Below, piece after piece: positions 1 through 64,000 of a DNA stretch of 64,000 nt. The DNA is taken from positions 1-64,000 of the forward strand of contig NZ_JAJUWT010000013.1 of the NCBI RefSeq assembly GCF_021390395.1, written 5' to 3'. The stretch comes from Saccharothrix sp. S26. Lineage in GTDB: Bacteria; Actinomycetota; Actinomycetes; Mycobacteriales; Pseudonocardiaceae. Position 1 is the first letter of the stretch. Every line of letters starts with the position of its first letter. A model generated the notes under the pieces. That model ran no database searches and was not told where the DNA came from. It saw only the letters and a program-made list of their open reading frames with translations. Position numbers and translations under genes: made by a program.

Positions 1-716
1 GGTCGGAGAACGTCGGCCGCCTGGTGCTGAAGCTCCCGCCGGCCGCCGCGTGGGCTGCCCGCACGCAGACGTTGGGCGTGTCCGGCAGCGCGGACGGCGT
101 GAACTACAGCCAGGTGGTGGCGTCGACGGGGTTCCGGTTCGACCCCGCGTCCGGCAACCAGGTGACGATCCCGGTCTCCGGCGTCCACCGGCACCTGCGG
201 CTGACGTTCACCGGCAACACCGCCTGGCCGGCCGCGCAGGTGGCCGAGCTGGAGGCGTACGCGTCCACCACGACCACGACCACGACCACGACACCGCCGC
301 CGCAGGGCAACGTGGCGCGCGGCAAGCCGGTGCAAGCCGCGGCCAACGGTGGCTTCCCGGGCGGCAACGCGGTGGACGGTGACGTGAACACCTACTGGGA
401 GAGCCCGAACAACGCCTTCCCGCAGACCTTCACCGTCGACCTGGGCAGTCGCGTCGCGGTGAACCGGATCGTGCTGAAGCTCCCGCCCGCCGCCGCGTGG
501 GCTGCCCGCACGCAGACGTTGGGCGTGTCCGGCAGCGCGGACGGCGTGAACTACAGCCAGGTGGTGGCGTCGACCGGGTTCCGGTTCGACCCCGCGTCCG
601 GCAACCAGGTCACCATCCCGGTCACGGCGGAACACCGCTACCTGCGGCTGACCGTCACCGGCAACACGGGCTGGCCCGCCGCCCAGCTCGCCGAGTTCGA
701 GGCGTACGCGGCTTGA
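1..716 (+). CDS. C-terminal part of secreted protein with two F5/8 type C (discoidin-like) domains
   Basis: The reading frame is open from the left edge and stops at 714-716, so the 5' end lies outside the window. The visible part holds the end of one discoidin/F5-8C-like beta-sandwich domain, a Thr-Pro linker (nine Thr then Pro residues, encoded by an ACCACG microsatellite around 265-303), and a second complete domain starting near GNVARGKPVQAAANGG. Both domains share conserved text such as SADGVNYSQVV and a final LAEFEAYA-like strand. These modules usually bind carbohydrate and are attached to secreted glycoside hydrolases or peptidases, so an extracellular carbohydrate-active enzyme is likely, but the catalytic part is not visible. 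The two domains are almost identical at DNA level over about 150 bases. Confidence 0.75.
   Translation, partial: SENVGRLVLKLPPAAAWAARTQTLGVSGSADGVNYSQVVASTGFRFDPASGNQVTIPVSGVHRHLRLTFTGNTAWPAAQVAELEAYASTTTTTTTTTPPPQGNVARGKPVQAAANGGFPGGNAVDGDVNTYWESPNNAFPQTFTVDLGSRVAVNRIVLKLPPAAAWAARTQTLGVSGSADGVNYSQVVASTGFRFDPASGNQVTIPVTAEHRYLRLTVTGNTGWPAAQLAEFEAYAA
24..626 (+). repeat. Intragenic direct repeat, 447-bp period
   Basis: Bases from 24 to about 178 and from 471 to about 625 are nearly identical, differing at only a few positions. The repeat encodes the second half of each discoidin-like domain. The high identity, including at silent positions, points to recent duplication or gene conversion. Confidence 0.8.
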
Positions 717-1028
717 CGCCTCGGCCGGGGGTGGTCGCACGGCAACGACGCCGACCGACCACCCCCGGCACTCGGGAACGGCAGTACCCCAGGCAGTACC
801 CGGCACGTCGGGCGTCACCGGCGGCACTCCCGAACCGGTGGCACCCTCGGCACCACCGACCGCCCCGGCTCCCGCGGCACTCCCGAACTGGCGCGACCCC
901 AGGCAGCACCGACCGCCCCCGGTTCTCGCGGCGTCACCGGCGGCACCCCGGCCGTTCACCCGGCCCACCTACCGTTCCGCGCACAGCGCGCCGGGGTGCG
1001 GCGCGCCACGGCAGAACGGAAAACCTCC
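717..1028. other. Intergenic region with degenerate repeats, no gene seen
   Basis: No convincing coding region on either strand. The stretch contains imperfect repeats about 110-120 bases apart: ACCCCAGGCAG(T/C)ACC near 786 and 896, GGCGTCACCGGCGGCA near 809 and 929, and GCGGCACTCCCGAAC near 823 and 873. No strong ribosome binding site precedes the gene at 1029; only an A/G-rich run before the ATG is seen. Confidence 0.5.
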
Positions 1029-2222
1029 ATGAGGAGACCGCTGGTCATCGGCCTGTCCGCGCTCGTGCTGGCGTCGGTGGCGGCACCGGGCTCGGCCGCG
1101 CCGACCGACCGCCGCGACTTCGGCCGCGCCACGCTGACCGGGTTCGCGTCGCTGCCCGCGGCCACGTTCGTGCCGGCCAGTGAACCGTCCGGCTCGGCCC
1201 TGGGCACGGCACCGGTCAACGGGATCGTGCCGCCGTTCGCCGACCAGCCGGTGCAGGGCTTCAGCGGGGTGCTGCGCAACGCCGACGGCACGTTCGACGT
1301 GCTGTCCGACAACGGGTACGGCACCAAGGCCAACAGCGCCGACTTCACCCTGCGCGTGCACCGGATCGGCCCGGACTTCGGCACGGGCGCGGTGGACGTG
1401 CTCGGCGGCGTCACGCTGACCGACCCGAACGGCCACGTGCCGTTCCCGCTGACCCGGCCGGACCGGGTGCTCACCGGCGCCGACTTCGACGTCGAGTCGA
1501 TCACCCGCGCGGGCGACGGCACGTACTGGATCGGCGACGAGTTCGGCCCCTACCTGCTGCACTTCGACCGCGCGGGCAGGCTGCTCGCGCCGCCTGCCCC
1601 GCTGCCGGGCGTGTTCGCGCCGGAGAACCCCGCGGGCACGCCGAACCTGGGCGGCAGCAAGGGCTACGAGGGACTGGCGCTGTCCGTGGACGGCCGCAAG
1701 CTCGACGCGCTGCTGGAGGGCACGGTCGCGGGCGACGAGCCGGGCACGTTGCGGCTCAACGAGTTCGACCTGGACAGCGGCCGGTACACCGGCGTCCGCT
1801 GGACCTACCGGCTGGACCGGCCGGAGCACGCGATCGGTGACGCCATCACGGTGGACCGCAACCGGCTGCTGGTGGTCGAGCGGGACGGCGCGCAGGGCGT
1901 GGACGCCCGCGTCAAGCGCGTCTACCTCGCCGACAAGCGCGACCGCGACCGGGACGGCTAGCTCGACAAGACGCTGGTGGCCGACCTGCTCGACCTCGCG
2001 AACCCGCGCCGGCTCGGCGGCTTCGGCGAGACGTTCACCTTCCCGTTCACCACGATCGAGGACCTGGTGATCCTGGACGACCGCACGATCGGCGTGCTCA
2101 ACGACAACAACTTCCCGTCCTCGTCGGGCCGCACGCCGGGCCGGCCCGACGACAACGAGTTCATCACCGTGCGGCTGGGTGACGACCTCGACGCCGACCC
2201 GCGCGTGCTGCGCCGCCGCTAG
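1029..2222 (+). pseudogene. Phytase-like esterase family protein interrupted by an in-frame TAG
   Basis: ATG at 1029 opens a protein with a Sec signal peptide (MRRPLVIGLSALVLASVAAP, cleavage around GSAA). It matches the 'esterase-like activity of phytase' family (PF13449): VQGFSGVLRNADGTFDVLSDNG near residue 75, FDVESITRAGDGTYWIGDEFG near 155, and GSKGYEGLALS near 210. The frame is cut by TAG at 1959-1961 after DRDRDG. The same frame then continues without a break to 2222 with the normal family C-terminus (LDKTLVADLLDLA, TIEDLVILDD, NDNNFPSSSGRTPGRPDDNEF). One base change, for example TAC to TAG, explains the break. It may be a recent pseudogene, a readthrough gene or a sequencing error. Confidence 0.8.
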
Positions 2223-2338
2223 CCACCGGGCGGGTCTCTCCCGGCCGACCGCGAGCGCGGAGCCGAACTCGAACGGTCGACAACGTCGTCACCTTCAGTA
2301 GAGTCGGTCGGGAGAGATCACCAGCGCGGAGGATTGCG

Positions 2339-2485
2339 ATGAAGCGGAACATCACCTGCCCCTGTGGCGAGCACATCACGGGGCAGGACGAGGACGACCT
2401 GGTGGCGAAGACCCAGCAGCACCTCAAGGAGAACCACCCCGGCCACGACTACTCGCGCGACGAGATCCTGTTCATGGCCTACTGA
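2339..2485 (+). CDS. Small DUF1059-like / zinc-ribbon-like protein (48 aa)
   Basis: A clear GCGGAGGA ribosome binding site (about 2327-2334) precedes ATG 2339. The 48-residue product begins MKRNITCPCGEHITGQDEDD and carries a CPCG pair plus a His-rich ENHPGHDYSRDEI segment. This resembles the small DUF1059 proteins of actinobacteria, with one CxC motif and histidines that could bind a metal. Function is unknown. The stop overlaps by 7 bases the stop end of the convergent regulator gene, so the two messages are antisense at their 3' ends. Confidence 0.75.
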   Translation: MKRNITCPCGEHITGQDEDDLVAKTQQHLKENHPGHDYSRDEILFMAY

Positions 2486-2940
2486 CATCCCTCCTCGCCC
2501 GGGTCGGGGTGCACGGCGACGAGCAGCAGCGCGTCGAGCAGCCGCAGCCAGTCCCGCTCGGTGAGGTCGCGGCCGGTGAGGGCGGACAGGCGGGCCAGCG
2601 CGTCCAGCAGCCGCCCCGCCAGCTCGGCGGCGTCCTGGCCGGTCGCCTCGGCCAGGACGCGGACGTCGCGGCGGAACCTGGTGGTGCGGCCCAGGCGGAC
2701 CAGCGCGGCGGGCAGGTCGGCGGGTGGCGCGGTCTCGTCGTCGTCGGTGAACCCGATGGTCAGGCGGGTGCCCAGCGCCCGCGCCAGCCGGGTGAGCGCG
2801 TCGGTGGTCGGGTTGCCCCGGCCGTTCTCCAGGTTCGCCACGTACGGCACGGAGAGGCCCGCGTCGGCGGCGACCGCGGCCACCGTGCGCCCGCTCGCGG
2901 CACGCAGCGCGCGCAGCCGTCGGCCCAAGTCGTGTCCCAC
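2479..2940 (-). CDS. XRE-family helix-turn-helix transcriptional regulator
   Basis: 153 residues. The N-terminal Xre/Cro HTH covers about residues 4-62: LGRRLRALRAASGRTVAAVA, then SVPYVANLENGRGNPTTDAL as the recognition part. The C-terminal half is helical with no known ligand domain that I recognise. It is transcribed divergently from the MFS gene at 3002 with only 58-61 bases between the starts, where a perfect CTATCT-N5-AGATAG palindrome lies. A local regulator of that transporter (and of itself) is the simplest reading. Confidence 0.85.
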   Translation of the reverse strand: MGHDLGRRLRALRAASGRTVAAVAADAGLSVPYVANLENGRGNPTTDALTRLARALGTRLTIGFTDDDETAPPADLPAALVRLGRTTRFRRDVRVLAEATGQDAAELAGRLLDALARLSALTGRDLTERDWLRLLDALLLVAVHPDPGEEGCQ

Positions 2941-2950
2941 AGCGTCAATT

Positions 2951-2991
2951 CTGACAGAACACTATCCCTGATGGCTATCTTCTGGAGATAG
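2951..2991 (+). promoter_or_regulatory. Candidate promoter and operator between XRE and MFS genes
   Basis: A perfect inverted repeat CTATCT-TCTGG-AGATAG lies at 2975-2991, with an extra CTATC half site at 2962-2966. CTGACA at 2951-2956 and CTATCT at 2975-2980 are 18 bases apart and could be -35 and -10 elements of the MFS promoter, so a bound repressor would overlap the -10. This is pattern inference; no footprint is known. Confidence 0.5.
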
Positions 2992-3001
2992 TCGTCGGGT
3001 G

Positions 3002-4189
3002 ATGGCTGCGCTGAGGGTGCGGGATTTCCGGTTGTTGTGGGCGGCACGGACGGTCAGCGTGTTCGGCACCTGGCTGCTCGTGGTCGCGGTGCCCGCGCAC
3101 GTCTTCCACCTGACCGGGTCGGTGATGGCCGCGGGCGCGGCGCTGGCGGCGGAGTTCCTGCCGCCCGTGCTGCTGGGGCCCGTGGCGGGGGTGCTGGTCG
3201 ACCGCTGGGACCGGCGGCGGCTGATGGTCGCGGCCGACGTGCTGCGCGCCGCCGCAGTCCTCCTGCTGCTGTCGGCCCGCGATCCCGGCGACCTCTGGCT
3301 CGTCTACGTCGCCTTGGTGGTGGAGAGCACGGGCACGGTGGTGTTCCGGCCGGCCGCGCAGGCGCACACGCCCGTCGCGGTCGGCACCGGCACGGCGTTG
3401 AGCGGCGCGAACGCCCTGAACTCGCTCACCGACGGCGTGGCCCGGCTCGTGGGCGCGCCGCTGGGTGGCGCCCTGATGGCGCTGGTGGGCTTCCCGGCGC
3501 TGGTGGTGGCGGACGCGGCGAGCTACCTCCTCTCGGCCGCGTTGATCGCGGCGATGTCGCGACGCGAAGGCGGTGACAAGGGCGGCGGTGTCCGCGAGGA
3601 CCTGGCCGCCGGGCTCGCGTTCCTGCGATCGGAACGGACGGCCAGGTCGCTGCTCGTGGTCAGCACCGTCTTCCTGGCGGCCAACGCCTCGCTGAGCGCG
3701 CTGCTGGTCCCGTTCGGCCTGACCACGCTCGGCGGTGCCGGACCGGTCGGGCTGGTGATGTCCGGGCTGGGCGTCGGCTTCCTGCTGGGCGCGCCGGTGA
3801 GCCGCGTGCTGGTCGACCGCCTGCGGTCCGGCCCGCTGCTGGCGACCGCGCTCGCCGTCACGGCGGTGGGCTTCGTGCTGCTGTTCGCCTCGACCTCGCT
3901 GACCTCCGCGCTGCCGTCGGCCGTCGTGATCGGGTTGGCGGGATCGACGGCCCTGGTCGTCACGCAGACCACCCTGCAACGGGTCACTCCCACCGACGTG
4001 CTGGGCCGCGTCGGCGCGGTGCTGTTCACCGGTGAGGCGGCGGCGACGTTCGTCGGCGCGTTGGCCGGTCCCGCGCTGGCCGAGCTCACTTCCACGCGCA
4101 CGACCGCTTACGTGGCGTGCGCGGTCACCGTGGTCGCGGCGGCGTACGCGACATCCACACCCTCCGTTCACCAACCGTTCGCCCGGTGA
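3002..4189 (+). CDS. MFS transporter (major facilitator superfamily exporter)
   Basis: 395 residues from ATG 3002 (GTG at 2999 is equally possible). It begins with the typical LRVRDFRLLWAARTVSVFG segment of 12-TM drug/siderophore-type MFS proteins. The loop 2-3 motif appears as VLVDRWDRRRLMVAAD (motif A variant), and about 10-12 hydrophobic segments follow. Substrate cannot be told from sequence; efflux of a small molecule is the usual role. It is divergent from an XRE regulator, which probably controls it. Confidence 0.88.
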   Translation: MAALRVRDFRLLWAARTVSVFGTWLLVVAVPAHVFHLTGSVMAAGAALAAEFLPPVLLGPVAGVLVDRWDRRRLMVAADVLRAAAVLLLLSARDPGDLWLVYVALVVESTGTVVFRPAAQAHTPVAVGTGTALSGANALNSLTDGVARLVGAPLGGALMALVGFPALVVADAASYLLSAALIAAMSRREGGDKGGGVREDLAAGLAFLRSERTARSLLVVSTVFLAANASLSALLVPFGLTTLGGAGPVGLVMSGLGVGFLLGAPVSRVLVDRLRSGPLLATALAVTAVGFVLLFASTSLTSALPSAVVIGLAGSTALVVTQTTLQRVTPTDVLGRVGAVLFTGEAAATFVGALAGPALAELTSTRTTAYVACAVTVVAAAYATSTPSVHQPFAR

Positions 4190-4265
4190 TCGCCGCTTCG
4201 CGCGTCAAACGAGTCGAGCGGGGGACATGATCCCCAAAGGGGAACACGGGGGGTGAACGGGTCCA

Positions 4266-5342
4266 GTGAAGCGCCGGTTGTCCATCGGCTTGGCCGTGGT
4301 GTTGTTGGCCGCCGTCGTCGCGGTCGTCGTGTGGGGCCGTTCCGACGACGCGGAGGGCGGGTCGCGAGGTGAGCTGACGACCGTGCGCGGGGTCATCGGG
4401 TCGGAGAAGCTCGCCTTCTTCAGCGACCGCCGCGTGGTCGACGCGTTCGCCACGCACGGCCTGGCCGTCGAGGTGGACACCGCCGGGTCGCGGCAGATCG
4501 CCACCTCCGTCGACCTCGGCAAGTACGAGTTCGCCTTCCCGTCGTCCTCGCCCGCCGCGCAACGCATCCAGCGCGACCGCAAGACCACCGCGGCGCACAC
4601 GCCGTTCCAGTCGCCGATGGCGGTGGCGACGTTCGAGCCGATCGTGCGGCTGCTGGAGGCCGCGGGCGTGGTGAAGAAGGGCGCGGGCGACTACCAGGTG
4701 CTCGACGTGGCCGCGTACCTGGAGCTGACCAGGGCGGGCACCCGCTGGGACCAGCTGCCCGGCAACACCGCCTACCCGGCCCGCAAGAACGTCCTGGTCA
4801 CCACGACCAACCCGGCCGAGTCGAACTCCGCCGCGATGTACCTGTCGATCGTGTCGTTCGTGGCCAACGGCAACACCGTGGTCGGCACCCCGGAACAGGA
4901 AGCGGCCGTGCTGCCCGACGTCACCCGGCTCTTCCGCGACCAGGGCTACACGCAGAACAGCTCCGAGGGCCCCTTCGAGGACTACCTCGCGGCCGGCATG
5001 GGCAAGACGCCGCTGGCGCTGATCTACGAGTCCCAGTACCTCGACCGGGCGCTGCGCGCCGACGGGTCGATCCGCGCGGACATGCGCCTGCTCTACCTCG
5101 CACCGACCGTCTACTCCAAGCACACGCTGGTCCCGCTGTCGGACCGCGGCGACCAGGTCGGCCGGCTGCTGAGCACCGACCCCGAGCTGACCAGGCTCGC
5201 CGCCACGTTCGGCTTCCGCACGTCCGACCCGCGCGTGTTCGCCGACGTGGTGGGGGACAGGGCACCCGCGGACCTGGTGGACGCGGTCGAGCCGCCGTCG
5301 TTCGAGACGCTGGAACGCCTGCTCGACGCGGCAGCCCGGTGA
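4266..5342 (+). CDS. Membrane-anchored substrate-binding-protein-like protein, first gene of TelA-type operon
   Basis: 358 residues with one N-terminal hydrophobic segment (about 5-23, LSIGLAVVLLAAVVAVVVWG), no lipobox and a large extracytoplasmic part. The segment after residue 38 (TTVRGVIGSEKLAFFSDRR, then TAGSRQIATSVDLGKYEFAF) resembles the opening of a type 2 periplasmic-binding fold. Function is inferred from position: it overlaps by one base (TGATG) the telA-like gene, and the third gene of the operon also carries a binding-protein-like domain. It may sense or bind a ligand outside the membrane. I do not recognise a specific ligand. Confidence 0.6.
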   Translation: MKRRLSIGLAVVLLAAVVAVVVWGRSDDAEGGSRGELTTVRGVIGSEKLAFFSDRRVVDAFATHGLAVEVDTAGSRQIATSVDLGKYEFAFPSSSPAAQRIQRDRKTTAAHTPFQSPMAVATFEPIVRLLEAAGVVKKGAGDYQVLDVAAYLELTRAGTRWDQLPGNTAYPARKNVLVTTTNPAESNSAAMYLSIVSFVANGNTVVGTPEQEAAVLPDVTRLFRDQGYTQNSSEGPFEDYLAAGMGKTPLALIYESQYLDRALRADGSIRADMRLLYLAPTVYSKHTLVPLSDRGDQVGRLLSTDPELTRLAATFGFRTSDPRVFADVVGDRAPADLVDAVEPPSFETLERLLDAAAR

Positions 5343-6493
5343 TGGACGAGTTCACCCTCACCCCGCCGGAACCCGTCACGCCGATCCCGGTCGAGCGCGC
5401 GGCCGGCCTGATCGCACTCGGCGACGACGTGCGCGAGGACGTCGCCCGCCGCGGCGAGCGGTTCGCCGAACGCCTGCGCGAGCTGGACGTCCGCTCGCCG
5501 GAGTTCACCGCCGTGCTGGACGACGTGCTCGCCGTGGGCGAGGCGGACATGCGTGCCGCGGCGGGCGTGGCTGGCGCGATGCTGGACCGCTCGGCCCGCG
5601 CGTTGCGCGACGACTCGCCGCAGGTGCACGTCACCACCTCGTTGTCCGGCCTGCGCCGCACGGTCGCCGAGCTGGACCCGGCGAAGCTGCCGATCACCGG
5701 CCGCAAGCTGCTCAAGGTCTTCCCCGCGGCCAACGCCGCCAAGAAGGCCCTCGACCGCTACCGGGCGGCGGGCGAGCCGGTGAACGCGCTGGTGGTGGAG
5801 CTGCGCCACCGGCAGGACGCGCTGCGCCGCGACAACGCCGCCATCAAGGGCGAGCGGGAACGGCTGTGGCGGGCCATGGGCAAGCTGGCCGAGGCCGCCG
5901 CGTTCGCGGAGGCGGTGGACGCGGCGATCGAGCGCCAGGCCGGCGTGTTCGACCTGACCGATCCTGGTCGGGCGCGGGCGTTGCGCGCCGACGTGCTGCA
6001 CCCGATCCGGCAACGCCACCAGGACCTGCTGACGCAGCTCGCCGTGAGCGCGCAGGGCTACCTGGCGCTGGACCTGGTGCGGCGCAACAACGACGAGCTG
6101 ATCCGGGGCGTGGAACGCGCCGTGACCACCACCGTGTCCGCGTTGCGGATCGCCTTGCTCGTCAGCGGCGCCCTGGCGAGCCAACGTGACGTGCTGGACG
6201 AGGTGGCCGCGTTGCAAGCCACCACCGACGGCCTGATCCGCGCCAACACCGAGCTGCTGGACCTGCAAGGGGCGGAGATTCGCCGGGCGGGCAGCGACCC
6301 GGCCGTCGCGGTCGAGACGATCCGCGCGTCGTTCGACCGGATCTACGCCGCGATCGACGCGGTGGACGGCTACCGGGCGGACGCCGTGCGCACGATGGCC
6401 GTCACGGTGGAGTCGCTGTCGGGGGAGATCCGCCGCGCGGAAGAGCACTTGCGCCGTTCGCACGACGCGGCGGCGGTCGAGGGGGACCGATGA
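5342..6493 (+). CDS. telA-like: TelA-family toxic anion resistance protein
   Basis: 383 residues, almost entirely helical and soluble, matching the TelA/KlaA family (PF05816). Visible features are a central KLPITGRKLLKVFPAANAAK-type segment, a long helical VNALVVELRHRQDALRRDNA stretch, and family-like LLTQLAVSAQGYLALDLVRR and NNDELIRGVERAVTTTVSAL segments. Members are linked to tellurite and other envelope stresses, with unclear biochemistry. ATG 5342 overlaps the previous stop (TGATG); GTG 5339 is an alternative. The next gene overlaps by ATGA at 6490-6493, so all four genes are probably translationally coupled. Confidence 0.85.
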   Translation: MDEFTLTPPEPVTPIPVERAAGLIALGDDVREDVARRGERFAERLRELDVRSPEFTAVLDDVLAVGEADMRAAAGVAGAMLDRSARALRDDSPQVHVTTSLSGLRRTVAELDPAKLPITGRKLLKVFPAANAAKKALDRYRAAGEPVNALVVELRHRQDALRRDNAAIKGERERLWRAMGKLAEAAAFAEAVDAAIERQAGVFDLTDPGRARALRADVLHPIRQRHQDLLTQLAVSAQGYLALDLVRRNNDELIRGVERAVTTTVSALRIALLVSGALASQRDVLDEVAALQATTDGLIRANTELLDLQGAEIRRAGSDPAVAVETIRASFDRIYAAIDAVDGYRADAVRTMAVTVESLSGEIRRAEEHLRRSHDAAAVEGDR

Positions 6494-8109
6494 GAACAGC
6501 GTTCGTGCTCGCCGCGGTGCTGGTGCTCGCGGGCTGCACCGGTGACGCCGAGCCGGACCCGGCACAGCCCGCGGGCCCGGCGGAGCCCGGCGTGCTGCGG
6601 GTGCTGGCCGGCAGCGAGCTGACCGACCTGCAACCCGTGCTGGACGAGGCGGCCGAGGCCACCGGCGTGGAGGTGAAGTTCACCTTCACCGGCACGCTGG
6701 AAGGTGCGGAAGCCCTGGCCAAGGGCGAGGTCGACGGCAAGTACGACGCCGTCTGGTTCTCCTCCAACCGCTACCCGGCGGGCATCCCCGAGGCCGCGCG
6801 CCGGCTCGGCAACCAGGTCAAGGTCATGAGCTCGCCCGTGGTGCTCGGCCTGTCGACCTCGGCGGCGAAGCGGCTGGGGTGGGCGGACCGCCGGGTCGGC
6901 TGGGGCGAGATCGCCGAGCGGGCCGGGCGCAAGGCGTTCAGCTACGGCATGACCGACCCGTCGGCGTCGAACTCGGGCTTCTCCGCCCTGGTCGGCGTGG
7001 CGTCGGCCCTGGCGGGCGCCGGCAACGCGGTCGACGCGGGCCAGATCGCGGCCGTGACGCCGCAGCTGAAGGGCTTCTTCGCCGCCCAGTCGCTGTCCGC
7101 CGGGTCGTCGGGCTGGCTGTCGGAGGCCTACCGGCGCCGCGCCACCGGCCAGGACGCCGGCACCCGGGTCGACGGGCTGATCAACTACGAGTCCGTGCTG
7201 CTGTCCATGAACGCCGCCGGGAACCTGCCCGAACCGCTCACCCTGGTCTACCCCTCCGACGGCGTGGTCACCGCGGACTACCCGCTGACCCTGCTCGCCG
7301 ACTCCGGCGACGACGCGCGTGACGCGCACCGACGCCTCACCGACCACCTGCGCACGCCGGACGTGCAGCGCGAGATCATGGAGACCACCCATCGGCGGCC
7401 GGTCGTGCCGGGCGTCGACCCGGACTCCCGGTTCGCCGTCCGCGACCTGGTCGAGCTGCCGTTCCCGGCCGCCCGCGACTCGGTCGACGCCCTGCTCTCG
7501 GCCTACTTCAACCAGATCCGGCGTCCGTCGCGCACGCTGTACGTGCTCGACACGTCCGGCTCGATGGCCGGTGACCGCATCGAGTCGCTGCGCGCCGCGC
7601 TCGTCGGGCTGACCGGCGCGGACGACTCCCTCACCGGTCGGTTCCGCCGGTTCCGCAGCCGTGAGGAGGTGACCATGCTGCCGTTCAACACCTCGCCCGG
7701 CACACCGCGGACGTTCACCCTGCCCGAGGGCGACCCCGGCGCGGAGCTGGCCGAGATCAAGGCCTATGCGGAAGGGTTGCGCGAAGGCGGCGGCACGGCC
7801 ATCTACGACAGCCTGTCCCGCGCCTACCAGGTGATGGAGCCGCTGGTCGCCGCCGACCCGGACCGGTTCACGTCGATCGTGCTGATGACGGACGGCGAGA
7901 ACGCCAACGGCTCGGGCCTCCCGCAGTTCCAGTCGTCGTTCGGCTCGGTGCCCGCGTCCGTGCGGCAGGTGCCGGTGTTCACGGTCCTGTTCGGCGAGGG
8001 GAGCAGCGCGGAGCTGGGCCAGGTCGCCGCGATGACCGGCGGCAAGGTGTTCGACGCGCGCTCCACCGCACTCGGTGAGGTGTTCCAGGAGATCCGCGGC
8101 TACCAATGA
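6490..8109 (+). CDS. Lipoprotein with substrate-binding domain fused to VWA domain
   Basis: 539 residues. Signal peptide with lipobox (VLVLAGC, Cys about residue 16), so anchored outside the membrane. Residues about 35-330 resemble a type 2 extracellular solute-binding protein (GVLRVLAGSELTDLQPVLD, TGVEVKFTFTGTLEGAEAL, DAVWFSSNRYP). Residues about 350-535 are a von Willebrand A domain with an intact MIDAS: DTSGSMAGDR, a later Thr in the GGGTAIYDSL segment, and LMTDGENANG. VWA domains bind partners through a divalent metal. It overlaps its neighbours by 4 bases on both sides, so it should work with the TelA and XpaC-like proteins in one envelope complex. Confidence 0.82.
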   Translation: MRTAFVLAAVLVLAGCTGDAEPDPAQPAGPAEPGVLRVLAGSELTDLQPVLDEAAEATGVEVKFTFTGTLEGAEALAKGEVDGKYDAVWFSSNRYPAGIPEAARRLGNQVKVMSSPVVLGLSTSAAKRLGWADRRVGWGEIAERAGRKAFSYGMTDPSASNSGFSALVGVASALAGAGNAVDAGQIAAVTPQLKGFFAAQSLSAGSSGWLSEAYRRRATGQDAGTRVDGLINYESVLLSMNAAGNLPEPLTLVYPSDGVVTADYPLTLLADSGDDARDAHRRLTDHLRTPDVQREIMETTHRRPVVPGVDPDSRFAVRDLVELPFPAARDSVDALLSAYFNQIRRPSRTLYVLDTSGSMAGDRIESLRAALVGLTGADDSLTGRFRRFRSREEVTMLPFNTSPGTPRTFTLPEGDPGAELAEIKAYAEGLREGGGTAIYDSLSRAYQVMEPLVAADPDRFTSIVLMTDGENANGSGLPQFQSSFGSVPASVRQVPVFTVLFGEGSSAELGQVAAMTGGKVFDARSTALGEVFQEIRGYQ

Positions 8110-8708
8110 TCCGCTACCTGGGCTCGACCAAGAACCTCGTCGGCTGCGTCGGCGGGCTGGTCGGCGTGCTGCTGCACCTGACCGGCGTGGTCGGCGGGCT
8201 GTGGCCGGTCGTGGTGGCCGGGCTGTACGCGGTGGGCGCGCTGCTCGCGCCGCCGGAGAAGATCCGGCTCGTGCCGGTGGACGTGGTCACCGAGACCGGT
8301 CTGCTGCGCGGGGAACTGGAGTCGCTGGTGCGCGAGGTGAACGCCCAGTCGTCCCGGGTGCCCGAGCCCGCCGTCGCCGCCGTGGGCCGGATCGGCGCGG
8401 TGCTCGGTGACCTGCTCGGGCGGCACGACGCGCTGGCCGCCGACCCGGACCTGCGGCACACCGTGGTCCGGCTGGCGCGCACCGACCTGCCGCTGTCGGT
8501 GCAGACCTACCTGAACCTGCCGTGGTGGTTCGCGGTGAAGCAGCGGGCGGGTGGTGAGCCGAGCCCGGGCGACGAGCTGGTGACCCAGCTGGGGCTGCTG
8601 GAAGCCGAGGCACACCGCCTGGCCGGACGCGTGTACGCCGCGGACGTGAACCACCAGGCCGACCACACCCGCTACCTGCGCGAACGTGACGCGGGCGAAT
8701 CACCCTGA
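8106..8708 (+). CDS. XpaC-like / hypothetical membrane protein, last gene of TelA-type operon
   Basis: 200 residues. Two close hydrophobic segments at about 10-28 and 30-48 are followed by a helical cytoplasmic-type part and a distinctive DLPLSVQTYLNLPWWFA segment. TelA genes are frequently beside xpaC-type genes, and the size, topology and position fit, but sequence similarity is not obvious to me. Start ATG 8106 overlaps the previous stop by 4 bases. Confidence 0.6.
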   Translation: MIRYLGSTKNLVGCVGGLVGVLLHLTGVVGGLWPVVVAGLYAVGALLAPPEKIRLVPVDVVTETGLLRGELESLVREVNAQSSRVPEPAVAAVGRIGAVLGDLLGRHDALAADPDLRHTVVRLARTDLPLSVQTYLNLPWWFAVKQRAGGEPSPGDELVTQLGLLEAEAHRLAGRVYAADVNHQADHTRYLRERDAGESP

Positions 8709-9018
8709 CCGCGTGTCGAACGTTCGGGCGTAGCGCGCGCATGACGACCCTGGCGAGGGCCTGCCGGGGACGTTAAGGGGTCGGCGCGGCGGTCGCCTCT
8801 CGGCGAGTGGCTCGACGCGGCTCCAGCCGAACGGTATTCCGCGAAGGCGCTTGGTGAGGCCCGGGGACACGGACCGCACCGACCGAGTGTTCCAACGGTC
8901 CACGCTGGCCCGGGTGTTCCCGTTCCCGTGTGGCGTGCGTCACGAGCCGGACGTGGAATCGGCCCCCGCCCGGACTCCGAGGTCCGAACGGGGGCCGACG
9001 GCTCGCGGTGACCGGGTG
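8709..9018. other. Convergent intergenic region, no gene seen
   Basis: About 310 bases between the TelA-type operon and the 3' end of the xylanase gene. I see no supported coding region. The right end (8959-8998) is a strong hairpin listed separately. Confidence 0.5.
8959..8998 (-). terminator. Terminator-like hairpin after GH10 xylanase gene
   Basis: Outer arms TCGGCCCCCG (8959-8968) and CGGGGGCCGA (8989-8998) pair perfectly; an inner CGGAC/GTCCG pair (8971-8975 with 8982-8986) extends the structure. There is no T run, as usual in high-GC actinobacteria. It lies 20 bases beyond the xylanase stop. Confidence 0.7.
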
Positions 9019-10185
9019 CTACTTGGCGCACGCGGGCAGGTGCGGGTGGCGCTCGCCGCGCTCCACGGACTCCTTGGCCAGCGTGCACTGCAAGGCGTCG
9101 TACGCCGGCTTGCGGGTGAAGTCGTCCCACATCACCGTCGCCGCACCCTCGCCCTGGAAGAACACCGGCACCCAGGAGTACTTGTCGGTGAAGCCCCAGA
9201 TCGTGAAGGAGTCACAGCCTTCGACGTTGAGGCACGCGACCAGCGTCCGGTTGTAGTAGTCGGCCTGCTTGGCCAGCATCTCCGGGGTCGGCACGCCGTT
9301 GGCGGGCAGGTCCATCCGCACGTCCAGTTCGGTGATGGCGGTGCCCAGGCCCAGGTCGGCGAACCGCTTCAGGTTCGTCTCCAGGTCACCGGGGAAGCCG
9401 TACCGGGTGCTGAGGTGCGACTGCGCCGAGAAGCTGTGCACCGGCACGCCCTGCGCCTTCAAGTCCTTGATCAACGCGTAGTAGGCGTTGCTCTTGGCGT
9501 TGACGCTCTCCACGCCGTAGTCGTTGAAGAACAGGTCGGCCTTGGGGTCGGCCTCGTGCGCCCAGCGGAACGCGTCGGCGATGATGCCGGGGCCCAGTTC
9601 GCGGATCCAGATGTTGTCGGTGGTGCGCAGGGCGCCCGACTCGGTGAAGATCTCGTTGGCCACGTCCCACTGCTGGATCTTGCCCTTGTACCGGCCGACC
9701 ACCGTGGTGATGTGCTCGCGCAGGATCTCCCGCAGCTCGTCCGCGGTGAAGTCGCCCTGCTCCAGCCACGCCGGGTTCTGGCTGTGCCACAGCAGGGTGT
9801 GGCCGCGGACGACCTGGCGGTTCTGCTGGGCGAACTTCACGATGGCGTCCGCCATGCCGAAGTTGTAGCGGTCGCGCTCCGGGTGGATGTACTCCCACTT
9901 CATCTGGTTCTCGGCGGACACCGAGCTGAACTCCTTGGCCAGCACGGAGCGGTACTCGAGGTCCTTGGTGAACGGGTCGGGGTAGGGCTGCGACTCGTGG
10001 TGGCCGCCACCGGCGGCGGCGGTGCCGATGTAGAACCCCTTGGGCGCCACCCAGCGGAGGCTGTCCTTCTTCGCGTGGCCGGGCGGCTGGTCACCCGGAC
10101 CGGGCGAGGCCGCGGCCACGAGTGCCAGGGGCGAGGTCAACGCCATCGCGGCGAGCGTGGCGGTGACGAGGCGGATCGACTTCAT
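9019..10185 (-). CDS. Secreted endo-1,4-beta-xylanase, GH10
   Basis: 388 residues with a Sec signal peptide (MKSIRLVTATLAAMALTSPL, cleavage after AAA). Hydrolyses internal beta-1,4 bonds of xylan by the retaining mechanism. GH10 landmarks are clear: SVSAENQMKWEYIHPERDRY near residue 95, RGHTLLWHSQNPAWL near 127, the acid/base Glu in WDVANEIFTESG near 175, and the nucleophile Glu in TAITELDVRMDLP near 285. The C-terminal WGFTDKYSWVP segment is also typical. Single domain, no carbohydrate-binding module. Divergent from an SGNH esterase, which could remove side chains from the same polymer. A GAAAC/TTTC-type palindrome lies 41-51 bases upstream of the ATG. Confidence 0.95.
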   Translation of the reverse strand: MKSIRLVTATLAAMALTSPLALVAAASPGPGDQPPGHAKKDSLRWVAPKGFYIGTAAAGGGHHESQPYPDPFTKDLEYRSVLAKEFSSVSAENQMKWEYIHPERDRYNFGMADAIVKFAQQNRQVVRGHTLLWHSQNPAWLEQGDFTADELREILREHITTVVGRYKGKIQQWDVANEIFTESGALRTTDNIWIRELGPGIIADAFRWAHEADPKADLFFNDYGVESVNAKSNAYYALIKDLKAQGVPVHSFSAQSHLSTRYGFPGDLETNLKRFADLGLGTAITELDVRMDLPANGVPTPEMLAKQADYYNRTLVACLNVEGCDSFTIWGFTDKYSWVPVFFQGEGAATVMWDDFTRKPAYDALQCTLAKESVERGERHPHLPACAK

Positions 10186-10225
10186 GGCGGTCTTCGCTTT
10201 CTCGGACGACTACGGCGGCGGCGTT

Positions 10226-10236
10226 CGAAAGTTTCG
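10226..10236 (-). promoter_or_regulatory. Xylanase-type operator CGAAACTTTCG
   Basis: On the xylanase coding strand this reads CGAAACTTTCG, a palindrome around one central base. It matches the GAAAC/TTTC repeats known upstream of Streptomyces xylanase genes. A second, weaker CGAAAATTG half element lies at about 10250-10258. The site is between the divergent xylanase and SGNH esterase genes and might serve both. Confidence 0.55.
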
Positions 10237-10400
10237 TCATTGATCCGGCAATTTTCGAGATGCCGGACCCTAAGACGCCGTCCGGGCGATCGTCAAGACC
10301 CGGTCAAGGCGCCTGGCGGAGCCGGCGAACTCCCTGCCGCGCCGGGGCTGTCCGACTACCGTGGCCCAGTGGATCCACTACGTGACTGGGGGTCACGCAC

Positions 10401-11639
10401 ATGAGAAAACTGGTGACAACGCTCGTCGCCGCGCTGGGGATCGCACTGGTCCCCGGTGTCGCCGCGGGTTCGGCCCCGGCGGGGGCCTCGGGCCTCGGCT
10501 GGAACGCGACCTGGGCCGCCTCACCGCACGCGCCCACGGATTCCCTCGGCCCGGGTTGGGGCACGGCCGGGTTCGACAACCACACCGTCCGCCAGGTCGT
10601 ACGGATCAGCGACGGCGGCGCGGCGGTGCGGATCAGGCTGTCCAACGCCTACGGCACGTCCCCGCTGGTGGTGACCGGCGCGACGGTGGCGCAGGCGGCA
10701 CAGGGTGCGGCGGTGCGGCCGAACACGGTGCGGCACGTGGCGTTCCGCGGCCACCGCTCGGTGACCGTGCCGGTCGGCGGCGACGTGGTCGGTGACCTCG
10801 CGCCGCTGCCCGTGGCGGCGCTGGGCAAGGTGACCGTGACGCTGTACCTGGCCGGCAAGACCGGACCGGCCACCGGGCACACGTTCGCCAGCGCCACGAG
10901 CTGGCGGGCCTCCGGCGACCACCGGGCCGACGTGGCGGCGGACGCGTTCACCGAGACGTCGCAGTCGTGGTACTACCTCAACGCCGTGGAGGTGGTCGAC
11001 CTCGACCCCCGGCGCGAGGTCGTGGTGGCGTTCGGCGACTCCATCACCGACGGCGCCGCGTCCACTGTGGACGCCGACAACCGCTACCCGGACGAGCTGG
11101 CCGAGCGGTTGGGCGGACGCCGTGGCGTGGTGAACGCGGGCATCGGCGGCAACCGGGTGCTCAACGACTCCTCGTGCTTCGGGGAGAAGGCCACCACGCG
11201 GTTCGAGCGGGACGCGCTGGCGCAGCCCGACGTGCGCACGGTGATCCTGCTGGAGGGCATCAACGACATCGGGTTCAGCCAGTTCCCGATCGACTGCACC
11301 ACGCCCAACCCCGAGGTGACCGCGGCCGAGCTGATCGCCGGTTACCGGGAGCTGATCGGCAAGGCGCACGCCAAGGGCGTGCGGATCGTCGGCGGCACGT
11401 TGCTGCCGTTCAAGGGCGCGGGGTACTACACCGAGGCCGGTGAGGCGGTGCGCGACGAGGTGAACGCGTGGATCCGCACGTCCGGCGAGTTCGACGCGGT
11501 GGTCGACTTCGACCGCGCGATGGCCGACCCGGCGGATCCGGACGCGTTGCGGCCCGCCTACGACAGCGGTGACCGCCTGCACCCGAACGACGCGGGCTAC
11601 CGGGCCATGGCCGAGGCCGTGGACCTCTCGGAGCTGTAG
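10401..11639 (+). CDS. Secreted SGNH/GDSL-family hydrolase (esterase)
   Basis: 412 residues with a Sec signal peptide ending near GASG. Residues about 35-200 form a beta-rich N-terminal part (TWAASPHAPTDS, HTVRQVVRISDGG). The SGNH hydrolase fold follows, with block I VAFGDSITDGA (nucleophile Ser), block II Gly in NAGIGGNRVLND, block III GINDIG (Asn) and block V DRLHPND (catalytic Asp and His). Members hydrolyse lipid or acetyl esters. With a xylanase on one side and an LPMO on the other, a role in deacylating plant polysaccharide is possible but not shown. Confidence 0.88.
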   Translation: MRKLVTTLVAALGIALVPGVAAGSAPAGASGLGWNATWAASPHAPTDSLGPGWGTAGFDNHTVRQVVRISDGGAAVRIRLSNAYGTSPLVVTGATVAQAAQGAAVRPNTVRHVAFRGHRSVTVPVGGDVVGDLAPLPVAALGKVTVTLYLAGKTGPATGHTFASATSWRASGDHRADVAADAFTETSQSWYYLNAVEVVDLDPRREVVVAFGDSITDGAASTVDADNRYPDELAERLGGRRGVVNAGIGGNRVLNDSSCFGEKATTRFERDALAQPDVRTVILLEGINDIGFSQFPIDCTTPNPEVTAAELIAGYRELIGKAHAKGVRIVGGTLLPFKGAGYYTEAGEAVRDEVNAWIRTSGEFDAVVDFDRAMADPADPDALRPAYDSGDRLHPNDAGYRAMAEAVDLSEL

Positions 11640-11660
11640 TTCCACCGGGTTCAGCCACGT

Positions 11661-11695
11661 GAACGCCCTCCCGGTACGGCACCGAGAGGGCGTTT
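11661..11695 (+). terminator. Terminator-like hairpin after SGNH hydrolase
   Basis: Arms AACGCCCTC (11662-11670) and GAGGGCGTT (11686-11694) with an inner CGGT/ACCG pair and a short T run (TTT) at the end. It lies about 22 bases beyond the stop codon. Confidence 0.7.
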
Positions 11696-11784
11696 CGTCG
11701 AATGGCGGTCGAATCCGCGTCGAATGCGAACGCGTTGTCCGCCAACACTTCCCCTTTCCGTGCACGGCTCGTTACAGTGCGATT

Positions 11785-11798
11785 TGGGAGCGCTCCCA
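11785..11798 (+). promoter_or_regulatory. CebR-type operator TGGGAGCGCTCCCA upstream of LPMO
   Basis: A perfect 14-base palindrome TGGGAGCGCTCCCA, identical to the consensus bound by CebR, the LacI-family cello-oligosaccharide sensor of Streptomyces. It is 52-65 bases upstream of the LPMO GTG start. The regulator gene is not in the window. Confidence 0.75.
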
Positions 11799-11849
11799 GC
11801 CCACCCATGGTCATTGCCCAACATGGTTGTCCTCAACGAGGAGGAAAGA

Positions 11850-12521
11850 GTGGCGCTCATATCCGTCCCGGCGAACAAGAGACTGCTCGGCAAAGCACTG
11901 GCGACGATCGCGGCCGTCGCCGGGCTCATGGCGAGCATGATGACCGGCATCGCCCAGGCCCACGGGTCGACCGTCGACCCGCCGTCGCGCAACTACGGCT
12001 GCTGGCAGCGGTGGGGCAGCGATTTCCAGAACCCGACGATGGCCCAGCAGGACCCGATGTGCTGGCAGGCGTGGCAGGCCGACACCACCGCGATGTGGAA
12101 CTGGAACGGCCTGTACCGCGAAGGTGTCGCGGGCAACCACCAGGGCGCGATCCCGAACGGCCAGCTGTGCAGCGGCGGCCGCACCGGGGGCACGCGGTAC
12201 GCGGCCCTGGACAACCCGGGACCGTGGAAGGCCGCGACCAAGCCGCGGCAGTTCACCCTCGACATCTGGGACCAGGCCCGGCACGGCGCGGACTACCTGC
12301 GGGTGTACGTGACGAAGCAGGGCTACGACGCCCTGTCGACACCGCTGGGGTGGAACCACCTGGACCTGGTCGCGACGACCGGCCGCTACGCGCCGTCGGA
12401 CCACTACCGGGTCGCGGTGAACGCGGGCAGCCGCACCGGCCGCCACGTCGTCTTCGCGATCTGGCAGGCCAGCCACTCCGACCAGTCGTACTACTTCTGC
12501 AGCGACGTCATCTTCCAGTGA
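11850..12521 (+). CDS. Secreted lytic polysaccharide monooxygenase, AA10
   Basis: 223 residues from GTG 11850, chosen because GAGGAGGAAA lies directly upstream; an in-frame ATG at 11823 lacks such a site. The signal peptide ends ...GIAQA and the mature protein begins with His (HGSTVDPPSRNYGCWQRWG), the first ligand of the copper histidine brace required in AA10 enzymes. A second His is probably in the AATKPRQF or NHLDL region. Cys residues (GCWQ, MCWQ, LCSGG, YFCSD) fit disulfides. AA10 enzymes cleave cellulose or chitin oxidatively. The start MARK-less leader and single-domain length are normal. The CebR-type box upstream argues for cellulose as substrate. The 3' end overlaps the TIR-like reading frame by 31 bases. 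Confidence 0.92.
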   Translation: MALISVPANKRLLGKALATIAAVAGLMASMMTGIAQAHGSTVDPPSRNYGCWQRWGSDFQNPTMAQQDPMCWQAWQADTTAMWNWNGLYREGVAGNHQGAIPNGQLCSGGRTGGTRYAALDNPGPWKAATKPRQFTLDIWDQARHGADYLRVYVTKQGYDALSTPLGWNHLDLVATTGRYAPSDHYRVAVNAGSRTGRHVVFAIWQASHSDQSYYFCSDVIFQ

Positions 12522-13027
12522 CCCGCTGACCGTTCCGCGCCCACCCGGGCAGGGGTGGGCGCGGAACGCTGTCCGGCACCTTGCGGGGTCCGTCGCTCAA
12601 GACCGACGTGGTGGTAGTCGCGCAACGAGAAGCCGAGCCTTTCCAGAACGAGCGGCACACCACCCGCCTCCACGGGCATGCATTGCGCCGCGAACTGCGG
12701 AAGGCAGAGCGTGACCCCCTCGTCCACGGCCACCTGGGCCGCGGTGATCGGCAGCGCGGTCGGGATGGTCGCGGCCGCCCAGTCGAACTCGCGCATCACC
12801 CACTGGGATCGCGCCGACGTCTCGATCAGCAGCAGCGGGAAGACCTCGCACTCGCCGATCCGGGCGGGCAGGACTTCGTCGAGCCTGTGCTCGAGCAGGC
12901 TCCGCTCGTCCTCCATCACCACCTGCATACCGCGGGATCGCAGGTCATCGGCGATCACGTCGGCCGGCGGGCGGTCGCGAAAGCTGTAGCTGGTGAAGAC
13001 CCGCGGCCCAGTCCGCGCAACGGCCAC
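12491..13027 (-). pseudogene. TIR-domain protein gene, probably truncated at its 3' end
   Basis: 178-residue frame from GTG 13027. Residues 8-95 look like a TIR_2 domain: VFTSYSFRDRPPADVIADDL (beta-A and BB loop region), QVVMEDERSLLEHRLDEVL, FPLLLIETSARSQWVMREFD with a TIR-like SxWxxxE arrangement whose Glu could be the NADase Glu. The last 35 or so residues are encoded by the LPMO terminator hairpin (12532-12567) and the LPMO 3' end, so they cannot be native; the original C-terminus was probably lost at a junction near 12600. No other immune-system gene is nearby. No good ribosome binding site is seen. Confidence 0.6.
12532..12567. terminator. Strong terminator hairpin after LPMO gene
   Basis: Perfect 15-base arms GTTCCGCGCCCACCC (12532-12546) and GGGTGGGCGCGGAAC (12553-12567) around a 6-base loop, 11 bases after the LPMO stop. 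Being symmetric it could stop transcription in both directions, including the truncated TIR gene. Confidence 0.85.
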
Positions 13028-13083
13028 ACGTCATGGTCCGGCACACCGCGATGTCAGGTCGTCAGACGCGAGTGAAGATCGCC

Positions 13084-13117
13084 GCAGGGTGGCCGGACCG
13101 CGGTCCGGCCACCCTGC
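13084..13117 (-). terminator. Terminator hairpin of pectate lyase operon
   Basis: A perfect 34-base inverted repeat: GCAGGGTGGCCGGACCG (13084-13100) directly followed by its reverse complement (13101-13117). It lies 21 bases beyond the stop of the last pectate lyase gene. Confidence 0.85.
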
Positions 13118-13137
13118 TCGGTGCATGAGGGCCCAGG

Positions 13138-14127
13138 TCAGATCTTGCCGGTGCCCGCGCCCTGGGTGACGAGTGACTTCACCGAAGCCGGCGGGTCGAG
13201 CGTGTACTGGTAGTACGTGCGCGGATCGGTGACGGTGCCGCCCACGACCGGCTTGCCGCTGTTCACGTAGACGTTGTTGCGCTCCACGATGTTGCCCTTG
13301 GGGCCGGAGTAGCTGTTGGTCATGGGCTCTTCGACGTCGTCGAAGTAGTTGCCCTCGATCCAGCAGCCGGACTGCGCCTGGCACGCCGGGCCGGTGTCGC
13401 TGTTGTTCAGGAAGTAGTTGTTGAAGATGTGCACCGGGTTGCCGAACCGGGTGCGCGGGTTGCGTTGCGAGGTCTTGTCGAAGAAGTTGTGGTGGTAGGT
13501 GACCTTCAGGTGGCCGGTGTCCTGCGCGCCGTTGCTGTCGGAGTGCCCGAGTAGCATGTTCTTGGCGTGGTCGTGCACGTGGTTCCACGACACCGTGACG
13601 TAGCTGGAGCCGCGCTTGATGTCGATCAGCCCGTCGTAGCCCCGCGAGAGGTCGTTGTGGTCGATCCAGACGTGGTGGCTGAACATCTGCACGTTGATCG
13701 AGTCGTCGGTGGCGTTGCGGAACACCAGGTTGCGGATGATCACGTTGTGCACGGCGTCGGCCGGGGGAGTGGTCGTCTCGCTCACCGGCAGACCGACGTT
13801 GAACCCGCCGCCGGTGACGCCCGACGCCGCGCCGACACCGACGATGGTCTTGTCCGAGCTGACGTCGTGCATGCCCGCCGGCAGCGTGATCATGCCCTGC
13901 ACCCGCACCACGCGCGGCCCGGGCGCCTTGATCGCGGCGATGAGGTCGGCGGCGGTGGACACCGTGACCTCCGGGCCGCCCGCACCGCCGGTGGTGCCGT
14001 TCTGGCCCAGGGCGTTGACGGCGGCGAAGCCGATGGGTGCGCCGTCGGCGGCGGTGGCCGTGACGGGTGTCGCCACGGCCAGGCCACCGAGCAGCGTCAC
14101 CGCGAGCGCGACCGCGGTCGTCCTCAC
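13138..14127 (-). CDS. Pectate lyase PL1, fourth gene of operon
   Basis: 329 residues from GTG 14127, which overlaps the previous stop as GTGA; GTG 14130 is an alternative, and the longer open frame upstream is antiparallel noise. Signal peptide then ADGAPIGFAAVNALGQNGTT. PL1 right-handed beta-helix markers: SSDKTIVGVG, HNVIIRNLVF, HHVWIDHNDLS, VTVSWNHVHDHAKNMLLGHS, and the catalytic Arg region SQRNPRTRFGNPVHIFNNYF. Cleaves polygalacturonate by calcium-dependent beta-elimination. It is closest to the first gene of the operon: both have the MHDV(S/A)SDKTI and VNIQMFSHH-like text. A CQAQSGCW Cys pair is specific to this copy. Confidence 0.93.
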   Translation of the reverse strand: MRTTAVALAVTLLGGLAVATPVTATAADGAPIGFAAVNALGQNGTTGGAGGPEVTVSTAADLIAAIKAPGPRVVRVQGMITLPAGMHDVSSDKTIVGVGAASGVTGGGFNVGLPVSETTTPPADAVHNVIIRNLVFRNATDDSINVQMFSHHVWIDHNDLSRGYDGLIDIKRGSSYVTVSWNHVHDHAKNMLLGHSDSNGAQDTGHLKVTYHHNFFDKTSQRNPRTRFGNPVHIFNNYFLNNSDTGPACQAQSGCWIEGNYFDDVEEPMTNSYSGPKGNIVERNNVYVNSGKPVVGGTVTDPRTYYQYTLDPPASVKSLVTQGAGTGKI

Positions 14128-15119
14128 CACGCCACCCCCTGCACGCGGCCGACACCGGCGCCGGCCGTGACGAGCCGCGGTACGGATGCCGGGTCGTCCA
14201 CCACGTAGCTGTAGTAGGTGCGCGGCTCCACGACGCTGCCGAGCGTCTCCGGCGCGCCCGAGCCCGCGTAGACGTTGTTGCGCTCGATCACGCGCCCGGG
14301 TCCGCTCTTGTCGTAGCCGGACAGGATCGGGTGGGCGACGTTCTCGAAGTAGTTGCCCTCGACCACGACCCCCGCGTCCATGGTGGACGCCACGCCGTAG
14401 AGGGCGTTGCCCCGGTAGTAGTTGTTGTAGACGTGCACGGGCTCGCCGAAGCGGACGCGCGGGTGGCGCTGGTCCGTGCCGTCGAAGAAGTTGTGGTGGT
14501 AGGTGACGCGCAGCTTGCCCCGGTCGCTGGTGTAGGTGTCGGAGTGGCCGAGCAGAGCGGCCTTGCTGTGGTGGTGGAAGTGGTTCCACGACACGGTCAC
14601 GTAGTCGGAGTTGCGCTTGATGTCGAGCAGCCCGTCGTAGCCGTTGGACAGGTCGCAGTGGTCGATCCACACGTGGTGCGCGGAGTTGGTGACGCTGATC
14701 GAGTCGTCGGCGGCGTCGGTGAACCGCAGGTTGCGGATGATGACGTTGTTGCCGGGCCGGGTGGTCGAGCCGAGCTGCAACCCGCCGCCGGTGATCTCGG
14801 CGGTCGAGCCGACGCCGACGATGGTCTTGTTCGCGACCACGGTCAGCATCTCGTCACCGACCTGGATCCGGCCGGACACCGAGATGACGTACGGCTCCTT
14901 GCGGCCCACGTAGTCGGCCAGCGCGTCGGCAGTGGTGACGGTGACGGCCTGGCCGCCCGCGCCGCCGGTGGTGCCGTTCAGGCCCAGCGCGGAGACCCCG
15001 GCGAACCCGTCGGCGACGGCGAGCGCGCCGGGAGCGGCCCAGGCCGAGCGGGGCACGGCGGCGGCCACGGCGGCGAGTGCGGTGCCGGCGAGCAACCGCC
15101 GACGGTTGATGGCGCTCAT
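14124..15119 (-). CDS. Pectate lyase PL1, third gene of operon
   Basis: 331 residues. The signal peptide has a twin-Arg-like MSAINRRRLLAGTALAAVAA and ends near SAWAAP. PL1 markers: NKTIVGVGSTAEITGGGLQL, NNVIIRNLRFTDAADDSISV, HHVWIDHCDLSNGYDGLLDI, VTVSWNHFHHHSKAALLGHS and the catalytic DQRHPRVRFGEPVHVYNNYY. It resembles the second gene much more than the other two. It follows that gene after 15 bases and overlaps the fourth by 4 bases. An AGGAGG-like sequence lies before the ATG. Confidence 0.93.
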   Translation of the reverse strand: MSAINRRRLLAGTALAAVAAAVPRSAWAAPGALAVADGFAGVSALGLNGTTGGAGGQAVTVTTADALADYVGRKEPYVISVSGRIQVGDEMLTVVANKTIVGVGSTAEITGGGLQLGSTTRPGNNVIIRNLRFTDAADDSISVTNSAHHVWIDHCDLSNGYDGLLDIKRNSDYVTVSWNHFHHHSKAALLGHSDTYTSDRGKLRVTYHHNFFDGTDQRHPRVRFGEPVHVYNNYYRGNALYGVASTMDAGVVVEGNYFENVAHPILSGYDKSGPGRVIERNNVYAGSGAPETLGSVVEPRTYYSYVVDDPASVPRLVTAGAGVGRVQGVAW

Positions 15120-15134
15120 GCGTGTCCTCCTGGG

Positions 15135-16139
15135 TCAGATCCGGCCCACGCCGACACCGGCGGGGACGGTGGTGGGCAGGGTCGACGGGTTGTCGGGGGT
15201 GTAGGCGTAGTAGGTGCGCGGCTCGACGACCGTGCCGAGCGTCTGCGGCGCGCCGGAGTTGACGTAGACGTTGTTGCGCTCCACCACCCGCCCGGGTCCG
15301 CTCTCGTCGTAGCCGGAGTAGATCGGGTGCGGCACGTTCTCGAAGTAGTTGGCCTCGACCAGCACGCCCGCGTTCTCCGTGGACGCGACGCCGTAAAGGC
15401 GGTTGTTGCGGAAGTAGTTGTTGTAGACGTGGATCGGCTCGCCGAAGCGGACGCGGGGGTGCCGCTGGTCGGTGCCGTCGAAGTAGTTGTGGTGGAAGGT
15501 GACGCGGAGCTTGCCGGTGTCCTGGCCCGCGTTGGAGTCGGAGTGGCCGAGCAGCGCGGTCTTGCTGTGGTCGTGGAAGTGGTTCCACGACACCGTGATG
15601 TAGTCCGCGCCGCGCACGATGTCGATCAGGCCGTCCGCGCCGCCGCTGAGGTCGCAGTGGTCGATCCAGATGTGGTGCGAGGACTGCTGGATGCTGATCG
15701 CGTCGTCGTCCGCGCCGGTGAACCGCAGGTTGCGGATGATCACGTTCTGCCTGCGGTACATGTCCAGCCCGCCGCCGCGGATCTCCGCGCCGGGCAGGCC
15801 GATCACGGTCTTGTTGGAGCGCAGGCCCTGCTTGCTGCTGAACGTCATGATCCCGTCGACCTGGATCACGTACGGCTCGTTGCGGTCGCAGTAGTCGAGG
15901 AACGTGGCGGTGTCACGCACCGTGACCACGGGTCCGCCCACGCCACCGGTGGTGCCGTTCTGGCCCAGCGTGTTCGTGCCGGCGAACCCGTCGGCGGTCT
16001 GGAACGGCGCGGCCCAGACCGGGTTGGTGGTGGCGGGGCCGGTGCGGGAGGGCTTGGCCGTCGAGGTGCCCGCGGTGGCCGCGGTCAGGGCCGTCGCGGC
16101 GACGCCCGCGAGGAGGCTGCGCCTGCTGATGTCACTCAT
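15135..16139 (-). CDS. Pectate lyase PL1, second gene of operon
   Basis: 334 residues. Twin-Arg-like signal MSDISRRSLLAGVAATALTA. The mature part opens PFQTADGFAGTNTLGQNGTT. PL1 markers: RSNKTVIGLPGAEIRGGG, QNVIIRNLRFTGADDDAISI, HHIWIDHCDLSGGADGLIDI, ITVSWNHFHDHSKTALLGHS, DQRHPRVRFGEPIHVYNNYF with the catalytic Arg. Separated from the first gene by 11 bases, with an AGGAG-type site in the gap. Confidence 0.93.
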   Translation of the reverse strand: MSDISRRSLLAGVAATALTAATAGTSTAKPSRTGPATTNPVWAAPFQTADGFAGTNTLGQNGTTGGVGGPVVTVRDTATFLDYCDRNEPYVIQVDGIMTFSSKQGLRSNKTVIGLPGAEIRGGGLDMYRRQNVIIRNLRFTGADDDAISIQQSSHHIWIDHCDLSGGADGLIDIVRGADYITVSWNHFHDHSKTALLGHSDSNAGQDTGKLRVTFHHNYFDGTDQRHPRVRFGEPIHVYNNYFRNNRLYGVASTENAGVLVEANYFENVPHPIYSGYDESGPGRVVERNNVYVNSGAPQTLGTVVEPRTYYAYTPDNPSTLPTTVPAGVGVGRI

Positions 16140-16150
16140 CGGTGCTCCTG

Positions 16151-17179
16151 TCAGATGCGGCCGGTGCCCGCGCCGGCGGGCACGACGGTGGGGACTTCGG
16201 CGGCGCGGTGCAGCGAGTAGGTGTAGTAGGTGCGCGGTTCGACCACGGTCCCGCGGAGCTCGATCTCGTGGTTGCACTCGACGAGGATGTTGTCGCGGGC
16301 GACGATGCGGCCCAGGTCGCCGCTGAAGTCGACCCGGCCGGGGTTGTTCACGCTGAAGAAGTAGTTGCCCTCCAGCACCACGCCCGCGTTCATCGCCGAG
16401 GCGACGCCGTAGCTGTTGTCGCGGTAGTAGTTGTTGTAGACGTGCACCGACTCGCCGAAGCGGACGCGCGGGTTGCGCTGGTCGGAGCCGTCGAAGTAGT
16501 TGTGGTGGTAGGTGACCCGCAGGCGGCCGATGTCCTGCGCGCCGTTGTCGTCGTCGTGGCCGAGCAGCAGGGTCTTGTCGTGGTCGTGGAACCTGTTCCA
16601 CGAGACGGTGATGAAATCGCTGCCGCGCTTGATGTCGACCGCGCCGTCGTCGCCGTTGGAGAAGTCGTTGTGGTCGATCCAGATGTGGTGGCTGAACATC
16701 TGCACGTTGATCAGGTCGTCCGTGGCCCCGGTGATCGCGAGGTTGCGGATGATGATGTTGTGCACGGCGTTCGCGGGGGGAGTGGTGACGTCGTCGTCGA
16801 CCGGCAGGCCGATGTTCAGCCCGCCGCCGACGAGCTTGGCGTCGGTGCCCAACCCGATGATGGTCTTGTCCGAGGCGACGTCGTGCATGCCGTCGCTGGT
16901 GCCGGTCGGTAACGTGATCGTGCCCTTGACCTGCACGACCAGGGGCTGCGGCCGGGCGATGTAGTCGAGGAACTGCGCGGTGGTGGAGGCGGTGACCACC
17001 GCGCCGCCGGCGCCGCCGGTCGTGCCGTTCTGGGCGAGCGCGTTCACCGAGGCGAACCCGTCCGCGGTCGTGGCGGCCGACGCCGGCGTGCCGCCCGGCA
17101 GGACGACCGCGGCCGCGGTCAGCGCGGTGGCGGCGACGACCCGCAGCAGGGCGCGCCGGTTCCCGGAAGATGTGGGCAT
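16151..17179 (-). CDS. Pectate lyase PL1, first gene of operon
   Basis: 342 residues from ATG 17179, chosen for the GAGAGGAAA ribosome binding site just before it. Signal peptide MPTSSGNRRALLRVVAATAL and cleavage near PASA. PL1 markers: SDKTIIGLGTDAKLVGGG, HNIIIRNLAITGATDDLINV, HHIWIDHNDFSNGDDGAVDI, ITVSWNRFHDHDKTLLLGHD, DQRNPRVRFGESVHVYNNYY. It heads a four-gene operon of secreted pectate lyases. The promoter region upstream holds a LacI-type box and two CACATATGTG palindromes. Confidence 0.93.
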   Translation of the reverse strand: MPTSSGNRRALLRVVAATALTAAAVVLPGGTPASAATTADGFASVNALAQNGTTGGAGGAVVTASTTAQFLDYIARPQPLVVQVKGTITLPTGTSDGMHDVASDKTIIGLGTDAKLVGGGLNIGLPVDDDVTTPPANAVHNIIIRNLAITGATDDLINVQMFSHHIWIDHNDFSNGDDGAVDIKRGSDFITVSWNRFHDHDKTLLLGHDDDNGAQDIGRLRVTYHHNYFDGSDQRNPRVRFGESVHVYNNYYRDNSYGVASAMNAGVVLEGNYFFSVNNPGRVDFSGDLGRIVARDNILVECNHEIELRGTVVEPRTYYTYSLHRAAEVPTVVPAGAGTGRI

Positions 17180-17224
17180 GGCAATTTCCTCTCCCGTATG
17201 AGGGGTGAGTGCGGGACTAATCGG

Positions 17225-17236
17225 GAAAGCGCTCTC
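17225..17236 (-). promoter_or_regulatory. LacI-type operator-like box upstream of pectate lyases
   Basis: GAAAGCGCTCTC is an imperfect palindrome around the AGCGCT core typical of LacI-family operators in actinobacteria. It is 46-57 bases upstream of the first pectate lyase ATG and may overlap the promoter. Confidence 0.5.
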
Positions 17237-17295
17237 TGATCGCACCGTAGCGCATGTTTCCGGCCTGTCAACGGCCCGTGTCGACCGGGCTCCGG

Positions 17296-17343
17296 GGTTC
17301 ACATATGTGGTCGAGCTATTCGACGTCCTGGTTCACATATGTG
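17296..17343. promoter_or_regulatory. Two direct copies of palindrome GGTTCACATATGTG
   Basis: GGTTCACATATGTG occurs at 17296-17309 and again at 17330-17343. The perfect palindrome CACATATGTG is within each (17300-17309 and 17334-17343). The copies are exactly 34 bases apart, about three helical turns, and stand out from the GC-rich surroundings. They lie about 120-165 bases upstream of the pectate lyase operon and so are candidate operators for it. IclR-type regulators use similar sites, but the family is a guess. Confidence 0.6.
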
Positions 17344-17490
17344 TCGACGAACGCCCATTCCGGGTAACCGGGAATGTTCCGCGCGGCTATTCTCGCCCGC
17401 CGCGCGCGAAGGCGGAGCTGGTCTGGAACCACCGACCGCGCCCCGCCGGGCTCGTCCCGACGAGTCGCGGTGGCACCGAGGTTCCAGCGG

Positions 17491-17564
17491 TGCCCCCACC
17501 AGGACTCGAACCTGGGACCTCGCCGTTCGTAGCGGCGCGCTCTGTCCTGCTGAGCTATGGGGGC
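17491..17564 (-). tRNA. tRNA-Arg (anticodon ACG)
   Basis: Read on the minus strand: acceptor arms GCCCCCA and TGGGGGC pair fully, the D-arm contains AGCTCAGCAGGACAGAGC, the anticodon stem CGCCG/CGGCG encloses loop CTACGAA with anticodon ACG, and the T-arm contains GGTTCGAGTCC. Discriminator A; CCA is not encoded. Length 74. The tRNA decodes CGU/CGC Arg codons after wobble deamination. Confidence 0.95.
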
Positions 17565-17994
17565 CGATCGTGCCGAATGTCCACCGAGGCCGACCGGAAA
17601 GCACTTCCCGGTCGCCGGAATCCCTGTTCCCCGGCACGGGAAAAGAGAAAGCCGCCCTGGTCGGTCACCCGACGGACGGCTCCCCGAACCGGACCTTCCA
17701 ACAGGTCACGGCGGGGAGCACGGGCGACCCGATCGGCGTCGACGTGTGTTCGCCATGTCCGCTCCTCGGCTCGGTGTGCGCACATCGTGCCGCCCGGACC
17801 GCGGCACCGTCAAACCATTTCCGCGGGGCATTCCGCGAATGCGTCGGCGGGCCGACCGGAATCCCGTGGCGGGCCTGCCCGCGTCCCCGGACGTGGTCGC
17901 CGCACGTGGAGTGAACCCGGACGCCGCATTGCGGGAGCGGGCGCGGGGTCGTTGAATCGGGGCCGCGACCCGCCACCGAACCGTGGAGCCTGCC
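17565..17994. other. Intergenic region between tRNA-Arg and cysteine hydrolase, no gene seen
   Basis: About 430 bases with no convincing gene on either strand. No integrase gene or tRNA 3'-end duplication was seen, so I do not call this an integration site. Confidence 0.5.
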
Positions 17995-18609
17995 ATGACC
18001 GAGCTGGTGCTGGACCCGAAGACGACCGCGTTGGTGCTGATCGAGTACCAGAACGACTTCACCAGCGAGGGTGGCGTGCTGCACGGCGCGGTCAAGGAGG
18101 TGATGGGCAGCACCGGCATGCTGCCCAAGACCGTGGCGCTGGTGGAGGCGGCGCGGGCGGCCGGGGTGACGGTGATGCACGCGCCCATCACGTTCGTCGA
18201 GGGCTACAAGGAGATCTCCGCCCACCCGTACGGCATCCTCAAGGGCGTCGTGGACGGCAAGGCGTTCGTCAAGGGCAGCTGGGGCGCGGCGATCGTGGAC
18301 GACCTCGCACCCCGCGACACCGACATCGTGATCGAGGGCAAGCGCGGCCTCGACACGTTCGCCAGCACGAACCTCGACTTCATCCTGCGCAGCAAGGGCA
18401 TCACCACCATCGTGCTGGGAGGCTTCCTGACCAACTGCTGCGTCGAGTCGACCATGCGCTCCGGTTACGAGAACGGCTACAAGGTCATCACGCTGACCGA
18501 CTGCGTCGCCGCCACCTCGAAGGAGGAGCACGACAACGCGCTGCGCTTCGACTTCCCGATGTTCTCCGTCCCGCTCACGGCCGACGACGTGATCGCCGCC
18601 CTGTCCTGA
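17995..18609 (+). CDS. Cysteine hydrolase, isochorismatase-like family
   Basis: 204 residues from ATG 17995 with TGGAG 8 bases upstream. Isochorismatase-like fold with the Asp-Lys-Cys triad: Asp in LIEYQNDFTSEGG (about residue 22), Lys in VIEGKRGLDTFAST (about 120) and the nucleophile Cys in GFLTNCCVESTMRSGYENGY (about 150). The cis-peptide-type GFLTN segment before Cys is typical. Members hydrolyse amides, carbamates or isochorismate; the substrate here is unknown. It stands directly before an FMO remnant. Confidence 0.88.
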   Translation: MTELVLDPKTTALVLIEYQNDFTSEGGVLHGAVKEVMGSTGMLPKTVALVEAARAAGVTVMHAPITFVEGYKEISAHPYGILKGVVDGKAFVKGSWGAAIVDDLAPRDTDIVIEGKRGLDTFASTNLDFILRSKGITTIVLGGFLTNCCVESTMRSGYENGYKVITLTDCVAATSKEEHDNALRFDFPMFSVPLTADDVIAALS

Positions 18610-18637
18610 CCTGTCCCGCCCCCGGCCGCACCACCAC

Positions 18638-19378
18638 GTGCGGGTGCCCGAACTGCCCGGCCGCGAGGCGTTCCACGGGACGGTGCTGCACTCCAACGAG
18701 GTGCGCGACGGGACGTTCGCCGGGCGGCGCGTGGTCGTGGTGGGTGGCGGCAAGTCGGCGTTGGACCTGGCCACGCGCGCCGCGCACGAGGCCGCCTCGG
18801 CAACGCTCGTGCAGCGCAAGGTGAACTGGATGATCCCCGAGCGGTTCGTGCTCGGCACGGTCGGGTACAAGTGGATCCTGTTCACCCGGCGGCCGGCATC
18901 CGGCCGGGAGGTGACCGCGGACGTCGTCGTGTTCGCCACCGGCCACCACCGCGTCTTCCCGTTCCTGGACCTGCCGGTGCACGACCGGGACGGACGGCTG
19001 CGGCTGTACCGGGGCATCGTGCCGCCCGGCGTGGACCGGCTGGGCTTCGTCGGCTTCCGCCAGGTCTTCAACAACCCCATGGGCATGGAGCTGACCGCGC
19101 ACTGGCTGGTCCGCCACTTCCTGGGCACCCTGCGCGTCGCACCGGACGAGCGGGAGATGCGACGGGCCGTCGAGGCTCGGCTGGACTGGCAGGAACGCGT
19201 GCTGCCCGGGTCGGGCGGCTATGACTTCGGCGCCTACGACATCCACTGCGCGGACGAGCTCATGCACGACATGGGCCTGCCCTCCGAACGCGCGCGCAAC
19301 GCGCTGGCCGAGTACCTGCTCCCCGGCGGCGTCGCCGGCCGCTACCGGAACCTGGCGTCCCCCGACCGCCTCGAGTAG
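18638..19378 (+). pseudogene. Remnant of flavin-containing monooxygenase (N-terminus and internal part missing)
   Basis: 246-residue open frame homologous to the middle and end of FMO/Baeyer-Villiger-type enzymes, which are normally about 430-500 residues. It begins at VPELPGREAFHGTVLHSNE, so the N-terminal FAD dinucleotide-binding motif is gone. The NADPH-binding VVVVGGGKSALDLA remains. After GTVGYKWILF the sequence jumps to TADVVVFATGHHRVFPFLDL, which in relatives lies much farther on, implying an internal deletion as well. The C-terminal part continues normally (GIVPPGVDRLGFVGFRQVFN). It cannot be a working flavoenzyme. Confidence 0.75.
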
Positions 19379-19531
19379 CCGGAGCCGACAGCCGGCCCGG
19401 ATGACGGCCGGGCACCGGGGGATCGCCTGCCTGGTCGCGGGCGGGGCCCTGCCCGAGGTGACCGCGGGGTGAGTGGATCTCATCCTTCCGATATCTCGAC
19501 CATGGCCGGCCGGTCCGCCTACGTTCGTCGC

Positions 19532-20401
19532 ATGGCTTACGGCAAGGCACTGCGCGAGGCCGTCGCGGCTCCCGGGACCACCCCGTTGATCGGTGTGTTC
19601 GACATGCTGTCGGCGTCGATCGCGGCCCGGCACTACGACGGGTTGTTCGTCTCCGGCTTCGGGTTCTCCGCCTCGCACTACGGCCTGCCGGACGTCGGTT
19701 TCATCGCCTGGCCGGACGTCGTCGCCTTCGTGCAGCGGCTGCGGTTGGCGCTGCCCCGGCACCACCTGCTGGTCGACATCGACGACGGGTACACCGACCC
19801 GGAGGTCGCCTGCCAGGTCGTCCGCGCGCTGGAGCAGGTCGGCGCGTCCGGCGTGATGCTGGAGGACCAGCAGCGGCCACGTCGGTGCGGGCACGTCGAG
19901 GGCAAGCGGGTGCTGCCGCTGGAGCAGTACCTGGAGAAGCTGGACCTCGTGCTGCGGACCAGGACGGACCTGCTCGTCGTGGCGCGCACCGATGCCACCG
20001 ACGAGGACGAGATGCTGCGCCGGGCCGCCGCGTTCGCCGAGACCGACGCCGACGTGGTCCTGGTCGAGGGCATGCCGTCGGTCGAGGTGATCCGCCGGGT
20101 GCGGCGCGCGGTGGGCGGCAAGGCGCTGCTGTTCAACCAGATCGCGGGCGGCAAGTCGCCGAAGCTGTCGCTCGGCGAGCTGACCCGGCTGGGCGTCGAC
20201 GTGGCGATCTACAGCACGCCGTGCCTGTTCGCCGCCCACGCGGCCATCGAGGACGCGATGGTGCGGCTCAAGGAGCGCGACGGGGTGCTGCCGGACGACT
20301 CGATCGACGTCGCCGAGTCGCAGGCGCTGCTGCGGGACAACGTCAGCCGCCACCACGAGCTGCCCGCGCCGCGCGCCTCCCACCCCGCCATGACCCGCTG
20401 A
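19532..20401 (+). CDS. Isocitrate lyase / PEP mutase family protein
   Basis: 289 residues from ATG 19532. TIM-barrel of the ICL/PEPM superfamily: GVFDMLSASIAARHYDGLFV, the metal-binding DIDDGYTDP (about residue 85), LEDQQRPRRCGHVEGKRVLP carrying the (K/R)RCGH active-site loop, and VVARTDATDEDEMLRRAAAF. Members cleave or form C-C or P-C bonds of 2-hydroxy- or phosphono-acids (carboxy-PEP mutase, methylisocitrate lyase and relatives). The exact substrate is not clear. An upstream GTG at 19469 in the same frame gives a non-conserved extension. Confidence 0.88.
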   Translation: MAYGKALREAVAAPGTTPLIGVFDMLSASIAARHYDGLFVSGFGFSASHYGLPDVGFIAWPDVVAFVQRLRLALPRHHLLVDIDDGYTDPEVACQVVRALEQVGASGVMLEDQQRPRRCGHVEGKRVLPLEQYLEKLDLVLRTRTDLLVVARTDATDEDEMLRRAAAFAETDADVVLVEGMPSVEVIRRVRRAVGGKALLFNQIAGGKSPKLSLGELTRLGVDVAIYSTPCLFAAHAAIEDAMVRLKERDGVLPDDSIDVAESQALLRDNVSRHHELPAPRASHPAMTR

Positions 20402-20410
20402 AAGGCGAGG

Positions 20411-20647
20411 TCAGCCCGGGTCGCCGCGGCGCTTGCGGTGCACCACCCAGCCGAAGTCGACCAGCAGGACGACCACGATCACCACCAGCAGCACCGCGAG
20501 CCAGGTCAGGCCCGCCCGGACGCACAGCACGGCGGCCACGCCGTTGAAGACGACACCGAACCCGGCCAGCCACAACCGCAGGGTCAACGCGCTGCGCGGC
20601 GGCGCCGGTGGCGGCAGGTCGTCGTCCGGGTGGCCGGCGCCGGTCAC
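20411..20647 (-). CDS. Small two-TM membrane protein (DUF6343-like?)
   Basis: 78 residues from GTG 20647, which overlaps the upstream stop as GTGA. Cytoplasmic Pro-rich start, two hydrophobic helices (LWLAGFGVVFNGVAAVLCV and LAVLLVVIVVVLLVDFGWV) and a basic tail HRKRRGDPG. It resembles small actinobacterial DUF6343-type proteins in size and layout; this match is from memory and uncertain. Probably co-translated with the preceding gene. Confidence 0.55.
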   Translation of the reverse strand: MTGAGHPDDDLPPPAPPRSALTLRLWLAGFGVVFNGVAAVLCVRAGLTWLAVLLVVIVVVLLVDFGWVVHRKRRGDPG

Positions 20648-20985
20648 GTCCGCCACTCCTCCTGCCAGCCGTGGTGGGTGTCGTAGGCGGCGGCGAGCAG
20701 CAAGAGCACGGACCGGTCCGAGGAGCCCTCGACCTCCTTGCGCAGCCACTGCGCCTTCTCCGCGAACGGCACGGGCGCGCGTTCGAGCTGGGCGTGCGCC
20801 TCGCCGGGCACGAGCAGCAGCTCGCGGCCGTCGTCGGAGCGCAGCACCGCCAGCCGTCCCCGGCGCTCGGCCTCGTCCAGCAGCGGCAGCTCCTCGCGGG
20901 CGAGCCGCTCCTCGTCCTCGGTGAGCCGGTCCAGCACGAACCGGCGCAGGTCCTCATCGGAAAGTCGGTCGGGCTCCACGTCCAT
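20644..20985 (-). CDS. Hypothetical acidic helical protein (113 aa)
   Basis: 113 residues from ATG 20985. A charged helical protein beginning MDVEPDRLSDEDLRRFVLDR with no membrane segment and no motif I recognise. It overlaps by 4 bases the small membrane protein gene and is divergent from the DHA2 exporter at 21063, 77 bases away. No function assigned. Confidence 0.6.
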   Translation of the reverse strand: MDVEPDRLSDEDLRRFVLDRLTEDEERLAREELPLLDEAERRGRLAVLRSDDGRELLLVPGEAHAQLERAPVPFAEKAQWLRKEVEGSSDRSVLLLLAAAYDTHHGWQEEWRT

Positions 20986-21062
20986 GGCCCTGGGGTATCC
21001 ACTCGCACCCCGGCCACACGTCGTGGCGTGCGGGTGATCGCGTCGCCCGGTAGGAATAGGTG

Positions 21063-22520
21063 ATGACCAGCGCTTACGAACCCGACCCACGGCGGTGGCA
21101 CGCGCTCGCGGTCACGCTCGTCGCCGGGTTCATGAGCCTGCTCGACGTGAGCATCGTGTCCGTGGCCCTGCCGTCCATCCAGCACGGCCTGGGCACCACC
21201 CCGGCGGGTGTGCAGTGGGTCGTCTCGGGCTACGCGCTGGCGTTCGGCTTGGCCCTGGTGCCCGCCGGACGCCTGGGCGACGCGATCGGGCGAAGGACCA
21301 TGTTCCTGTGCGCGTTGAGCGGGTTCGTGCTGTTCAGCGCGTTGGCCGGACTGGCGCCGACCACGGAGGTGCTGATCGTGGCACGGCTGGCCCAGGGCGT
21401 CTCGGCGGGCGCTCTCGCGCCGCAGAACTCCGCGTTGATCCAGCAGCTGTTCCGGGGCGCGGAACGCGGGCGGGCGTTCGGGTTCTTCGGCTCCACGGTC
21501 GGCGTCTCCACGGCCGTCGGGCCGGTGGTCGGCGGCGTCATCCTGGCCGTGGCCGGCGAGGACGAGGGCTGGCGGTGGATCTTCTACGTCAACGTGCCGA
21601 TCGGCGTGGTCGCGCTGGTGCTGGCCGCCCGGCTGCTGCCCCGCGCCCGCGGCGGACCGCGCGGTCACCTCGACCTGGTCGGCGCGGCCCTGCTGGGCAC
21701 CGGTGTGCTGGCCGTGATGCTGCCGCTGGTGCTCGCCGAGGCGGGCGGGCTGGCGCGGCTGTGGTGGTTGTTCGCGGTCGGCGTGGCGCTGCTGGCGCTG
21801 TTCGTGCGCTGGGAACGGCGCGTCGCCGCGCGCGGCCGGAGCCCGATGCTGAACATCGCGCTGTTCACCGGCACGCCCGGTTACGGCACGGGCGCGTTGC
21901 TCGGGACGGTGTACTTCGTCGGGTTCGCCGGCATCTGGCTGGTGTTCGCGCTGTACTTCCAGACCGGGCTGGGCTACACGCCGTTGCAGTCGGGGCTGGC
22001 CGTGACGCCGTTCGCGGTCGGGTCGGCGGCGTCCGCGGTGATCGGCGGGCGGCTGGTGGAGCGGTGGGGCCGCAAGCTGACCGTGACCGGGTTGACCCTT
22101 GTGGTGGCCGGTCTCGCGGTAACGGCGGTGGTGCTGCGGTTGGCCCCGGCGCACGTGGCCGGGTGGGCGGTCGCACCCGCGCTGCTCGTGGCGGGCGTCG
22201 GCGGCGGGTGGGTGATCTCGCCGAACACCACGTTGACGTTGCGGCACGTGCCGGTCGCGATGGCGGGTGCGGCGGGTGGCGCGTTGCAGACCGGTCAGCG
22301 CATCGGCTCGGCGATCGGCACGGCGGCGTTGACCGGCGTGTTCTACCTGGTGCTGACCTCGACCGGGCGGGACTTCCCGGTGGCGGTGTCGGTCGCGGTG
22401 GGCGGCGCGACGGTGGCCGTATCGCTGGCGCTGGTGGTCGCGATCGCGGAGCTGCGCGCCCGGCCGCGCTGTCCGTCCGCTGTGGAGGGTGCGGAGGAGG
22501 CGATCCCGGACGCGCCGTGA
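21063..22520 (+). CDS. DHA2-family MFS drug exporter (EmrB/QacA type)
   Basis: 485 residues from ATG 21063 (GTG 21060 possible). Fourteen-TM DHA2 layout: LLDVSIVSVALPSIQHGLGT in TM1 with the D(V/I)SIV motif C-like signature, VPAGRLGDAIGRRTMFLCAL as motif A, and GSTVGVSTAVGPVVGGVIL as the antiporter motif in TM5. Exports hydrophobic compounds in exchange for protons. A Cys-free short tail follows TM14. No adjacent TetR regulator is seen. Confidence 0.9.
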   Translation: MTSAYEPDPRRWHALAVTLVAGFMSLLDVSIVSVALPSIQHGLGTTPAGVQWVVSGYALAFGLALVPAGRLGDAIGRRTMFLCALSGFVLFSALAGLAPTTEVLIVARLAQGVSAGALAPQNSALIQQLFRGAERGRAFGFFGSTVGVSTAVGPVVGGVILAVAGEDEGWRWIFYVNVPIGVVALVLAARLLPRARGGPRGHLDLVGAALLGTGVLAVMLPLVLAEAGGLARLWWLFAVGVALLALFVRWERRVAARGRSPMLNIALFTGTPGYGTGALLGTVYFVGFAGIWLVFALYFQTGLGYTPLQSGLAVTPFAVGSAASAVIGGRLVERWGRKLTVTGLTLVVAGLAVTAVVLRLAPAHVAGWAVAPALLVAGVGGGWVISPNTTLTLRHVPVAMAGAAGGALQTGQRIGSAIGTAALTGVFYLVLTSTGRDFPVAVSVAVGGATVAVSLALVVAIAELRARPRCPSAVEGAEEAIPDAP

Positions 22521-22557
22521 GCTGCGCCGGCCGGCGTGGCGCGGGCACGATGGTGGC

Positions 22558-23643
22558 ATGGACCTGCTGCCGCTGACCGAACAGCTGCTCGGCATCCGCT
22601 CGACCGCCGACCGACCGGACGACCTGCGCCGGGCGCTGGACCTCGTGCTCGACGTGGTCGGGCCCGGGTTCACCGTGGAGCGGTTCGAGTCGGGCGGCAA
22701 GCCCAGCGCGCTGGTCTACGTGGGCGAACGCCGTCCCCACTTCCGGGTGATCTTCAACGCCCACCTGGACGTGGTGCCGGGCGCGGACGAGCAGTTCCGG
22801 CCACGCCGTGACGGCGACCGGCTCATCGCGCGGGGCGCGCAGGACATGAAGCTGTCCGCGCTGGTGCTGGCGACGGTGTTCCGGGACGTCGCGTCCCGGC
22901 TGCCTTACCCGATCGGGCTGCAACTGGTCACCGACGAGGAGGTCGGTGGGCGCGACGGCACGCTGCACCAGTTGGAGCAGGGCGTGACGGCGTCGTTCGT
23001 GGTGATCGGCGAGCACAGCGCGCTGCGGGTGGTGGCGGAGTCGAAAGGTCTGATCACCGTTCGGCTGCACGCGGAGGGACGCGCGGCGCACAGCGCTTAC
23101 CAGTGGCTCGGCGACAACGCGGTGCTGAAGGTGATGCGGGCGGTGGACGGTGTGCTCGCCGCGTACCCGGTGGCGGCGGGGGAGGAGTGGCGGACCACGG
23201 TGAACGTCGCCCGGATCTCGACCGGCAACGAGGCGCTCAACCAGGTGCCCGCGGACGCGACGGCGTGGCTGGACGTCCGGTTCCCGCCCGAGGACGCCGA
23301 CTTCACCGGCCGGACGCGGGAGGAGGTCGCCGCCCGCTTCGCCGCGTTGTGCCCGCCCGGCGTCACGGTCGCGGTCGACCACGTCGAGCCCCCGCACCGG
23401 GCGGACCCGGACGGGCCCGACCTGCTGGCGTTGCAGCGCGCCGCCCGTGCCCAGGGGTATTCGGGTGAGCTGCTGCGCAAGCACGGCGCGGCCGACTCGC
23501 GGTTCTACTTCCAGCGCGGCATCGACGCGGTGATCTTCGGCGTGGGCGGAGACGGGCAGCACGGGCCGGACGAGTACGCGGACCTCACCACGGTCGAGCC
23601 GTACCGGCGGGCGTTGATCGCGTTCCTGGAGGGCATTGCCTGA
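22558..23643 (+). CDS. M20 family metallopeptidase (ArgE/DapE/ACY1-like)
   Basis: 361 residues. The M20 zinc ligands are visible: FNAHLDVVPG (His and catalytic Asp), RGAQDMKLSAL (bridging Asp), VTDEEVGGRDGT (catalytic Glu and ligand Glu), EHSAL region and the late GGDGQHGPDEYADL (ligand His). The dimerisation domain (about residues 165-270) carries GRAAHSAYQWLGDNA. Hydrolyses an N-acyl or peptide bond of an amino-acid substrate; exact substrate unknown. Confidence 0.88.
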   Translation: MDLLPLTEQLLGIRSTADRPDDLRRALDLVLDVVGPGFTVERFESGGKPSALVYVGERRPHFRVIFNAHLDVVPGADEQFRPRRDGDRLIARGAQDMKLSALVLATVFRDVASRLPYPIGLQLVTDEEVGGRDGTLHQLEQGVTASFVVIGEHSALRVVAESKGLITVRLHAEGRAAHSAYQWLGDNAVLKVMRAVDGVLAAYPVAAGEEWRTTVNVARISTGNEALNQVPADATAWLDVRFPPEDADFTGRTREEVAARFAALCPPGVTVAVDHVEPPHRADPDGPDLLALQRAARAQGYSGELLRKHGAADSRFYFQRGIDAVIFGVGGDGQHGPDEYADLTTVEPYRRALIAFLEGIA

Positions 23644-23646
23644 CGC

Positions 23647-23662
23647 GTAACCTCTTGGTTAC
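23647..23662 (+). promoter_or_regulatory. ArsR-type operator GTAACC-TCTT-GGTTAC
   Basis: Perfect inverted repeat GTAACC (23647-23652) and GGTTAC (23657-23662) with a 4-base spacer, 10 bases before the GTG of the ArsR gene. Such sites are common before ArsR-SRPBCC gene pairs. Autorepression is likely. Confidence 0.7.
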
Positions 23663-23671
23663 GCTTCCGGG

Positions 23672-24073
23672 GTGGACGAGGTGGCGGGTGCGATCGCCGA
23701 CCCCGTGCGGCGGGAGATCCTGGAGATGCTGCGGGGCGCCGCGCGGCTGTCGGCGGGTCAGATCGCCGAGCGGTTCGCGATCAGCCGTCCCGCGGTGAGC
23801 CGGCACCTGCGGGTGCTGCGGGAGAGCGGGCTGGTGCGCGACGAACTCGTGGGCCGGCAGCGGTTCTACGTGCTCGACGCGTCCCGGTTGACGCCGCTGG
23901 CGCGGTGGCTGGCGTCGTTCGACGTGCCCGTCGCGCCCGACCGGCCATCGGGGTGGGCGCACCGCCTCGACGCGCTGGAGACCGAGGTCCACCGCACCCG
24001 CCGGGAACGCCGCACCGGCGGTCACCCTGCCGACGGTGTGCCTGCCGACGACGTTAAGGAGAACACCGCATGA
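23672..24073 (+). CDS. ArsR-family transcriptional regulator
   Basis: 133 residues from GTG 23672. A winged HTH covers residues 1-85: AIADPVRREILEMLRGAARL, LSAGQIAERFAISRPAVSRHLRVLRESGLV, and wing DELVGRQRFYVLD. No Cys metal site, so it belongs to the non-metal ArsR group that partners SRPBCC proteins. The C-terminal tail is charged. It overlaps the SRPBCC gene by ATGA at 24070-24073 and has a palindromic operator upstream. Confidence 0.92.
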   Translation: MDEVAGAIADPVRREILEMLRGAARLSAGQIAERFAISRPAVSRHLRVLRESGLVRDELVGRQRFYVLDASRLTPLARWLASFDVPVAPDRPSGWAHRLDALETEVHRTRRERRTGGHPADGVPADDVKENTA

Positions 24074-24582
24074 CCCCGACCCCCGCCGGTCGCCTGTTCC
24101 GCACGGATCAGGGCAGCGACCTGGTGCTCACCCGGACGTTCCGCGCGCTGGCCGAGGACGTGTGGGCGAGCCTCACCGAGCCGGAGCGCACCGCCCGGTG
24201 GTTCGGCCCGTGGGAGGGTGAGGCCGCGCCGGGGCGCACGGTGAAGGTGCAGATGGCGTTCGAGGAGCAGGAGCCGTGGGTGGAGGTCCGCATCGACGCC
24301 TGCGACCCGCCCCGGCGGCTGGCGCTGTCGATGGTGGACGAGGCGAGCACGTGGCGGATGGAGCTGCTGCTGTCCGAAGTGGACGGTGTGACCGAGCTGC
24401 GCCTGGTGCACCACCTGTCCACGGAGGAGGGCATCGGCGAGGTCGGGCCGGGTTGGGAGTACTACCTCGACATGCTGGTCGCCTCCCGCACCGGTGCGCC
24501 GCTGCCCGGCTTCGACGACTACTACCCGTCCCAGAAGGCGTACTTCGAGGCGCTGACGACCGTGAGCCTTCGGGACGCGTGA
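24070..24582 (+). CDS. SRPBCC / AHSA1-domain protein
   Basis: 170 residues forming one START-like helix-grip domain: LVLTRTFRALAEDVWASLTE, ERTARWFGPWEGEAAPGRTV, and VTELRLVHHLSTEEG, with WEYYLDMLVASRTG near the end. Such proteins bind a hydrophobic ligand in a deep pocket; the co-encoded ArsR regulator usually controls them. It ends one base before the convergent MerR remnant. Confidence 0.88.
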   Translation: MTPTPAGRLFRTDQGSDLVLTRTFRALAEDVWASLTEPERTARWFGPWEGEAAPGRTVKVQMAFEEQEPWVEVRIDACDPPRRLALSMVDEASTWRMELLLSEVDGVTELRLVHHLSTEEGIGEVGPGWEYYLDMLVASRTGAPLPGFDDYYPSQKAYFEALTTVSLRDA

Positions 24583-24882
24583 TCAGTCGGGAACGCGGGC
24601 GGCGACCTTCGCCTGGAAGTCCGGGCAGGCGGTGATGTTTTCGGCCGCGCAGCCCATCGCGTGCTCCGGCACCGCCGGCGAGGCATGGAGCGAGGTGATC
24701 CGCTCGGCCAGCCGGTGGTGGTGCTCGCGGTAGAGGGCATGTCGGGTCGAGCGGTCGGCGGTGGCGGCGGACCGCAGCCTGATCCGGTCGAGGCCCGGCC
24801 CGGCGTCCTTGGCGAGCAGGATCATCGCGATCCGCGCCTGGTCCGCCTGCCCGTACCGCTCGGCCACCGCGCCGATCGACAT
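24583..24882 (-). pseudogene. MerR-family regulator with in-frame deletion of its DNA-binding domain
   Basis: 99 residues from ATG 24882 (24900 also possible). It begins MSIGAVAERYG exactly like a MerR N-terminus, then continues QADQARIAMILLAKDAGPGL, which is the start of the MerR dimerisation region. The stretch normally between them, the second half of the winged helix with the recognition wing (usually THVLRHWES...GLL...RRYG), is missing, about 25-30 residues. RYG-type sequence occurs at both ends of the missing stretch in relatives, so a deletion between short repeats is plausible. The tail (HHHRLAERITSLHASPAVPE and CPDFQAKVAARV) is normal for the family. The frame is kept but DNA binding should be lost. 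Confidence 0.72.
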
Positions 24883-24892
24883 GTGCGCGTTT

Positions 24893-24914
24893 AACTTCAT
24901 GTCGACGTGAAGTT
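24893..24914. promoter_or_regulatory. 22-bp near-perfect palindrome, candidate MerR operator
   Basis: AACTTCA (24893-24899), T, GTCGAC, G, TGAAGTT (24908-24914): a palindrome with one mismatched pair. It lies between the divergent MerR remnant and methyltransferase remnant, 11-32 bases above the MerR ATG. AT-rich outer arms and length fit MerR-family operators. Confidence 0.6.
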
Positions 24915-24955
24915 GCGCAGTCGGCGGTGTTGTCACCCACCGCCGAGGAACGACC

Positions 24956-25455
24956 GTGTCCGACCACCCGTCCACCACCTCCTTCGATCGCGCGCGCAGC
25001 GCTTCGTATGACGGCCGGGCCGCCTGGCTGCCGGGCGGGTTGTACCGGCGGGTCGCCGAGGACGTGGCGGCGCTCGCCGGTCCGGGCGCGGGCGGTTGCT
25101 GCAACGAGCTGGCGAGCCGTCGGGCGGACCTGGTGCTGCAAGGTGTGGACCTGTCGGCCCACATGACCGCCATCGCCGGGCTACGGGCGTCAAGCATCGC
25201 GTTCCACGTCGCCGACGTGGTGGCGCTGCCGCGGTCGGACGCCGGCGTGGACGTGGTGGTGTTGACCTTGAGCATGCACGAGTGGCCGGACCGGCGACGT
25301 GCGGTGGCCGAGTTACGGCGGTGTGCTGCTGGGGCACGACTGCGCGCTTCGAACGCGAGGTGTTTTCCGGGTTCGCCGGGGTTCGTCGCGTGCCCGTGCG
25401 CCCGGAGTGGTGGCCGGTGGCGTTGTTCGCCGGCGTGACGGCTCGGGCGAGGTGA
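24956..25455 (+). pseudogene. Class I SAM-dependent methyltransferase, degraded
   Basis: GTG 24956 with GAGGAAC upstream opens TSFDRARSASYDGRAAWLPG and LYRRVAEDVAALAG, typical of small class I methyltransferases. The SAM-binding motif I (VLDVGTGPG in relatives) is absent: the frame passes from GPGAGG straight to CCNELASRRADLVLQGVDLS. Motif post-II and III remain (VADVVALPRSDAGVDVVVLT, LSMHEWPDRRRAVAELRR). After about 25320 the protein is garbled, while another frame supplies the expected end (FSGFAGVRRVPVRPEWWPVA to stop at 25455), so a frameshift and small deletion also occurred. Cannot be functional. Divergent from the broken MerR. Confidence 0.72.
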
Positions 25456-25566
25456 TCACACGGTCGGTGAGCTGCGCGTTTCGGTGGTTGGGAGTACGGT
25501 CGGGGGACACGCAGCGGGTTGAGCCAGCAGCCACTGCCTTCTTCGACCCCGAGGAGGCTGCGGGCC

Positions 25567-25974
25567 GTGATGACGGAACGTTTCGGTCACCCGTTCAGGG
25601 TGGATCGGCAAGTGCACGGCTATGCCGTCGTGGTGCGCGTCTCCGGCGAGGTGGACGCGATGACCGTCCACGAGCTGAACCACGAGATCGCCGTCAGCCT
25701 CGCCCTGGCCACCCCACCGGCCCCGGTCGTGGTGGACCTGACCGACGTCGACTTCTTCGCCGCCGCCGGCCTCAACGAACTCCACCGCGGCCACCTGGCC
25801 GCGAAAGCGGCCGGCGTGCAACTGCGCGTAGTCGCCAGCCACCGCCACGTCCTCCGACCGTTCGAGATCAGCGGCCTGGACCAGGAAATCAGGCCGTGCC
25901 CCACCCTGGCCGAGGCCCTGGTGGTGCACCTGCCCCGAGGCGCCCGCCGTTTCGTCCCCCTCCCCGCCACCTGA
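25567..25974 (+). CDS. STAS-domain protein, anti-sigma factor antagonist-like
   Basis: 135 residues from GTG 25567 (ATG 25570 next to it), with GAGGAGG at 25551-25557. One STAS domain: VVVRVSGEVDAMTVHELNHE and VVVDLTDVDFFAAAGLNELH. In SpoIIAA/RsbV-type antagonists the loop is D(S/T)SG with a phosphorylated Ser or Thr; here it is AAAG, so phospho-switching at that position is impossible. Classical antagonists bind RsbW-like kinases; this one would be constitutively in the dephospho-like form, or has another role. No partner kinase is nearby. Confidence 0.82.
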   Translation: MMTERFGHPFRVDRQVHGYAVVVRVSGEVDAMTVHELNHEIAVSLALATPPAPVVVDLTDVDFFAAAGLNELHRGHLAAKAAGVQLRVVASHRHVLRPFEISGLDQEIRPCPTLAEALVVHLPRGARRFVPLPAT

Positions 25975-26593
25975 CCACAGTCCTCGCGCTCGGGAGAGGC
26001 ATTGACCCCGAGGTGCCGCGGCCACCACGCACCGACGACCACCGATAAGGCCCACAGGTGCGCTGGTGCTGCCGCGCAGGCGGCCTGGCATCTGACGGTG
26101 AGCCCGGGGCAGCGATGACTGCGGCGGTGGGCGCGACTCGCGGGCACACCGCAACCGCCAGAGCAGGGTGGTGATGGAGGTGGTCTCGGTGCGACGGGGT
26201 TCTGGGTCGGTGTGGTTCGGCCGATGGTGGTGGGTGGCGGGCGCTCTTGGGTGTTGAGTGCTGATTCGGCGATGTTCGCGGCCAGTGCGGTTAGCTGGGG
26301 GCGCTGGGTGCAGGGGAGTTCGTGGGGGTTGGGGCGTGAGTGGAGATCGCGGTGCATAGGTCGACTCCTGCGGTAATGGCGGGGTTCTTTGGGGTCAGTG
26401 GGGTTGGCTGGGAGCACTGGGGTGGCGTGGTGCGTGGGTTCACAGTGGTGGTGATGGAGGTGCTGTCGGCGCGACGGGGTTCTGGGTCAGTGCGGTTGGT
26501 TGATGGTGGATGGCGAGAGCTCCAGGGGGCCTGGGGCCGGTTCGGTGACGTTCGTGGCAAGTGAGGTTGGCTGGAAGCGCTGGGCCGGGGCGG
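25975..26593. repeat. Non-coding region with degenerate direct repeats
   Basis: About 620 bases without a supported gene. Two related units lie at 26169-26308 and 26448-26584, starting GTGGTGATGGAGGT, sharing CGACGGGGTTCTGGGTC and ending GCGCTGGG. A shortened third unit at about 26381-26420 joins the middle and end parts. The offset between full copies is 276-279 bases. The top strand is unusually G-rich and the region looks like decayed sequence. Confidence 0.6.
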
Positions 26594-27295
26594 TCAGCCG
26601 AAGGTGCTGGTGTAGGCCAGGGCTCCCAGGAGGGGAGCGGTGGCCAGGGTTAGCAGGACGGATTTGCGGGTTGGTCTTGGGCCGTTCAGGGCTTGGCGGA
26701 TGCCGGTCGGGATGAACGCCGCGCACAGGCCCACGATGGCGATCACCGAGGTGATCTCGGTGCCCTTCAGGACGCCCAACGGGAGCAGGCACGTGGTGGC
26801 CAGGGCGAACGCGCGGGCCGGGCCCAGGGCGCCGCTCCGGTAGGCGGCGAAGGCCAGGACCGGCCAGCCGAGCATGATGGTGAACGACAGGAAGCTGAAC
26901 AGGTGCAGGTCCTGGTAGGACGCACCGACCAGCGCGGTCGCCAGCGGCGCGCCCTGGTGGTGGACCAGGCCGTGGGCCGCCTGGTCGATGCCCGCGTGGA
27001 ACGTGCGTTCGAACAAGCCCACCAGAACCAGTGAAGCACCCCAAGCGGCCAACACCGGTCGTGTCCGCCCGATCGCGTTGGCCAAGCCGATCACGGCGGG
27101 TGCCAGCAGCACGGTGCCGGCGAGCACCGCGGTGTGCGCGGCGGTCATCAGGGCAGGGTGCTCGGCCACCGCGACCAACTGCTGCGGGAAGAAGAAGTGG
27201 AACGGCCAGCGCAGCAGCGTGCCCGCGAGCAGCAGGAGCGGTCCGAGGATCATGGTGCCGGCGCCGATCCACCGGCCGGGGAAGGTGTAGGTCAT
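26594..27295 (-). CDS. Hypothetical integral membrane protein (233 aa)
   Basis: 233 residues with about six or seven hydrophobic segments, for example ILGPLLLLAGTLLRWPFHFF, VLAGTVLLAPAVIGLANAIG and FLSFTIMLGWPVLAFAAYRS. Polar residues inside include several His (LVHHQG, DLHLF). I do not recognise the family; it has no transporter motif. It is followed by the repeat-rich region. Its role is unknown. Confidence 0.7.
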   Translation of the reverse strand: MTYTFPGRWIGAGTMILGPLLLLAGTLLRWPFHFFFPQQLVAVAEHPALMTAAHTAVLAGTVLLAPAVIGLANAIGRTRPVLAAWGASLVLVGLFERTFHAGIDQAAHGLVHHQGAPLATALVGASYQDLHLFSFLSFTIMLGWPVLAFAAYRSGALGPARAFALATTCLLPLGVLKGTEITSVIAIVGLCAAFIPTGIRQALNGPRPTRKSVLLTLATAPLLGALAYTSTFG

Positions 27296-27355
27296 GGGGA
27301 AGACGATCCCAGCGGGGGTGGGGGGTGCGGATCGGCCCGCGGTCCGGAGTTGAGG

Positions 27356-28117
27356 TCAGACCGGGGTCCGATACGGCCGCACGAAAGATCGGTCCGCCGC
27401 ACACACCGACCCGATCGGCCCGGCCGCACGCAACACGACTTCCAGCGCCCGCGCCGGATCCGACATGTAGACCTGGCTGAACCACGCCATGTTCGCCTCC
27501 ACCACCACGAGCGACGCCCGCGGGTCGTCGGGCGGACCGGTCAGCCCCACGTCGACCACCACCGCACTGGGCAACCCGGGCAACGCCGCCGCGAACGCGC
27601 GCAACGGCGCCGCCGACGAACACGAATCGAGCGGCGCGGGGTCCAGCCGACCCCACGTCGCGTAGCGCGACCCCGCCCGCACCTCGCCCTCCAGCACGAA
27701 CAGCCGGAACTCGGCCGCGAACTCGACCACCTCGCTCACCAGCACGGCCGTGTCGTCCGGCAGGTCGACGGGCAGCTCAGCCCCGTGCGCGTACACCCGA
27801 GCCGGGAAGCTCTTCGCGGACGGCGGCTTCACGAACACCCGCCCGGACAGCGCGCGAGCCTCGTCCAGCGTCATCGCCCGGATCCGCCGCCCGACCAGCT
27901 CCGGCGGCAGCCCGGGCAGCCAGTCGTCGGCCGGTTCGAGCAACCCCAACCCCAGCCGTCCGGCGACGCGATCGGCGAACAACGGCCCGCCGTAGTAGTG
28001 CGCGGACCCAGCCGGAACCAGGTCGGACACCACGGCCAGACCGCGCTCGACCGCCGCACGGGCCAGCGGCCCGACCGTCGGCAGCACCAGGGGCGGAACG
28101 AACAGGTAACGGGTCAT
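27356..28117 (-). CDS. ATP-grasp domain-containing protein
   Basis: 253 residues from ATG 28117; the open frame extends upstream but MTRYLFVPPLV is the natural start. Features of DUF4343-type ATP-grasp proteins: VFVKPPSAKSFPARVY (ATP Lys), EFAAEFRLFVLEGEVRAGSR and YATWGRL, and the metal-binding end SLVVVEANMAWFSQVYMSDP. ATP-grasp enzymes ligate a carboxylate to an amine or thiol through an acyl phosphate; some members of this group have no known substrate. Divergent from a GNAT gene 79 bases away. Confidence 0.78.
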   Translation of the reverse strand: MTRYLFVPPLVLPTVGPLARAAVERGLAVVSDLVPAGSAHYYGGPLFADRVAGRLGLGLLEPADDWLPGLPPELVGRRIRAMTLDEARALSGRVFVKPPSAKSFPARVYAHGAELPVDLPDDTAVLVSEVVEFAAEFRLFVLEGEVRAGSRYATWGRLDPAPLDSCSSAAPLRAFAAALPGLPSAVVVDVGLTGPPDDPRASLVVVEANMAWFSQVYMSDPARALEVVLRAAGPIGSVCAADRSFVRPYRTPV

Positions 28118-28196
28118 AACGGGCCCATAGTGCGCACCACGGCACCCCACCGTCGAACGATTACCCAGGCCGCACCCACATCCGTACCCTGCCGGC

Positions 28197-28589
28197 ATGA
28201 TCACCTACGAGTGGCGCGGCCGGTTCGAGAACCCCGAAGTCAACGCCCTGCACGCGGAAGGTTTCGACCACGAACCCCTGGACGACGACTGGTGGGGCCA
28301 GGTCACCCGCCACAGCCTCGGCTGGGTCACCGCCCGCCGCGACGACGCCCTCGTCGGGTTCGTCAACGTCGCCTGGGACGGCGCGGTCCACGCCTTCGTC
28401 CTCGACACCCTCGTCACCGCGACCGAACGCCGTCAAGGCGTCGGCAAGCACCTCGTGGCCAAGGCCGTGGACGGCGCACGCGCCGCCGGGTGCGAGTGGC
28501 TGCACGTCGACTTCGACGACCACCTCGAGCCGTTCTACTTCGACACCTGCGGCTTCCAACCGACCGCCGCGGGCCTCATCGCCCTCTGA
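28197..28589 (+). CDS. GNAT family N-acetyltransferase
   Basis: 130 residues. GNAT fold with the acetyl-CoA pyrophosphate loop RRQGVGKHLVAKAVDGARAA (motif A, about residues 79-98) and motif B ending FYFDTCGFQPTAAGLIAL. Acetylates an amine on a small molecule or protein; substrate unknown. Confidence 0.88.
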   Translation: MITYEWRGRFENPEVNALHAEGFDHEPLDDDWWGQVTRHSLGWVTARRDDALVGFVNVAWDGAVHAFVLDTLVTATERRQGVGKHLVAKAVDGARAAGCEWLHVDFDDHLEPFYFDTCGFQPTAAGLIAL

Positions 28590-28614
28590 ACCTGAGCAAC
28601 CCGCGTCACACGGT

Positions 28615-28639
28615 GTGTAACTCGCTCCGTCACGGGTAG
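28615..28639 (+). promoter_or_regulatory. SigB/SigF-like stress promoter of catalase gene
   Basis: GTGT (28615-28618), 15 bases, then GGGTAG (28634-28639) fits the actinobacterial general-stress sigma consensus GNNT-N14-16-GGGTA(C/T) except the last base. It is 32 bases above the catalase start. A KatE-type catalase under stress sigma control is biologically sensible. Confidence 0.45.
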
Positions 28640-28670
28640 TCGGCGGGAGACTGCCGACGAGGAGGAGCAC

Positions 28671-30941
28671 GTGGACGCGTTCAAACCGGCCAAGGTCGTG
28701 AAGGATGCCCTCGACAAGGCCGCGGAGAAGGTCGCCGACCTGGTCACGCCGCCGGTCCCGGGCACGCCCGGCAGCGCATCGCCACCGCTGGACCCGCCGA
28801 GCGAGCCGCAGGGCCCGCTGCCCCGCAAGCCCGACCAGGCCTCCCCGCAGACGCGGACCGCGACCGGCGCGGAGACCGGCGCCGCGGCCGACGTGCGGGA
28901 ACAGCAGGGCGAGTACCTGACCACGTCGACCGGCCTGCGCCTGTACGACACCGACCACTCGCTCAAGGCAGGCGCGCGCGGACCGACGCTGCTGCAGGAC
29001 CACCACCTGCGCGAGAAGATCACCCACTTCGACCACGAACGCATCCCCGAACGAGTGGTGCACGCGCGGGGCGCGGCCGTGCACGGTGTCTTCGTGGGCT
29101 ACGGCAATGCCACGAACGTGTGCAAAGCAGGCTTCCTGGCCGAAGGCGTGACCACCCCGGTGTTCACCCGGTTCTCCACGGTCGTGGGTTCCCGCGGCTC
29201 GGCGGACACGGTGCGTGACACCCGCGGCTTCGCCACGAAGTTCTACACCGACGAGGGCACCTTCGACCTGGTGGCCAACAACATCCCGGTGTTCTTCATC
29301 CAGGACGGCATCAAGTTCCCGGACATCGTCCACGCGGCCAAGCCGCACCCGGACCGGGAGATCCCGCAGGCGCAGAGCGCGCACGACACGTTCTGGGACT
29401 TCGTCTCCACGCACACCGAAGCCACCCACCACGTGATGTGGCAGATGTCCGACCGCGCCGTGCCGCGCTCCTACCGGATGATGGAGGGCTTCGGCGTCCA
29501 CACGTTCCGCCTGGTCAACGCGGAGGGCCAGACGTCGTTGGCGAAGTTCCACTGGAAGCCGAAGCTGGGCGTGCACTCCCTGCTGTGGGAGGAGGCCCAG
29601 CTGATCGCGGGCGTCGACCCGGACTTCCACCGGCGCGACCTGTTCGACGCGATCGAGTCGGGCGCGTACCCGCAGTGGGAGCTGGGCATCCAGGTCTTCC
29701 CGGACACCCCCGAGCAGACGTTCGAGGGCATCGACCTGCTCGACCCGACCAAGATCGTGCCGGAGGAGCTGGCCCCGGTGCAGGCGATCGGGATGCTCAC
29801 GCTCAACCGCAACACCACCAACTTCTTCGCCGAGACCGAGCAGGTGGCGTTCCACGTGGGCCACCTGCCGCCGGGCATCGACGTGACCGACGACCCGCTG
29901 CTGCACGCGCGCCTGTTCTCCTACATCGACACGCAGCTGAGCAGGCTCGGCGGCCCCAACTTCAACCAGATCCCGATCAACCGGCCGCACGCCCCGGTCA
30001 ACGACATGCTGCGCGACGGCTTCCACCAGCACGCCGTGCACAGCGGCGTGGCGCCGTACAAGCCGAACACCCTCGACGGCGGCTGCCCGTTCATGGCGGG
30101 GCTGGAGACCGGCGCGTACGTGGAGTTCCCCGCGCCGGTCGCCGAGTCGGTCAAGGAGCGTCGCTCACCCGCCTCGTTCGCCGACCACTACAGCCAGCCG
30201 CGGCTGTTCTACCGGAGCCTGACCCCGGTCGAGAAGGAGCACCTGATCCGGGCCTTCACGTTCGAGCTGGGCAAGTGCTACGAGCAGGCGATCAAGGAAC
30301 GCGAGCTGCGCGTGCTCGCCAACGTCGACGCCGACCTGTGCGCGCAGGTGGCGGCCGGTCTCGGGCTGCCCGTGCCGGAGGCGACCGAGCCCGCCCCCGA
30401 GGTCACGCCCAGCCCCGCGCTCTCGCAGATCGGGCAGGTGTGGCCGCCGGACGGCCGGTTGATCGGCATCGTGGTGGACGCGGACGACCCGGCGAGCCTG
30501 GACGGGCTGCACGGCCTGCGCCAGACGATCAGCGCGGCCGGCATGGTGCCGTTGCTCATCGCCGCGCGCGGCGGTCAGCTGGACGAGGGCCTGGTGGCGC
30601 AGCGGACGTTCCTCACCGCCCGCTCGATCGAGTTCGACGCGTTGCTGCTGGCCGCCGCGCCGCCGCCCGCCCCGGACGCGATCCCGGCCCGCGACGACAA
30701 GGCCGGTGCGTCCGGCGCCACCGTCGACCCGCGCGTGGTGCTGATGGTCCAGGAGTGCTACCGGCACGCCAAGGTGATCGGCGTGTGGGGCAACGGCGAG
30801 GCCGCCCTGGTCGAGGCCGGGTGCTCGGCGGGCGACCTGGGCATCGCGGTCGGCGACACCCCGGCGGACGTGTTCGCCGAGGTCCAGACGCTGCTCGGCA
30901 CCCACCGGGTGTGGGACAGGTTCCCCGCGACCGTCGCCTGA
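28671..30941 (+). CDS. katE-like: Large-subunit heme catalase (clade 2, KatE/HPII type)
   Basis: 756 residues from GTG 28671 with GAGGAGGAG upstream. Decomposes hydrogen peroxide. Order: N-terminal extension (1-80) rich in Pro and Ala, catalase core, and the C-terminal flavodoxin-like domain (about 590-750, RLIGIVVDADDPASLDGLHG) that defines large catalases. Catalytic His is in RIPERVVHARGAAVHG, the essential Asn in FDLVANNIPVFFIQDG, and the proximal Tyr region in LARLFSYIDTQLSRLG. The C-terminal domain Cys in GCSAGDLG and QECYRH are noted. Followed by a strong hairpin at 30951. Confidence 0.95.
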   Translation: MDAFKPAKVVKDALDKAAEKVADLVTPPVPGTPGSASPPLDPPSEPQGPLPRKPDQASPQTRTATGAETGAAADVREQQGEYLTTSTGLRLYDTDHSLKAGARGPTLLQDHHLREKITHFDHERIPERVVHARGAAVHGVFVGYGNATNVCKAGFLAEGVTTPVFTRFSTVVGSRGSADTVRDTRGFATKFYTDEGTFDLVANNIPVFFIQDGIKFPDIVHAAKPHPDREIPQAQSAHDTFWDFVSTHTEATHHVMWQMSDRAVPRSYRMMEGFGVHTFRLVNAEGQTSLAKFHWKPKLGVHSLLWEEAQLIAGVDPDFHRRDLFDAIESGAYPQWELGIQVFPDTPEQTFEGIDLLDPTKIVPEELAPVQAIGMLTLNRNTTNFFAETEQVAFHVGHLPPGIDVTDDPLLHARLFSYIDTQLSRLGGPNFNQIPINRPHAPVNDMLRDGFHQHAVHSGVAPYKPNTLDGGCPFMAGLETGAYVEFPAPVAESVKERRSPASFADHYSQPRLFYRSLTPVEKEHLIRAFTFELGKCYEQAIKERELRVLANVDADLCAQVAAGLGLPVPEATEPAPEVTPSPALSQIGQVWPPDGRLIGIVVDADDPASLDGLHGLRQTISAAGMVPLLIAARGGQLDEGLVAQRTFLTARSIEFDALLLAAAPPPAPDAIPARDDKAGASGATVDPRVVLMVQECYRHAKVIGVWGNGEAALVEAGCSAGDLGIAVGDTPADVFAEVQTLLGTHRVWDRFPATVA

Positions 30942-30950
30942 CCCGACGAC

Positions 30951-30982
30951 GACCGGCCGCGGACGGGTGTCCGCGGCCGGTC
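30951..30982. terminator. Terminator hairpin between catalase and sugar dehydrogenase genes
   Basis: Perfect 14-base arms GACCGGCCGCGGAC (30951-30964) and GTCCGCGGCCGGTC (30969-30982) around a GGGT loop. It lies between the convergent 3' ends of the catalase and the dehydrogenase gene and can serve both. Confidence 0.85.
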
Positions 30983-30989
30983 GCTCATG

Positions 30990-33275
30990 TCAGCACAAGC
31001 ACATCGTGTAGTTCGCCTGGTACGTCGTCGCGGTCGCGGGCGCGGTCACGTTGTGCGTCTGCGCCCCGCCGTCGGACCAACTGCTGTACTTGTAGCGGAA
31101 TATCAGCGCGCCGCCTTGCGGGCTCGGCGCGCTGATCGAGTTGTTCGAACCGACGATCACCGTGCGGGTGAACGGCGTGGTCTGCGCCGTGCCGCCGACG
31201 CTGAGCTGCAAACCGCTCGGGTTCGTCGTGAACGTCAGCGCCACCGTCCGCGGGTCGAGCTTCGTCGTGGTGCTCTTGACCCGGCCCGACGAGTCGGTCG
31301 CGGTCAGCGTCAGCTCCAGGTGCGACGGGTACTCGTGGTCCGGCGCGATGAACGAGCCCGACGCCACCCCCGACCAGGTCTGCACCACGTGCTCGTGGCA
31401 CGAGCCGCTGGTCGCGCAGTGCTGGATGCTCAGCTTCCAGCTCAACGCGGACGCGGCCAGCGCGCCGTCCTGCGGGTCGGTGGCGTGACCGGAGAACGGC
31501 ACGTCCTGGCCCACCACCCAGTTCAACGGCGCGGTCGGCGTGTCGATCACCGGCACGGGGTCCTCCGACACCGGGGTGCCGACCGTGACGGTGACCGAGG
31601 TGGTGCCCGACGCGCCCGCCTGGTCGGTCACCCTGAGCCCGACCGCCACCGCCGCCTGGGCGGTGTAGGTGCGGGTCGGCGTGGCGGAGGTGGAGTCGTC
31701 GTACTGGCCGTCGCCGTCGAGATCCCACGCGTAGCTCAACGTGTCGCCCGGGTCGGGATCGGTCGACCCCGTGCCGTTGAACTGCACGGTCAGCGGGGCG
31801 GGCCCGGACTGCGGGGTGGCGGTGGCGACCGCGGTCGGCGCCTGGTTGCCGGTCGGGTAGCTGACGCGGCGCAGCTGGCCCGCGCCCAGCGCGATGTAGA
31901 ACAAATCGCCGCCGGGACCGGTGGTGATCTGCACCGGCACGTTCACCCCGGTCACGAACGGCACCAGCTTGGCCGGGTCGGGCTGGCCCGCGGTGGTCTG
32001 CATGGCCCAGATGCAGCCGCGTGAGCTGTCGGCGAAGAACAGCGCGCCGTCGTAGGCGGGCGGGTAGTTGCTGGTCGACTCGAACGCGATGCCCGACACC
32101 GACGAGCCGCCGGTCGGGCACGGGTCGGTCGCGACGACCTTCGCCGAGTGGTTGTAGGCGTAGTACGGCGTGGTCTGGCCCGCGCCCGTGTAGAGCGACT
32201 CGCACAGGGTCAGGTTCGCGCCGTCGTAGCCGCCCTGGCGCGCGGAACCCTCGTAGCAGGGCCAGCCGAAGTTCTCCGCCGTCGCGTCGTTCACGTCGGC
32301 GATCCGGTTGACCTCCTCCCACGTGTTCCAGCCGACGTCGCCCACCCACAGCTCCTCCGTGCCGGGGCGGAAGGCGAAGCGGAACTGGTTGCGCAGGCCG
32401 TGGGCGATGACGCGCTGCGCGTTGGCGTCGGCGTGGCCCGCGAACGGGTTGCCGGGCAGGCCCGCGCCCGTGTCGGGGTCGATGCGCACGATCGAGCCGT
32501 CGAGGCTGACCGGTTCGCCCGCCGGGCGGCGGATCGACTGGGAGCGCAGCGCGCCGCCGCGTGCGGTCGGGGCGGTGAGGTTGGTGCCCGCGGGCGAGGG
32601 CGGGTCGGCGCACGGGTTGCCGACCTGGCCGTAGTCGGCGAAGTTGAAGCTCGCGCCGTCACCGCCGCCGACGTAGAGGCCGCCGTCGGGGCCGAAGACG
32701 ACCGAGCCGATGGAGTGGCTCGGGTACTGCTGGCACCAGTCGGTGACCAGCGGCTGTTCGGCGGTCATGGTGCCGCCCGCGCCCATGGTCAGCTTGGACA
32801 CCCGGCCGGTGACCACGCAGCCCTGGTCGGTCGCGCCGGGCGGGGTCGGGCACTGGTCGCCCCAGCGCGGGTGCGTGCCGCCGGGCACGGCGTCGTAGGT
32901 GTAGGCGACGTAGACGTACGGGCGGGTCGGGAACTGCGGGTCCACGGCCAGGCCGAGCAGGCCGCGGTCCCAGAAGTCCTGCGTCTGCGGGCGCAGGTCG
33001 GCGAACACGGTGGCCGTGGTGTCGGCGAGCGAGTCGAAGACCTTGACCAGGCCGCTCTTCTCGGCGATGAACACCCGGCCGTCCGGCGCGAACGAGACGG
33101 CGGTGGGCGTGGTGAGGCCGCCGATGGCGAGGGTGTCGGTGAAGCCCGCGGGCACGGCCGCGGAGGCCGTCGGGGGAAGTGCCACCGCGGTGGCGGCGAC
33201 CACGAGGGTCGCGGCGGCTACGGCGGTCACACGTCTCGACCGGGGCGACAGTCGTGGGCGGCGGAGTAATCGCAT
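30990..33275 (-). CDS. Secreted PQQ-type glucose/sorbosone dehydrogenase with PKD domain
   Basis: 761 residues. Sec signal peptide (about 1-40, cleavage at ASA). The GSDH-type beta-propeller (about 45-470) shows GLTTPTAVSFAPDGRVFIAE, RGLLGLAVDPQFPTRPYVYV, SHSIGSVVFGPDGGLYVGGG and AHGLRNQFRFAFRPGTEELW. A PKD domain follows (about 475-570, APLTVQFNGTGSTDPDPGD and YAWDLDGDGQYDDSTSA). The tail to the end (QHCATSGSCHEHVVQTW, then NYTMCLC) is a beta-rich region seen in other secreted actinobacterial proteins. Oxidises sugars outside the cell, perhaps with PQQ. Its electron acceptor is unknown. Confidence 0.85.
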   Translation of the reverse strand: MRLLRRPRLSPRSRRVTAVAAATLVVAATAVALPPTASAAVPAGFTDTLAIGGLTTPTAVSFAPDGRVFIAEKSGLVKVFDSLADTTATVFADLRPQTQDFWDRGLLGLAVDPQFPTRPYVYVAYTYDAVPGGTHPRWGDQCPTPPGATDQGCVVTGRVSKLTMGAGGTMTAEQPLVTDWCQQYPSHSIGSVVFGPDGGLYVGGGDGASFNFADYGQVGNPCADPPSPAGTNLTAPTARGGALRSQSIRRPAGEPVSLDGSIVRIDPDTGAGLPGNPFAGHADANAQRVIAHGLRNQFRFAFRPGTEELWVGDVGWNTWEEVNRIADVNDATAENFGWPCYEGSARQGGYDGANLTLCESLYTGAGQTTPYYAYNHSAKVVATDPCPTGGSSVSGIAFESTSNYPPAYDGALFFADSSRGCIWAMQTTAGQPDPAKLVPFVTGVNVPVQITTGPGGDLFYIALGAGQLRRVSYPTGNQAPTAVATATPQSGPAPLTVQFNGTGSTDPDPGDTLSYAWDLDGDGQYDDSTSATPTRTYTAQAAVAVGLRVTDQAGASGTTSVTVTVGTPVSEDPVPVIDTPTAPLNWVVGQDVPFSGHATDPQDGALAASALSWKLSIQHCATSGSCHEHVVQTWSGVASGSFIAPDHEYPSHLELTLTATDSSGRVKSTTTKLDPRTVALTFTTNPSGLQLSVGGTAQTTPFTRTVIVGSNNSISAPSPQGGALIFRYKYSSWSDGGAQTHNVTAPATATTYQANYTMCLC

Positions 33276-33459
33276 GGTCCGGTTCGTTCCCTTCGTGACA
33301 CTTTTGGGTGAGCACGGAAGGGTTACATGCGTGTTGCCGATTACGCACTGCTTTGTCGGGCGGGATTTCGGCTACCGCGCGGTCTCATCCGGGCGGCCTA
33401 TCGGTCACCCCGATAAATCGGCACAGTCGTGGTCCGACCGGCCGACCGTGACGCGGCGT

Positions 33460-34386
33460 TCAGTCCAGCACGGCGTCGCGCCCGATCCTGACCCGGGTCA
33501 GCAGGAACCCGGCCGCGGCGGCGAGCGGGAACATCACCACCCCGTAGACGGCGGCCGGGACGGCGAGCTGCTCGCTGCCCAGCACGGTCACCGCGACCGT
33601 GATCGCCAGCGTGCTGTTGTGCACGCCGACCTCGAACGCCGACGCGACCGCCTGCCGCTCGCCGACCCCGGCCAGCCGGGGGAGCAGGTAGCCCGCGGCC
33701 AGGCTGCACGCGCAGAACAGCACGGCCACCAGCCCGACGTCGGCCAGGTAGCCGCCGACGTTCTCCCGCTCGGCGACGATCGTGCCCACGATCACGGCGA
33801 CCAGCACCACCGCCGAGAAGATCCGCACCGGCTTGTCCGCGCGGTCGGCGAACGCCGCCGACCAGCGGCGCACCAGCATGCCCAGCACCACCGGCGCCAG
33901 CACGATCGCGAACACCTGGGCGACCTTGCCGAACTCCAGCCCGACCGCGCCGTCGGCCACCGGCTCGAAGTGGTCGAGGGCCAGGTTCACCACCAGCGGC
34001 AGGGTGATCACCGCGAGCACCGAGTTCACCGCCGTCAGCGTGATGTTGAGCGCGACGTCGCCGCGGAACAGGTGGCTGAACAGGTTCGCCGTGGTGCCGC
34101 CGGGTGAGGCGGCGAGCAGCACCATGCCCACCGCCAGGACCGGGTTCAGGCCGAACGCGACCACCAGCCCGAAGCACACCGCCGGCAGCACGAGCAGTTG
34201 GGTGGCCAACGCGACCGCCACGGCACGCGGTTCGCGCGCGATGCGGGCGAAGTCGGCGACCGTCAGCGACAGGCCGAGCCCGAACATGACCACGGCCAGC
34301 GCGACCGGGAGGCCGACGCTCGTCAAGGCGGAATCCACGGCGATCACCTGCGTCTCTGCGTCGAACCCGGACCGGGAGGAGCGCAT
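33460..34386 (-). CDS. Bile acid:sodium symporter family (BASS) transporter
   Basis: 308 residues from ATG 34386; a GTG at 34347 is a close alternative. Eight to ten TM segments. BASS/SBF signatures are strong: VVMFGLGLSLTVADFARIAR near the N-terminus, VLLAASPGGTTANLFSHLFR near the crossing of TM4, GDVALNITLTAVNSVLAVIT, and SAFEVGVHNSTLAITVAVTV in TM9. Family members are sodium-coupled uptake systems for organic acids or pantothenate-like compounds. Substrate unknown. Located just downstream of the NRPS operon end but apparently not part of it. Confidence 0.85.
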   Translation of the reverse strand: MRSSRSGFDAETQVIAVDSALTSVGLPVALAVVMFGLGLSLTVADFARIAREPRAVAVALATQLLVLPAVCFGLVVAFGLNPVLAVGMVLLAASPGGTTANLFSHLFRGDVALNITLTAVNSVLAVITLPLVVNLALDHFEPVADGAVGLEFGKVAQVFAIVLAPVVLGMLVRRWSAAFADRADKPVRIFSAVVLVAVIVGTIVAERENVGGYLADVGLVAVLFCACSLAAGYLLPRLAGVGERQAVASAFEVGVHNSTLAITVAVTVLGSEQLAVPAAVYGVVMFPLAAAAGFLLTRVRIGRDAVLD

Positions 34387-34527
34387 CGTCCCCCAGAACG
34401 GGACGAATCGGGAGGTTTCACGCCGGTTCGATGGCAATCGGTGATCACGGCGCGAGCCGGCCGAGTCCGCGCGCGTGGACCCGCTCGGCGGGCCGAGCGG
34501 GTCCTGAGCGTTCAACTCGGGGGTTCT

Positions 34528-34589
34528 GAACGTAGGACACGCGTGACGCGAACGTAGGACTCTCGCGTTCTGGACGTAGGACTCGCGGG
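34528..34589. repeat. Three tandem 22-bp repeats next to NRPS operon end
   Basis: The core G(A/G)ACGTAGGAC starts at 34528, 34550 and 34572, an exact 22-base period; each copy is followed by CTCGCG-like sequence. They abut the stop codon of the last gene of the NRPS operon (34590). They may act as a 3' boundary element or be one occurrence of a dispersed genomic repeat. Confidence 0.7.
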
Positions 34590-35588
34590 TCAGGGTTTGT
34601 GGGAGACCAGGAGGGATTGGCCGGGGGAGGTGGTCAAGGGGTGGGTGGTCGGGGTGGTCAGGCCGGCGGAGGTCAGCCAGGTGGTGATCTCGGACGTGCC
34701 GTAGACCTGGCCGCCCTGGCCGTGGAACAGGTTCAGGCTGAACACGCGGGCGAAGGCGTCGGAGGCGCGGTCGGGCGGGTGCTCGTCGTGCTCCAGCAGC
34801 ACGACCGCGCCGCCGGGGCGCAGGGCCGAGGCCACGCGCGCCAGCAACGCCTCGTTGGCCTCGGCCGTGCGGCCGTGCACGACGTTGAACAGCAGCACGG
34901 TGTCGTAGCCCTCGCCCAAGTCGAGCGTGTCGTAGTCACCGGCGCGCAGGGTGATCCGCCGGGACAGGCCCGCGTCGGTGACCGCCGCCGCACCCACCGC
35001 CAGCGCGTCGGGCAGGTCGATGACGGTCGCCTCCAGCGACGGGTGCGCCGTGCACAACCGGATCGCGTGCTTGGCGTGCCCGCCGCCCACGTCCAGCAAC
35101 GTCGACCCGACCGGCACGATCGAGGCCACCTCGGGCGCGATCGCGTCCGCGTGCCCGGCCAGCATGCCCTGGAACCGGCGCAGCACCTCCGGCCGCTCGG
35201 CGAGCCACGCGTAGAAGTCGATCGCGGGCTTGCCGGTGCGCACCGACTCCTCCAAGCCCTGCCACGACTCGAACAGCACGACCGACCAGAACTTGTCCAC
35301 CTCGGCGTAACCGCCGCCGGTCAACCACTTCGCGGTCTCGGGGGTGGCGGCGTAGCCGTCGGGCCCGCGGGTCAGGTACCCGAACGACACCAGCGCCTCG
35401 GCCAGCAGCCCCGTGCCGCGCGGGTCGGCGTCGAGCGCGGCGGCCAGCGACGGCAGCGGGCGCGGGCCGTCGGCCAGCGCGTCGAACAGGCCCAGCCGCA
35501 ACCCGGCCGCCACGGCGCGGTAGCCCGCCGTGGCGAGCAGGTCGGGGAACGACGGCGGGCCGTCGTCCGGCTCCAGGTGCAGTGGCAT
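34590..35588 (-). CDS. SAM-dependent methyltransferase, O-methyltransferase type
   Basis: 332 residues from ATG 35588, 2 bases after the NRPS-4 stop, so translationally coupled. It has the layout of plant-type/acetylserotonin O-methyltransferases: an N-terminal winged dimerisation domain (YRAVAAGLRLGLFDALADGP, then FGYLTRGPDGYAATPET) and a Rossmann domain with motif I LLDVGGGHAKHAI (about residue 167), IDLPDALA, and ALRPGGAVVLLEHDEHPPDR. The usual catalytic His appears as NVVHG. Predicted tailoring enzyme of the NRPS product, or of a precursor hydroxyl such as that made by the KMO-like enzyme. No close functional match is claimed. Confidence 0.85.
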   Translation of the reverse strand: MPLHLEPDDGPPSFPDLLATAGYRAVAAGLRLGLFDALADGPRPLPSLAAALDADPRGTGLLAEALVSFGYLTRGPDGYAATPETAKWLTGGGYAEVDKFWSVVLFESWQGLEESVRTGKPAIDFYAWLAERPEVLRRFQGMLAGHADAIAPEVASIVPVGSTLLDVGGGHAKHAIRLCTAHPSLEATVIDLPDALAVGAAAVTDAGLSRRITLRAGDYDTLDLGEGYDTVLLFNVVHGRTAEANEALLARVASALRPGGAVVLLEHDEHPPDRASDAFARVFSLNLFHGQGGQVYGTSEITTWLTSAGLTTPTTHPLTTSPGQSLLVSHKP

Positions 35589-35590
35589 GG

Positions 35591-38500
35591 TCAGCCCCTT
35601 TCCGGCAGCACGCCCGCGGCGGCGAGGAAGTCGACGTGGCGGGCGATCATCTCCGCGTCGGCGGGCGGGAACTCCACCCCGACCGACGCCGCTGCGGCCC
35701 ACGTGGCCGAGCAGTCGAACACCGGGTGCGCCCGGTGCGTGGTGGTCAGGCCGAACGCCAGGGGGCCGAACGCGCTGTCCGGGCTCTCCAGCATCAACGA
35801 CCGCCAGTCCGCGTACTCCAGCAGCCGGGTCGGGTAGCCCTTCGCGGTGAGCACCTCGCCGAGGTCGGCGTAGCTGAACCCGTCGGCCCGGTAGTAGTGG
35901 AAGTCCCGGCCCAGCGTGGACGGGTCGGCCGAGATGCCCGCGATCGCGCCCGCCAGCCGGTCCACCGGCAGCATGTCGATCACGTCGGGTGTCTTCGGGA
36001 CCGCACCGGCGTGCGCGCAGGTGGCGATCTGGCGGCTCAGGTACGACTCGGTCTTCGCGGTGCCGGTGCGCACGTCGCCCACGATCGCCGCGATCCGGTG
36101 GATCGACACGGGCACGCCCCGGTCCCGCGCGAGCACGCCCATCATGTCGGCGACCCACTTGGTGGTGTGGTAGCCGGTGTCCAGCCCGGTCGGGTCCTCG
36201 GGCCGGTCGGCCTCGGTGACCAGCCGCTTGTCGTAGTTCACGCCGAGGAACACGCCCAGCGTCGACATCAGGTGCAGCGGCTTGGTCGAGTACCGGGTCG
36301 CCAGCCGCAGCACGTCCACCGTGCTGCCCACGTGCGGCGGCATCATCCACTGGTAGGTGAGGACGAAGTTCATCACCGCGCCGTTGTGGTAGATCGCGTC
36401 CATGCTCTCGGCCAGCGCGTCGAAGTCCTCCTCCGCCAGGCCGAGCAGCGGCCGGGACATGTCGCCGATCACCGGCACCACCCGGGACAGCCGCTCCTCG
36501 GGCACGTCGAGGTGCGCGCGCCGCAGGTTGGCGCGGACGCGGGCGAGCGCCACGGCCGGTGTCTCCGCGCGGACCAGGCAGTGCACCTCGGCGTCCGTGC
36601 GGGACAGCAGCTCGCTCAGCAGGTGCGCGCCGAGGAACCCGGTCGCCCCGGTCAGCAGCACGCGTTCCGCCGGCCCCGTCCGCACGGGGTGGCGCGGCTG
36701 GATGTCGTCCGGCGGTATCGCGTCCACCCGCATCTCCGGCACGGTCGGCAGGCCCGACTTGTACTTCTTGGCGAACGTGTGGTCCGACGCGGCGGCCTGC
36801 TCCACCACCTCGGCCAGCTCGGCGAGGTCGGCGGTGGCGAACAGGGCGCGCAGCGGCACCGTGACGCCCAGCAGGGACCGCACCTTGGCCAGCACCGCGG
36901 CGGCGATCAGGGAGTGCCCGCCCAGGCCGAAGAAGCTGTCCCGGCGGCCGACCAGCGGCACGTCCAGCACCTCCGACCATACCTCGGCCAACGTCCGCTC
37001 GACCGGGGTGCGCGGCGGCTCGTACGGCGTGAGCCGGGCCGCCGGGTCGGGGTCCGGCAGCGCCGCCACGTCGACCTTGCCGTGCCGGGTGAGCGGCAGC
37101 TCGTCCAGCACCACGACCGCGCCGGGCAGCATCGCGTCCGGCAGCCGACCGGCGCAGAACGCCCGCACGTCGTCCAGCTCCGGCGCGGCGGCCCGCGAGC
37201 GCGGCACCACGTAGGCCACCAGCGTGTCACCGCGCACCGCCACGGCCGCCTCGGCGACGGCCGGGTGCGCGAGCAGCGCCGACCGCACCTCGCCCGGCTC
37301 GATCCGGTGACCGCGCAGCTTGACCTGGTCGTCCACCCGGCCCAGGAACTCCAGCACGCCGTCGGGCAGCAGCCGCACGAGGTCGCCGGTGGCGTACATC
37401 CGACCGCCGGGGACGGTCGGGTCCGCCAGGTACACCGCCGCCGTGCGCGCGGGGTCGTTGCGGTAGCCGCGCGCGGGGGCCAGGCCGCCGACGTGCAACT
37501 GACCGGGCACGCCGACCGGCGTCGGGCGCAGGTCGGCGTCCAGCACGTACGCGCGCACGCCGGGCAGCGGCCGTCCGATCGGCAACGTCGCCGCACGCGC
37601 GTCGACCTCGGAGGCGTCGACCGTGCGGTAGGCCGTGGCGCAGACGGTGGTCTCGGTCGGGCCGTAGTGGTTGACCAGCGCGACCTTCCCACCGGTCAGC
37701 GCGGCCCACTCGGCGACCGCCCGCGTCGGCACCGCCTCGCCGCCGATCATCATCACGGTCAGCGGTCCGGGGTCGACGTCGAGACCGGCCAGGTCCGCCA
37801 CCCAGCGCTTGAACAGCGCCGCGGGGGAGTCGACGGCGGTCACGGCGTGGTCGGCGCACAGCCTGAGCAGGTCCGCGCCGCCGATCGCGGCCGGTTCCGG
37901 GTGCACGACGACCGCCGCGCCCGCGCACCACGCCGGGAACACGTCGCCGACCGAGGCGTCGAAGCTCAACGGCGGGATCATCAGGATCCGCTGACCCGGC
38001 CCGAACCCGTGCAGGTCGATGAACGCGCCGGTCAGGTTGGCCAGCGTGTCGTGCTGCACCTGCACGCCCTTGGGCACGCCGGTCGACCCGGACGTGTAGA
38101 CGATGTACGCCAACCCGTCGGCGGGCACGTGGACGTCCGGTGGTGCGTCGGCCTCGCCGGTGAACGCCTCGTCGGCGGTGTCCAGCAGCGCGCCGTGGAA
38201 CTCGCCGAAGCGGTCCCGGTCGGCGGGCGCGGTGATCACCACGGGCGCGCCGCAGTCGGCCAGCAGCCCGGCGAGCCTGGCGGGCGGGTGCGCCGGGTCC
38301 AGCGGCACGTACGCGCCACCGGCCTTGAGCACGGCCAGCAGCGCCACCAGCGCGTCCGGCCCGGCCTTGAGCGCCAGCCCGACCGGTGTCTCCGGACCGA
38401 CGCCCCACCCGGCCAGCACGTGCGCGACCCGGTTGGCCCGCTGGTCGAGCCGCGCGAACGTCACCTCCGTGCCGTCGGCCAGGTCGAGCACGGCCGTGAC

Positions 38501-39997
38501 GTCGGGGTGCGCGGCGACCTGCTCGGCGATCCGGGTCAGCACGCCCGCGTGGCGCGGCGACGGGGTGTCCGGCGGCTCGCCGTTGAGCCGTCGCGCGGCC
38601 AGGCGGTCGGCCTCGGTCGTGGTGTCCAGCGCGGACAGCCGGGCGGCCGGGTCGGCCACGAGCGCGGCGAGCACCGCGAGCAGGTGGTCGGCCAGCCGCG
38701 CCACGGTGTCGGCGTCGAACACGTCGGCGCTGTAGTCGAGGTTCGCGGGCCAGTCGCCGTCGGTCTCGCGCACGTGCAGGGTGAGGTCGAACCGGCTGGT
38801 CTCGCGGTCGATCGGCAGCTCGACCGCGTCCATCCCGGCCCACGAGCCGGTGGTGCCGCCCCGGTTGAGCACCAGCATCACCTGGAACACGGGGTGGTGG
38901 GCGAGGTCGCGGCGCGGCGCGACCCGGGCGGCGACCTCGTCGAAGCTCACCTCGGCGTGGTCGAGCGCGTCGACCGCGGTGGCGCGGGCGCGGCCGAGCA
39001 GGTCGGCCACGGTCGGGTCACCGGACAGGTCCAGCCGCAGCGCGGTCGTGGTGACGAACATGCCGACCGACCGCTCCAGCTCGGGGAACGGCCGGTGCGT
39101 CGTCGGCGCGCCGATCACCAGGTCGTCCGCGCCCGACCGGCGCGACAGCAGCACGCCGAACGCGGCCAGCAGGCCGGCGAACGTGGTGCAGCCGTGCGCG
39201 CGGGTCACCTCGGCGAGCTTCCCGGCCAGCGCGGCGGGCACGGTGAACCGGTGGCTGCCGCCCGCCGTGGTGCGCTGGGGCGTGCGCGGCCGGTCCAGCG
39301 CCAGGTCCAGCACGTCCGGTGCGCCGGCCAGCCGGTCGTGCCAGTGGTCGAGCTGGCGCTGTCGCTCGCCGTCGGCGAGCCGGTCGGCCTGCCAGTGCAC
39401 GTAGTCGGGGAACTGCGCCCCGACCGGCTCCGGCGTCACGCCCGCGTAGACGTCGCCGACCTCGCCCGCCACCACGCCCAGCGAGAGGTCGTCGCACACG
39501 ATGTGGTGCGCGCTGAACACGATCGCGGTGTCACCCGGTCCGACCCGCACCACCCGCACCCGCAGCAGCGGCGCGAGCGCCAGGTCGAACGGCGTATCCA
39601 CTTCGGACACCAGGTGCGCGGTCAGCTCGTCCTCGCCGGACACCGACGAGAACGCCACGTCCGCGGGCACGTCGTCCAGCACCTGCTGTTCGGGCACGCC
39701 GTCGTTCTCCACGATCCGGGTGCGCAGCGCCTCGTGCCGCCCCATCACGGTCCGCACGGCCGCGCGCAACCGGTCCTCGTCGACCTCGCCCGCGACCCGC
39801 AGCGCGGCGAACATGACGTACGCGCCCGCGTCCAGGCCGAGCCGCCCGGTCAGCCACAGGCCGCGCTGGTTGCCCGACAGCGGCACGACCGCGCCCTCGG
39901 GCCGGCGCGGCACGGCCGCCCGTGGCGCGGCGGCCAGGCCGCGTTCGGCGAGCAGCTTCGCCAGCAGGCGTTCGCGGTGGTCGGAGAGCTCGGTCAT
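35591..39997 (-). CDS. NRPS-4: C-A-PCP-thioester reductase (terminal module)
   Basis: 1468 residues. Condensation domain about 35-450 (HHIVCDDLS at 164; the usual Gly after Asp is Asp). Adenylation about 480-985 with A3 YTSGSTGVPKG (634), A5 NHYGPTE (776), A10 Lys near 974. PCP with Ser in FFGLGGHSL (about 1029). Reductive thioester-reductase domain about 1105-1465: NADPH site LLTGATGFLGAHLL (1114) and YHTTK (1276-1280). It releases the chain as aldehyde, or alcohol after a second reduction. There is no thioesterase. My manual pocket reading gives about D-A-G-D-M-G-H-V-C-K, not assignable. Overlaps the MFS gene by ATGA. Confidence 0.95.
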   Translation of the reverse strand: MTELSDHRERLLAKLLAERGLAAAPRAAVPRRPEGAVVPLSGNQRGLWLTGRLGLDAGAYVMFAALRVAGEVDEDRLRAAVRTVMGRHEALRTRIVENDGVPEQQVLDDVPADVAFSSVSGEDELTAHLVSEVDTPFDLALAPLLRVRVVRVGPGDTAIVFSAHHIVCDDLSLGVVAGEVGDVYAGVTPEPVGAQFPDYVHWQADRLADGERQRQLDHWHDRLAGAPDVLDLALDRPRTPQRTTAGGSHRFTVPAALAGKLAEVTRAHGCTTFAGLLAAFGVLLSRRSGADDLVIGAPTTHRPFPELERSVGMFVTTTALRLDLSGDPTVADLLGRARATAVDALDHAEVSFDEVAARVAPRRDLAHHPVFQVMLVLNRGGTTGSWAGMDAVELPIDRETSRFDLTLHVRETDGDWPANLDYSADVFDADTVARLADHLLAVLAALVADPAARLSALDTTTEADRLAARRLNGEPPDTPSPRHAGVLTRIAEQVAAHPDVTAVLDLADGTEVTFARLDQRANRVAHVLAGWGVGPETPVGLALKAGPDALVALLAVLKAGGAYVPLDPAHPPARLAGLLADCGAPVVITAPADRDRFGEFHGALLDTADEAFTGEADAPPDVHVPADGLAYIVYTSGSTGVPKGVQVQHDTLANLTGAFIDLHGFGPGQRILMIPPLSFDASVGDVFPAWCAGAAVVVHPEPAAIGGADLLRLCADHAVTAVDSPAALFKRWVADLAGLDVDPGPLTVMMIGGEAVPTRAVAEWAALTGGKVALVNHYGPTETTVCATAYRTVDASEVDARAATLPIGRPLPGVRAYVLDADLRPTPVGVPGQLHVGGLAPARGYRNDPARTAAVYLADPTVPGGRMYATGDLVRLLPDGVLEFLGRVDDQVKLRGHRIEPGEVRSALLAHPAVAEAAVAVRGDTLVAYVVPRSRAAAPELDDVRAFCAGRLPDAMLPGAVVVLDELPLTRHGKVDVAALPDPDPAARLTPYEPPRTPVERTLAEVWSEVLDVPLVGRRDSFFGLGGHSLIAAAVLAKVRSLLGVTVPLRALFATADLAELAEVVEQAAASDHTFAKKYKSGLPTVPEMRVDAIPPDDIQPRHPVRTGPAERVLLTGATGFLGAHLLSELLSRTDAEVHCLVRAETPAVALARVRANLRRAHLDVPEERLSRVVPVIGDMSRPLLGLAEEDFDALAESMDAIYHNGAVMNFVLTYQWMMPPHVGSTVDVLRLATRYSTKPLHLMSTLGVFLGVNYDKRLVTEADRPEDPTGLDTGYHTTKWVADMMGVLARDRGVPVSIHRIAAIVGDVRTGTAKTESYLSRQIATCAHAGAVPKTPDVIDMLPVDRLAGAIAGISADPSTLGRDFHYYRADGFSYADLGEVLTAKGYPTRLLEYADWRSLMLESPDSAFGPLAFGLTTTHRAHPVFDCSATWAAAASVGVEFPPADAEMIARHVDFLAAAGVLPERG

Positions 39998-41316
39998 CCC
40001 AGGGTCCTTTCAGGTGACGGCGTCTCGTCGGGCACCGCGTCGGGCAGGTCGTCCACGGTCCGCAGCCGGGGCCGCGACCAGGCGCAGGCCGCCAGCACGA
40101 GCATGAGCACGCCGACGACCAGGAAGATCAGGGCGATGCCGCGGCCCTCGCCGACGCCGATCAGCGCGCCGACGCTGCCGGCCAGCGGACCGCCCGCGGC
40201 CATCAGGGGTTCGGCCACGCCGTCGGTCAGCGGGCCGATCAGGAGGAACGCGACCGGCATCGCGGCGGTGCTCAGCATCCGCACCACCGCCAGCACCCGG
40301 CCCAGCACCGCCGGGTCCACCTTGGTCTGCAACAACGTCACGCAACACGTGTTGATCAACGGCAGGGTGCACAGGAACGCGGGCGCGGCGATGCCGATCA
40401 GCCACGGCGAGGGCGCGAGCGAGTGCAGCACCAGGAACACCCCGCCCAGGGCCAAGCCCAGGTAGATGCCGTGCACCCGGCGCTTCGGCCCGCCCCACAC
40501 GCCCATGACCAGCCCGCCCGCGAACAGCCCGCTGCCACCCGCGGCCATCAGCACGCCCAGCGTCGCGGGGCTGGAGAACGACAGGATCAGCGGCTGCACG
40601 AGCCCGCCCGCGATGGCGAACAGGAAGTTCCACACGCCGAACACCGCGCACAGCGCGAACAGGCCGGGAGCGCCGCGCAGCCACCTCAGCCCCGCGCCGA
40701 TGCCCTCGCGCTCGTCCTTCGAGGCACCCGCGGGCCGCACGGCGTCGTCGGGCAGCCGCGCCAGCAGCAGCGCCCCGACCGCGACCACCATCGACACGAA
40801 GTCGATCAGCAGCACGCCCCGCAACCCCACCAGGCCCAGCAACGCGCCGGCGACCAGCGGCGCGGCGATCTGCACGCCCTGCGTGATCTGCATGAGGCCG
40901 TTGATCCGACCCAGGTGCTCCTTGGGCACCAGCGCCGGCACCAGGGCCGTGTAGGCGATGATGTGGAACGAGTTCAGCGTGGCGGTCAGCGCGGTGGCGA
41001 CGTAGACCTGCCACACCGCCAACGAGCCCGTCGACACCGCCACCAGCAGCAGCGCCGTCACCACGCCCGCGCCGGAGTCCGCGAGCAGCATGATCCGCTT
41101 GCGGTCGTACCGGTCGGCCACCACACCCGCGTACGGCGCGAGCAGGATGCCCGGCACGACCGCGCAGAACTGGATCAGCACGAACGTCGTCACCGACCCC
41201 GTGCCCAGGTACACCCACACGCCCAGCACGAACGCGGTCAGCGCCGAACCGATCACCGACACCAGCTGACCGGCCCACACCACGGCGAACCGGCGCAACC
41301 CCGCCGGGGCGCTCAT
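39994..41316 (-). CDS. MFS exporter of NRPS cluster (EntS-like)
   Basis: 440 residues, twelve TM segments, opening FAVVWAGQLVSVIGSALTAF as in EntS/siderophore-type MFS exporters. Motif A variant is PYAGVVADRYDRKRIMLLAD. It lies between NRPS-3 and NRPS-4 and overlaps both by ATGA, so it is translated together with them and is the likely exporter of the peptide. Confidence 0.9.
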   Translation of the reverse strand: MSAPAGLRRFAVVWAGQLVSVIGSALTAFVLGVWVYLGTGSVTTFVLIQFCAVVPGILLAPYAGVVADRYDRKRIMLLADSGAGVVTALLLVAVSTGSLAVWQVYVATALTATLNSFHIIAYTALVPALVPKEHLGRINGLMQITQGVQIAAPLVAGALLGLVGLRGVLLIDFVSMVVAVGALLLARLPDDAVRPAGASKDEREGIGAGLRWLRGAPGLFALCAVFGVWNFLFAIAGGLVQPLILSFSSPATLGVLMAAGGSGLFAGGLVMGVWGGPKRRVHGIYLGLALGGVFLVLHSLAPSPWLIGIAAPAFLCTLPLINTCCVTLLQTKVDPAVLGRVLAVVRMLSTAAMPVAFLLIGPLTDGVAEPLMAAGGPLAGSVGALIGVGEGRGIALIFLVVGVLMLVLAACAWSRPRLRTVDDLPDAVPDETPSPERTLG

Positions 41317-44300
41317 CGCTGGTCACCGAGCATGGACTCGACCTCCTCGGCCGACATCCCGGCCAGTCGCACGCGCAGTTCGGCCACCGCGGTCACCCGC
41401 TCGGGGTCGTCCAGTGAGAGGAGCGCGGCGGCGACACCGGCGACGGTCGGCGTGGCGAACATGCGGCCGATCGGCACCGACACGCCGAACGCCGCCTGCA
41501 CCCGCGCCAACGCCTTCGCCGCGAGCAGCGAGTGGCCGCCCAGGGTGAAGAAGTCGTCGTGCGCGCCGACTCCCGGCACGCCCAGCACCTCGGCCCAGAT
41601 GCCCGACAGCACCTCCTCCACCGCGTCACGCGGCGGCACCCGTTCGCCGTCGACGTCCCACACCGGCGCGGGCAGCGCCTTGCGGTCGGTCTTGCCGTTG
41701 GGCGTCAACGGGAACGCGTCCAGCACGACCGCCGTGGCGGGCAGCATGTAGTCCGGCAGCCGTTCGGCCAACCGGGCCCGAAGTCGGGGCCACAGCCCGT
41801 CGCGCGGCACGTCCGCCGGCACGACGTAGGCCACGAGCCGCTCGTCGGCGGCCAGCACGACCGCCTCGCGCACCTCGCCGGAGGCCAGCAACGCGGCCTC
41901 GACCTCGCCGAGCTCGATCCGGAACCCGCGCACCTTCACCTGGTGGTCGGTGCGGCCCAGGAACTCCAGCGTGCCGTCCGACCGGTGCCGCACCAGGTCA
42001 CCGGTCGCGTACAACCGCTGACCGGGCTCCTTCGCGAACGGGTCCGGCACGAACCGGCTCGCGGTCAGCCCCGGCCGGTCGTGGTAGCCGCGGGCCACGC
42101 CCGCCCCGCCGATGTGCAGCTCGCCGACCACGCCCGGCGGCACCGGCTCGAGCCCCGGTCCCAGCACGTACAGCCGGGTGTTGCCGATCGGCGGCCCGAG
42201 CACCACGGGCGCGGGGGAGCGCTCGACCAGGCCCGCGGACGACCAGACGGTGGTCTCGGTGGGCCCGTAGGCGTTCCACAGCAGCGCGTCGTCGGTGAGC
42301 AGGTCGTCGGCCAGGTCGCGCGGCAACGCCTCGCCGCCGCAGATCCGGGTCGTCACCCCGGCGGGCACGCCGCCGGCCGCGTGCAGCAACCGCCACGTCG
42401 CCGGGGTGGCCTGCATCGCGGTGACCCCCCGGTCGACCAGCAGCTCCCGCAACGCGACCCCGTCCGCGCTCACCTCCGGCGGCACCACCAGCACCTCCGC
42501 GCCGGCGGTCAGCGGCAGCAGCAGTTCCAGCACCGAGATGTCGAACGACAGCGTCGTCACGGCGGCCAGCCGGTCGGCGTCGGTGAGGGCCAGGAGCCGC
42601 TGGAACGACACCAGCAGGTTCACCACCGCCCGGTGCGGCACCTCGACGCCCTTGGGCGTGCCGGTCGAGCCGGACGTGTAGATGATGTACGCCAGATCCT
42701 CGCCGGAGGCCGGGCACGGCTCGGGCGCGGGCTCGAAGCGGTCGGCGTCGGCGAGGCGCAGCACCGTGCCGCCGAACGGCAGCTCGCGGTCCGCGACCAG
42801 GACGGCCGCACCCGAGTCGGCCAGCATCGCGGCCACCCGGTCGCTCGGCCACCCCGGGTCCAGCGGCACGTACGCCGCGCCCGCCTGCCACACGCCCAGC
42901 ACCGCCGCCACCAGGTCCGGGTCGCGCGGCAGGCACAACGCCACCGCCGACCCCGGCCCCACGCCGTGCGCCCGCAGGAGCGCGGCCACCTGTCCGGCTC
43001 GCGCGCGCAGCTCGGCGTACGACAGCCGCGAGCCCACGCCGGACACCGCCGTGCCGGTCCCGGTGACCAGGTCCAGCGCGGTCCGCGCGGGCGGCAGCTC
43101 CAGATCGGTGGCGTTGAAGCCCTCCAGGACCTCCCACCGCCGCACGCCGGTCAGCCCGTCGAGCTCGCTGATCCGCCGGTCCGGGTGCTCGGCGGCGGCG
43201 AGGAGCAGCGCGATCAACCGGTCGGTGAACTCGGCGATGGTCGACTCGTCGAACAGGTCGGTGTTGTACTCCACGCCGAGGGCGAGAGTGTCGCCCTGCG
43301 GGTCGGCGGCCACCGTCAGGTCGAACTTCGCCACCTTCGGATCGGGCACCAGCGGTGCGACCTCCAGCCCCGCCAGCTCGATGTCCATCGGCGGGGTGTT
43401 GGTGAAGATCAGCTGGGCCTGGTAGATGGGCGCGTGCCCGGTGCTGCGCTGTGGGCTCAGGTGCTCCACCAGCCGCTCGAACGGCAGGTCGGCGTGCGCG
43501 AGACCGGCCGCGGCGACCTGCCGGACCCGGGCCAGCAGCTCGCTGAACGTCGGGTCGCCGCCCACGTGCGCGCGCAACGCGAGCGTGTTGACGAAGAACC
43601 CGATCAGCCCTTCCAGATCCGGGTGCGAGCGACCCGCGACCGGCGTGCCGACCACCACCTCGTCCTGCCCGGCCAACCGGCCGAGCCGGGCCGCGAACCC
43701 GGCCAGCAGCACCATGAACACGGTGGCACCGTGCGCGCGGGCCAGCTCCTCCAACGGCCGGATCGGGACGTAGCCGTACCGCAGCGCGCCCCGGTGGGTG
43801 ACCACGGGCGGTCGCGGTCGGTCCGTCGGCAGGGTCAGCAGCTCCGGCGCGCCCGCGAGGTGCCGCGTCCAGAAGTCCAGGTGCCCGGCGGCCAGGTCGG
43901 CCATCCGGTCCCGCTGCCACACCGCGAAGTCCGGGTACTGCAACGTCAACGCGGGCAGGTCCGGGTCGCGACCCTCCAGGGCCGCGCCGTACGCCTGCCC
44001 CAGCTCGCCCAGCAGCACCGACAGCGACCACGCGTCGGCGATGATGTGGTGCATGTTCAGCACCAGCACTTGGTCGTCGTCGGCGAACCGGCCCAGGCTC
44101 GCCGCGAACAGCGGCCCCCGGTGCAGGTCGAACCCGATGCCGCCGCGTTCGTCGGCGAACCGCTGCGCCCGCGCGTCACGGTCGCCGTCACCCAGCTCGT
44201 GCGTGGTGAGGGTCGCCGTGCCGGTCGGCGCGACGAGCTGCACGGGTTCACCGCCCGAATCGGGGAACGTGGTGCGCAACGACGCGTGCCGGTTCACCAG

Positions 44301-44537
44301 GACGTCCAGCGCGCGCTGCAACGCGGCCCGGTCGACCGGTCCGCGCAGCCGCAACGCGACCGGCACGTTGTAGACGGCGCTGCCGGGCGAGAACTTGTCC
44401 AGGAACCACAGGCGTTGCTGCCCGAACGACAACGGGTAGGCGGTGGGCGTGGCGGCACGGGCGCGCAGCCGTTGTGCCACCAGCTCGCGCTTGCGCGCCG
44501 AGGCCGCCGACGCGCCGGTGTCCCGCAGATCGGTCAT
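41313..44537 (-). CDS. NRPS-3: C-A-PCP
   Basis: 1074 residues. Short helical N-terminal leader, then condensation about 35-450 (HHIIADAWS at 163-171), adenylation about 480-960 (A3 YTSGSTGTPKG near 620, A5 NAYGPTE near 755), PCP with Ser in FFTLGGHSL (about 1003). The C-terminus ends in MSAEEVESMLGDQR, a short docking-like helix. Manual pocket reading is about D-I-L-Q-I-G-A-V-W-K, close to the known glycine code DILQLGLIWK, so glycine is the best guess. No epimerase domain. It overlaps neighbours on both sides by 4 bases. Confidence 0.93.
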   Translation of the reverse strand: MTDLRDTGASAASARKRELVAQRLRARAATPTAYPLSFGQQRLWFLDKFSPGSAVYNVPVALRLRGPVDRAALQRALDVLVNRHASLRTTFPDSGGEPVQLVAPTGTATLTTHELGDGDRDARAQRFADERGGIGFDLHRGPLFAASLGRFADDDQVLVLNMHHIIADAWSLSVLLGELGQAYGAALEGRDPDLPALTLQYPDFAVWQRDRMADLAAGHLDFWTRHLAGAPELLTLPTDRPRPPVVTHRGALRYGYVPIRPLEELARAHGATVFMVLLAGFAARLGRLAGQDEVVVGTPVAGRSHPDLEGLIGFFVNTLALRAHVGGDPTFSELLARVRQVAAAGLAHADLPFERLVEHLSPQRSTGHAPIYQAQLIFTNTPPMDIELAGLEVAPLVPDPKVAKFDLTVAADPQGDTLALGVEYNTDLFDESTIAEFTDRLIALLLAAAEHPDRRISELDGLTGVRRWEVLEGFNATDLELPPARTALDLVTGTGTAVSGVGSRLSYAELRARAGQVAALLRAHGVGPGSAVALCLPRDPDLVAAVLGVWQAGAAYVPLDPGWPSDRVAAMLADSGAAVLVADRELPFGGTVLRLADADRFEPAPEPCPASGEDLAYIIYTSGSTGTPKGVEVPHRAVVNLLVSFQRLLALTDADRLAAVTTLSFDISVLELLLPLTAGAEVLVVPPEVSADGVALRELLVDRGVTAMQATPATWRLLHAAGGVPAGVTTRICGGEALPRDLADDLLTDDALLWNAYGPTETTVWSSAGLVERSPAPVVLGPPIGNTRLYVLGPGLEPVPPGVVGELHIGGAGVARGYHDRPGLTASRFVPDPFAKEPGQRLYATGDLVRHRSDGTLEFLGRTDHQVKVRGFRIELGEVEAALLASGEVREAVVLAADERLVAYVVPADVPRDGLWPRLRARLAERLPDYMLPATAVVLDAFPLTPNGKTDRKALPAPVWDVDGERVPPRDAVEEVLSGIWAEVLGVPGVGAHDDFFTLGGHSLLAAKALARVQAAFGVSVPIGRMFATPTVAGVAAALLSLDDPERVTAVAELRVRLAGMSAEEVESMLGDQR

Positions 44538-45211
44538 GACGTGCTCCCGGACCTGGTCAGCCGGTCCGCGGCGGCCCGCACGTGCTCACGCAGGTGCGTG
44601 GGCACGCGGTCGCCGAACCGTTGCAGGTAGGCGGCCACGGTGGTGTCGTCGTCCCGCAGGAACGGGAAGTCCGTGGGCACCATGTGCCGGATCGCCAGCA
44701 GCGGCACGGGACTGTGCAGCGGGCGGAACAGCGGGTTCCACAGGCCCGCCTTCTGCGGCGGGCCGGGGTGGAACTCGCCCAGCATCAGCCCGTCGCGGGT
44801 GTACTGCGGCTTGAGCAGTTGCTGCGCCCGGTCCACCACGCCGAACTCGGTCAGGTCCGGGAACAGGATCACGATGGTCTTGAACTGCGCGCCCGGCCCC
44901 TTCCTCGGCTCCAGCTCGGCGAACCAGTCGCGGTAGTGCAGCAGCAGCGCGGCCAGCTCGTCGGGGTCCTGCGGTGCGCCGGCGTGCACGGACAGGTAGA
45001 ACAGACCGCGTTGCAAGGACGTGTCGGTGAACGGGCACACCGCGCCCCTCCGCCCCAGGTCCGGGTGCGGTCCGCACAGGTACTCACCGGCCCACTCGAA
45101 CACGGTCCTCAGCGCGGGTTCGTGCGCCGCGACCGCGTCGGGCAGCCGAGGCGCGGCGAAGTCCGCCGGCTCGACCAGGGGGTGGGCCTGGTGGGTCGGA
45201 TGGATCAACAT
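44534..45211 (-). CDS. DUF6875-like protein of unknown function in NRPS operon
   Basis: 225 residues from ATG 45211 (TGATG with the previous stop; GGTGGAG lies upstream). Conserved-looking parts: CPFTDTSLQRGLFYLSVHAG, FKTIVILFPDLTEFGVVDRA, LLKPQYTRDGLMLGEFHPG, and FRPLHSPVPLLAIRHMVPTD. From memory this matches the DUF6875 family seen in actinobacterial biosynthetic clusters, with no known activity. A CP..(x)..R and many conserved His/Asp residues suggest a fold with catalytic potential, but I assign no reaction. Its place inside the operon between the monooxygenase and NRPS-3 argues for a direct role in assembly or tailoring. Confidence 0.62.
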   Translation of the reverse strand: MLIHPTHQAHPLVEPADFAAPRLPDAVAAHEPALRTVFEWAGEYLCGPHPDLGRRGAVCPFTDTSLQRGLFYLSVHAGAPQDPDELAALLLHYRDWFAELEPRKGPGAQFKTIVILFPDLTEFGVVDRAQQLLKPQYTRDGLMLGEFHPGPPQKAGLWNPLFRPLHSPVPLLAIRHMVPTDFPFLRDDDTTVAAYLQRFGDRVPTHLREHVRAAADRLTRSGSTS

Positions 45212-46548
45212 CAACTCCACCTGCCTTTGTTCCGGGACCGGCGGGCCAGGCCCGCCAGCGCCGCACCGGCCACCGCGGCCGTGACGCCGCCGAGCACGCG
45301 GTCCTGCCGCCGTGCCCGGGTCAACGCCTCGCCGTAGGGGACCGTGGTGTGCGTGATCAGGGTGTAGAGCGGCACCCACGCGTTCGGGAAGAGCCGGTGC
45401 AGCGCCAGGTCCACCTTCTTGCGGGCGGTGAACAGCGGCGAGCGCACCTTGTCGCGCAGCTCCACGAAGTTGCGCTTGGACAGCTCGGCCAGCACGTCGG
45501 TGTGCGGTCGGCGCGACCTCTCGAACAGCGCCAACGCGCCGGGCAGGTCGTGCGGGTGCGCGGCCAGCGAGCGGTCGAGCACCGAGCAGTCCTCGAACGC
45601 GGCGTTCATGCCCTGCCCGAAGAACGGGTACACGGCGTGCGCGGCGTCGCCGATGAGCACGATCCCGCGGCCTTCCCCGGCCGTGACGTGCCACGGGGCC
45701 GTGCGCACGGTGACCAGGCTCGCGGGCGGGTGCGCCAGGAACTGCTCGACGAGGTCAGGGATGAGCGTGAGCGTGTCGGGGAACCGGTGGGCGAAGAACG
45801 ACCGCACCCGCTCGGGCTCGGTCAGCCCGGCGAACCCCCGGTCGCCGTCGAACGGCAGGAACACGGTCGCGGTGAGCGAGCCGTCCACGTTCGGGTGCGC
45901 CACGATCAGCCCGTCGTCACCCGGCCACACGTGCAGCGCCCGCGGCTCGGTGCGCGGCTCGCCGTCGTCGCCGGTCGGGATCAGCAGCTCCTTGTAGCCC
46001 CACTCCAGGAACTCCTGGTGCAGGTCCATCCGCAGGCCGCGGCCCAACTGCGCGCGCACCGCGGAGAACGCGCCGTCCGCGCCGACGACCAGGTCGGCCG
46101 TGCGCACGGTCCCGTCGTCGGTGGTGACGGCCGGTTCGACCCGGTCGACGGCGGTCACCCGGCAACCCCAGGAGAAGCCGACGCCGAGCCGTTCGGCCTC
46201 GTCCACCAGCGCGACGTTGAGGTCGTGCCGCAGCACGGAGTGCAGGATCTGGTCCTCGGCCACCCCGTAGGGCTGGAAGCGCAGCGTGCCGTCCGGCAGG
46301 TGCACGGCTCGGCCGCGCATCGGCACGGTCAGCGGCGCCAACCGCTCCAGCAGGCCGATCTCGCGCAGCGCCACGATCCCGCGCTGCGACAGGCCGAGGT
46401 TGATCGACCGGCCCTCCTCGCGCACGCCCGGCGCCCGCGGGTCGCCCCGCCGTTCGAGCACCTCCACGTCGAACCCGCGCCGCGCCAGGTAGACCGCGGT
46501 CAACGAGCCGGCCAGCCCCGCGCCGACGACGAGCGCCTCGCGGGTCAT
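45211..46548 (-). CDS. FAD-dependent monooxygenase, kynurenine 3-monooxygenase type
   Basis: 445 residues. N-terminal FAD Rossmann motif ALVVGAGLAGSLTAVYLARR. KMO-type signatures: GRSINLGLSQRGIVALREIG, PYGVAEDQILHSVLRHDLN, EFLEWGYKELLIP, and the late FAD motif IVLIGDAAHAVYPFFGQGMN then AAFEDCSVLD. C-terminal hydrophobic tail segment (VTAAVAGAALAGLA) as in membrane-associated KMO. It would hydroxylate kynurenine or a related aryl group with NADPH and oxygen. No tryptophan dioxygenase or kynureninase gene is in the window. It overlaps NRPS-2 by ATGA, so it probably makes or modifies a building block of this peptide. Confidence 0.9.
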   Translation of the reverse strand: MTREALVVGAGLAGSLTAVYLARRGFDVEVLERRGDPRAPGVREEGRSINLGLSQRGIVALREIGLLERLAPLTVPMRGRAVHLPDGTLRFQPYGVAEDQILHSVLRHDLNVALVDEAERLGVGFSWGCRVTAVDRVEPAVTTDDGTVRTADLVVGADGAFSAVRAQLGRGLRMDLHQEFLEWGYKELLIPTGDDGEPRTEPRALHVWPGDDGLIVAHPNVDGSLTATVFLPFDGDRGFAGLTEPERVRSFFAHRFPDTLTLIPDLVEQFLAHPPASLVTVRTAPWHVTAGEGRGIVLIGDAAHAVYPFFGQGMNAAFEDCSVLDRSLAAHPHDLPGALALFERSRRPHTDVLAELSKRNFVELRDKVRSPLFTARKKVDLALHRLFPNAWVPLYTLITHTTVPYGEALTRARRQDRVLGGVTAAVAGAALAGLARRSRNKGRWS

Positions 46549-49500
46549 GCCTCGTCCTCGTCGGCCAGCGTGCCGAGCAGCCGGTCGATCTCCTCGTCGG
46601 ACAGCTCGTCCAGCTGGTCGAGCAACGGCACCGGTCCCCGGCCGACAGCGGTCGTGCCGCGGTCGAGGTTCGCGCACAGCTCCGCGATGGTCGGCGCGGC
46701 GAACAACGTCGCCAACGGCAGGTCGACGTCCAGCGCGACGCGGACGCGGGCCAGCATCTGGGTCGCGGTCAGCGAGTGGCCGCCCAGGGCGAAGAAGTTG
46801 TCGTGCACGCCCAGCGGCGCGTCCGCCGCCATGCTCAGCACTTCACGCCAGATCTGCGCCAACCGCCGTTCGGTGTCGTCGCGCGGCTCGACGCGCTCGA
46901 CGTCGTCGGTCGTCCACACCGGGTCGGGCAGCGCGTCCCGGTCGATCTTGCCGGTGCCGGTGCGCGGCAACTCCGGCAGCACGACGATCGCCGCCGGCAG
47001 CATGTAGTCGGGCAGGCTCGCGGCCAGGTGCGGCCGCACCCGCCGGCGCAGCTCCTCCTCGCCGACACCGGTGTCGGCGGGCACCGCGTACGCCACCAGC
47101 CGCACGTCGGCGGCGTGCGCCGACCAGGCGACGACGACGGCGTGCGCCACGTCCGGGTGGGCGCGCAGCACGGCCTCGATCTCGCCCGGCTCGATCCGGT
47201 AGCCGCGCACCTTGAGCTGCCGGTCGGCGCGGCCCAGGAACTCCAGCTTGCCGTCGGCGTGGCGCCGGACCAGGTCGCCGGAGGCGTAGAGCCGCCCGCC
47301 GGGCGGCCCGAACGGGTCGGGCCGGAACCGCTCCGCGGTCAGGTCGGGCTGCCCGTGGTAGCCGCGGGCCACGCCCGCGCCGCCGATGTGCAGCTCGCCG
47401 ATCACGCCCGGCGGCACGGGCCGCATCAACGGGTCCAGCACGTGCAGCGAGGTGCCCTTGACCGCCGGGCCGAGCCGCACGGGTTCCGGCGCGGGCGAGA
47501 CCACGCCGGCCGCCGAGTACACCGTGGTCTCGGTCGGCCCGTAGCCGTCGATCAGGGTGGCCCCGTCGGTCTGGAGGTCGTCGGCCAGGTCGCGGGTCAT
47601 CGCCTCGCCGCCGCTGATCCGCAGCCGCACCCGCGCGGGCACGCCGCCCGCCGCGACGATCATCCGCCAGCTCGCCGGACCGCCCTGCACGACCGTGGCC
47701 CGCGTTTGCTCGATCCGCGCCCTGAGCACAGCGCCGTCGGCCACGTCGTCCGCCGGGATCACCACGAGCGTCGCACCGCTGATGAGCGGGGCCAGCATCT
47801 CCACGGTGGACACGTCGAACGCGGGCGTGGTGATGGAGGCGAGCCGGTCGTCCGGCGTCAGCTCCATCAGCTCGCCCATCGCGCGCAACAACGCCGCCAG
47901 CCCGCCCTGGGTGCACCGCACGCCCTTCGGCTTGCCGGTCGACCCCGAGGTGTGGATGACGTAGGCCAGCGCCCCGGGGTGCTGCGGCGCGGCCGGGGGA
48001 GGCGTGTCCGGACGGGCGTCGAGGTCGGCGGTGTCCAGGTCGACCTCGGTCCACGGCCCGGTCAACGGTCCCGTGACCGCCCGCGAGGCACCGTCGGTGA
48101 CCAGCACCGGCACGTCCGACCCCGCGGCCATGGCGGCGAGCCGGGCCGGTGGCCACGACGGGTCCAGCGGCAGGTAGCCCGCGCCGGCGCGCCACGCGGC
48201 CAGGATGCCGACCACCATCGGCGCGCCCCGGTCCAAGCACAGCGCCACCGGCTGGTCCGGCCGCACGCCCGCCTCCAGCAGCACGTGCGCCAGGCGGTTC
48301 GCCGCCCGGTCCAGCTCGCCGCACGTCAACGCGCCCTCGATCGCGACCGCGTCCGGGTGCCGCGCCAACGCGGCGAACACCAGGTCCGCGGCGGTCTCGG
48401 CGGGCACCTCGACGGCGGGCTCCTGCGGCGCGTGGTCACCCAGCCACAGCTCGGCCACCCGGTCGGCGGGGGAGGCGTGCACGGCGGCGGCGAACACCCC
48501 GTGCAGCGCGGCGATCGTCTCCGGCGTGAACAGCTCCGAGTCGTACTGCCAGCGCGCGAACCACCGCTCACCCGCCCGTTCGACGGTCAGCGACAGGTCG
48601 AACTTCGCCCCGCCGTTGGCCACCGCCTCGGGCCTGATCGTGACCGGACCGGCCGTCCGCGCGGGCGGCACCGGCTCGACCGCGAACATCACCTGCACCA
48701 GCGGCGCGTGCGCCAGGGTCCGCTGCGGCGCGGCGATGTCCACCAGCCGCTCGAACGGCAGGTCCTGGTGCGCGAGCGCGGCCACGGTCGCCTCCTCGGC
48801 CGCCGCGACCACCTCGCCGAACGTGGTGTCCGGCGCGAACCTCGCCCGCAACGGCAGGGTGTTGGCCACGAAGCCGACCAGGCCCTCGGTCTCCGGCCTG
48901 GTGCGCGCCGCGACCGGCGTGGCCACCAGGAAGTCCGCCTGCCCGGTCACCCGGTGCAGCACGCACTGGAACACCGCCAGCAACCGCGCGAACGACCCGT
49001 CCGGCACGTCCAGCCCGGCCCGCAGCTCCGCGCCCCGGCCGGTCGGCGCCGCCGGTCGGGCCCGGTCCGTCGGCAGGGACAGCACGGTCGGCACGCCGCG
49101 CAGCGCCTCCCGCCAGTACTCGGCGTCGCCGTCGAACGCGCCGCCCTCGGCCTGCTCCCGTTGCCACACCGCGTAGTCGGGGTACTGCACCGGCAGGTCG
49201 GGCAGCCCGTGCGGCACGCCGGCGACCTCGGCCGCGTACAGCCGGGCCAGCTCGTCGAACAGCACCGCGCACGACCAGCCGTCGGCGATCGCGTGGTGCA
49301 GCACGAGGACGAGCACGTGCTCGTCCGGCCCGACCTCCACCAGGCCCGCGCGCAGCAACGGCCCGCCGTCCAGCGCGAACGGGCGGCCCACCTCCTCGCG
49401 CACCACCGCGTCCACGTCACCCGACAGGCGCGCCAGCGGCACGGTCAACGCCGCCGACACCACCTGCACCGGCACGCCGTCCTCGGCCGCGAACCGCGTC

Positions 49501-49703
49501 CGCAGCGCCTCGTGCCGGGCGACCAGCGCGTTCAGCGCCACCCGCAACGCCTCGACGTCCAGCGGACCGTCGAGACCGACCCGCCAGCCGATGTTGTAGA
49601 CCGGGCTCGCGGGCAGCAGCTGGTCGACCAACCACAGCCTGCGCTGCCCGGACGAGGCCGGGAACCGGAACACCTCGTCCTCTTCTGGTATCACCGCGCT
49701 CAC
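46545..49703 (-). CDS. NRPS-2: C-A-PCP
   Basis: 1052 residues from GTG 49703, overlapping the NRPS-1 stop as GTGA. Condensation about 10-430 (HHAIADGWS at 136), adenylation about 440-930 (A3 HTSGSTGKPKG near 584, with His for the usual Tyr, A5 DGYGPTE near 719, A10 Lys in TGTGKIDRD), PCP with Ser in FFALGGHSL (about 977). C-terminal acidic helix LDELSDEEIDRLL is a likely docking element. Manual pocket reading is about D-V-V-Q-I-G-G-V-Y-K, not assignable from memory. No epimerase. Overlaps the KMO-like gene by ATGA. Confidence 0.93.
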   Translation of the reverse strand: MSAVIPEEDEVFRFPASSGQRRLWLVDQLLPASPVYNIGWRVGLDGPLDVEALRVALNALVARHEALRTRFAAEDGVPVQVVSAALTVPLARLSGDVDAVVREEVGRPFALDGGPLLRAGLVEVGPDEHVLVLVLHHAIADGWSCAVLFDELARLYAAEVAGVPHGLPDLPVQYPDYAVWQREQAEGGAFDGDAEYWREALRGVPTVLSLPTDRARPAAPTGRGAELRAGLDVPDGSFARLLAVFQCVLHRVTGQADFLVATPVAARTRPETEGLVGFVANTLPLRARFAPDTTFGEVVAAAEEATVAALAHQDLPFERLVDIAAPQRTLAHAPLVQVMFAVEPVPPARTAGPVTIRPEAVANGGAKFDLSLTVERAGERWFARWQYDSELFTPETIAALHGVFAAAVHASPADRVAELWLGDHAPQEPAVEVPAETAADLVFAALARHPDAVAIEGALTCGELDRAANRLAHVLLEAGVRPDQPVALCLDRGAPMVVGILAAWRAGAGYLPLDPSWPPARLAAMAAGSDVPVLVTDGASRAVTGPLTGPWTEVDLDTADLDARPDTPPPAAPQHPGALAYVIHTSGSTGKPKGVRCTQGGLAALLRAMGELMELTPDDRLASITTPAFDVSTVEMLAPLISGATLVVIPADDVADGAVLRARIEQTRATVVQGGPASWRMIVAAGGVPARVRLRISGGEAMTRDLADDLQTDGATLIDGYGPTETTVYSAAGVVSPAPEPVRLGPAVKGTSLHVLDPLMRPVPPGVIGELHIGGAGVARGYHGQPDLTAERFRPDPFGPPGGRLYASGDLVRRHADGKLEFLGRADRQLKVRGYRIEPGEIEAVLRAHPDVAHAVVVAWSAHAADVRLVAYAVPADTGVGEEELRRRVRPHLAASLPDYMLPAAIVVLPELPRTGTGKIDRDALPDPVWTTDDVERVEPRDDTERRLAQIWREVLSMAADAPLGVHDNFFALGGHSLTATQMLARVRVALDVDLPLATLFAAPTIAELCANLDRGTTAVGRGPVPLLDQLDELSDEEIDRLLGTLADEDEA

Positions 49704-52700
49704 CGCGGTCCCTCCCCCCTCAGACCGACACCCTGCGGCCAACCCCTCCGGTCGACCGCCACCACCCGGAACTCCGCCGTGTGCCGAGCGCCCGCGGCGT
49801 CGGTCAACCACAGCTGGTCCGGACCGGGCAGCATCTCGCCCACGCCCAGCGGGGCGTCCGGCTTCTCGCGGTCCAGCGCGCGCACCGCGTGCGCGAACAG
49901 CTCGACCGACGGCTGGCTCTCCAGGTCCACGTAGAACGGCTTGTGCTCCACCGGGCTCTTCACGAACACGAACCTCGGCATGCCGTGCTCCCGCCGCCAC
50001 GCCTGCGCCCGCAGGAAGCGGGTCCGCTCGTCCGGGGCGAACGCGAACGCCGACCTCGCGGCGGGTAATCGCCAGCCCTCCCTGGCGACGACCAGCCGGT
50101 CCAGGCTGACCCGGGGCGTGTGCTCGCCCGCGGGCAGCAACCGGAAGTGCTGCACCAACTGCGCCATGACCTGCTCGTTGAGCAGCTCGACCAGGTCGAC
50201 GTCCACCCGGCCGTCCCGGCTGCGCGCCACCAGCCGCCCGTCGCTCTCGGTCACCTCGCACGCCCCGACCGGCACCGCGTCGCGCAACCCCGGCCCGCAC
50301 GCGTCGTGGCCGAACACGATCTTCAGGTCGTCCGGCGAGACGAGCGCGTCGGCGAGCCGTTGCGGCGTGCCGCCCTCCTCGCGCGTGGTGGCCAGCACGA
50401 CCCGCGGTCCGGCCATGTCGTGCCGCATCGCCGCCCGGAGCTGGTCCGGGTCGGGGTGCTGGGACACGAACAACGCCGCGCGCATGGTGTTCACGCCGGG
50501 GTGGACCTCGCCCAGCACCCACCGGTAGTCGCCCGCGCGGATCGCGTCCTCGTCCCGGGCCGCGATGAGGACGTCCGGGCTGTGCTGGACGGCTCCTCGC
50601 CAGCCGGGGCGGGGCGCGGCGAACGCCTTGAGCACGGCGTCCCGCACGTCGGCCACCCGGTAGTGGGCCTCACGGCCGTCCGGCGCGTGCCCGAGGGCCT
50701 TGGCCCAGCGGTCCTGCAAGGTCCGCACGAGCCGGCCGATCAGCCGCTCGTCGAGGCGGAAGATCGTGTCGTTGGCCCACAGCCAGAAGTCGGCCAGCCG
50801 CACCCGGTCCGAGCCGGTGGCCGCGACCCGCTCCCGGTACACCTCGCGCAGCGCGCGCCCGTACAGCGCCGAACCGGCGAAGGTGAACCACCGTGCGGCT
50901 TCCAGCACCAGTGACAAGGGCGTCCACAGCGTCTCCACCAACGCGGGGGAGAGGGTGACGTCGAGGTCGCGCCGGCACTCCTCGTGGACGACCGTGCGGC
51001 CCGCGTAGAACAGCCCCGGCCGGCGCACGGCCGCCGTGCCCGTGATGGCGGTGAACTTCTCGTGCAGCGCGCCGATCGCGTGCACCAGCCGGTCCGGGTC
51101 GCCCACGGCGGCGGCGACGTCGTCACGCCCGCGCTCGATCTCGCGCAGCGCCCGTTCGGCCCCGGCGCGGGCGTCCGGGTCGCCGATGGCCGTGATCTGC
51201 TCGCGCAGCGCCGTTTCCGGCACCAACGCCTCCGGCGGCACCTCCAACGTCCACGCGATCCGCTTGGCCTGCCGCAGCCGTTCGAGGGTGGCCAGCACGT
51301 CGTCGACGGGCCGGTCGAGGTCGCGGGCGATCTCGGGCGCGCGGCGCAGCCCGTCGCAGGCGGCGAGCACGGCCGCGTCCGCCGCGGGCAGCCGCACCGG
51401 GTCGGTCATCGGCACGTGCAGGGTGTCGCCCACGACCTCCACGAACGGCATCCGCCTGGGCACCGCCCACGGCCGCACGGCGTCGGTGGTCAACGCCTCG
51501 GCCAACTGCTGGACGGCCCAGTTCTCCAGGTAGGTGGTGCGCGAGGCGATCAGGTCCGGTCCCGGTCGCGCGGTGATCGCGGCGGGCGCGTCGTCGGCGA
51601 CCCTGGCCCAGCCGACCGGCCCGAAGTAGCCGATCGTGTCGTTCTTCGCGCAGTACCGCTGGAGGTAGCTGACGACGGTGTGCTCCCAGCGGCGGTAGTC
51701 GACGTTGCGCGAGGTGGGCCGGTCGCCGGACAACGCCTGGTGCAACGCGTCCACGGCGGTCTGGAGGGCGCGCGGGTTCTGCCACGCCACCGCTTCGCGG
51801 AACTTCGCGTCGCCGCTGACCACGCGCAACACCTCGGCGGCGGCCGTGCGACCCGCCTCGAACCGCGTGCCGTACTCGGCGAGCGACCGCTCGTGCCGTG
51901 CGGCGGCTTCGGCGGCCGTCGCCAACGCCCGGTCGACTTCGTCGTCGGACGTCGTCGAGTGGACCGGTCGCGGACCCACGACCAGCACGGCCGCCGATCC
52001 GCCGTCGGGGTCGGGCGCGGTCCTGACTGGCGTCGCATCGGGGTCGGCCGCGACCAGGACCGCGGGCGGACCGGGGTCCGGGATGGGCAGCGCGACCGTC
52101 ACCGGGTCCGGCGGCGCGAGCGCGGCCAGGGCGGCGCGGGCCTCGGCGAACCGCCCCTTGCGCACCAGCCTCCCGATCCGCCGCAACGCCGACCGGCGCT
52201 CGCCGCTGGAGGCGTCCTCCACCTCGCGCAGCACCCGGAACGCCGCCCACCGCGCCTGGCTCACCTCGTCCTCGGCCGCGAGCACCGCCTCCGCGGCCCG
52301 CGCCGCGTCCGGGCTCGCCACGGCCAGCAGCGGCTCGACGCCGAAGCCCGTGCCGCGCAGCTCCACCCACCGCCACGCCGCCCAGTGACCCGCGCCGGGC
52401 AGCACCAGGTGGTCGGCGACCGGCCGGGCGGACGTGCGCTGCGCGGGCACCAGGTACGCCGACCGGTCCCGCCGCGTGATCGGCGCACGACCCGTCGACG
52501 ACCCCGCCGCCGCGTCCACCACCGCCGCGCACGCGGCCAGCGTCCGAGCCCGGTGCAGGTCGGCGACCGGCACCTCGACCCCGAACTCCTCCCGCACCCG
52601 GAACGCCAGCCGCACCGCGAGCAGCGAGTTGCCGCCGACGGCGAAGAAGTCGTCCTCCGCGAACACCTCCGGCGCGTCCAGCAGGTGCTCCCACAGCGCG

Positions 52701-55576
52701 GCCAGCCGCCGTTGCGTGGGGGTCGACGGTCGGGTCCGGTCCGTGCCCCGCGCGCCCGGGGCACGGACCGACCTCAGCGCCGCCCGGTCCACCTTGCCGC
52801 TGCGGTTGAGCGGCAGCTCCGGCAGCGGCACGTACCGCGCCGGGCAGAGGTAGGCGGGCAGCCGTTCCGCGACGTGCGCGCGCACGTCGTCGACCTCCAA
52901 CGAACCACTCGGCACGACGAACGCCACCAAGTGCCTGGCGTCGTCCTCGCCGAACGGCAGCACGGCCGCCGCCGCGACCGCCGGGTGGTCCCGCAACACC
53001 GCCTCGACCTCGGCCGGCTCCACCAGGAACCCGCGCACCTTGACCTGCCGGTCCGCGCGCCCCAGGAACTCCAGCACGCCGTCCGGGCGCCACCGGGCCA
53101 GGTCACCCGTCCGGTACAGGCGAGCGCCGGGCACACCGCCGAACGGGTCCGGCACGAACTTCGCCGCGGTCAGCGCCGGCGCGCCCCAGTACCCGCGCGC
53201 CAGCCCGTCCCCGCCGGTGTACAGCTCGCCGGTCACGCCGACCGGCACCGGCCGCATCGACTCGTCCAGCACGTACACCGCGGTTCGCTGGACCGGCCTG
53301 CCGATCGGCACGGTCGCGCCCACGTCGGCGGCCGACCGCACGACGTGGCACGTGGTGAACGTGGTGTTCTCCGTCGGCCCGTACCCGTTGACCACGGGCT
53401 TGCCGCCGCGTGCCGCCAACGCCGCGCGCACCGCGTCCGGCGCCAGCACGTCGCCGCCGGCCAGCAGCTGCTCCACGTCCGCGAGGACCGCCGGGTCGAG
53501 CTGGTGGAACAGCCCGGCCGTCAGCCACAGCACGCTCACCCGGTGCGCGCGCAGCAGCTCGGCGAGCACCGCCGGGTCGAGCGGGCCGTCCGGCGCGGCC
53601 ACCACGCGACCGCCGGTCAGCAGCGCGCCCCACACCTCCAGCGTGGTGAGGTCGAAGGCGGTCGCGGACAGGTGCAGGAACGTCTGACCGGGCCCGAACC
53701 GGCCGAAGTTGGGCCGCGTGACCAGCCGGACCACGCCCCGGTGGGGCACGGCCACGCCTTTCGGCGTGCCGGTCGACCCGGACGTGTAATTGACGTAGGC
53801 CACGCTTAATGGATGCGCGGGGACCGCCGGAGATACCGGCGACTGCTCCGAAAGGTCGCACTCCGGCAGCACCACGGACGCCACGCCGTCGGGCAGCGCG
53901 CGTTGCCGGTCGGACACCACGAGGGGCGTGCCCGACTCGCGCAACGCCAGCGCGTCCCGTGCGGCGGGGTTCGCCGGGTCCAGCGGCAGGTAGGCCGCGC
54001 CGGTCTTGAGCACGGCGAGCATCGCGGTCACGAAGTCCGCGCCGCGCGGCAGCGACAACGCCACCGGCAGGTCGATCCGCGCGCCCCTGGCCAGCAGGAG
54101 GTGCGCCAACCTGTTCGACCGCTCGTCCAGCTCGGCGTAGGACAGCCACCGCGTGCCGTCGAACACCGCGTCCGCGTCCGGCCGCGTCCGGACCTGCTCG
54201 GCGAACAGGTCGGGCACGGTCGCGTCGGCCGGGAAGTCGGTGGCGGTGTCGTTCCACCCGTGCAGCACCCGGGTGAGGTCGCGCGGCCCGCCCAGCTCGC
54301 GCACCGGCCGGTCCGGCGCCTGCGCCAGGCCCGCCAGCAGGTCGCGGACCTGCGCCAGCACGGCGTCCGCCGCCCAGTCCGGGAACCGGCCGGTGTCGTG
54401 GATGAGCTGGAAGCTCAGGCGCGGCTCGGCGAACGCGTACAAGGTCATGGCGTAACCGGGGGTGCGCAGGATGCGGACCCGCCTGCCCGGCGGCGCGGAC
54501 GGCCGGGCGGCCAGCACCGTGCCGAGCTCCCGGTGCTCGAACAGCACCAGGCTGCGCATCAGCGGCACGTCGTGCCCGGACGCGCGCTGGATCACCGGCA
54601 ACGGGCACAGCTGGTGGTCGCGTGCCCGCACGGACCGCTCCCGCACCGACCGCAGCCAGTCGGCCACCGACGCGTCCCGGTCCACCGGCACCCGCAGCGG
54701 CACGGTCGCCAGCAGCAGGCCCACCATCTCCTGCGCGCCCTCGACGGTGCCGTGCCGCGCCGCCCTGGTCACGCCGAACACGGCCTCGTCGGCGTGCGCG
54801 TGCGTGGTGAGCAGCAAGCCCCACGCGGCCAGGACCACCGTGTTGACGGTGACGCCCGCCCGCGCGGCCAACGCCCGCACCGCCTCGGTCTCGGCCTCGG
54901 ACAGCTCCACCGCGGCCGTGGCCATGACCGGCGTGTCCGGCCCGGCGTGCTCCAGCGGCAGGGGACCGGGCTCGGCCGAGCCCGCGAGCTCCGCCGCCCA
55001 GAACCGCTCGTCGGCCTGGCGTTCGGGGTGGTCGGGCGCGGTCCGCGCGTCGTGCCACCGCGCGTAGTCGGCGAAGTCCGGCCGCGGCGCGAAGTCCAGC
55101 GCGCCGCCCGTGAGCCGGGCCGCGTAGTCGTCGTCGATCTCGGCCAGCAGCATCGCCAGCGAGCGGCCGTCGAGGATCGCGTGGTGGAACGTCGCCACCA
55201 CGACGTCGCCGGGCAGCGCCACGACCCGCAGCGCCGGCCCGGACACCGGGTCGACGCCGGTGCGCCGGTCGGCCGCCAGGAACGCGTCGAGGTCGGTCAC
55301 CGAGTCGTCCACCAGCAGCGGGACGTCGTCGGCCGACCCCGGCCACTGGTCCATGCCGCCGTCCGCGCGCCAGGCGAACCGCGCCCGCAGCACCGGGTGC
55401 CGTTCGACGGCGGCCCGCCACGCGGCCAGGTACGCGGCGGTGTCCAGGCCGTGCGGCCAGTGCTGCACGCACTGGATGACGTCCGTCCCGGCCGACGGGT
55501 CGCGCAACCCGGCCGCGATCATTCCGCTCTGCAACGGCAGCGCGGGCGCGAGCGGCAGCGCAGAATCCGTGTGCAC
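49700..55576 (-). CDS. NRPS-1: C-A-PCP fused to full LanB-like lantibiotic dehydratase domain
   Basis: 1958 residues from GTG 55576, with GGGGAGG at 55583-55589; the longer frame to 55777 is rejected. Condensation about 5-440 (HHAILDGRS at 131-139), adenylation about 455-945 (A3 YTSGSTGTPKG near 597, A5 NGYGPTE near 730, A10 Lys in NRSGKVDRA), PCP with Ser in FFAVGGNSL (about 984). From about 1055 to the end (about 900 residues) the sequence is LanB-type: LVLPGAGHWAAWRWVELRG, RYCAKNDTIGYFGP (1307), and RFVFVKSPVEHKPFYVDL near the end. This matches the Glu-tRNA-dependent N-terminal domain of class I lanthipeptide dehydratases and PEARLs; the SpaB-type elimination domain is absent. Pocket reading about D-L-L-W-L-G-G-T-F-K is close to a known Val code. 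Contains one TTA codon (Leu590). Confidence 0.92.
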   Translation of the reverse strand: MHTDSALPLAPALPLQSGMIAAGLRDPSAGTDVIQCVQHWPHGLDTAAYLAAWRAAVERHPVLRARFAWRADGGMDQWPGSADDVPLLVDDSVTDLDAFLAADRRTGVDPVSGPALRVVALPGDVVVATFHHAILDGRSLAMLLAEIDDDYAARLTGGALDFAPRPDFADYARWHDARTAPDHPERQADERFWAAELAGSAEPGPLPLEHAGPDTPVMATAAVELSEAETEAVRALAARAGVTVNTVVLAAWGLLLTTHAHADEAVFGVTRAARHGTVEGAQEMVGLLLATVPLRVPVDRDASVADWLRSVRERSVRARDHQLCPLPVIQRASGHDVPLMRSLVLFEHRELGTVLAARPSAPPGRRVRILRTPGYAMTLYAFAEPRLSFQLIHDTGRFPDWAADAVLAQVRDLLAGLAQAPDRPVRELGGPRDLTRVLHGWNDTATDFPADATVPDLFAEQVRTRPDADAVFDGTRWLSYAELDERSNRLAHLLLARGARIDLPVALSLPRGADFVTAMLAVLKTGAAYLPLDPANPAARDALALRESGTPLVVSDRQRALPDGVASVVLPECDLSEQSPVSPAVPAHPLSVAYVNYTSGSTGTPKGVAVPHRGVVRLVTRPNFGRFGPGQTFLHLSATAFDLTTLEVWGALLTGGRVVAAPDGPLDPAVLAELLRAHRVSVLWLTAGLFHQLDPAVLADVEQLLAGGDVLAPDAVRAALAARGGKPVVNGYGPTENTTFTTCHVVRSAADVGATVPIGRPVQRTAVYVLDESMRPVPVGVTGELYTGGDGLARGYWGAPALTAAKFVPDPFGGVPGARLYRTGDLARWRPDGVLEFLGRADRQVKVRGFLVEPAEVEAVLRDHPAVAAAAVLPFGEDDARHLVAFVVPSGSLEVDDVRAHVAERLPAYLCPARYVPLPELPLNRSGKVDRAALRSVRAPGARGTDRTRPSTPTQRRLAALWEHLLDAPEVFAEDDFFAVGGNSLLAVRLAFRVREEFGVEVPVADLHRARTLAACAAVVDAAAGSSTGRAPITRRDRSAYLVPAQRTSARPVADHLVLPGAGHWAAWRWVELRGTGFGVEPLLAVASPDAARAAEAVLAAEDEVSQARWAAFRVLREVEDASSGERRSALRRIGRLVRKGRFAEARAALAALAPPDPVTVALPIPDPGPPAVLVAADPDATPVRTAPDPDGGSAAVLVVGPRPVHSTTSDDEVDRALATAAEAAARHERSLAEYGTRFEAGRTAAAEVLRVVSGDAKFREAVAWQNPRALQTAVDALHQALSGDRPTSRNVDYRRWEHTVVSYLQRYCAKNDTIGYFGPVGWARVADDAPAAITARPGPDLIASRTTYLENWAVQQLAEALTTDAVRPWAVPRRMPFVEVVGDTLHVPMTDPVRLPAADAAVLAACDGLRRAPEIARDLDRPVDDVLATLERLRQAKRIAWTLEVPPEALVPETALREQITAIGDPDARAGAERALREIERGRDDVAAAVGDPDRLVHAIGALHEKFTAITGTAAVRRPGLFYAGRTVVHEECRRDLDVTLSPALVETLWTPLSLVLEAARWFTFAGSALYGRALREVYRERVAATGSDRVRLADFWLWANDTIFRLDERLIGRLVRTLQDRWAKALGHAPDGREAHYRVADVRDAVLKAFAAPRPGWRGAVQHSPDVLIAARDEDAIRAGDYRWVLGEVHPGVNTMRAALFVSQHPDPDQLRAAMRHDMAGPRVVLATTREEGGTPQRLADALVSPDDLKIVFGHDACGPGLRDAVPVGACEVTESDGRLVARSRDGRVDVDLVELLNEQVMAQLVQHFRLLPAGEHTPRVSLDRLVVAREGWRLPAARSAFAFAPDERTRFLRAQAWRREHGMPRFVFVKSPVEHKPFYVDLESQPSVELFAHAVRALDREKPDAPLGVGEMLPGPDQLWLTDAAGARHTAEFRVVAVDRRGWPQGVGLRGEGPR
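53807..53809 (-). promoter_or_regulatory. TTA (bldA-dependent) codon in NRPS-1
   Basis: Leu590 (in AHPLSVAYVNYTSG, just before A3) is encoded by TTA on the coding strand. In actinomycetes TTA is read only by the bldA tRNA, so translation of NRPS-1 and the coupled genes behind it may wait for bldA. Confidence 0.75.
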
Positions 55577-55719
55577 CAAAAACCTCCCCGACGAATGTGT
55601 TTCGGGCGCGCACGACCGAACCGGCCGCCGGGAAATTCCCGGTGACCTTTTCCGGACAGGGTTGACCGCCTTTTGGCGCGGACGTGCGGTAAAGCGCGGG
55701 TGCGCGCTGGGGCGGAGCG

Positions 55720-55935
55720 TCAGCCGCGGTGCGCGGCGAGGTGCTCGCGGACGCTGCGCGGGCGCATGTCCGTCCACGCCCGGTCAATGTGGGCCAGGCA
55801 GTCTTCCCTGGTGCCACGAGTGCCCTCGGCCCGCCACCCCGGCGGGAGGTCCCGGTCGGCGAACCAGACCGAGTACTGCTCCTCGTCGTTCACCACGACG
55901 AGGAATTCGTGGTAATTCGTGGTGCCGTCAGTCAT
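55720..55935 (-). CDS. mbtH-like: MbtH-like protein, NRPS chaperone
   Basis: 71 residues from ATG 55935 with GGAGAT upstream. It shows the MbtH signature NDEEQYSVWFADRDLPPGW; most family members have SxWP, here the Pro is Phe. MbtH proteins bind the adenylation domains and are often needed for their activity. It is the first gene of the NRPS operon; 143 bases separate its stop from the NRPS-1 start, the only sizeable gap in the operon. Confidence 0.92.
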   Translation of the reverse strand: MTDGTTNYHEFLVVVNDEEQYSVWFADRDLPPGWRAEGTRGTREDCLAHIDRAWTDMRPRSVREHLAAHRG

Positions 55936-55985
55936 GCAGTGATCTCCTGCCCTGGGCGGATGCGGGCGGGTCGCCGGTTCGCGCA

Positions 55986-56009
55986 ACATTACGCCGGGCG
56001 TCTCGTAAT
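55986..56009 (-). promoter_or_regulatory. Inverted repeat CATTACG-N10-CGTAATG upstream of NRPS operon
   Basis: Perfect 7-base arms (55986-55992 and 56003-56009) with a 10-base spacer, 51-74 bases upstream of the mbtH ATG. Candidate operator for the whole NRPS operon. Confidence 0.6.
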
Positions 56010-56166
56010 GAGGAATCCTCTGAACGGTCGAACCGGTCATTGGATATGCGTGGCGGGCACTATTCAGCCTCCCTATGGAACGTCGCGCGGCGTGGTCGAG
56101 CGGTTACCGGAGGCTTTCCTGGGAGCGGTCCCGGTCAATTCCTGTCAAGCGTGGAATCCGAGCTCT

Positions 56167-56301
56167 TGTTATCGTTAACAGGTTGCCGCATTGCCGCCGT
56201 TCGGCCCAGTCTGTCGAATCGCGTTCGACTACAACGGCTTCCGGAGTGCGGGGATGCGGGCGGCTATTGAACCGTCGGCGATCGTCCTGTTAGCGTTAAC
56301 A
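56167..56301 (+). promoter_or_regulatory. Two LacI-type operators TGTTA(T/G)CGTTAACA
   Basis: TGTTATCGTTAACA at 56167-56180 and TGTTAGCGTTAACA at 56288-56301, each nearly palindromic around a central CG, typical of LacI-family operators. They are 121 bases apart, which would allow looping, and lie 138-272 bases above the GH43 start. An arabinose- or arabinan-responsive repressor is likely but not in the window. Confidence 0.65.
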
Positions 56302-56438
56302 GGCGCGCTTGGAGTGGCCGGAGATCCCGGCCGCTGCGATCCGCCACCCGCCGCCACGCCGTCCGATCGGCCCGCACCGGCTCGCACGCCCGCCGGGCCA
56401 CCCGTGTTCGTCCATGCAGCGTCGCAGGGAGAGCAACC

Positions 56439-57920
56439 ATGAGATCGACTTATCGGGGCGCGCGCCGCGGCGGCGTCGTCCTCGCCACCGTCACCACGCT
56501 GCTCGGCGCGGTGACCGCGGCCCTGCCGCCGTCGGCGTCGGCCGCGGTGGTCGACACGAACGCCTCGTACGTGCTGGTCAACCGCAACAGCGGCAAGGCG
56601 TTGGACGTGTACGACCTGGCGACCGCCGACGGCGCGCGGATCTCGCAGTACACGCGCAACGACGGCGCGTGGCAGCAGTGGCAGTTCGTGGACTCCGGCG
56701 GCGGCTACTACCGGCTGAAGTCGCGCCACAGCGGCAAGGTGCTGGACTTCGCCAACACCGCCGACCGGACCGGGTTGACCCAGTGGACCGACCGCAACGG
56801 CACCAACCAGCAGTTCCGGCTGGCCGACTCCTCCGGCGGGTACGTGCGGCTGATCAACCGCGCCAGCAACAAGGCCGTCGACGTGCTGGACTTCTCCACC
56901 GCCGACGGCGCGCAGCTGATCCAGTGGCCCGACACCGGCGCCACGAACCAGCAGTGGCAACTGGTGAAGCTGGGCGCCTCGGCACCGGGCACGTTCACCA
57001 ACCCGATCAAGCGCAACGGCCCTGACCCGTGGCTGCAGTACTACAACGGGTACTACTACCTGGCCACGACGACGTGGAACTCCACCATCACGATGCGCCG
57101 CTCCCGCACCCTCGGGGGCCTGTCGAGCGCGCCCGACCAGGTGGTGTTCAACCTGACCAGGCCCAACGGGTGCTGCAACATGTGGGCCCCGGAGTTCTAC
57201 CTGCTCAACGGCCGCTGGTACCTGTACTACGTGGCCGGGCAGAACGTGTCCGACTACAACCCCACCCAGCGGCTGCACGTGCTGGAGTCCGCGGGCAGCG
57301 ACCCGATGGGCCCCTACAGCTTCAAGGCCGACCTGGGCAGCACGTGGGAGCTGGACCCGAGCATCCTGCAGCACAACGGCAAGCTGTACCTGATGGGCAG
57401 CGCCATGGACGGCACCCAGTCGCTGACCATCACCCCGCTGTCCAACCCGTACACGATCAGCGGCGCGCGGCGCACCATCTCCCAGCCCACGTTGGCCTGG
57501 GAACGCCAGACCGCCCCGGTCAACGAGGGCGCGGAGCCGCTGTACCACAACGGCCGCACCATGATCGTGTACTCGGCCAGCGCGTGCTGGGGACCGGACT
57601 ACAAGCTGGGCCTGCTCACCCTCACCGGCACCGACCCGCTCAACCGGGCCCACTGGACCAAGTCGCCCAACCCGGTGTTCCAGCGCAACGACGGCAACGG
57701 CGTCTACGCGCCGGGCCACAACGGGTTCTTCAAGTCGCCCGACGGCACCGAGGACTGGATCGTCTACCACGCCAACGACTCCGCGTCCGGCGGCTGCGAC
57801 ATGAACCGCTCCACCCGCGCGCAGAAGTTCACCTGGAACGCCGACGGCACGCCCAACTTCGGCACCCCGGTCCGGCTCGGCACGACGCTGCCCGCCCCGT
57901 CCGGCGAGCCCACCTCCTGA
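56439..57920 (+). CDS. Secreted GH43 glycosidase with N-terminal ricin-type lectin domain
   Basis: 493 residues. Sec signal peptide then a ricin-type beta-trefoil (CBM13-like) at about 38-175 with three QxW-type repeats (WQQWQF, NQQFRL, NQQWQL). GH43 five-blade propeller follows: catalytic base Asp in NGPDPWLQYYNGYYYL, the pKa-modulating Asp in WELDPSILQHNG and the acid Glu in NEGAEPLYHNGR. Acts on arabinan or arabinoxylan side chains. It starts a two-gene operon with the next GH43-like gene (76 bases downstream), probably de-repressed by arabinose-type sugars. Confidence 0.9.
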   Translation: MRSTYRGARRGGVVLATVTTLLGAVTAALPPSASAAVVDTNASYVLVNRNSGKALDVYDLATADGARISQYTRNDGAWQQWQFVDSGGGYYRLKSRHSGKVLDFANTADRTGLTQWTDRNGTNQQFRLADSSGGYVRLINRASNKAVDVLDFSTADGAQLIQWPDTGATNQQWQLVKLGASAPGTFTNPIKRNGPDPWLQYYNGYYYLATTTWNSTITMRRSRTLGGLSSAPDQVVFNLTRPNGCCNMWAPEFYLLNGRWYLYYVAGQNVSDYNPTQRLHVLESAGSDPMGPYSFKADLGSTWELDPSILQHNGKLYLMGSAMDGTQSLTITPLSNPYTISGARRTISQPTLAWERQTAPVNEGAEPLYHNGRTMIVYSASACWGPDYKLGLLTLTGTDPLNRAHWTKSPNPVFQRNDGNGVYAPGHNGFFKSPDGTEDWIVYHANDSASGGCDMNRSTRAQKFTWNADGTPNFGTPVRLGTTLPAPSGEPTS

Positions 57921-57996
57921 CCGACCGCCCTGCCCGGTGGCCGGCGGCCCGTCTCCCGCCGCCGGCCACCCCCTTCCCGTGAACAGAGGTCGCACG

Positions 57997-59364
57997 ATGC
58001 TGCAACGACGCACGTTCCTGGCCGGGGGCCTGGCCTCGCTGGCGTTGGCCCGGTCCGGGATCGCCGCGGCCGCGCCCGGTGACTCCGCCTACGTGATGGG
58101 CTACTTCACCGAGTCCCCGAACAAGGTCGCCGACCGGTACGCGCTGCACCTGGCGGTCAGCACCGACGGCCTCACCTGGACCCCGCTCAACCAGGGCAAC
58201 CCGGTCGCCACGCCGACCGCGGGCACCGGCGGCCTGCGCGACCCGTTCATCATGCGCAAGCAGAACGGCGGGTTCATCGTGCTGGCCACCGACCTCACCG
58301 GCACCGACTTCACCCGGCAGAACCAGTACATCCACGCCTGGGACTCGGCCGACCTGCGCTCGTTCACCGGGTACCGGCGGCTGAAGATGCACTCGATGCC
58401 GACCCACACGTGGGCCCCGGAGGCGTTCTGGGACGCCTCGCGCGGCCAGTACGGCATCATCTACTCGGCCAACAGCGGCGGCCGTGACGCCTTCTACGTC
58501 AACTACACCACCGACTTCGTCACGGTGGGCGCGCCGCAGCTGTTCTTCGACCCCGGCTTCAACGTGCTCGACGCGACGATGCACGTCGGCAGCGGGATGA
58601 ACTACCTGTACTACAAGAGCTTCACCGACGGCCGGCTGTACGGCGCGCGCTCCACGACCCTCAACCCGCGCAGCTTCGACCGCGGCACCTACACCAGCGG
58701 TGTGATCAGCGGCGGCATCGAAGCACCCATCGTGGTGAAGGCGCACAACCGCAACGAGTGGTGGCTGTGGGGTGACTCGTTCTCCCCGGTGAACGGCGAG
58801 CTGTACGCGTGGCGCAGCGGTGACATCAACAGCAACTCGTGGACGCCGCTGACCAAGGCCCAGTACACCCAGCCGCTCAACGCCAAGCACCCCACGATCT
58901 GCGGCATCACCGCCACCGAGCACGCCAACCTGCTGTCCCGCTGGGGCGCGCCGAGCTGGAACCGGATCAAGTCCTACAACTTCCCCGACCACCTGATCCG
59001 GCACGCCGACAACGCCGCCCGCATCGACCCGTACCCGTTCGACCCGTACCAGGACTCGCAGTGGCGCCTGGTGCCCGGCCTCGCGTCCTCGGCCGGCGTG
59101 TCGTTCCGCTCGGTCAACTACCCCGACCGCTACCTGCGGCACGTGAACTACGCCCTCACGCTGGCGGTGGACGACGGCAGCTCGACCTTCGCCGCCGACG
59201 CCACGTTCCACCGCGTCGCCGGCCTGGCGGACTCGACGTGGACCTCGTTCCGCTCGCACAACTTCCCCGACCGCCACCTCCGACACGCCAACTACGTCCT
59301 GCGCATCGACCCGATCAGCACGGCGACGGACCGCGCGGACGCCACGTTCCAGGTCGGCCACTGA
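57997..59364 (+). CDS. Secreted GH43-like protein with AbfB (CBM42) domain
   Basis: 455 residues from ATG 57997; a twin-Arg-like MLQRRTFLAGGLASLALARS signal follows. A propeller part about 35-310 has the GH43-type GLRDPFIMRKQNGGFIVLA and HTWAPEAFWDASRGQYG segments, with a possible acid Glu in GGIEAPIVVKAHN. An AbfB arabinose-binding beta-trefoil (about 325-455) shows repeated SYNFPD/SVNYPD/SHNFPD and RHADN/RHVNY/RHANY motifs. Probably an arabinofuranosidase or arabinanase helper working with its neighbour. Confidence 0.88.
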   Translation: MLQRRTFLAGGLASLALARSGIAAAAPGDSAYVMGYFTESPNKVADRYALHLAVSTDGLTWTPLNQGNPVATPTAGTGGLRDPFIMRKQNGGFIVLATDLTGTDFTRQNQYIHAWDSADLRSFTGYRRLKMHSMPTHTWAPEAFWDASRGQYGIIYSANSGGRDAFYVNYTTDFVTVGAPQLFFDPGFNVLDATMHVGSGMNYLYYKSFTDGRLYGARSTTLNPRSFDRGTYTSGVISGGIEAPIVVKAHNRNEWWLWGDSFSPVNGELYAWRSGDINSNSWTPLTKAQYTQPLNAKHPTICGITATEHANLLSRWGAPSWNRIKSYNFPDHLIRHADNAARIDPYPFDPYQDSQWRLVPGLASSAGVSFRSVNYPDRYLRHVNYALTLAVDDGSSTFAADATFHRVAGLADSTWTSFRSHNFPDRHLRHANYVLRIDPISTATDRADATFQVGH

Positions 59365-59386
59365 CCCAAAGGTCAGCCCGACCGGG

Positions 59387-59425
59387 CGGTGGGCGCGGCA
59401 GCTCGGCGGCGTGCCGCGCCCACCG
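59387..59425. terminator. Terminator hairpin after GH43 operon
   Basis: Arms CGGTGGGCGCGGCA (59387-59400) and TGCCGCGCCCACCG (59412-59425) with an 11-base loop, between convergent GH43 and phosphotransferase genes. Confidence 0.8.
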
Positions 59426-59464
59426 CAGCTTCGGTCCCGGTGGCTGCTCCTCGGATGAGGTGGT

Positions 59465-60409
59465 TCACCGGGCCGGTAGCTGGGCCAGCGTCCGGGTGAC
59501 GTTGTGCTCGACGATCTCCAGCATCCCGGCGCGGTCGGGGAAGTCGCCGTCCAGCAGGCGCAGCGGGCCGGCCACCAGGGACAGGTAGGTGGCCAGGCGG
59601 TAGAACGCGAGCCGGGCCGGGTCGAGGTCCGGTGTGGCGAAGTGGCGGTAGTGGGGGCCGAAGCGCAGTTCGAGGAAGGCGTGTTCCCACTCGACGTCGA
59701 ACGGCATCACGCCCTCGATGTCGATGAGCACCGGCTCGTCCAGGTCAGCGTCGACCAGGACGTGGTCGGGGCCCAGCTCGCCGTGCACCAGGCCGAACCG
59801 CGACCGCGGCACGACGGCGGCGTGCCGCGTCACCAGGAGCTCGGCCAGCCGTTCCCGCGCGTCGGCGATCCGGTCGACCCGGGCGGCGGCCTCGGCGAGG
59901 TGGGTGAGCGCCCGGCGCAGCACGACGTGCTCCACGCCGTGCTGCGCCGGGTCGACGCGGTGGGCGTGCATCGCGCGCACCGCGTCACCGAGCCGTGCCA
60001 GCACGCGTTCGGCCCGCCGCGGCTCACGGGCGATCGACTCCTCCAGCGTGCCGCCGCGCACGTCCTCGACCACCGCCACGTCACCCAGCGCCCCACCCGG
60101 CTCACGCAGGAGCACCCGGGGCACGCGGACGCCCACGGCGGAGAGCCGGTCGTGCGCGTCCTCGAACAGGCTCAACCCCGTGGCGTGCGGGAACTGCGCG
60201 TCCGCGTGGGCGTCGGGCCAGAAGTCCTCGTCCGGGTGCCAGACGTAGGCGACCCCACTGCCGCCGTCGGCCAACCGCAGCCGGTAGACCCCCTTCTTCG
60301 TCCCACCCCGCAACCGCTCGACCGACACCAACTCCCGAGGCCCGAACGCCTCCCGCGCCACACCGCGCAGGTCGTCGACCCCGAGCTGCCCGCGCCTCAC
60401 GCTTCCCAT
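59465..60409 (-). CDS. APH-fold phosphotransferase family protein
   Basis: 314 residues from ATG 60409 (GTG 60424 possible). Aminoglycoside-phosphotransferase fold: glycine-type loop RLRGGTKKGVYRLRLADGG, then the catalytic loop VHGELGPDHVLVDADLDEP where the usual HGDxxxxN reads HGE...H, and IDIEG in place of DFG/D. These replacements are shared by a subgroup of actinobacterial phosphotransferases, so it is probably not inactive. Substrate unknown; resistance should not be assumed. Confidence 0.82.
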   Translation of the reverse strand: MGSVRRGQLGVDDLRGVAREAFGPRELVSVERLRGGTKKGVYRLRLADGGSGVAYVWHPDEDFWPDAHADAQFPHATGLSLFEDAHDRLSAVGVRVPRVLLREPGGALGDVAVVEDVRGGTLEESIAREPRRAERVLARLGDAVRAMHAHRVDPAQHGVEHVVLRRALTHLAEAAARVDRIADARERLAELLVTRHAAVVPRSRFGLVHGELGPDHVLVDADLDEPVLIDIEGVMPFDVEWEHAFLELRFGPHYRHFATPDLDPARLAFYRLATYLSLVAGPLRLLDGDFPDRAGMLEIVEHNVTRTLAQLPAR

Positions 60410-60480
60410 GCCGACGATGGTCACGCACGCGCGATCACCCTGTCTTCCGGTTTCGACCTCGTCGGGGGGTGCGGAGCGGC

Positions 60481-61062
60481 ATGATCGCCGGTGGGGGTGG
60501 GGATGTGTCGAAGGTTCTCGTGTGGTTCGTGGGCGGGGTCGCCGTCGCCGCGGCAGCGGTGTGCGGCGTGGCGGCGCGACCCGCATCGGTCGCGGGGCAG
60601 GCCCGACCCTGGTCCGGAACCGTGCCGTCGAGCGAGGTCGAGGCGGCTTGGGCGCGCTGCGCCGAACTCGTGGCCGCGGCGGAGACCTTCACCTCGGGTC
60701 CCGCGCTGCTGCGGGAGGACGGCTACCTCGTCGTGACCGCCATCTCGCGCACCGCGCTGGTGAAGTGCGAGGTCCGCGAGTCGTCGGTCTCGGTCAGCTC
60801 CAGCGACGTCGACGGCCCCCTCCGCGACCACCCGTTCGCCATCACCATGGGGTCGGGTCGCACGGACGGGTCGGGGAGCACCACGGTCGGGTACGCGGGC
60901 GAGGACGTGGCGGCGGTGCGGTTCCGCGCCCCGGACGGCCGGGTGGTCCCGGGGCGCGTGGCGGCGGGGGTGTTCCTGGTCGACCTGCCCGGGTCGGACG
61001 AGTACTCGGACTTCACCCACGAGGCGTTCGACGCGGCCGGGGCGCTGATCCCCGGCCGCTGA
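60481..61062 (+). CDS. Hypothetical secreted or membrane-anchored protein (193 aa)
   Basis: 193 residues from ATG 60481, or GTG 60505. One N-terminal hydrophobic segment (VLVWFVGGVAVAAAAVCGVA) then a polar extracellular part with a Cys pair (WARCAEL, VKCEVRE) and a beta-rich end (VAAVRFRAPDGRVVPGRVA). No family recognised. The longer frame extending upstream is the antisense of the phosphotransferase and is not used. Confidence 0.65.
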   Translation: MIAGGGGDVSKVLVWFVGGVAVAAAAVCGVAARPASVAGQARPWSGTVPSSEVEAAWARCAELVAAAETFTSGPALLREDGYLVVTAISRTALVKCEVRESSVSVSSSDVDGPLRDHPFAITMGSGRTDGSGSTTVGYAGEDVAAVRFRAPDGRVVPGRVAAGVFLVDLPGSDEYSDFTHEAFDAAGALIPGR

Positions 61063-61068
61063 GCCGCG

Positions 61069-61863
61069 TCACGGCAGGATCGAGTCGACGTAGCCGCCGT
61101 CCACGCGCACCGCCGCGCCGGTCGTCGCCGACGCCTGCGGTGAGGCCAGGTAGACGACCAGGTTGCCGATCTCCTCCGGCTCGATCAGCCGACCGAGCAG
61201 GGACTGCGGCCGGTGCACGCGCATGAACTCCCGCTGGGCCTCCTCCCACCCCAGCGAGCGGTCCACCAGTTGGTAGACGAAGTCCTCCACGCCGCCGGTG
61301 TGCGTCGGCCCCGCGATCACGCAGTTCACCGTGACGCCGCTGCCCGCCGCCTCCTTGGCGAACCCCCGCGACACACCCAGCAGCGCCGTCTTCGACACGC
61401 CGTAGTGGATCATCTCCGCGGGGATCACCACGGCCGAGTCGCTGGCGATGTACTGCACCCGGCCCCACCCGCGCTCCCGCATGCCCGGCAGGTAGGCCCG
61501 GGTCAGCCGGACGGCCGCGAGCACGTTGACCTCGAAGTACCGCCGCCACTCGTCGTCGGTGATCTCCAACGCGGGCCGCGCGCCGAACACGCCGACGTTG
61601 TTCACCAGCACGTCGACCTCGGGCAGTGCCGCGACCAGCGACGCCGCGCCCTCCGCCGTCGACACGTCCGCCGCCACGCCGACCACGTCCGCACCCGGCA
61701 CCACCGCGCGCAGCCGTGCCGCGGCCTCCTCGACCACGTCGGCCTTGCGCCCGTTCACCGCCGTCCGCGCGCCGGCCCGCGCCAGCGCCGCCGCGATCGC
61801 CTCGCCGATGCCCTGCGTCGAACCGGTGACCAACGCCGTCTTCCCGCTCAGATCCAGGTGCAT
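61069..61863 (-). CDS. Short-chain dehydrogenase/reductase (SDR)
   Basis: 264 residues, classical SDR: cofactor site VTGSTQGIGEAIAAALARAG, NNVGVFGA (NNAG-type), catalytic Ser in YIASDSAV and YxxxK as MIHYGVSKTALLG. C-terminal VVYLASPQASATTGAAVRVD is typical. Oxidises or reduces a small alcohol or ketone; substrate unknown. It is 38 bases after the decarboxylase-like gene on the same strand. Confidence 0.9.
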   Translation of the reverse strand: MHLDLSGKTALVTGSTQGIGEAIAAALARAGARTAVNGRKADVVEEAAARLRAVVPGADVVGVAADVSTAEGAASLVAALPEVDVLVNNVGVFGARPALEITDDEWRRYFEVNVLAAVRLTRAYLPGMRERGWGRVQYIASDSAVVIPAEMIHYGVSKTALLGVSRGFAKEAAGSGVTVNCVIAGPTHTGGVEDFVYQLVDRSLGWEEAQREFMRVHRPQSLLGRLIEPEEIGNLVVYLASPQASATTGAAVRVDGGYVDSILP

Positions 61864-61900
61864 GGCGACGATGATCGCGCACCGGGCGCGACCCCGCCGG

Positions 61901-63301
61901 TCACGAGTACAGCGACCCCAGGAACTCCACCAGCAGCCGTTCCCTCAACGCCGGACCGGCCGCCGCGAGCAGCGCGTTCACCGTCGCCATCCGGTCGGGC
62001 AGCACGCGGTCGCCGCCGCCCAGGCCCGCCGCCGCGAGCAGCCCGGCGAACTCCTCGGGCGTGAGCGAGCCGGGGTCCAGCGCGCCGAGGAACGCGACGA
62101 TCTCCGGCTCGACCCGCACCGGCCCGGCCTCCGTCGCCGCCTCCACCGACGCGCGCAGGTCGGCCAGCAGCTCCTCCTCGTGCCCCGCGTTCGCCGCCGT
62201 CACGGTGAGGTGCAGGTTGGCGGGGGAGGAGCGGTGGGCGAACTGCGGCTGCACGTACCAGTTCCGCGCCTTCATCTCGTCGGCCACGGTGAACACGTCG
62301 AAGTCGTCGCGCGAGGCCGTGACCGCCAGCAACGTCGCCGCGGGTGTGCCCAGCACCCGCAACCCGTCGATCTCCTCGATGCCCTCGCGCAACACCCGCG
62401 TGCTCTCCAACGCCTGGAGCGCGAGCGTGCGGTAGCCCTCGTCACCGATGTGCCGCAGCACGGCCCACGCGGCAGCCAGCGGTCCACCTGATCGGGTGGA
62501 CTGGGTGGTCGAGTTCAGCATCGTGTAACCAGGCCACGCGGCCGACGCGAAGTACTGGGTCCGGCGCAGGTCGGCCGACGCGTGCAGCAGCACGGACGTC
62601 CCCTTCGGGCAGTACGCGTACTTGTGCAGGTCCACCGAGATGCTGGTGACACCCGGCACGGAGAAGTCGAACGGCGGCACGTCCGCGGCGTGCGGCAGCA
62701 CCCACCCGCCGATGCACGCGTCGACGTGGCAGCGCACCCCGCGCGCCAGCGCGGCGGCCGCGATCTCGGCGACCGGGTCGACCACCCCGTGGGCGTACGA
62801 CGGCGCGCTGGCCACCACCAACACGGTGGAGTCGTCGATCGCGGCGGCCATCGCCCGCGGATCGGCCCGGAACGTCTCCGGGTCGACCGGCACCAGGACC
62901 GCCCGCACGCCGAAGTAGTGCGCGGCCTTGTGGAACGCCGCGTGCGCGGTCTCCGGCAGCACCATCGAGGGTCGCTCGACGTCCGGTCGCGAGTCCCGCG
63001 CGGCCACCACCGCGAGCAGGCACGACTCGGTGCCGCCCGAGGTCACCGAGCCGACCGTCGCGTCACCGCCGCCCAGCAACCGGGCCGCGGTCCGCACCAC
63101 GTCGTTCTCCAGCCGCAGCAGGCTGGGGAACGCGGTCGGGTCGAGCCCGTTCACCGACGACGCCAGCGCGTGCGCGGAGGCGGCCAGCTCGTCCAGCCCC
63201 GGCAGCGCGCTGTCGTAGACGTAGGCCAACGTCCGCCCGCCGTGCGTGGGCAGGTCGCCGGCCCGCAGCGCGCGCAGCTCGGCCAAGACGTCGTCGGTCA
63301 C
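61901..63301 (-). CDS. PLP-dependent decarboxylase / sphingosine-1-phosphate lyase-like enzyme
   Basis: 466 residues. Group II PLP decarboxylase fold of the S1P-lyase branch: SVTSGGTESCLLAVVAARDS (phosphate-binding region), PETAHAAFHKAAHYFGVRAV, HVDACIGGWVLPHA with the PLP-ring Asp, and SVDLHKYAYCPKGTSVLLHA with the Schiff-base Lys. Substrate could be an amino acid or a phosphorylated amino alcohol. It overlaps the MFS gene upstream by ATGA, suggesting the transporter supplies or removes its substrate. Confidence 0.87.
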   Translation of the reverse strand: MTDDVLAELRALRAGDLPTHGGRTLAYVYDSALPGLDELAASAHALASSVNGLDPTAFPSLLRLENDVVRTAARLLGGGDATVGSVTSGGTESCLLAVVAARDSRPDVERPSMVLPETAHAAFHKAAHYFGVRAVLVPVDPETFRADPRAMAAAIDDSTVLVVASAPSYAHGVVDPVAEIAAAALARGVRCHVDACIGGWVLPHAADVPPFDFSVPGVTSISVDLHKYAYCPKGTSVLLHASADLRRTQYFASAAWPGYTMLNSTTQSTRSGGPLAAAWAVLRHIGDEGYRTLALQALESTRVLREGIEEIDGLRVLGTPAATLLAVTASRDDFDVFTVADEMKARNWYVQPQFAHRSSPANLHLTVTAANAGHEEELLADLRASVEAATEAGPVRVEPEIVAFLGALDPGSLTPEEFAGLLAAAGLGGGDRVLPDRMATVNALLAAAGPALRERLLVEFLGSLYS

Positions 63302-64000
63302 GTGGTCTCCTCACGCAGCAGGGGCAGGGCCGCCAACGCCAGCACGGCCGGGATGACGGTGAAACCGAGCAGCGCGGCCGTCACCGCGCCGGAGGACTGC
63401 ACAGCCGACCCGTCGGTGCTCGCGGCGTACCCGCCCGCGGCCAGGACCAGCCCGTACACGCCGGGGCCGAGCGCGAGCCCCAACGTCTCGCCCGCCGTCC
63501 ACACCCCGGAGAACAGGCCGGCCCGGGTCGTGCCGGTCCGCCGTTCCTCCGCGGTGATCACGTCCGGCAGCATGGCCAGGGGGAACACCTGCATCCCCGC
63601 GTACCCGACGCCGATCACGGCCATCAGCGCGAGCACGGCCGCGACCGGCAGCACGCGTGAAGCGGTCAGCCCGGCCACCGCGACCGCGAACACCACCGAC
63701 GCGGCGACCAGCCCGACCCGCTTGCCGTGCCGCCGCCCGACGCGCTGCCACAGCGGCATCACCAGCAGCGCGGGCCCGACGAACCCGGCGAACAACGCCG
63801 TCTGCAGGCCCGGTTCGCCCAGCACCAGCCGGGCGAAGTAGTCGACGCCCGCGAGCATGGTCCCCAGCCCCACGGCCTGCACCACGAACACGGCCAGCAG
63901 CAGCCGGAACGGCCGCGACCCGCGCACCACGGCCACCAGTTCGCGCACACCGGCCGCCGACGAGACCCGCCGGGACGCCGGCGCGCCGCGCGTGCCGACG
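63298..64000 (-). CDS. MFS transporter of GPH type, C-terminal half (runs off right edge)
   Basis: The frame is open through 64000, so the N-terminal half lies outside the window. The visible part (about 234 residues) has six TM segments: FRLLLAVFVVQAVGLGTMLA, then RVGRRHGKRVGLVAASVVFA as the internal motif A and FPLAMLPDVITAEERRTGTT, a GPH (glycoside-pentoside-hexuronide:cation symporter) signature. It is co-translated with the PLP enzyme (ATGA overlap). Substrate unknown. Confidence 0.85.
   Translation of the reverse strand, partial: VGTRGAPASRRVSSAAGVRELVAVVRGSRPFRLLLAVFVVQAVGLGTMLAGVDYFARLVLGEPGLQTALFAGFVGPALLVMPLWQRVGRRHGKRVGLVAASVVFAVAVAGLTASRVLPVAAVLALMAVIGVGYAGMQVFPLAMLPDVITAEERRTGTTRAGLFSGVWTAGETLGLALGPGVYGLVLAAGGYAASTDGSAVQSSGAVTAALLGFTVIPAVLALAALPLLREETT

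Follow-up and report, generated by a model that had tools for sequence, protein, structure and literature searches.

According to the published accounts, LanBs need no ATP to glutamylate Ser/Thr residues in ribosomal peptides (PMC11962472), and the chemistry of PEARL-type aminoacyl-tRNA ligases requires a free carboxylate that is phosphorylated by ATP (PMC11962472, PMC11117183). Among the described systems that come close to the locus reported here is SnaE, the PEARL of the threopeptin (sna) NRPS-PKS cluster of Stackebrandtia nassauensis, whose carboxylate is supplied by ureido chain reversal; the same report leaves undecided whether SnaE takes a carrier-bound or a free substrate (PMC11212132). 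It also states that fusions of lantibiotic dehydratases to a thiolation domain exist in NRPS/PKS clusters, and that about two thousand such clusters are said to encode an annotated lantibiotic dehydratase, one having been worked out (PMC11212132). Also, the livipeptin tRUE, an L/F transferase, is reported to occur fused to NRPS-like proteins (PMC10548850). In the open-licence literature, as far as it was available to us, we found no characterised example of a PEARL fused to an NRPS.

Our study concerns a stretch of 64,000 nucleotides from Saccharothrix sp. S26 (contig NZ_JAJUWT010000013.1, positions 1 to 64,000), hereafter the window. An earlier note, made from the sequence alone, had described a single frame at 49700-55576 in which C-A-PCP is followed by about 900 LanB-like residues, leaving the strand unstated. 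We found this frame, named here NRPS1, on the minus strand; the plus strand of the same interval contains stops. Its longest open frame is 49700-55777 (2025 aa) and its likely start is a GTG at 55576, the boundary already given by the note, with GGGGAGG just before it; the product would have 1958 aa. The domain order was confirmed by Pfam on the 2025-aa translation: a Condensation domain at residues 78-496 (54290-55546, minus strand as are all features below; 156.5 bits; motif FHHAILDG), an adenylation domain at residues 525-995 (52793-54205; AMP-binding 525-864 with 256 bits and AMP-binding_C 923-995) and a thiolation (carrier) domain at residues 1024-1085 (52523-52708; PP-binding; motif GGNSLL). 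The LanB/PEARL-type domain goes from WAAWRW to the last codon (49703-52384). On it, the Lant_dehydr_N search that the note had proposed gave a significant result (PF04738, matching in three stretches with 82.2 bits, where the cut-off is 28), and a six-frame PF04738 search of the genome placed two stretches of the NRPS1 frame above the cut-off. The core motifs of the C, A and T domains are intact (HHAILDG, YTSGSTGTPKG, NGYGPTE, FFAVGGNSL), and the LanB-like part carries WRWVELRGTGF, RYCAKNDTIGYFGP and FVFVKSPVEHKPFYVDL, the three motifs quoted beforehand. In agreement with the note, the elimination domain PF14028 is not among the 6 Pfam families found on the NRPS1 translation. It is absent too from all 17 window proteins scanned, while the same library finds it beside a split LanB of the same genome.

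The fusion might have come from misassembly, a concern that the note itself had raised. A close match (at least 73% identity) was found in 17 of the 25 same-genus genomes listed, own included, and eight of these 17 genomes are one contig each. In 16 of the 17, the open frame holding the match is 1889 aa long or longer, the exception being one genome (G296) with a frame of 1074 aa. These long-frame orthologs speak against misassembly, which is very unlikely and was set aside; the C-A-T plus LanB-type fusion is real and conserved. The nearest named loci of NRPS1 are from Saccharothrix as well.

The AlphaFold model of the LanB/PEARL domain is a confident one, with a mean pLDDT of 89.3 and a pTM of 0.87, and its overlay on solved structures, also proposed at the outset, matches the LanB fold. 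TbtB is the best Foldseek match (6ec8, E 9e-24). Every one of the 11 matches that reach E <= 0.001 is a LanB-type enzyme, including TbtB, MibB, GodF, MadB and NisB, with which the domain has its fold in common, and a profile search against PDB sequences again leads to TbtB (E 7e-18). The predicted structure thus supports a LanB glutamylation fold without elimination domain. Within this fold, we used as PEARL criteria the published residue lists (PMC11117183, PMC11962472), with TglB and BhaBCTrp compared by position and spacing outside our alignment. As reported, TglB has an ATP-GRASP-like site made of Asp542, Glu801, Arg803 and a conserved His, and its Glu564 is non-essential (PMC11117183); the adenine-pocket Arg and Phe of PEARLs are common to TbtB (Arg743, Phe783), which is described with Tyr and Leu at the places of the PEARL Asp and Arg (PMC11117183, PMC11962472).

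Our alignment has 44 rows, that is, 54 named loci minus 5 below the length cut and 6 more left out, plus the window. In domain numbering, the putative ATP-GRASP-like residues D631, E653 and H655 lie in HSPD...LGEVH (50501-50584) and are present in 44/44, 43/44 (one Asp) and 44/44 rows, E653 being the counterpart of TglB Glu564; the D631-to-E653 spacing of 22 is that of Asp542 to Glu564. E898-x-R900 in AEFRVV (49760-49777) corresponds to TglB Glu801-x-Arg803, both residues being found in all 42 rows where they are present. The adenine-contact candidates R795, in VVAREGW (50072-50092), and F834, in FVFVKS (49955-49972), were assigned by alignment and profile match and occur in 43 of 43 rows each; they match the adenine-pocket Arg/Phe, which LanBs also have, hence they are not diagnostic. 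In the fused rows these seven residues are all found in 16/16, and eleven mapped positions are invariant in the same 16. The latter speaks against the domain being a docking scaffold devoid of catalysis, an idea that has nothing in its favour beyond the absence of an identified substrate and that we find hardly credible.

A less clear picture emerged for the remaining mapped positions. R37 falls by position on the carboxylate-side Arg (TglB Arg10, BhaBCTrp Arg34) and is found in all 40 rows reaching there; it is also present in the seven PEARL-like proteins and in the own-genome LanB used as controls below, and so is not diagnostic. For BhaBCTrp, Arg197, Gln201, Tyr205, Arg208 and Arg429 have been proposed at the tRNA 3'-end. 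The putative contact place in NRPS1 is the LQRYCAKND helix (51638-51664; R270, Y271, K274), where, mapping by position, K274 falls on Arg208, and Arg197 and Gln201 have no counterpart by spacing. Y271 would be Tyr205, yet this position is Leu or Val in 7/7 PEARL-like proteins, which makes the match doubtful.

The LanB fold itself leaves room for another reading, in which the domain would glutamylate a Ser or Thr held on the carrier and lead to a dehydroamino acid, since the solved matches are glutamyl-tRNA-dependent LanBs. For this comparison, 15 of the 44 rows were aligned with seven PEARL-like proteins from Kitasatospora and with the split LanB encoded by the window's own genome, next to a frame that matches PF14028 (26.0 bits, cut-off 24.4). 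D631, H655, R795, E898 and R900 were each found in 7/7 PEARL-like proteins; the other two positions account for four substitutions in all, E653 being kept in 5/7, with Asp in one protein and Arg in another, and F834 in 5/7, with Tyr in the remaining two. The split LanB, in contrast, has Arg at E653, Tyr at H655 and a gap at E898, and its score with the family profile is 46 bits, far below the 321 to 153 bits of the PEARL-like proteins. In the same alignment, which is of low identity, it shows Asp at D631 and Arg at R900, so that neither position is clearly different there. In a profile-profile alignment of 51 PEARL-side rows against 15 LanBs of the split-LanB type, the split LanB shows Gly, adjacent to a Tyr, at D631; E653 is again Arg in it, H655 again Tyr and E898 again opposite a gap, and Arg is retained at R900. 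As D631 and R900 are poorly separated by our own LanB control, the contrast at both rests on the published comparison. The differences at E653, H655 and E898, together with the lack of an elimination domain among the scanned window proteins, make glutamylation highly improbable, and a LanB glutamylase identity was set aside. Of the two options that the earlier note had named, the PEARL-like one is thus supported as the better fit, in line with the arrangement it had proposed, and the residue-level case for PEARL chemistry may be called good but not closed.

The control proteins deserve a comment of their own. The seven PEARL-like proteins come from a plasmid of Kitasatospora sp. NBC_00039 (L103:17656-41529), in a pearlin-type cluster; three are annotated as lantibiotic dehydratase and four as hypothetical, and of two that were scanned one gave PF04738 and one no Pfam match. 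Judging from its NAD(P)H-dependent oxidoreductase, TldD-type proteases and FAD oxidoreductase, the cluster looks like the pyrroloiminoquinone pearlin type. The genome of the window also encodes LanBs elsewhere (L001 and L002, on contigs C26 and C9): one in a 1058-aa frame (PF04738, 715 bits) and the split LanB with its adjoining PF14028 frame.

NRPS1 is followed by six genes of the same strand. NRPS2 (46545-49703; C-A-T, 1052 aa) has a GTG start that overlaps the NRPS1 end by four bases. Next come a kynurenine 3-monooxygenase-like FAD monooxygenase (45211-46548; PDB sequence search 1.6e-78) and a DUF6875 protein of 225 aa (44534-45211; the listed ORF from 45694 begins too early), and then NRPS3 (41313-44537; C-A-T), an MFS exporter (39994-41316) and NRPS4 (35591-39997; C-A-T plus a terminal reductase, NAD_binding_4). 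All were assigned by Pfam, with a reading of the start site for the first three. Consecutive genes of the seven overlap by four bases, and by one base in the case of the monooxygenase and DUF6875 genes. We took the cluster as 35591-55576, NRPS4 lying beyond the region covered in most relative loci. Matches of NRPS3, the monooxygenase and the DUF6875 protein adjoin the fused gene in Actinophytocola (L047), Salinispora (L044) and Micromonospora echinofusca (L045), and are absent from the examined parts of L046 and L049-L051. On the other side of NRPS1, GH43, AbfB, APH, SDR and PLP genes have close matches only in some Saccharothrix loci, an SDR match at 31% in Actinophytocola being the one addition. 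Published work describes members of DUF6875 as tryptophan-oxidising heme proteins (PMC13307353). The protein of the operon gave no PDB sequence match; its presence with the monooxygenase suggests that both act on a tryptophan-derived residue (oxidised tryptophan or kynurenine).

All four NRPS proteins start with a C domain. None of their motifs (FHHAILDG, LHHAIADG, MHHIIADA, AHHIVCDD) has the ureido signature EHHXXHDG, so we discarded the possibility that one of the operon's C domains carries out ureido chain reversal. Searched against PDB sequences, the NRPS1 C domain comes closest to McyB, PvdL and bacitracin synthase 3. Its donor was not found: 197 genomes of the class gave, the window aside, only matches of 34-35% in two genomes. 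No common starter route was seen near other fused proteins among the 20 proteins scanned, which are 18 neighbours (L044, L046, L047, L049, L050, L051, L054) and two from a Streptomyces plasmid (L089). The upstream genes encode an acid ligase and MbtH in L046, an enolase-type enzyme in L050, and argB/argC-like amino-acid-kinase and semialdehyde-dehydrogenase proteins in L051. When the A-domain pocket of NRPS1 was read by hand in GrsA numbering, the first residue looked Val-like; this was not used as evidence. We left it aside because, for SnaA, none of three predictors is reported to have named the right residue (PMC11212132).

We think it somewhat probable that, in NRPS1, an assembly-line module is joined to a PEARL-type aminoacyl-tRNA ligase working on its carrier domain (T1), which would extend the T1-tethered intermediate at a free carboxylate. 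The A domain would load an amino acid onto T1 and the C domain, judging from the domain order, would acylate this residue with a donor. The PEARL domain would then use ATP to phosphorylate a free carboxylate of the tethered intermediate; the activated carboxylate would be joined to the amino group of an aminoacyl-tRNA, the tRNA ester being hydrolysed afterwards, and the chain would be longer by one residue, on the side opposite to that where the NRPS extends it. Its thioester end may move on through NRPS2, NRPS3 and NRPS4, whose terminal reductase would free an aldehyde or alcohol, and along the way the KMO-like and DUF6875 enzymes probably oxidise their residue.

In a PCP-bound residue the carboxyl is tied up as a thioester, so the tethered intermediate must offer a second carboxylate that is free. 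The interpretation of the earlier note stood in its LanB fold without elimination domain and its PEARL-like character, and was less well borne out in taking the PCP-bound residue as the substrate of tRNA chemistry, since such a residue does not on its own account for the reaction. With no Curea motif in the operon, we propose that the first C domain's donor brings in the carboxylate, or that it arrives in some other way, and this is the weakest step. A bolder version, which we regard as rather doubtful, is that one polypeptide grows one carrier-tethered chain both ways, the backward direction by ATP/aminoacyl-tRNA ligation on a carboxylate supplied without ureido reversal, for example that of a dicarboxylic starter brought in by an unusual first C domain.

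In a PacB-like alternative, the amino group of the residue on T1 would receive an aminoacyl group from tRNA without ATP, a transfer that would replace or supplement the C domain. The acceptor of PacB is carrier-bound, a PCP-bound amine is an obvious acceptor, and PacB and the livipeptin L/F transferase provide tRNA-dependent aminoacylation in NRPS pathways. However, the reported PEARL ATP residues are invariant or nearly so and such a transfer would leave the ATP site unexplained, the module already contains a C domain whose motif is intact, and the PacB fold differs; we consider this route quite improbable.

Returning to ligation on the carrier, the distribution of the family bears on where the domain may act. 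A T-PEARL or longer fusion occurs in 17 of the 54 named loci (L035-L051), of which L048 is cut by a contig end and L036 has C-A in another frame. In the tree, the 16 fused rows group as a single clade (support 100/99) that spans Pseudonocardiaceae, Micromonosporaceae and Streptosporangiaceae; the same fusion, for which the note had proposed a search, occurs in other actinobacteria. Of the aligned relatives, 28/44 are free-standing, which, along with the SnaE timing that is left open in print as on-line or off-line (PMC11212132), would suit a PEARL domain active on a later or released intermediate, the fusion to T1 setting only stoichiometry and location. We hold this to be unlikely: the fused form has been retained as one clade across several families, and reductive release in the operon would leave no C-terminal carboxylate. 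Moreover, 12/54 loci have a free PEARL-type frame placed after one in which T is the last domain detected (L052, L053, L069-L071, L074-L077, L079, L087 and L088; the T matches are weak in the first two, and the free gene of L088 is broken over frames), which suggests a role near the carrier. An A or T domain frame is at hand in 44/54 loci.

Concerning the source of the carboxylate in such an on-carrier ligation, the ureido motif EHHXXHDG was seen in only two of the 54 loci, L051 and L054, and not in the other 52, within flanks of 10 kb or less. HHA(I/L/V)LDGRS is found in the fused frame of the window and of 13 other named loci, and in L036, L045 and L048 the PEARL frame is without a C motif. 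The Micromonospora wenchangensis protein (L051:4676-12091 of NZ_MZMV01000004.1) falls inside the fused clade and is one frame of A-T-Curea-A-T-PEARL with the C motif EHHFVHDG, as if parts like SnaA and SnaE were joined in a single chain. Outside actinobacteria, a Parvularcula MAG (L054:9626-16838) has a free PEARL-type frame, and the frame adjacent to it holds A, T and the Curea motif EHHAIHDG. In Saccharothrix luteola (L036, 6391-12745), C-A and T-PEARL lie in two overlapping frames, by frameshift or natural split.

Family matches are rarer farther away, with the caveat that the E limits differ between searches: 59 of 297 family genomes have a match at E <= 1e-20, own included, and among genomes of the class 10 of 394 have one at E <= 1e-40, counting that of the window. 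A plasmid search gave 16 records, and the three regions opened all have free-standing genes. Plasmid p1 of Streptomyces fungicidicus (L089:13550-22379) carries a compact set of two genes with a lantibiotic dehydratase annotation, lone adenylation and carrier proteins, a PLP enzyme, MbtH and a PPTase, perhaps a carrier-protein-based pearlin-like pathway.

With module and ligase in one chain, both the on-carrier question and the carboxylate question become addressable by mass spectrometry on one purified protein, and NRPS1 lets one ask directly if both modes of making peptide bonds serve one tethered molecule. If on-carrier action proves true, tRNA-charged amino acids would become building blocks for assembly-line engineering.

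The earlier note knew of no described example, a claim that does not hold, as SnaE and the thiolation-domain fusions (PMC11212132), PacB (PMC12945691) and livipeptin (PMC10548850) are already in print. Like PacB of pacidamycin (PMC12945691) and the livipeptin tRUE (PMC10548850), NRPS1 would bring aminoacyl-tRNA-dependent bond formation into an NRPS pathway. Their GNAT/Fem and L/F transferase folds, however, are unrelated to the NRPS1 domain, and an ATP-activated carboxylate is not among the features described for them in these reports (PMC12945691, PMC10548850). With the RiPP PEARLs TglB, BhaBCTrp and AmmB1 the domain has in common, by position and spacing, the ATP-GRASP residues and the adenine-pocket Arg/Phe; those enzymes are described as free-standing and acting on the C-terminus of a ribosomal scaffold peptide (PMC11117183, PMC11962472), whereas the NRPS1 domain is fused. 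SnaE, compared here by its published description, is likewise a PEARL-type LanB relative without elimination domain in an NRPS pathway and adds an amino acid opposite to the NRPS direction; unlike the NRPS1 domain, which is fused to C-A-T in an operon lacking the Curea motif, it acts downstream of a Curea domain, and its gene is separate from those of the NRPS (PMC11212132). For the thiolation-domain fusions, the published account states their existence (PMC11212132), and for NRPS1 we provide the module, the operon and a residue analysis. The novelty of NRPS1 lies in the fusion to a whole module, within an operon of seven genes that lacks the ureido-forming C domain from which SnaE obtains its carboxylate.
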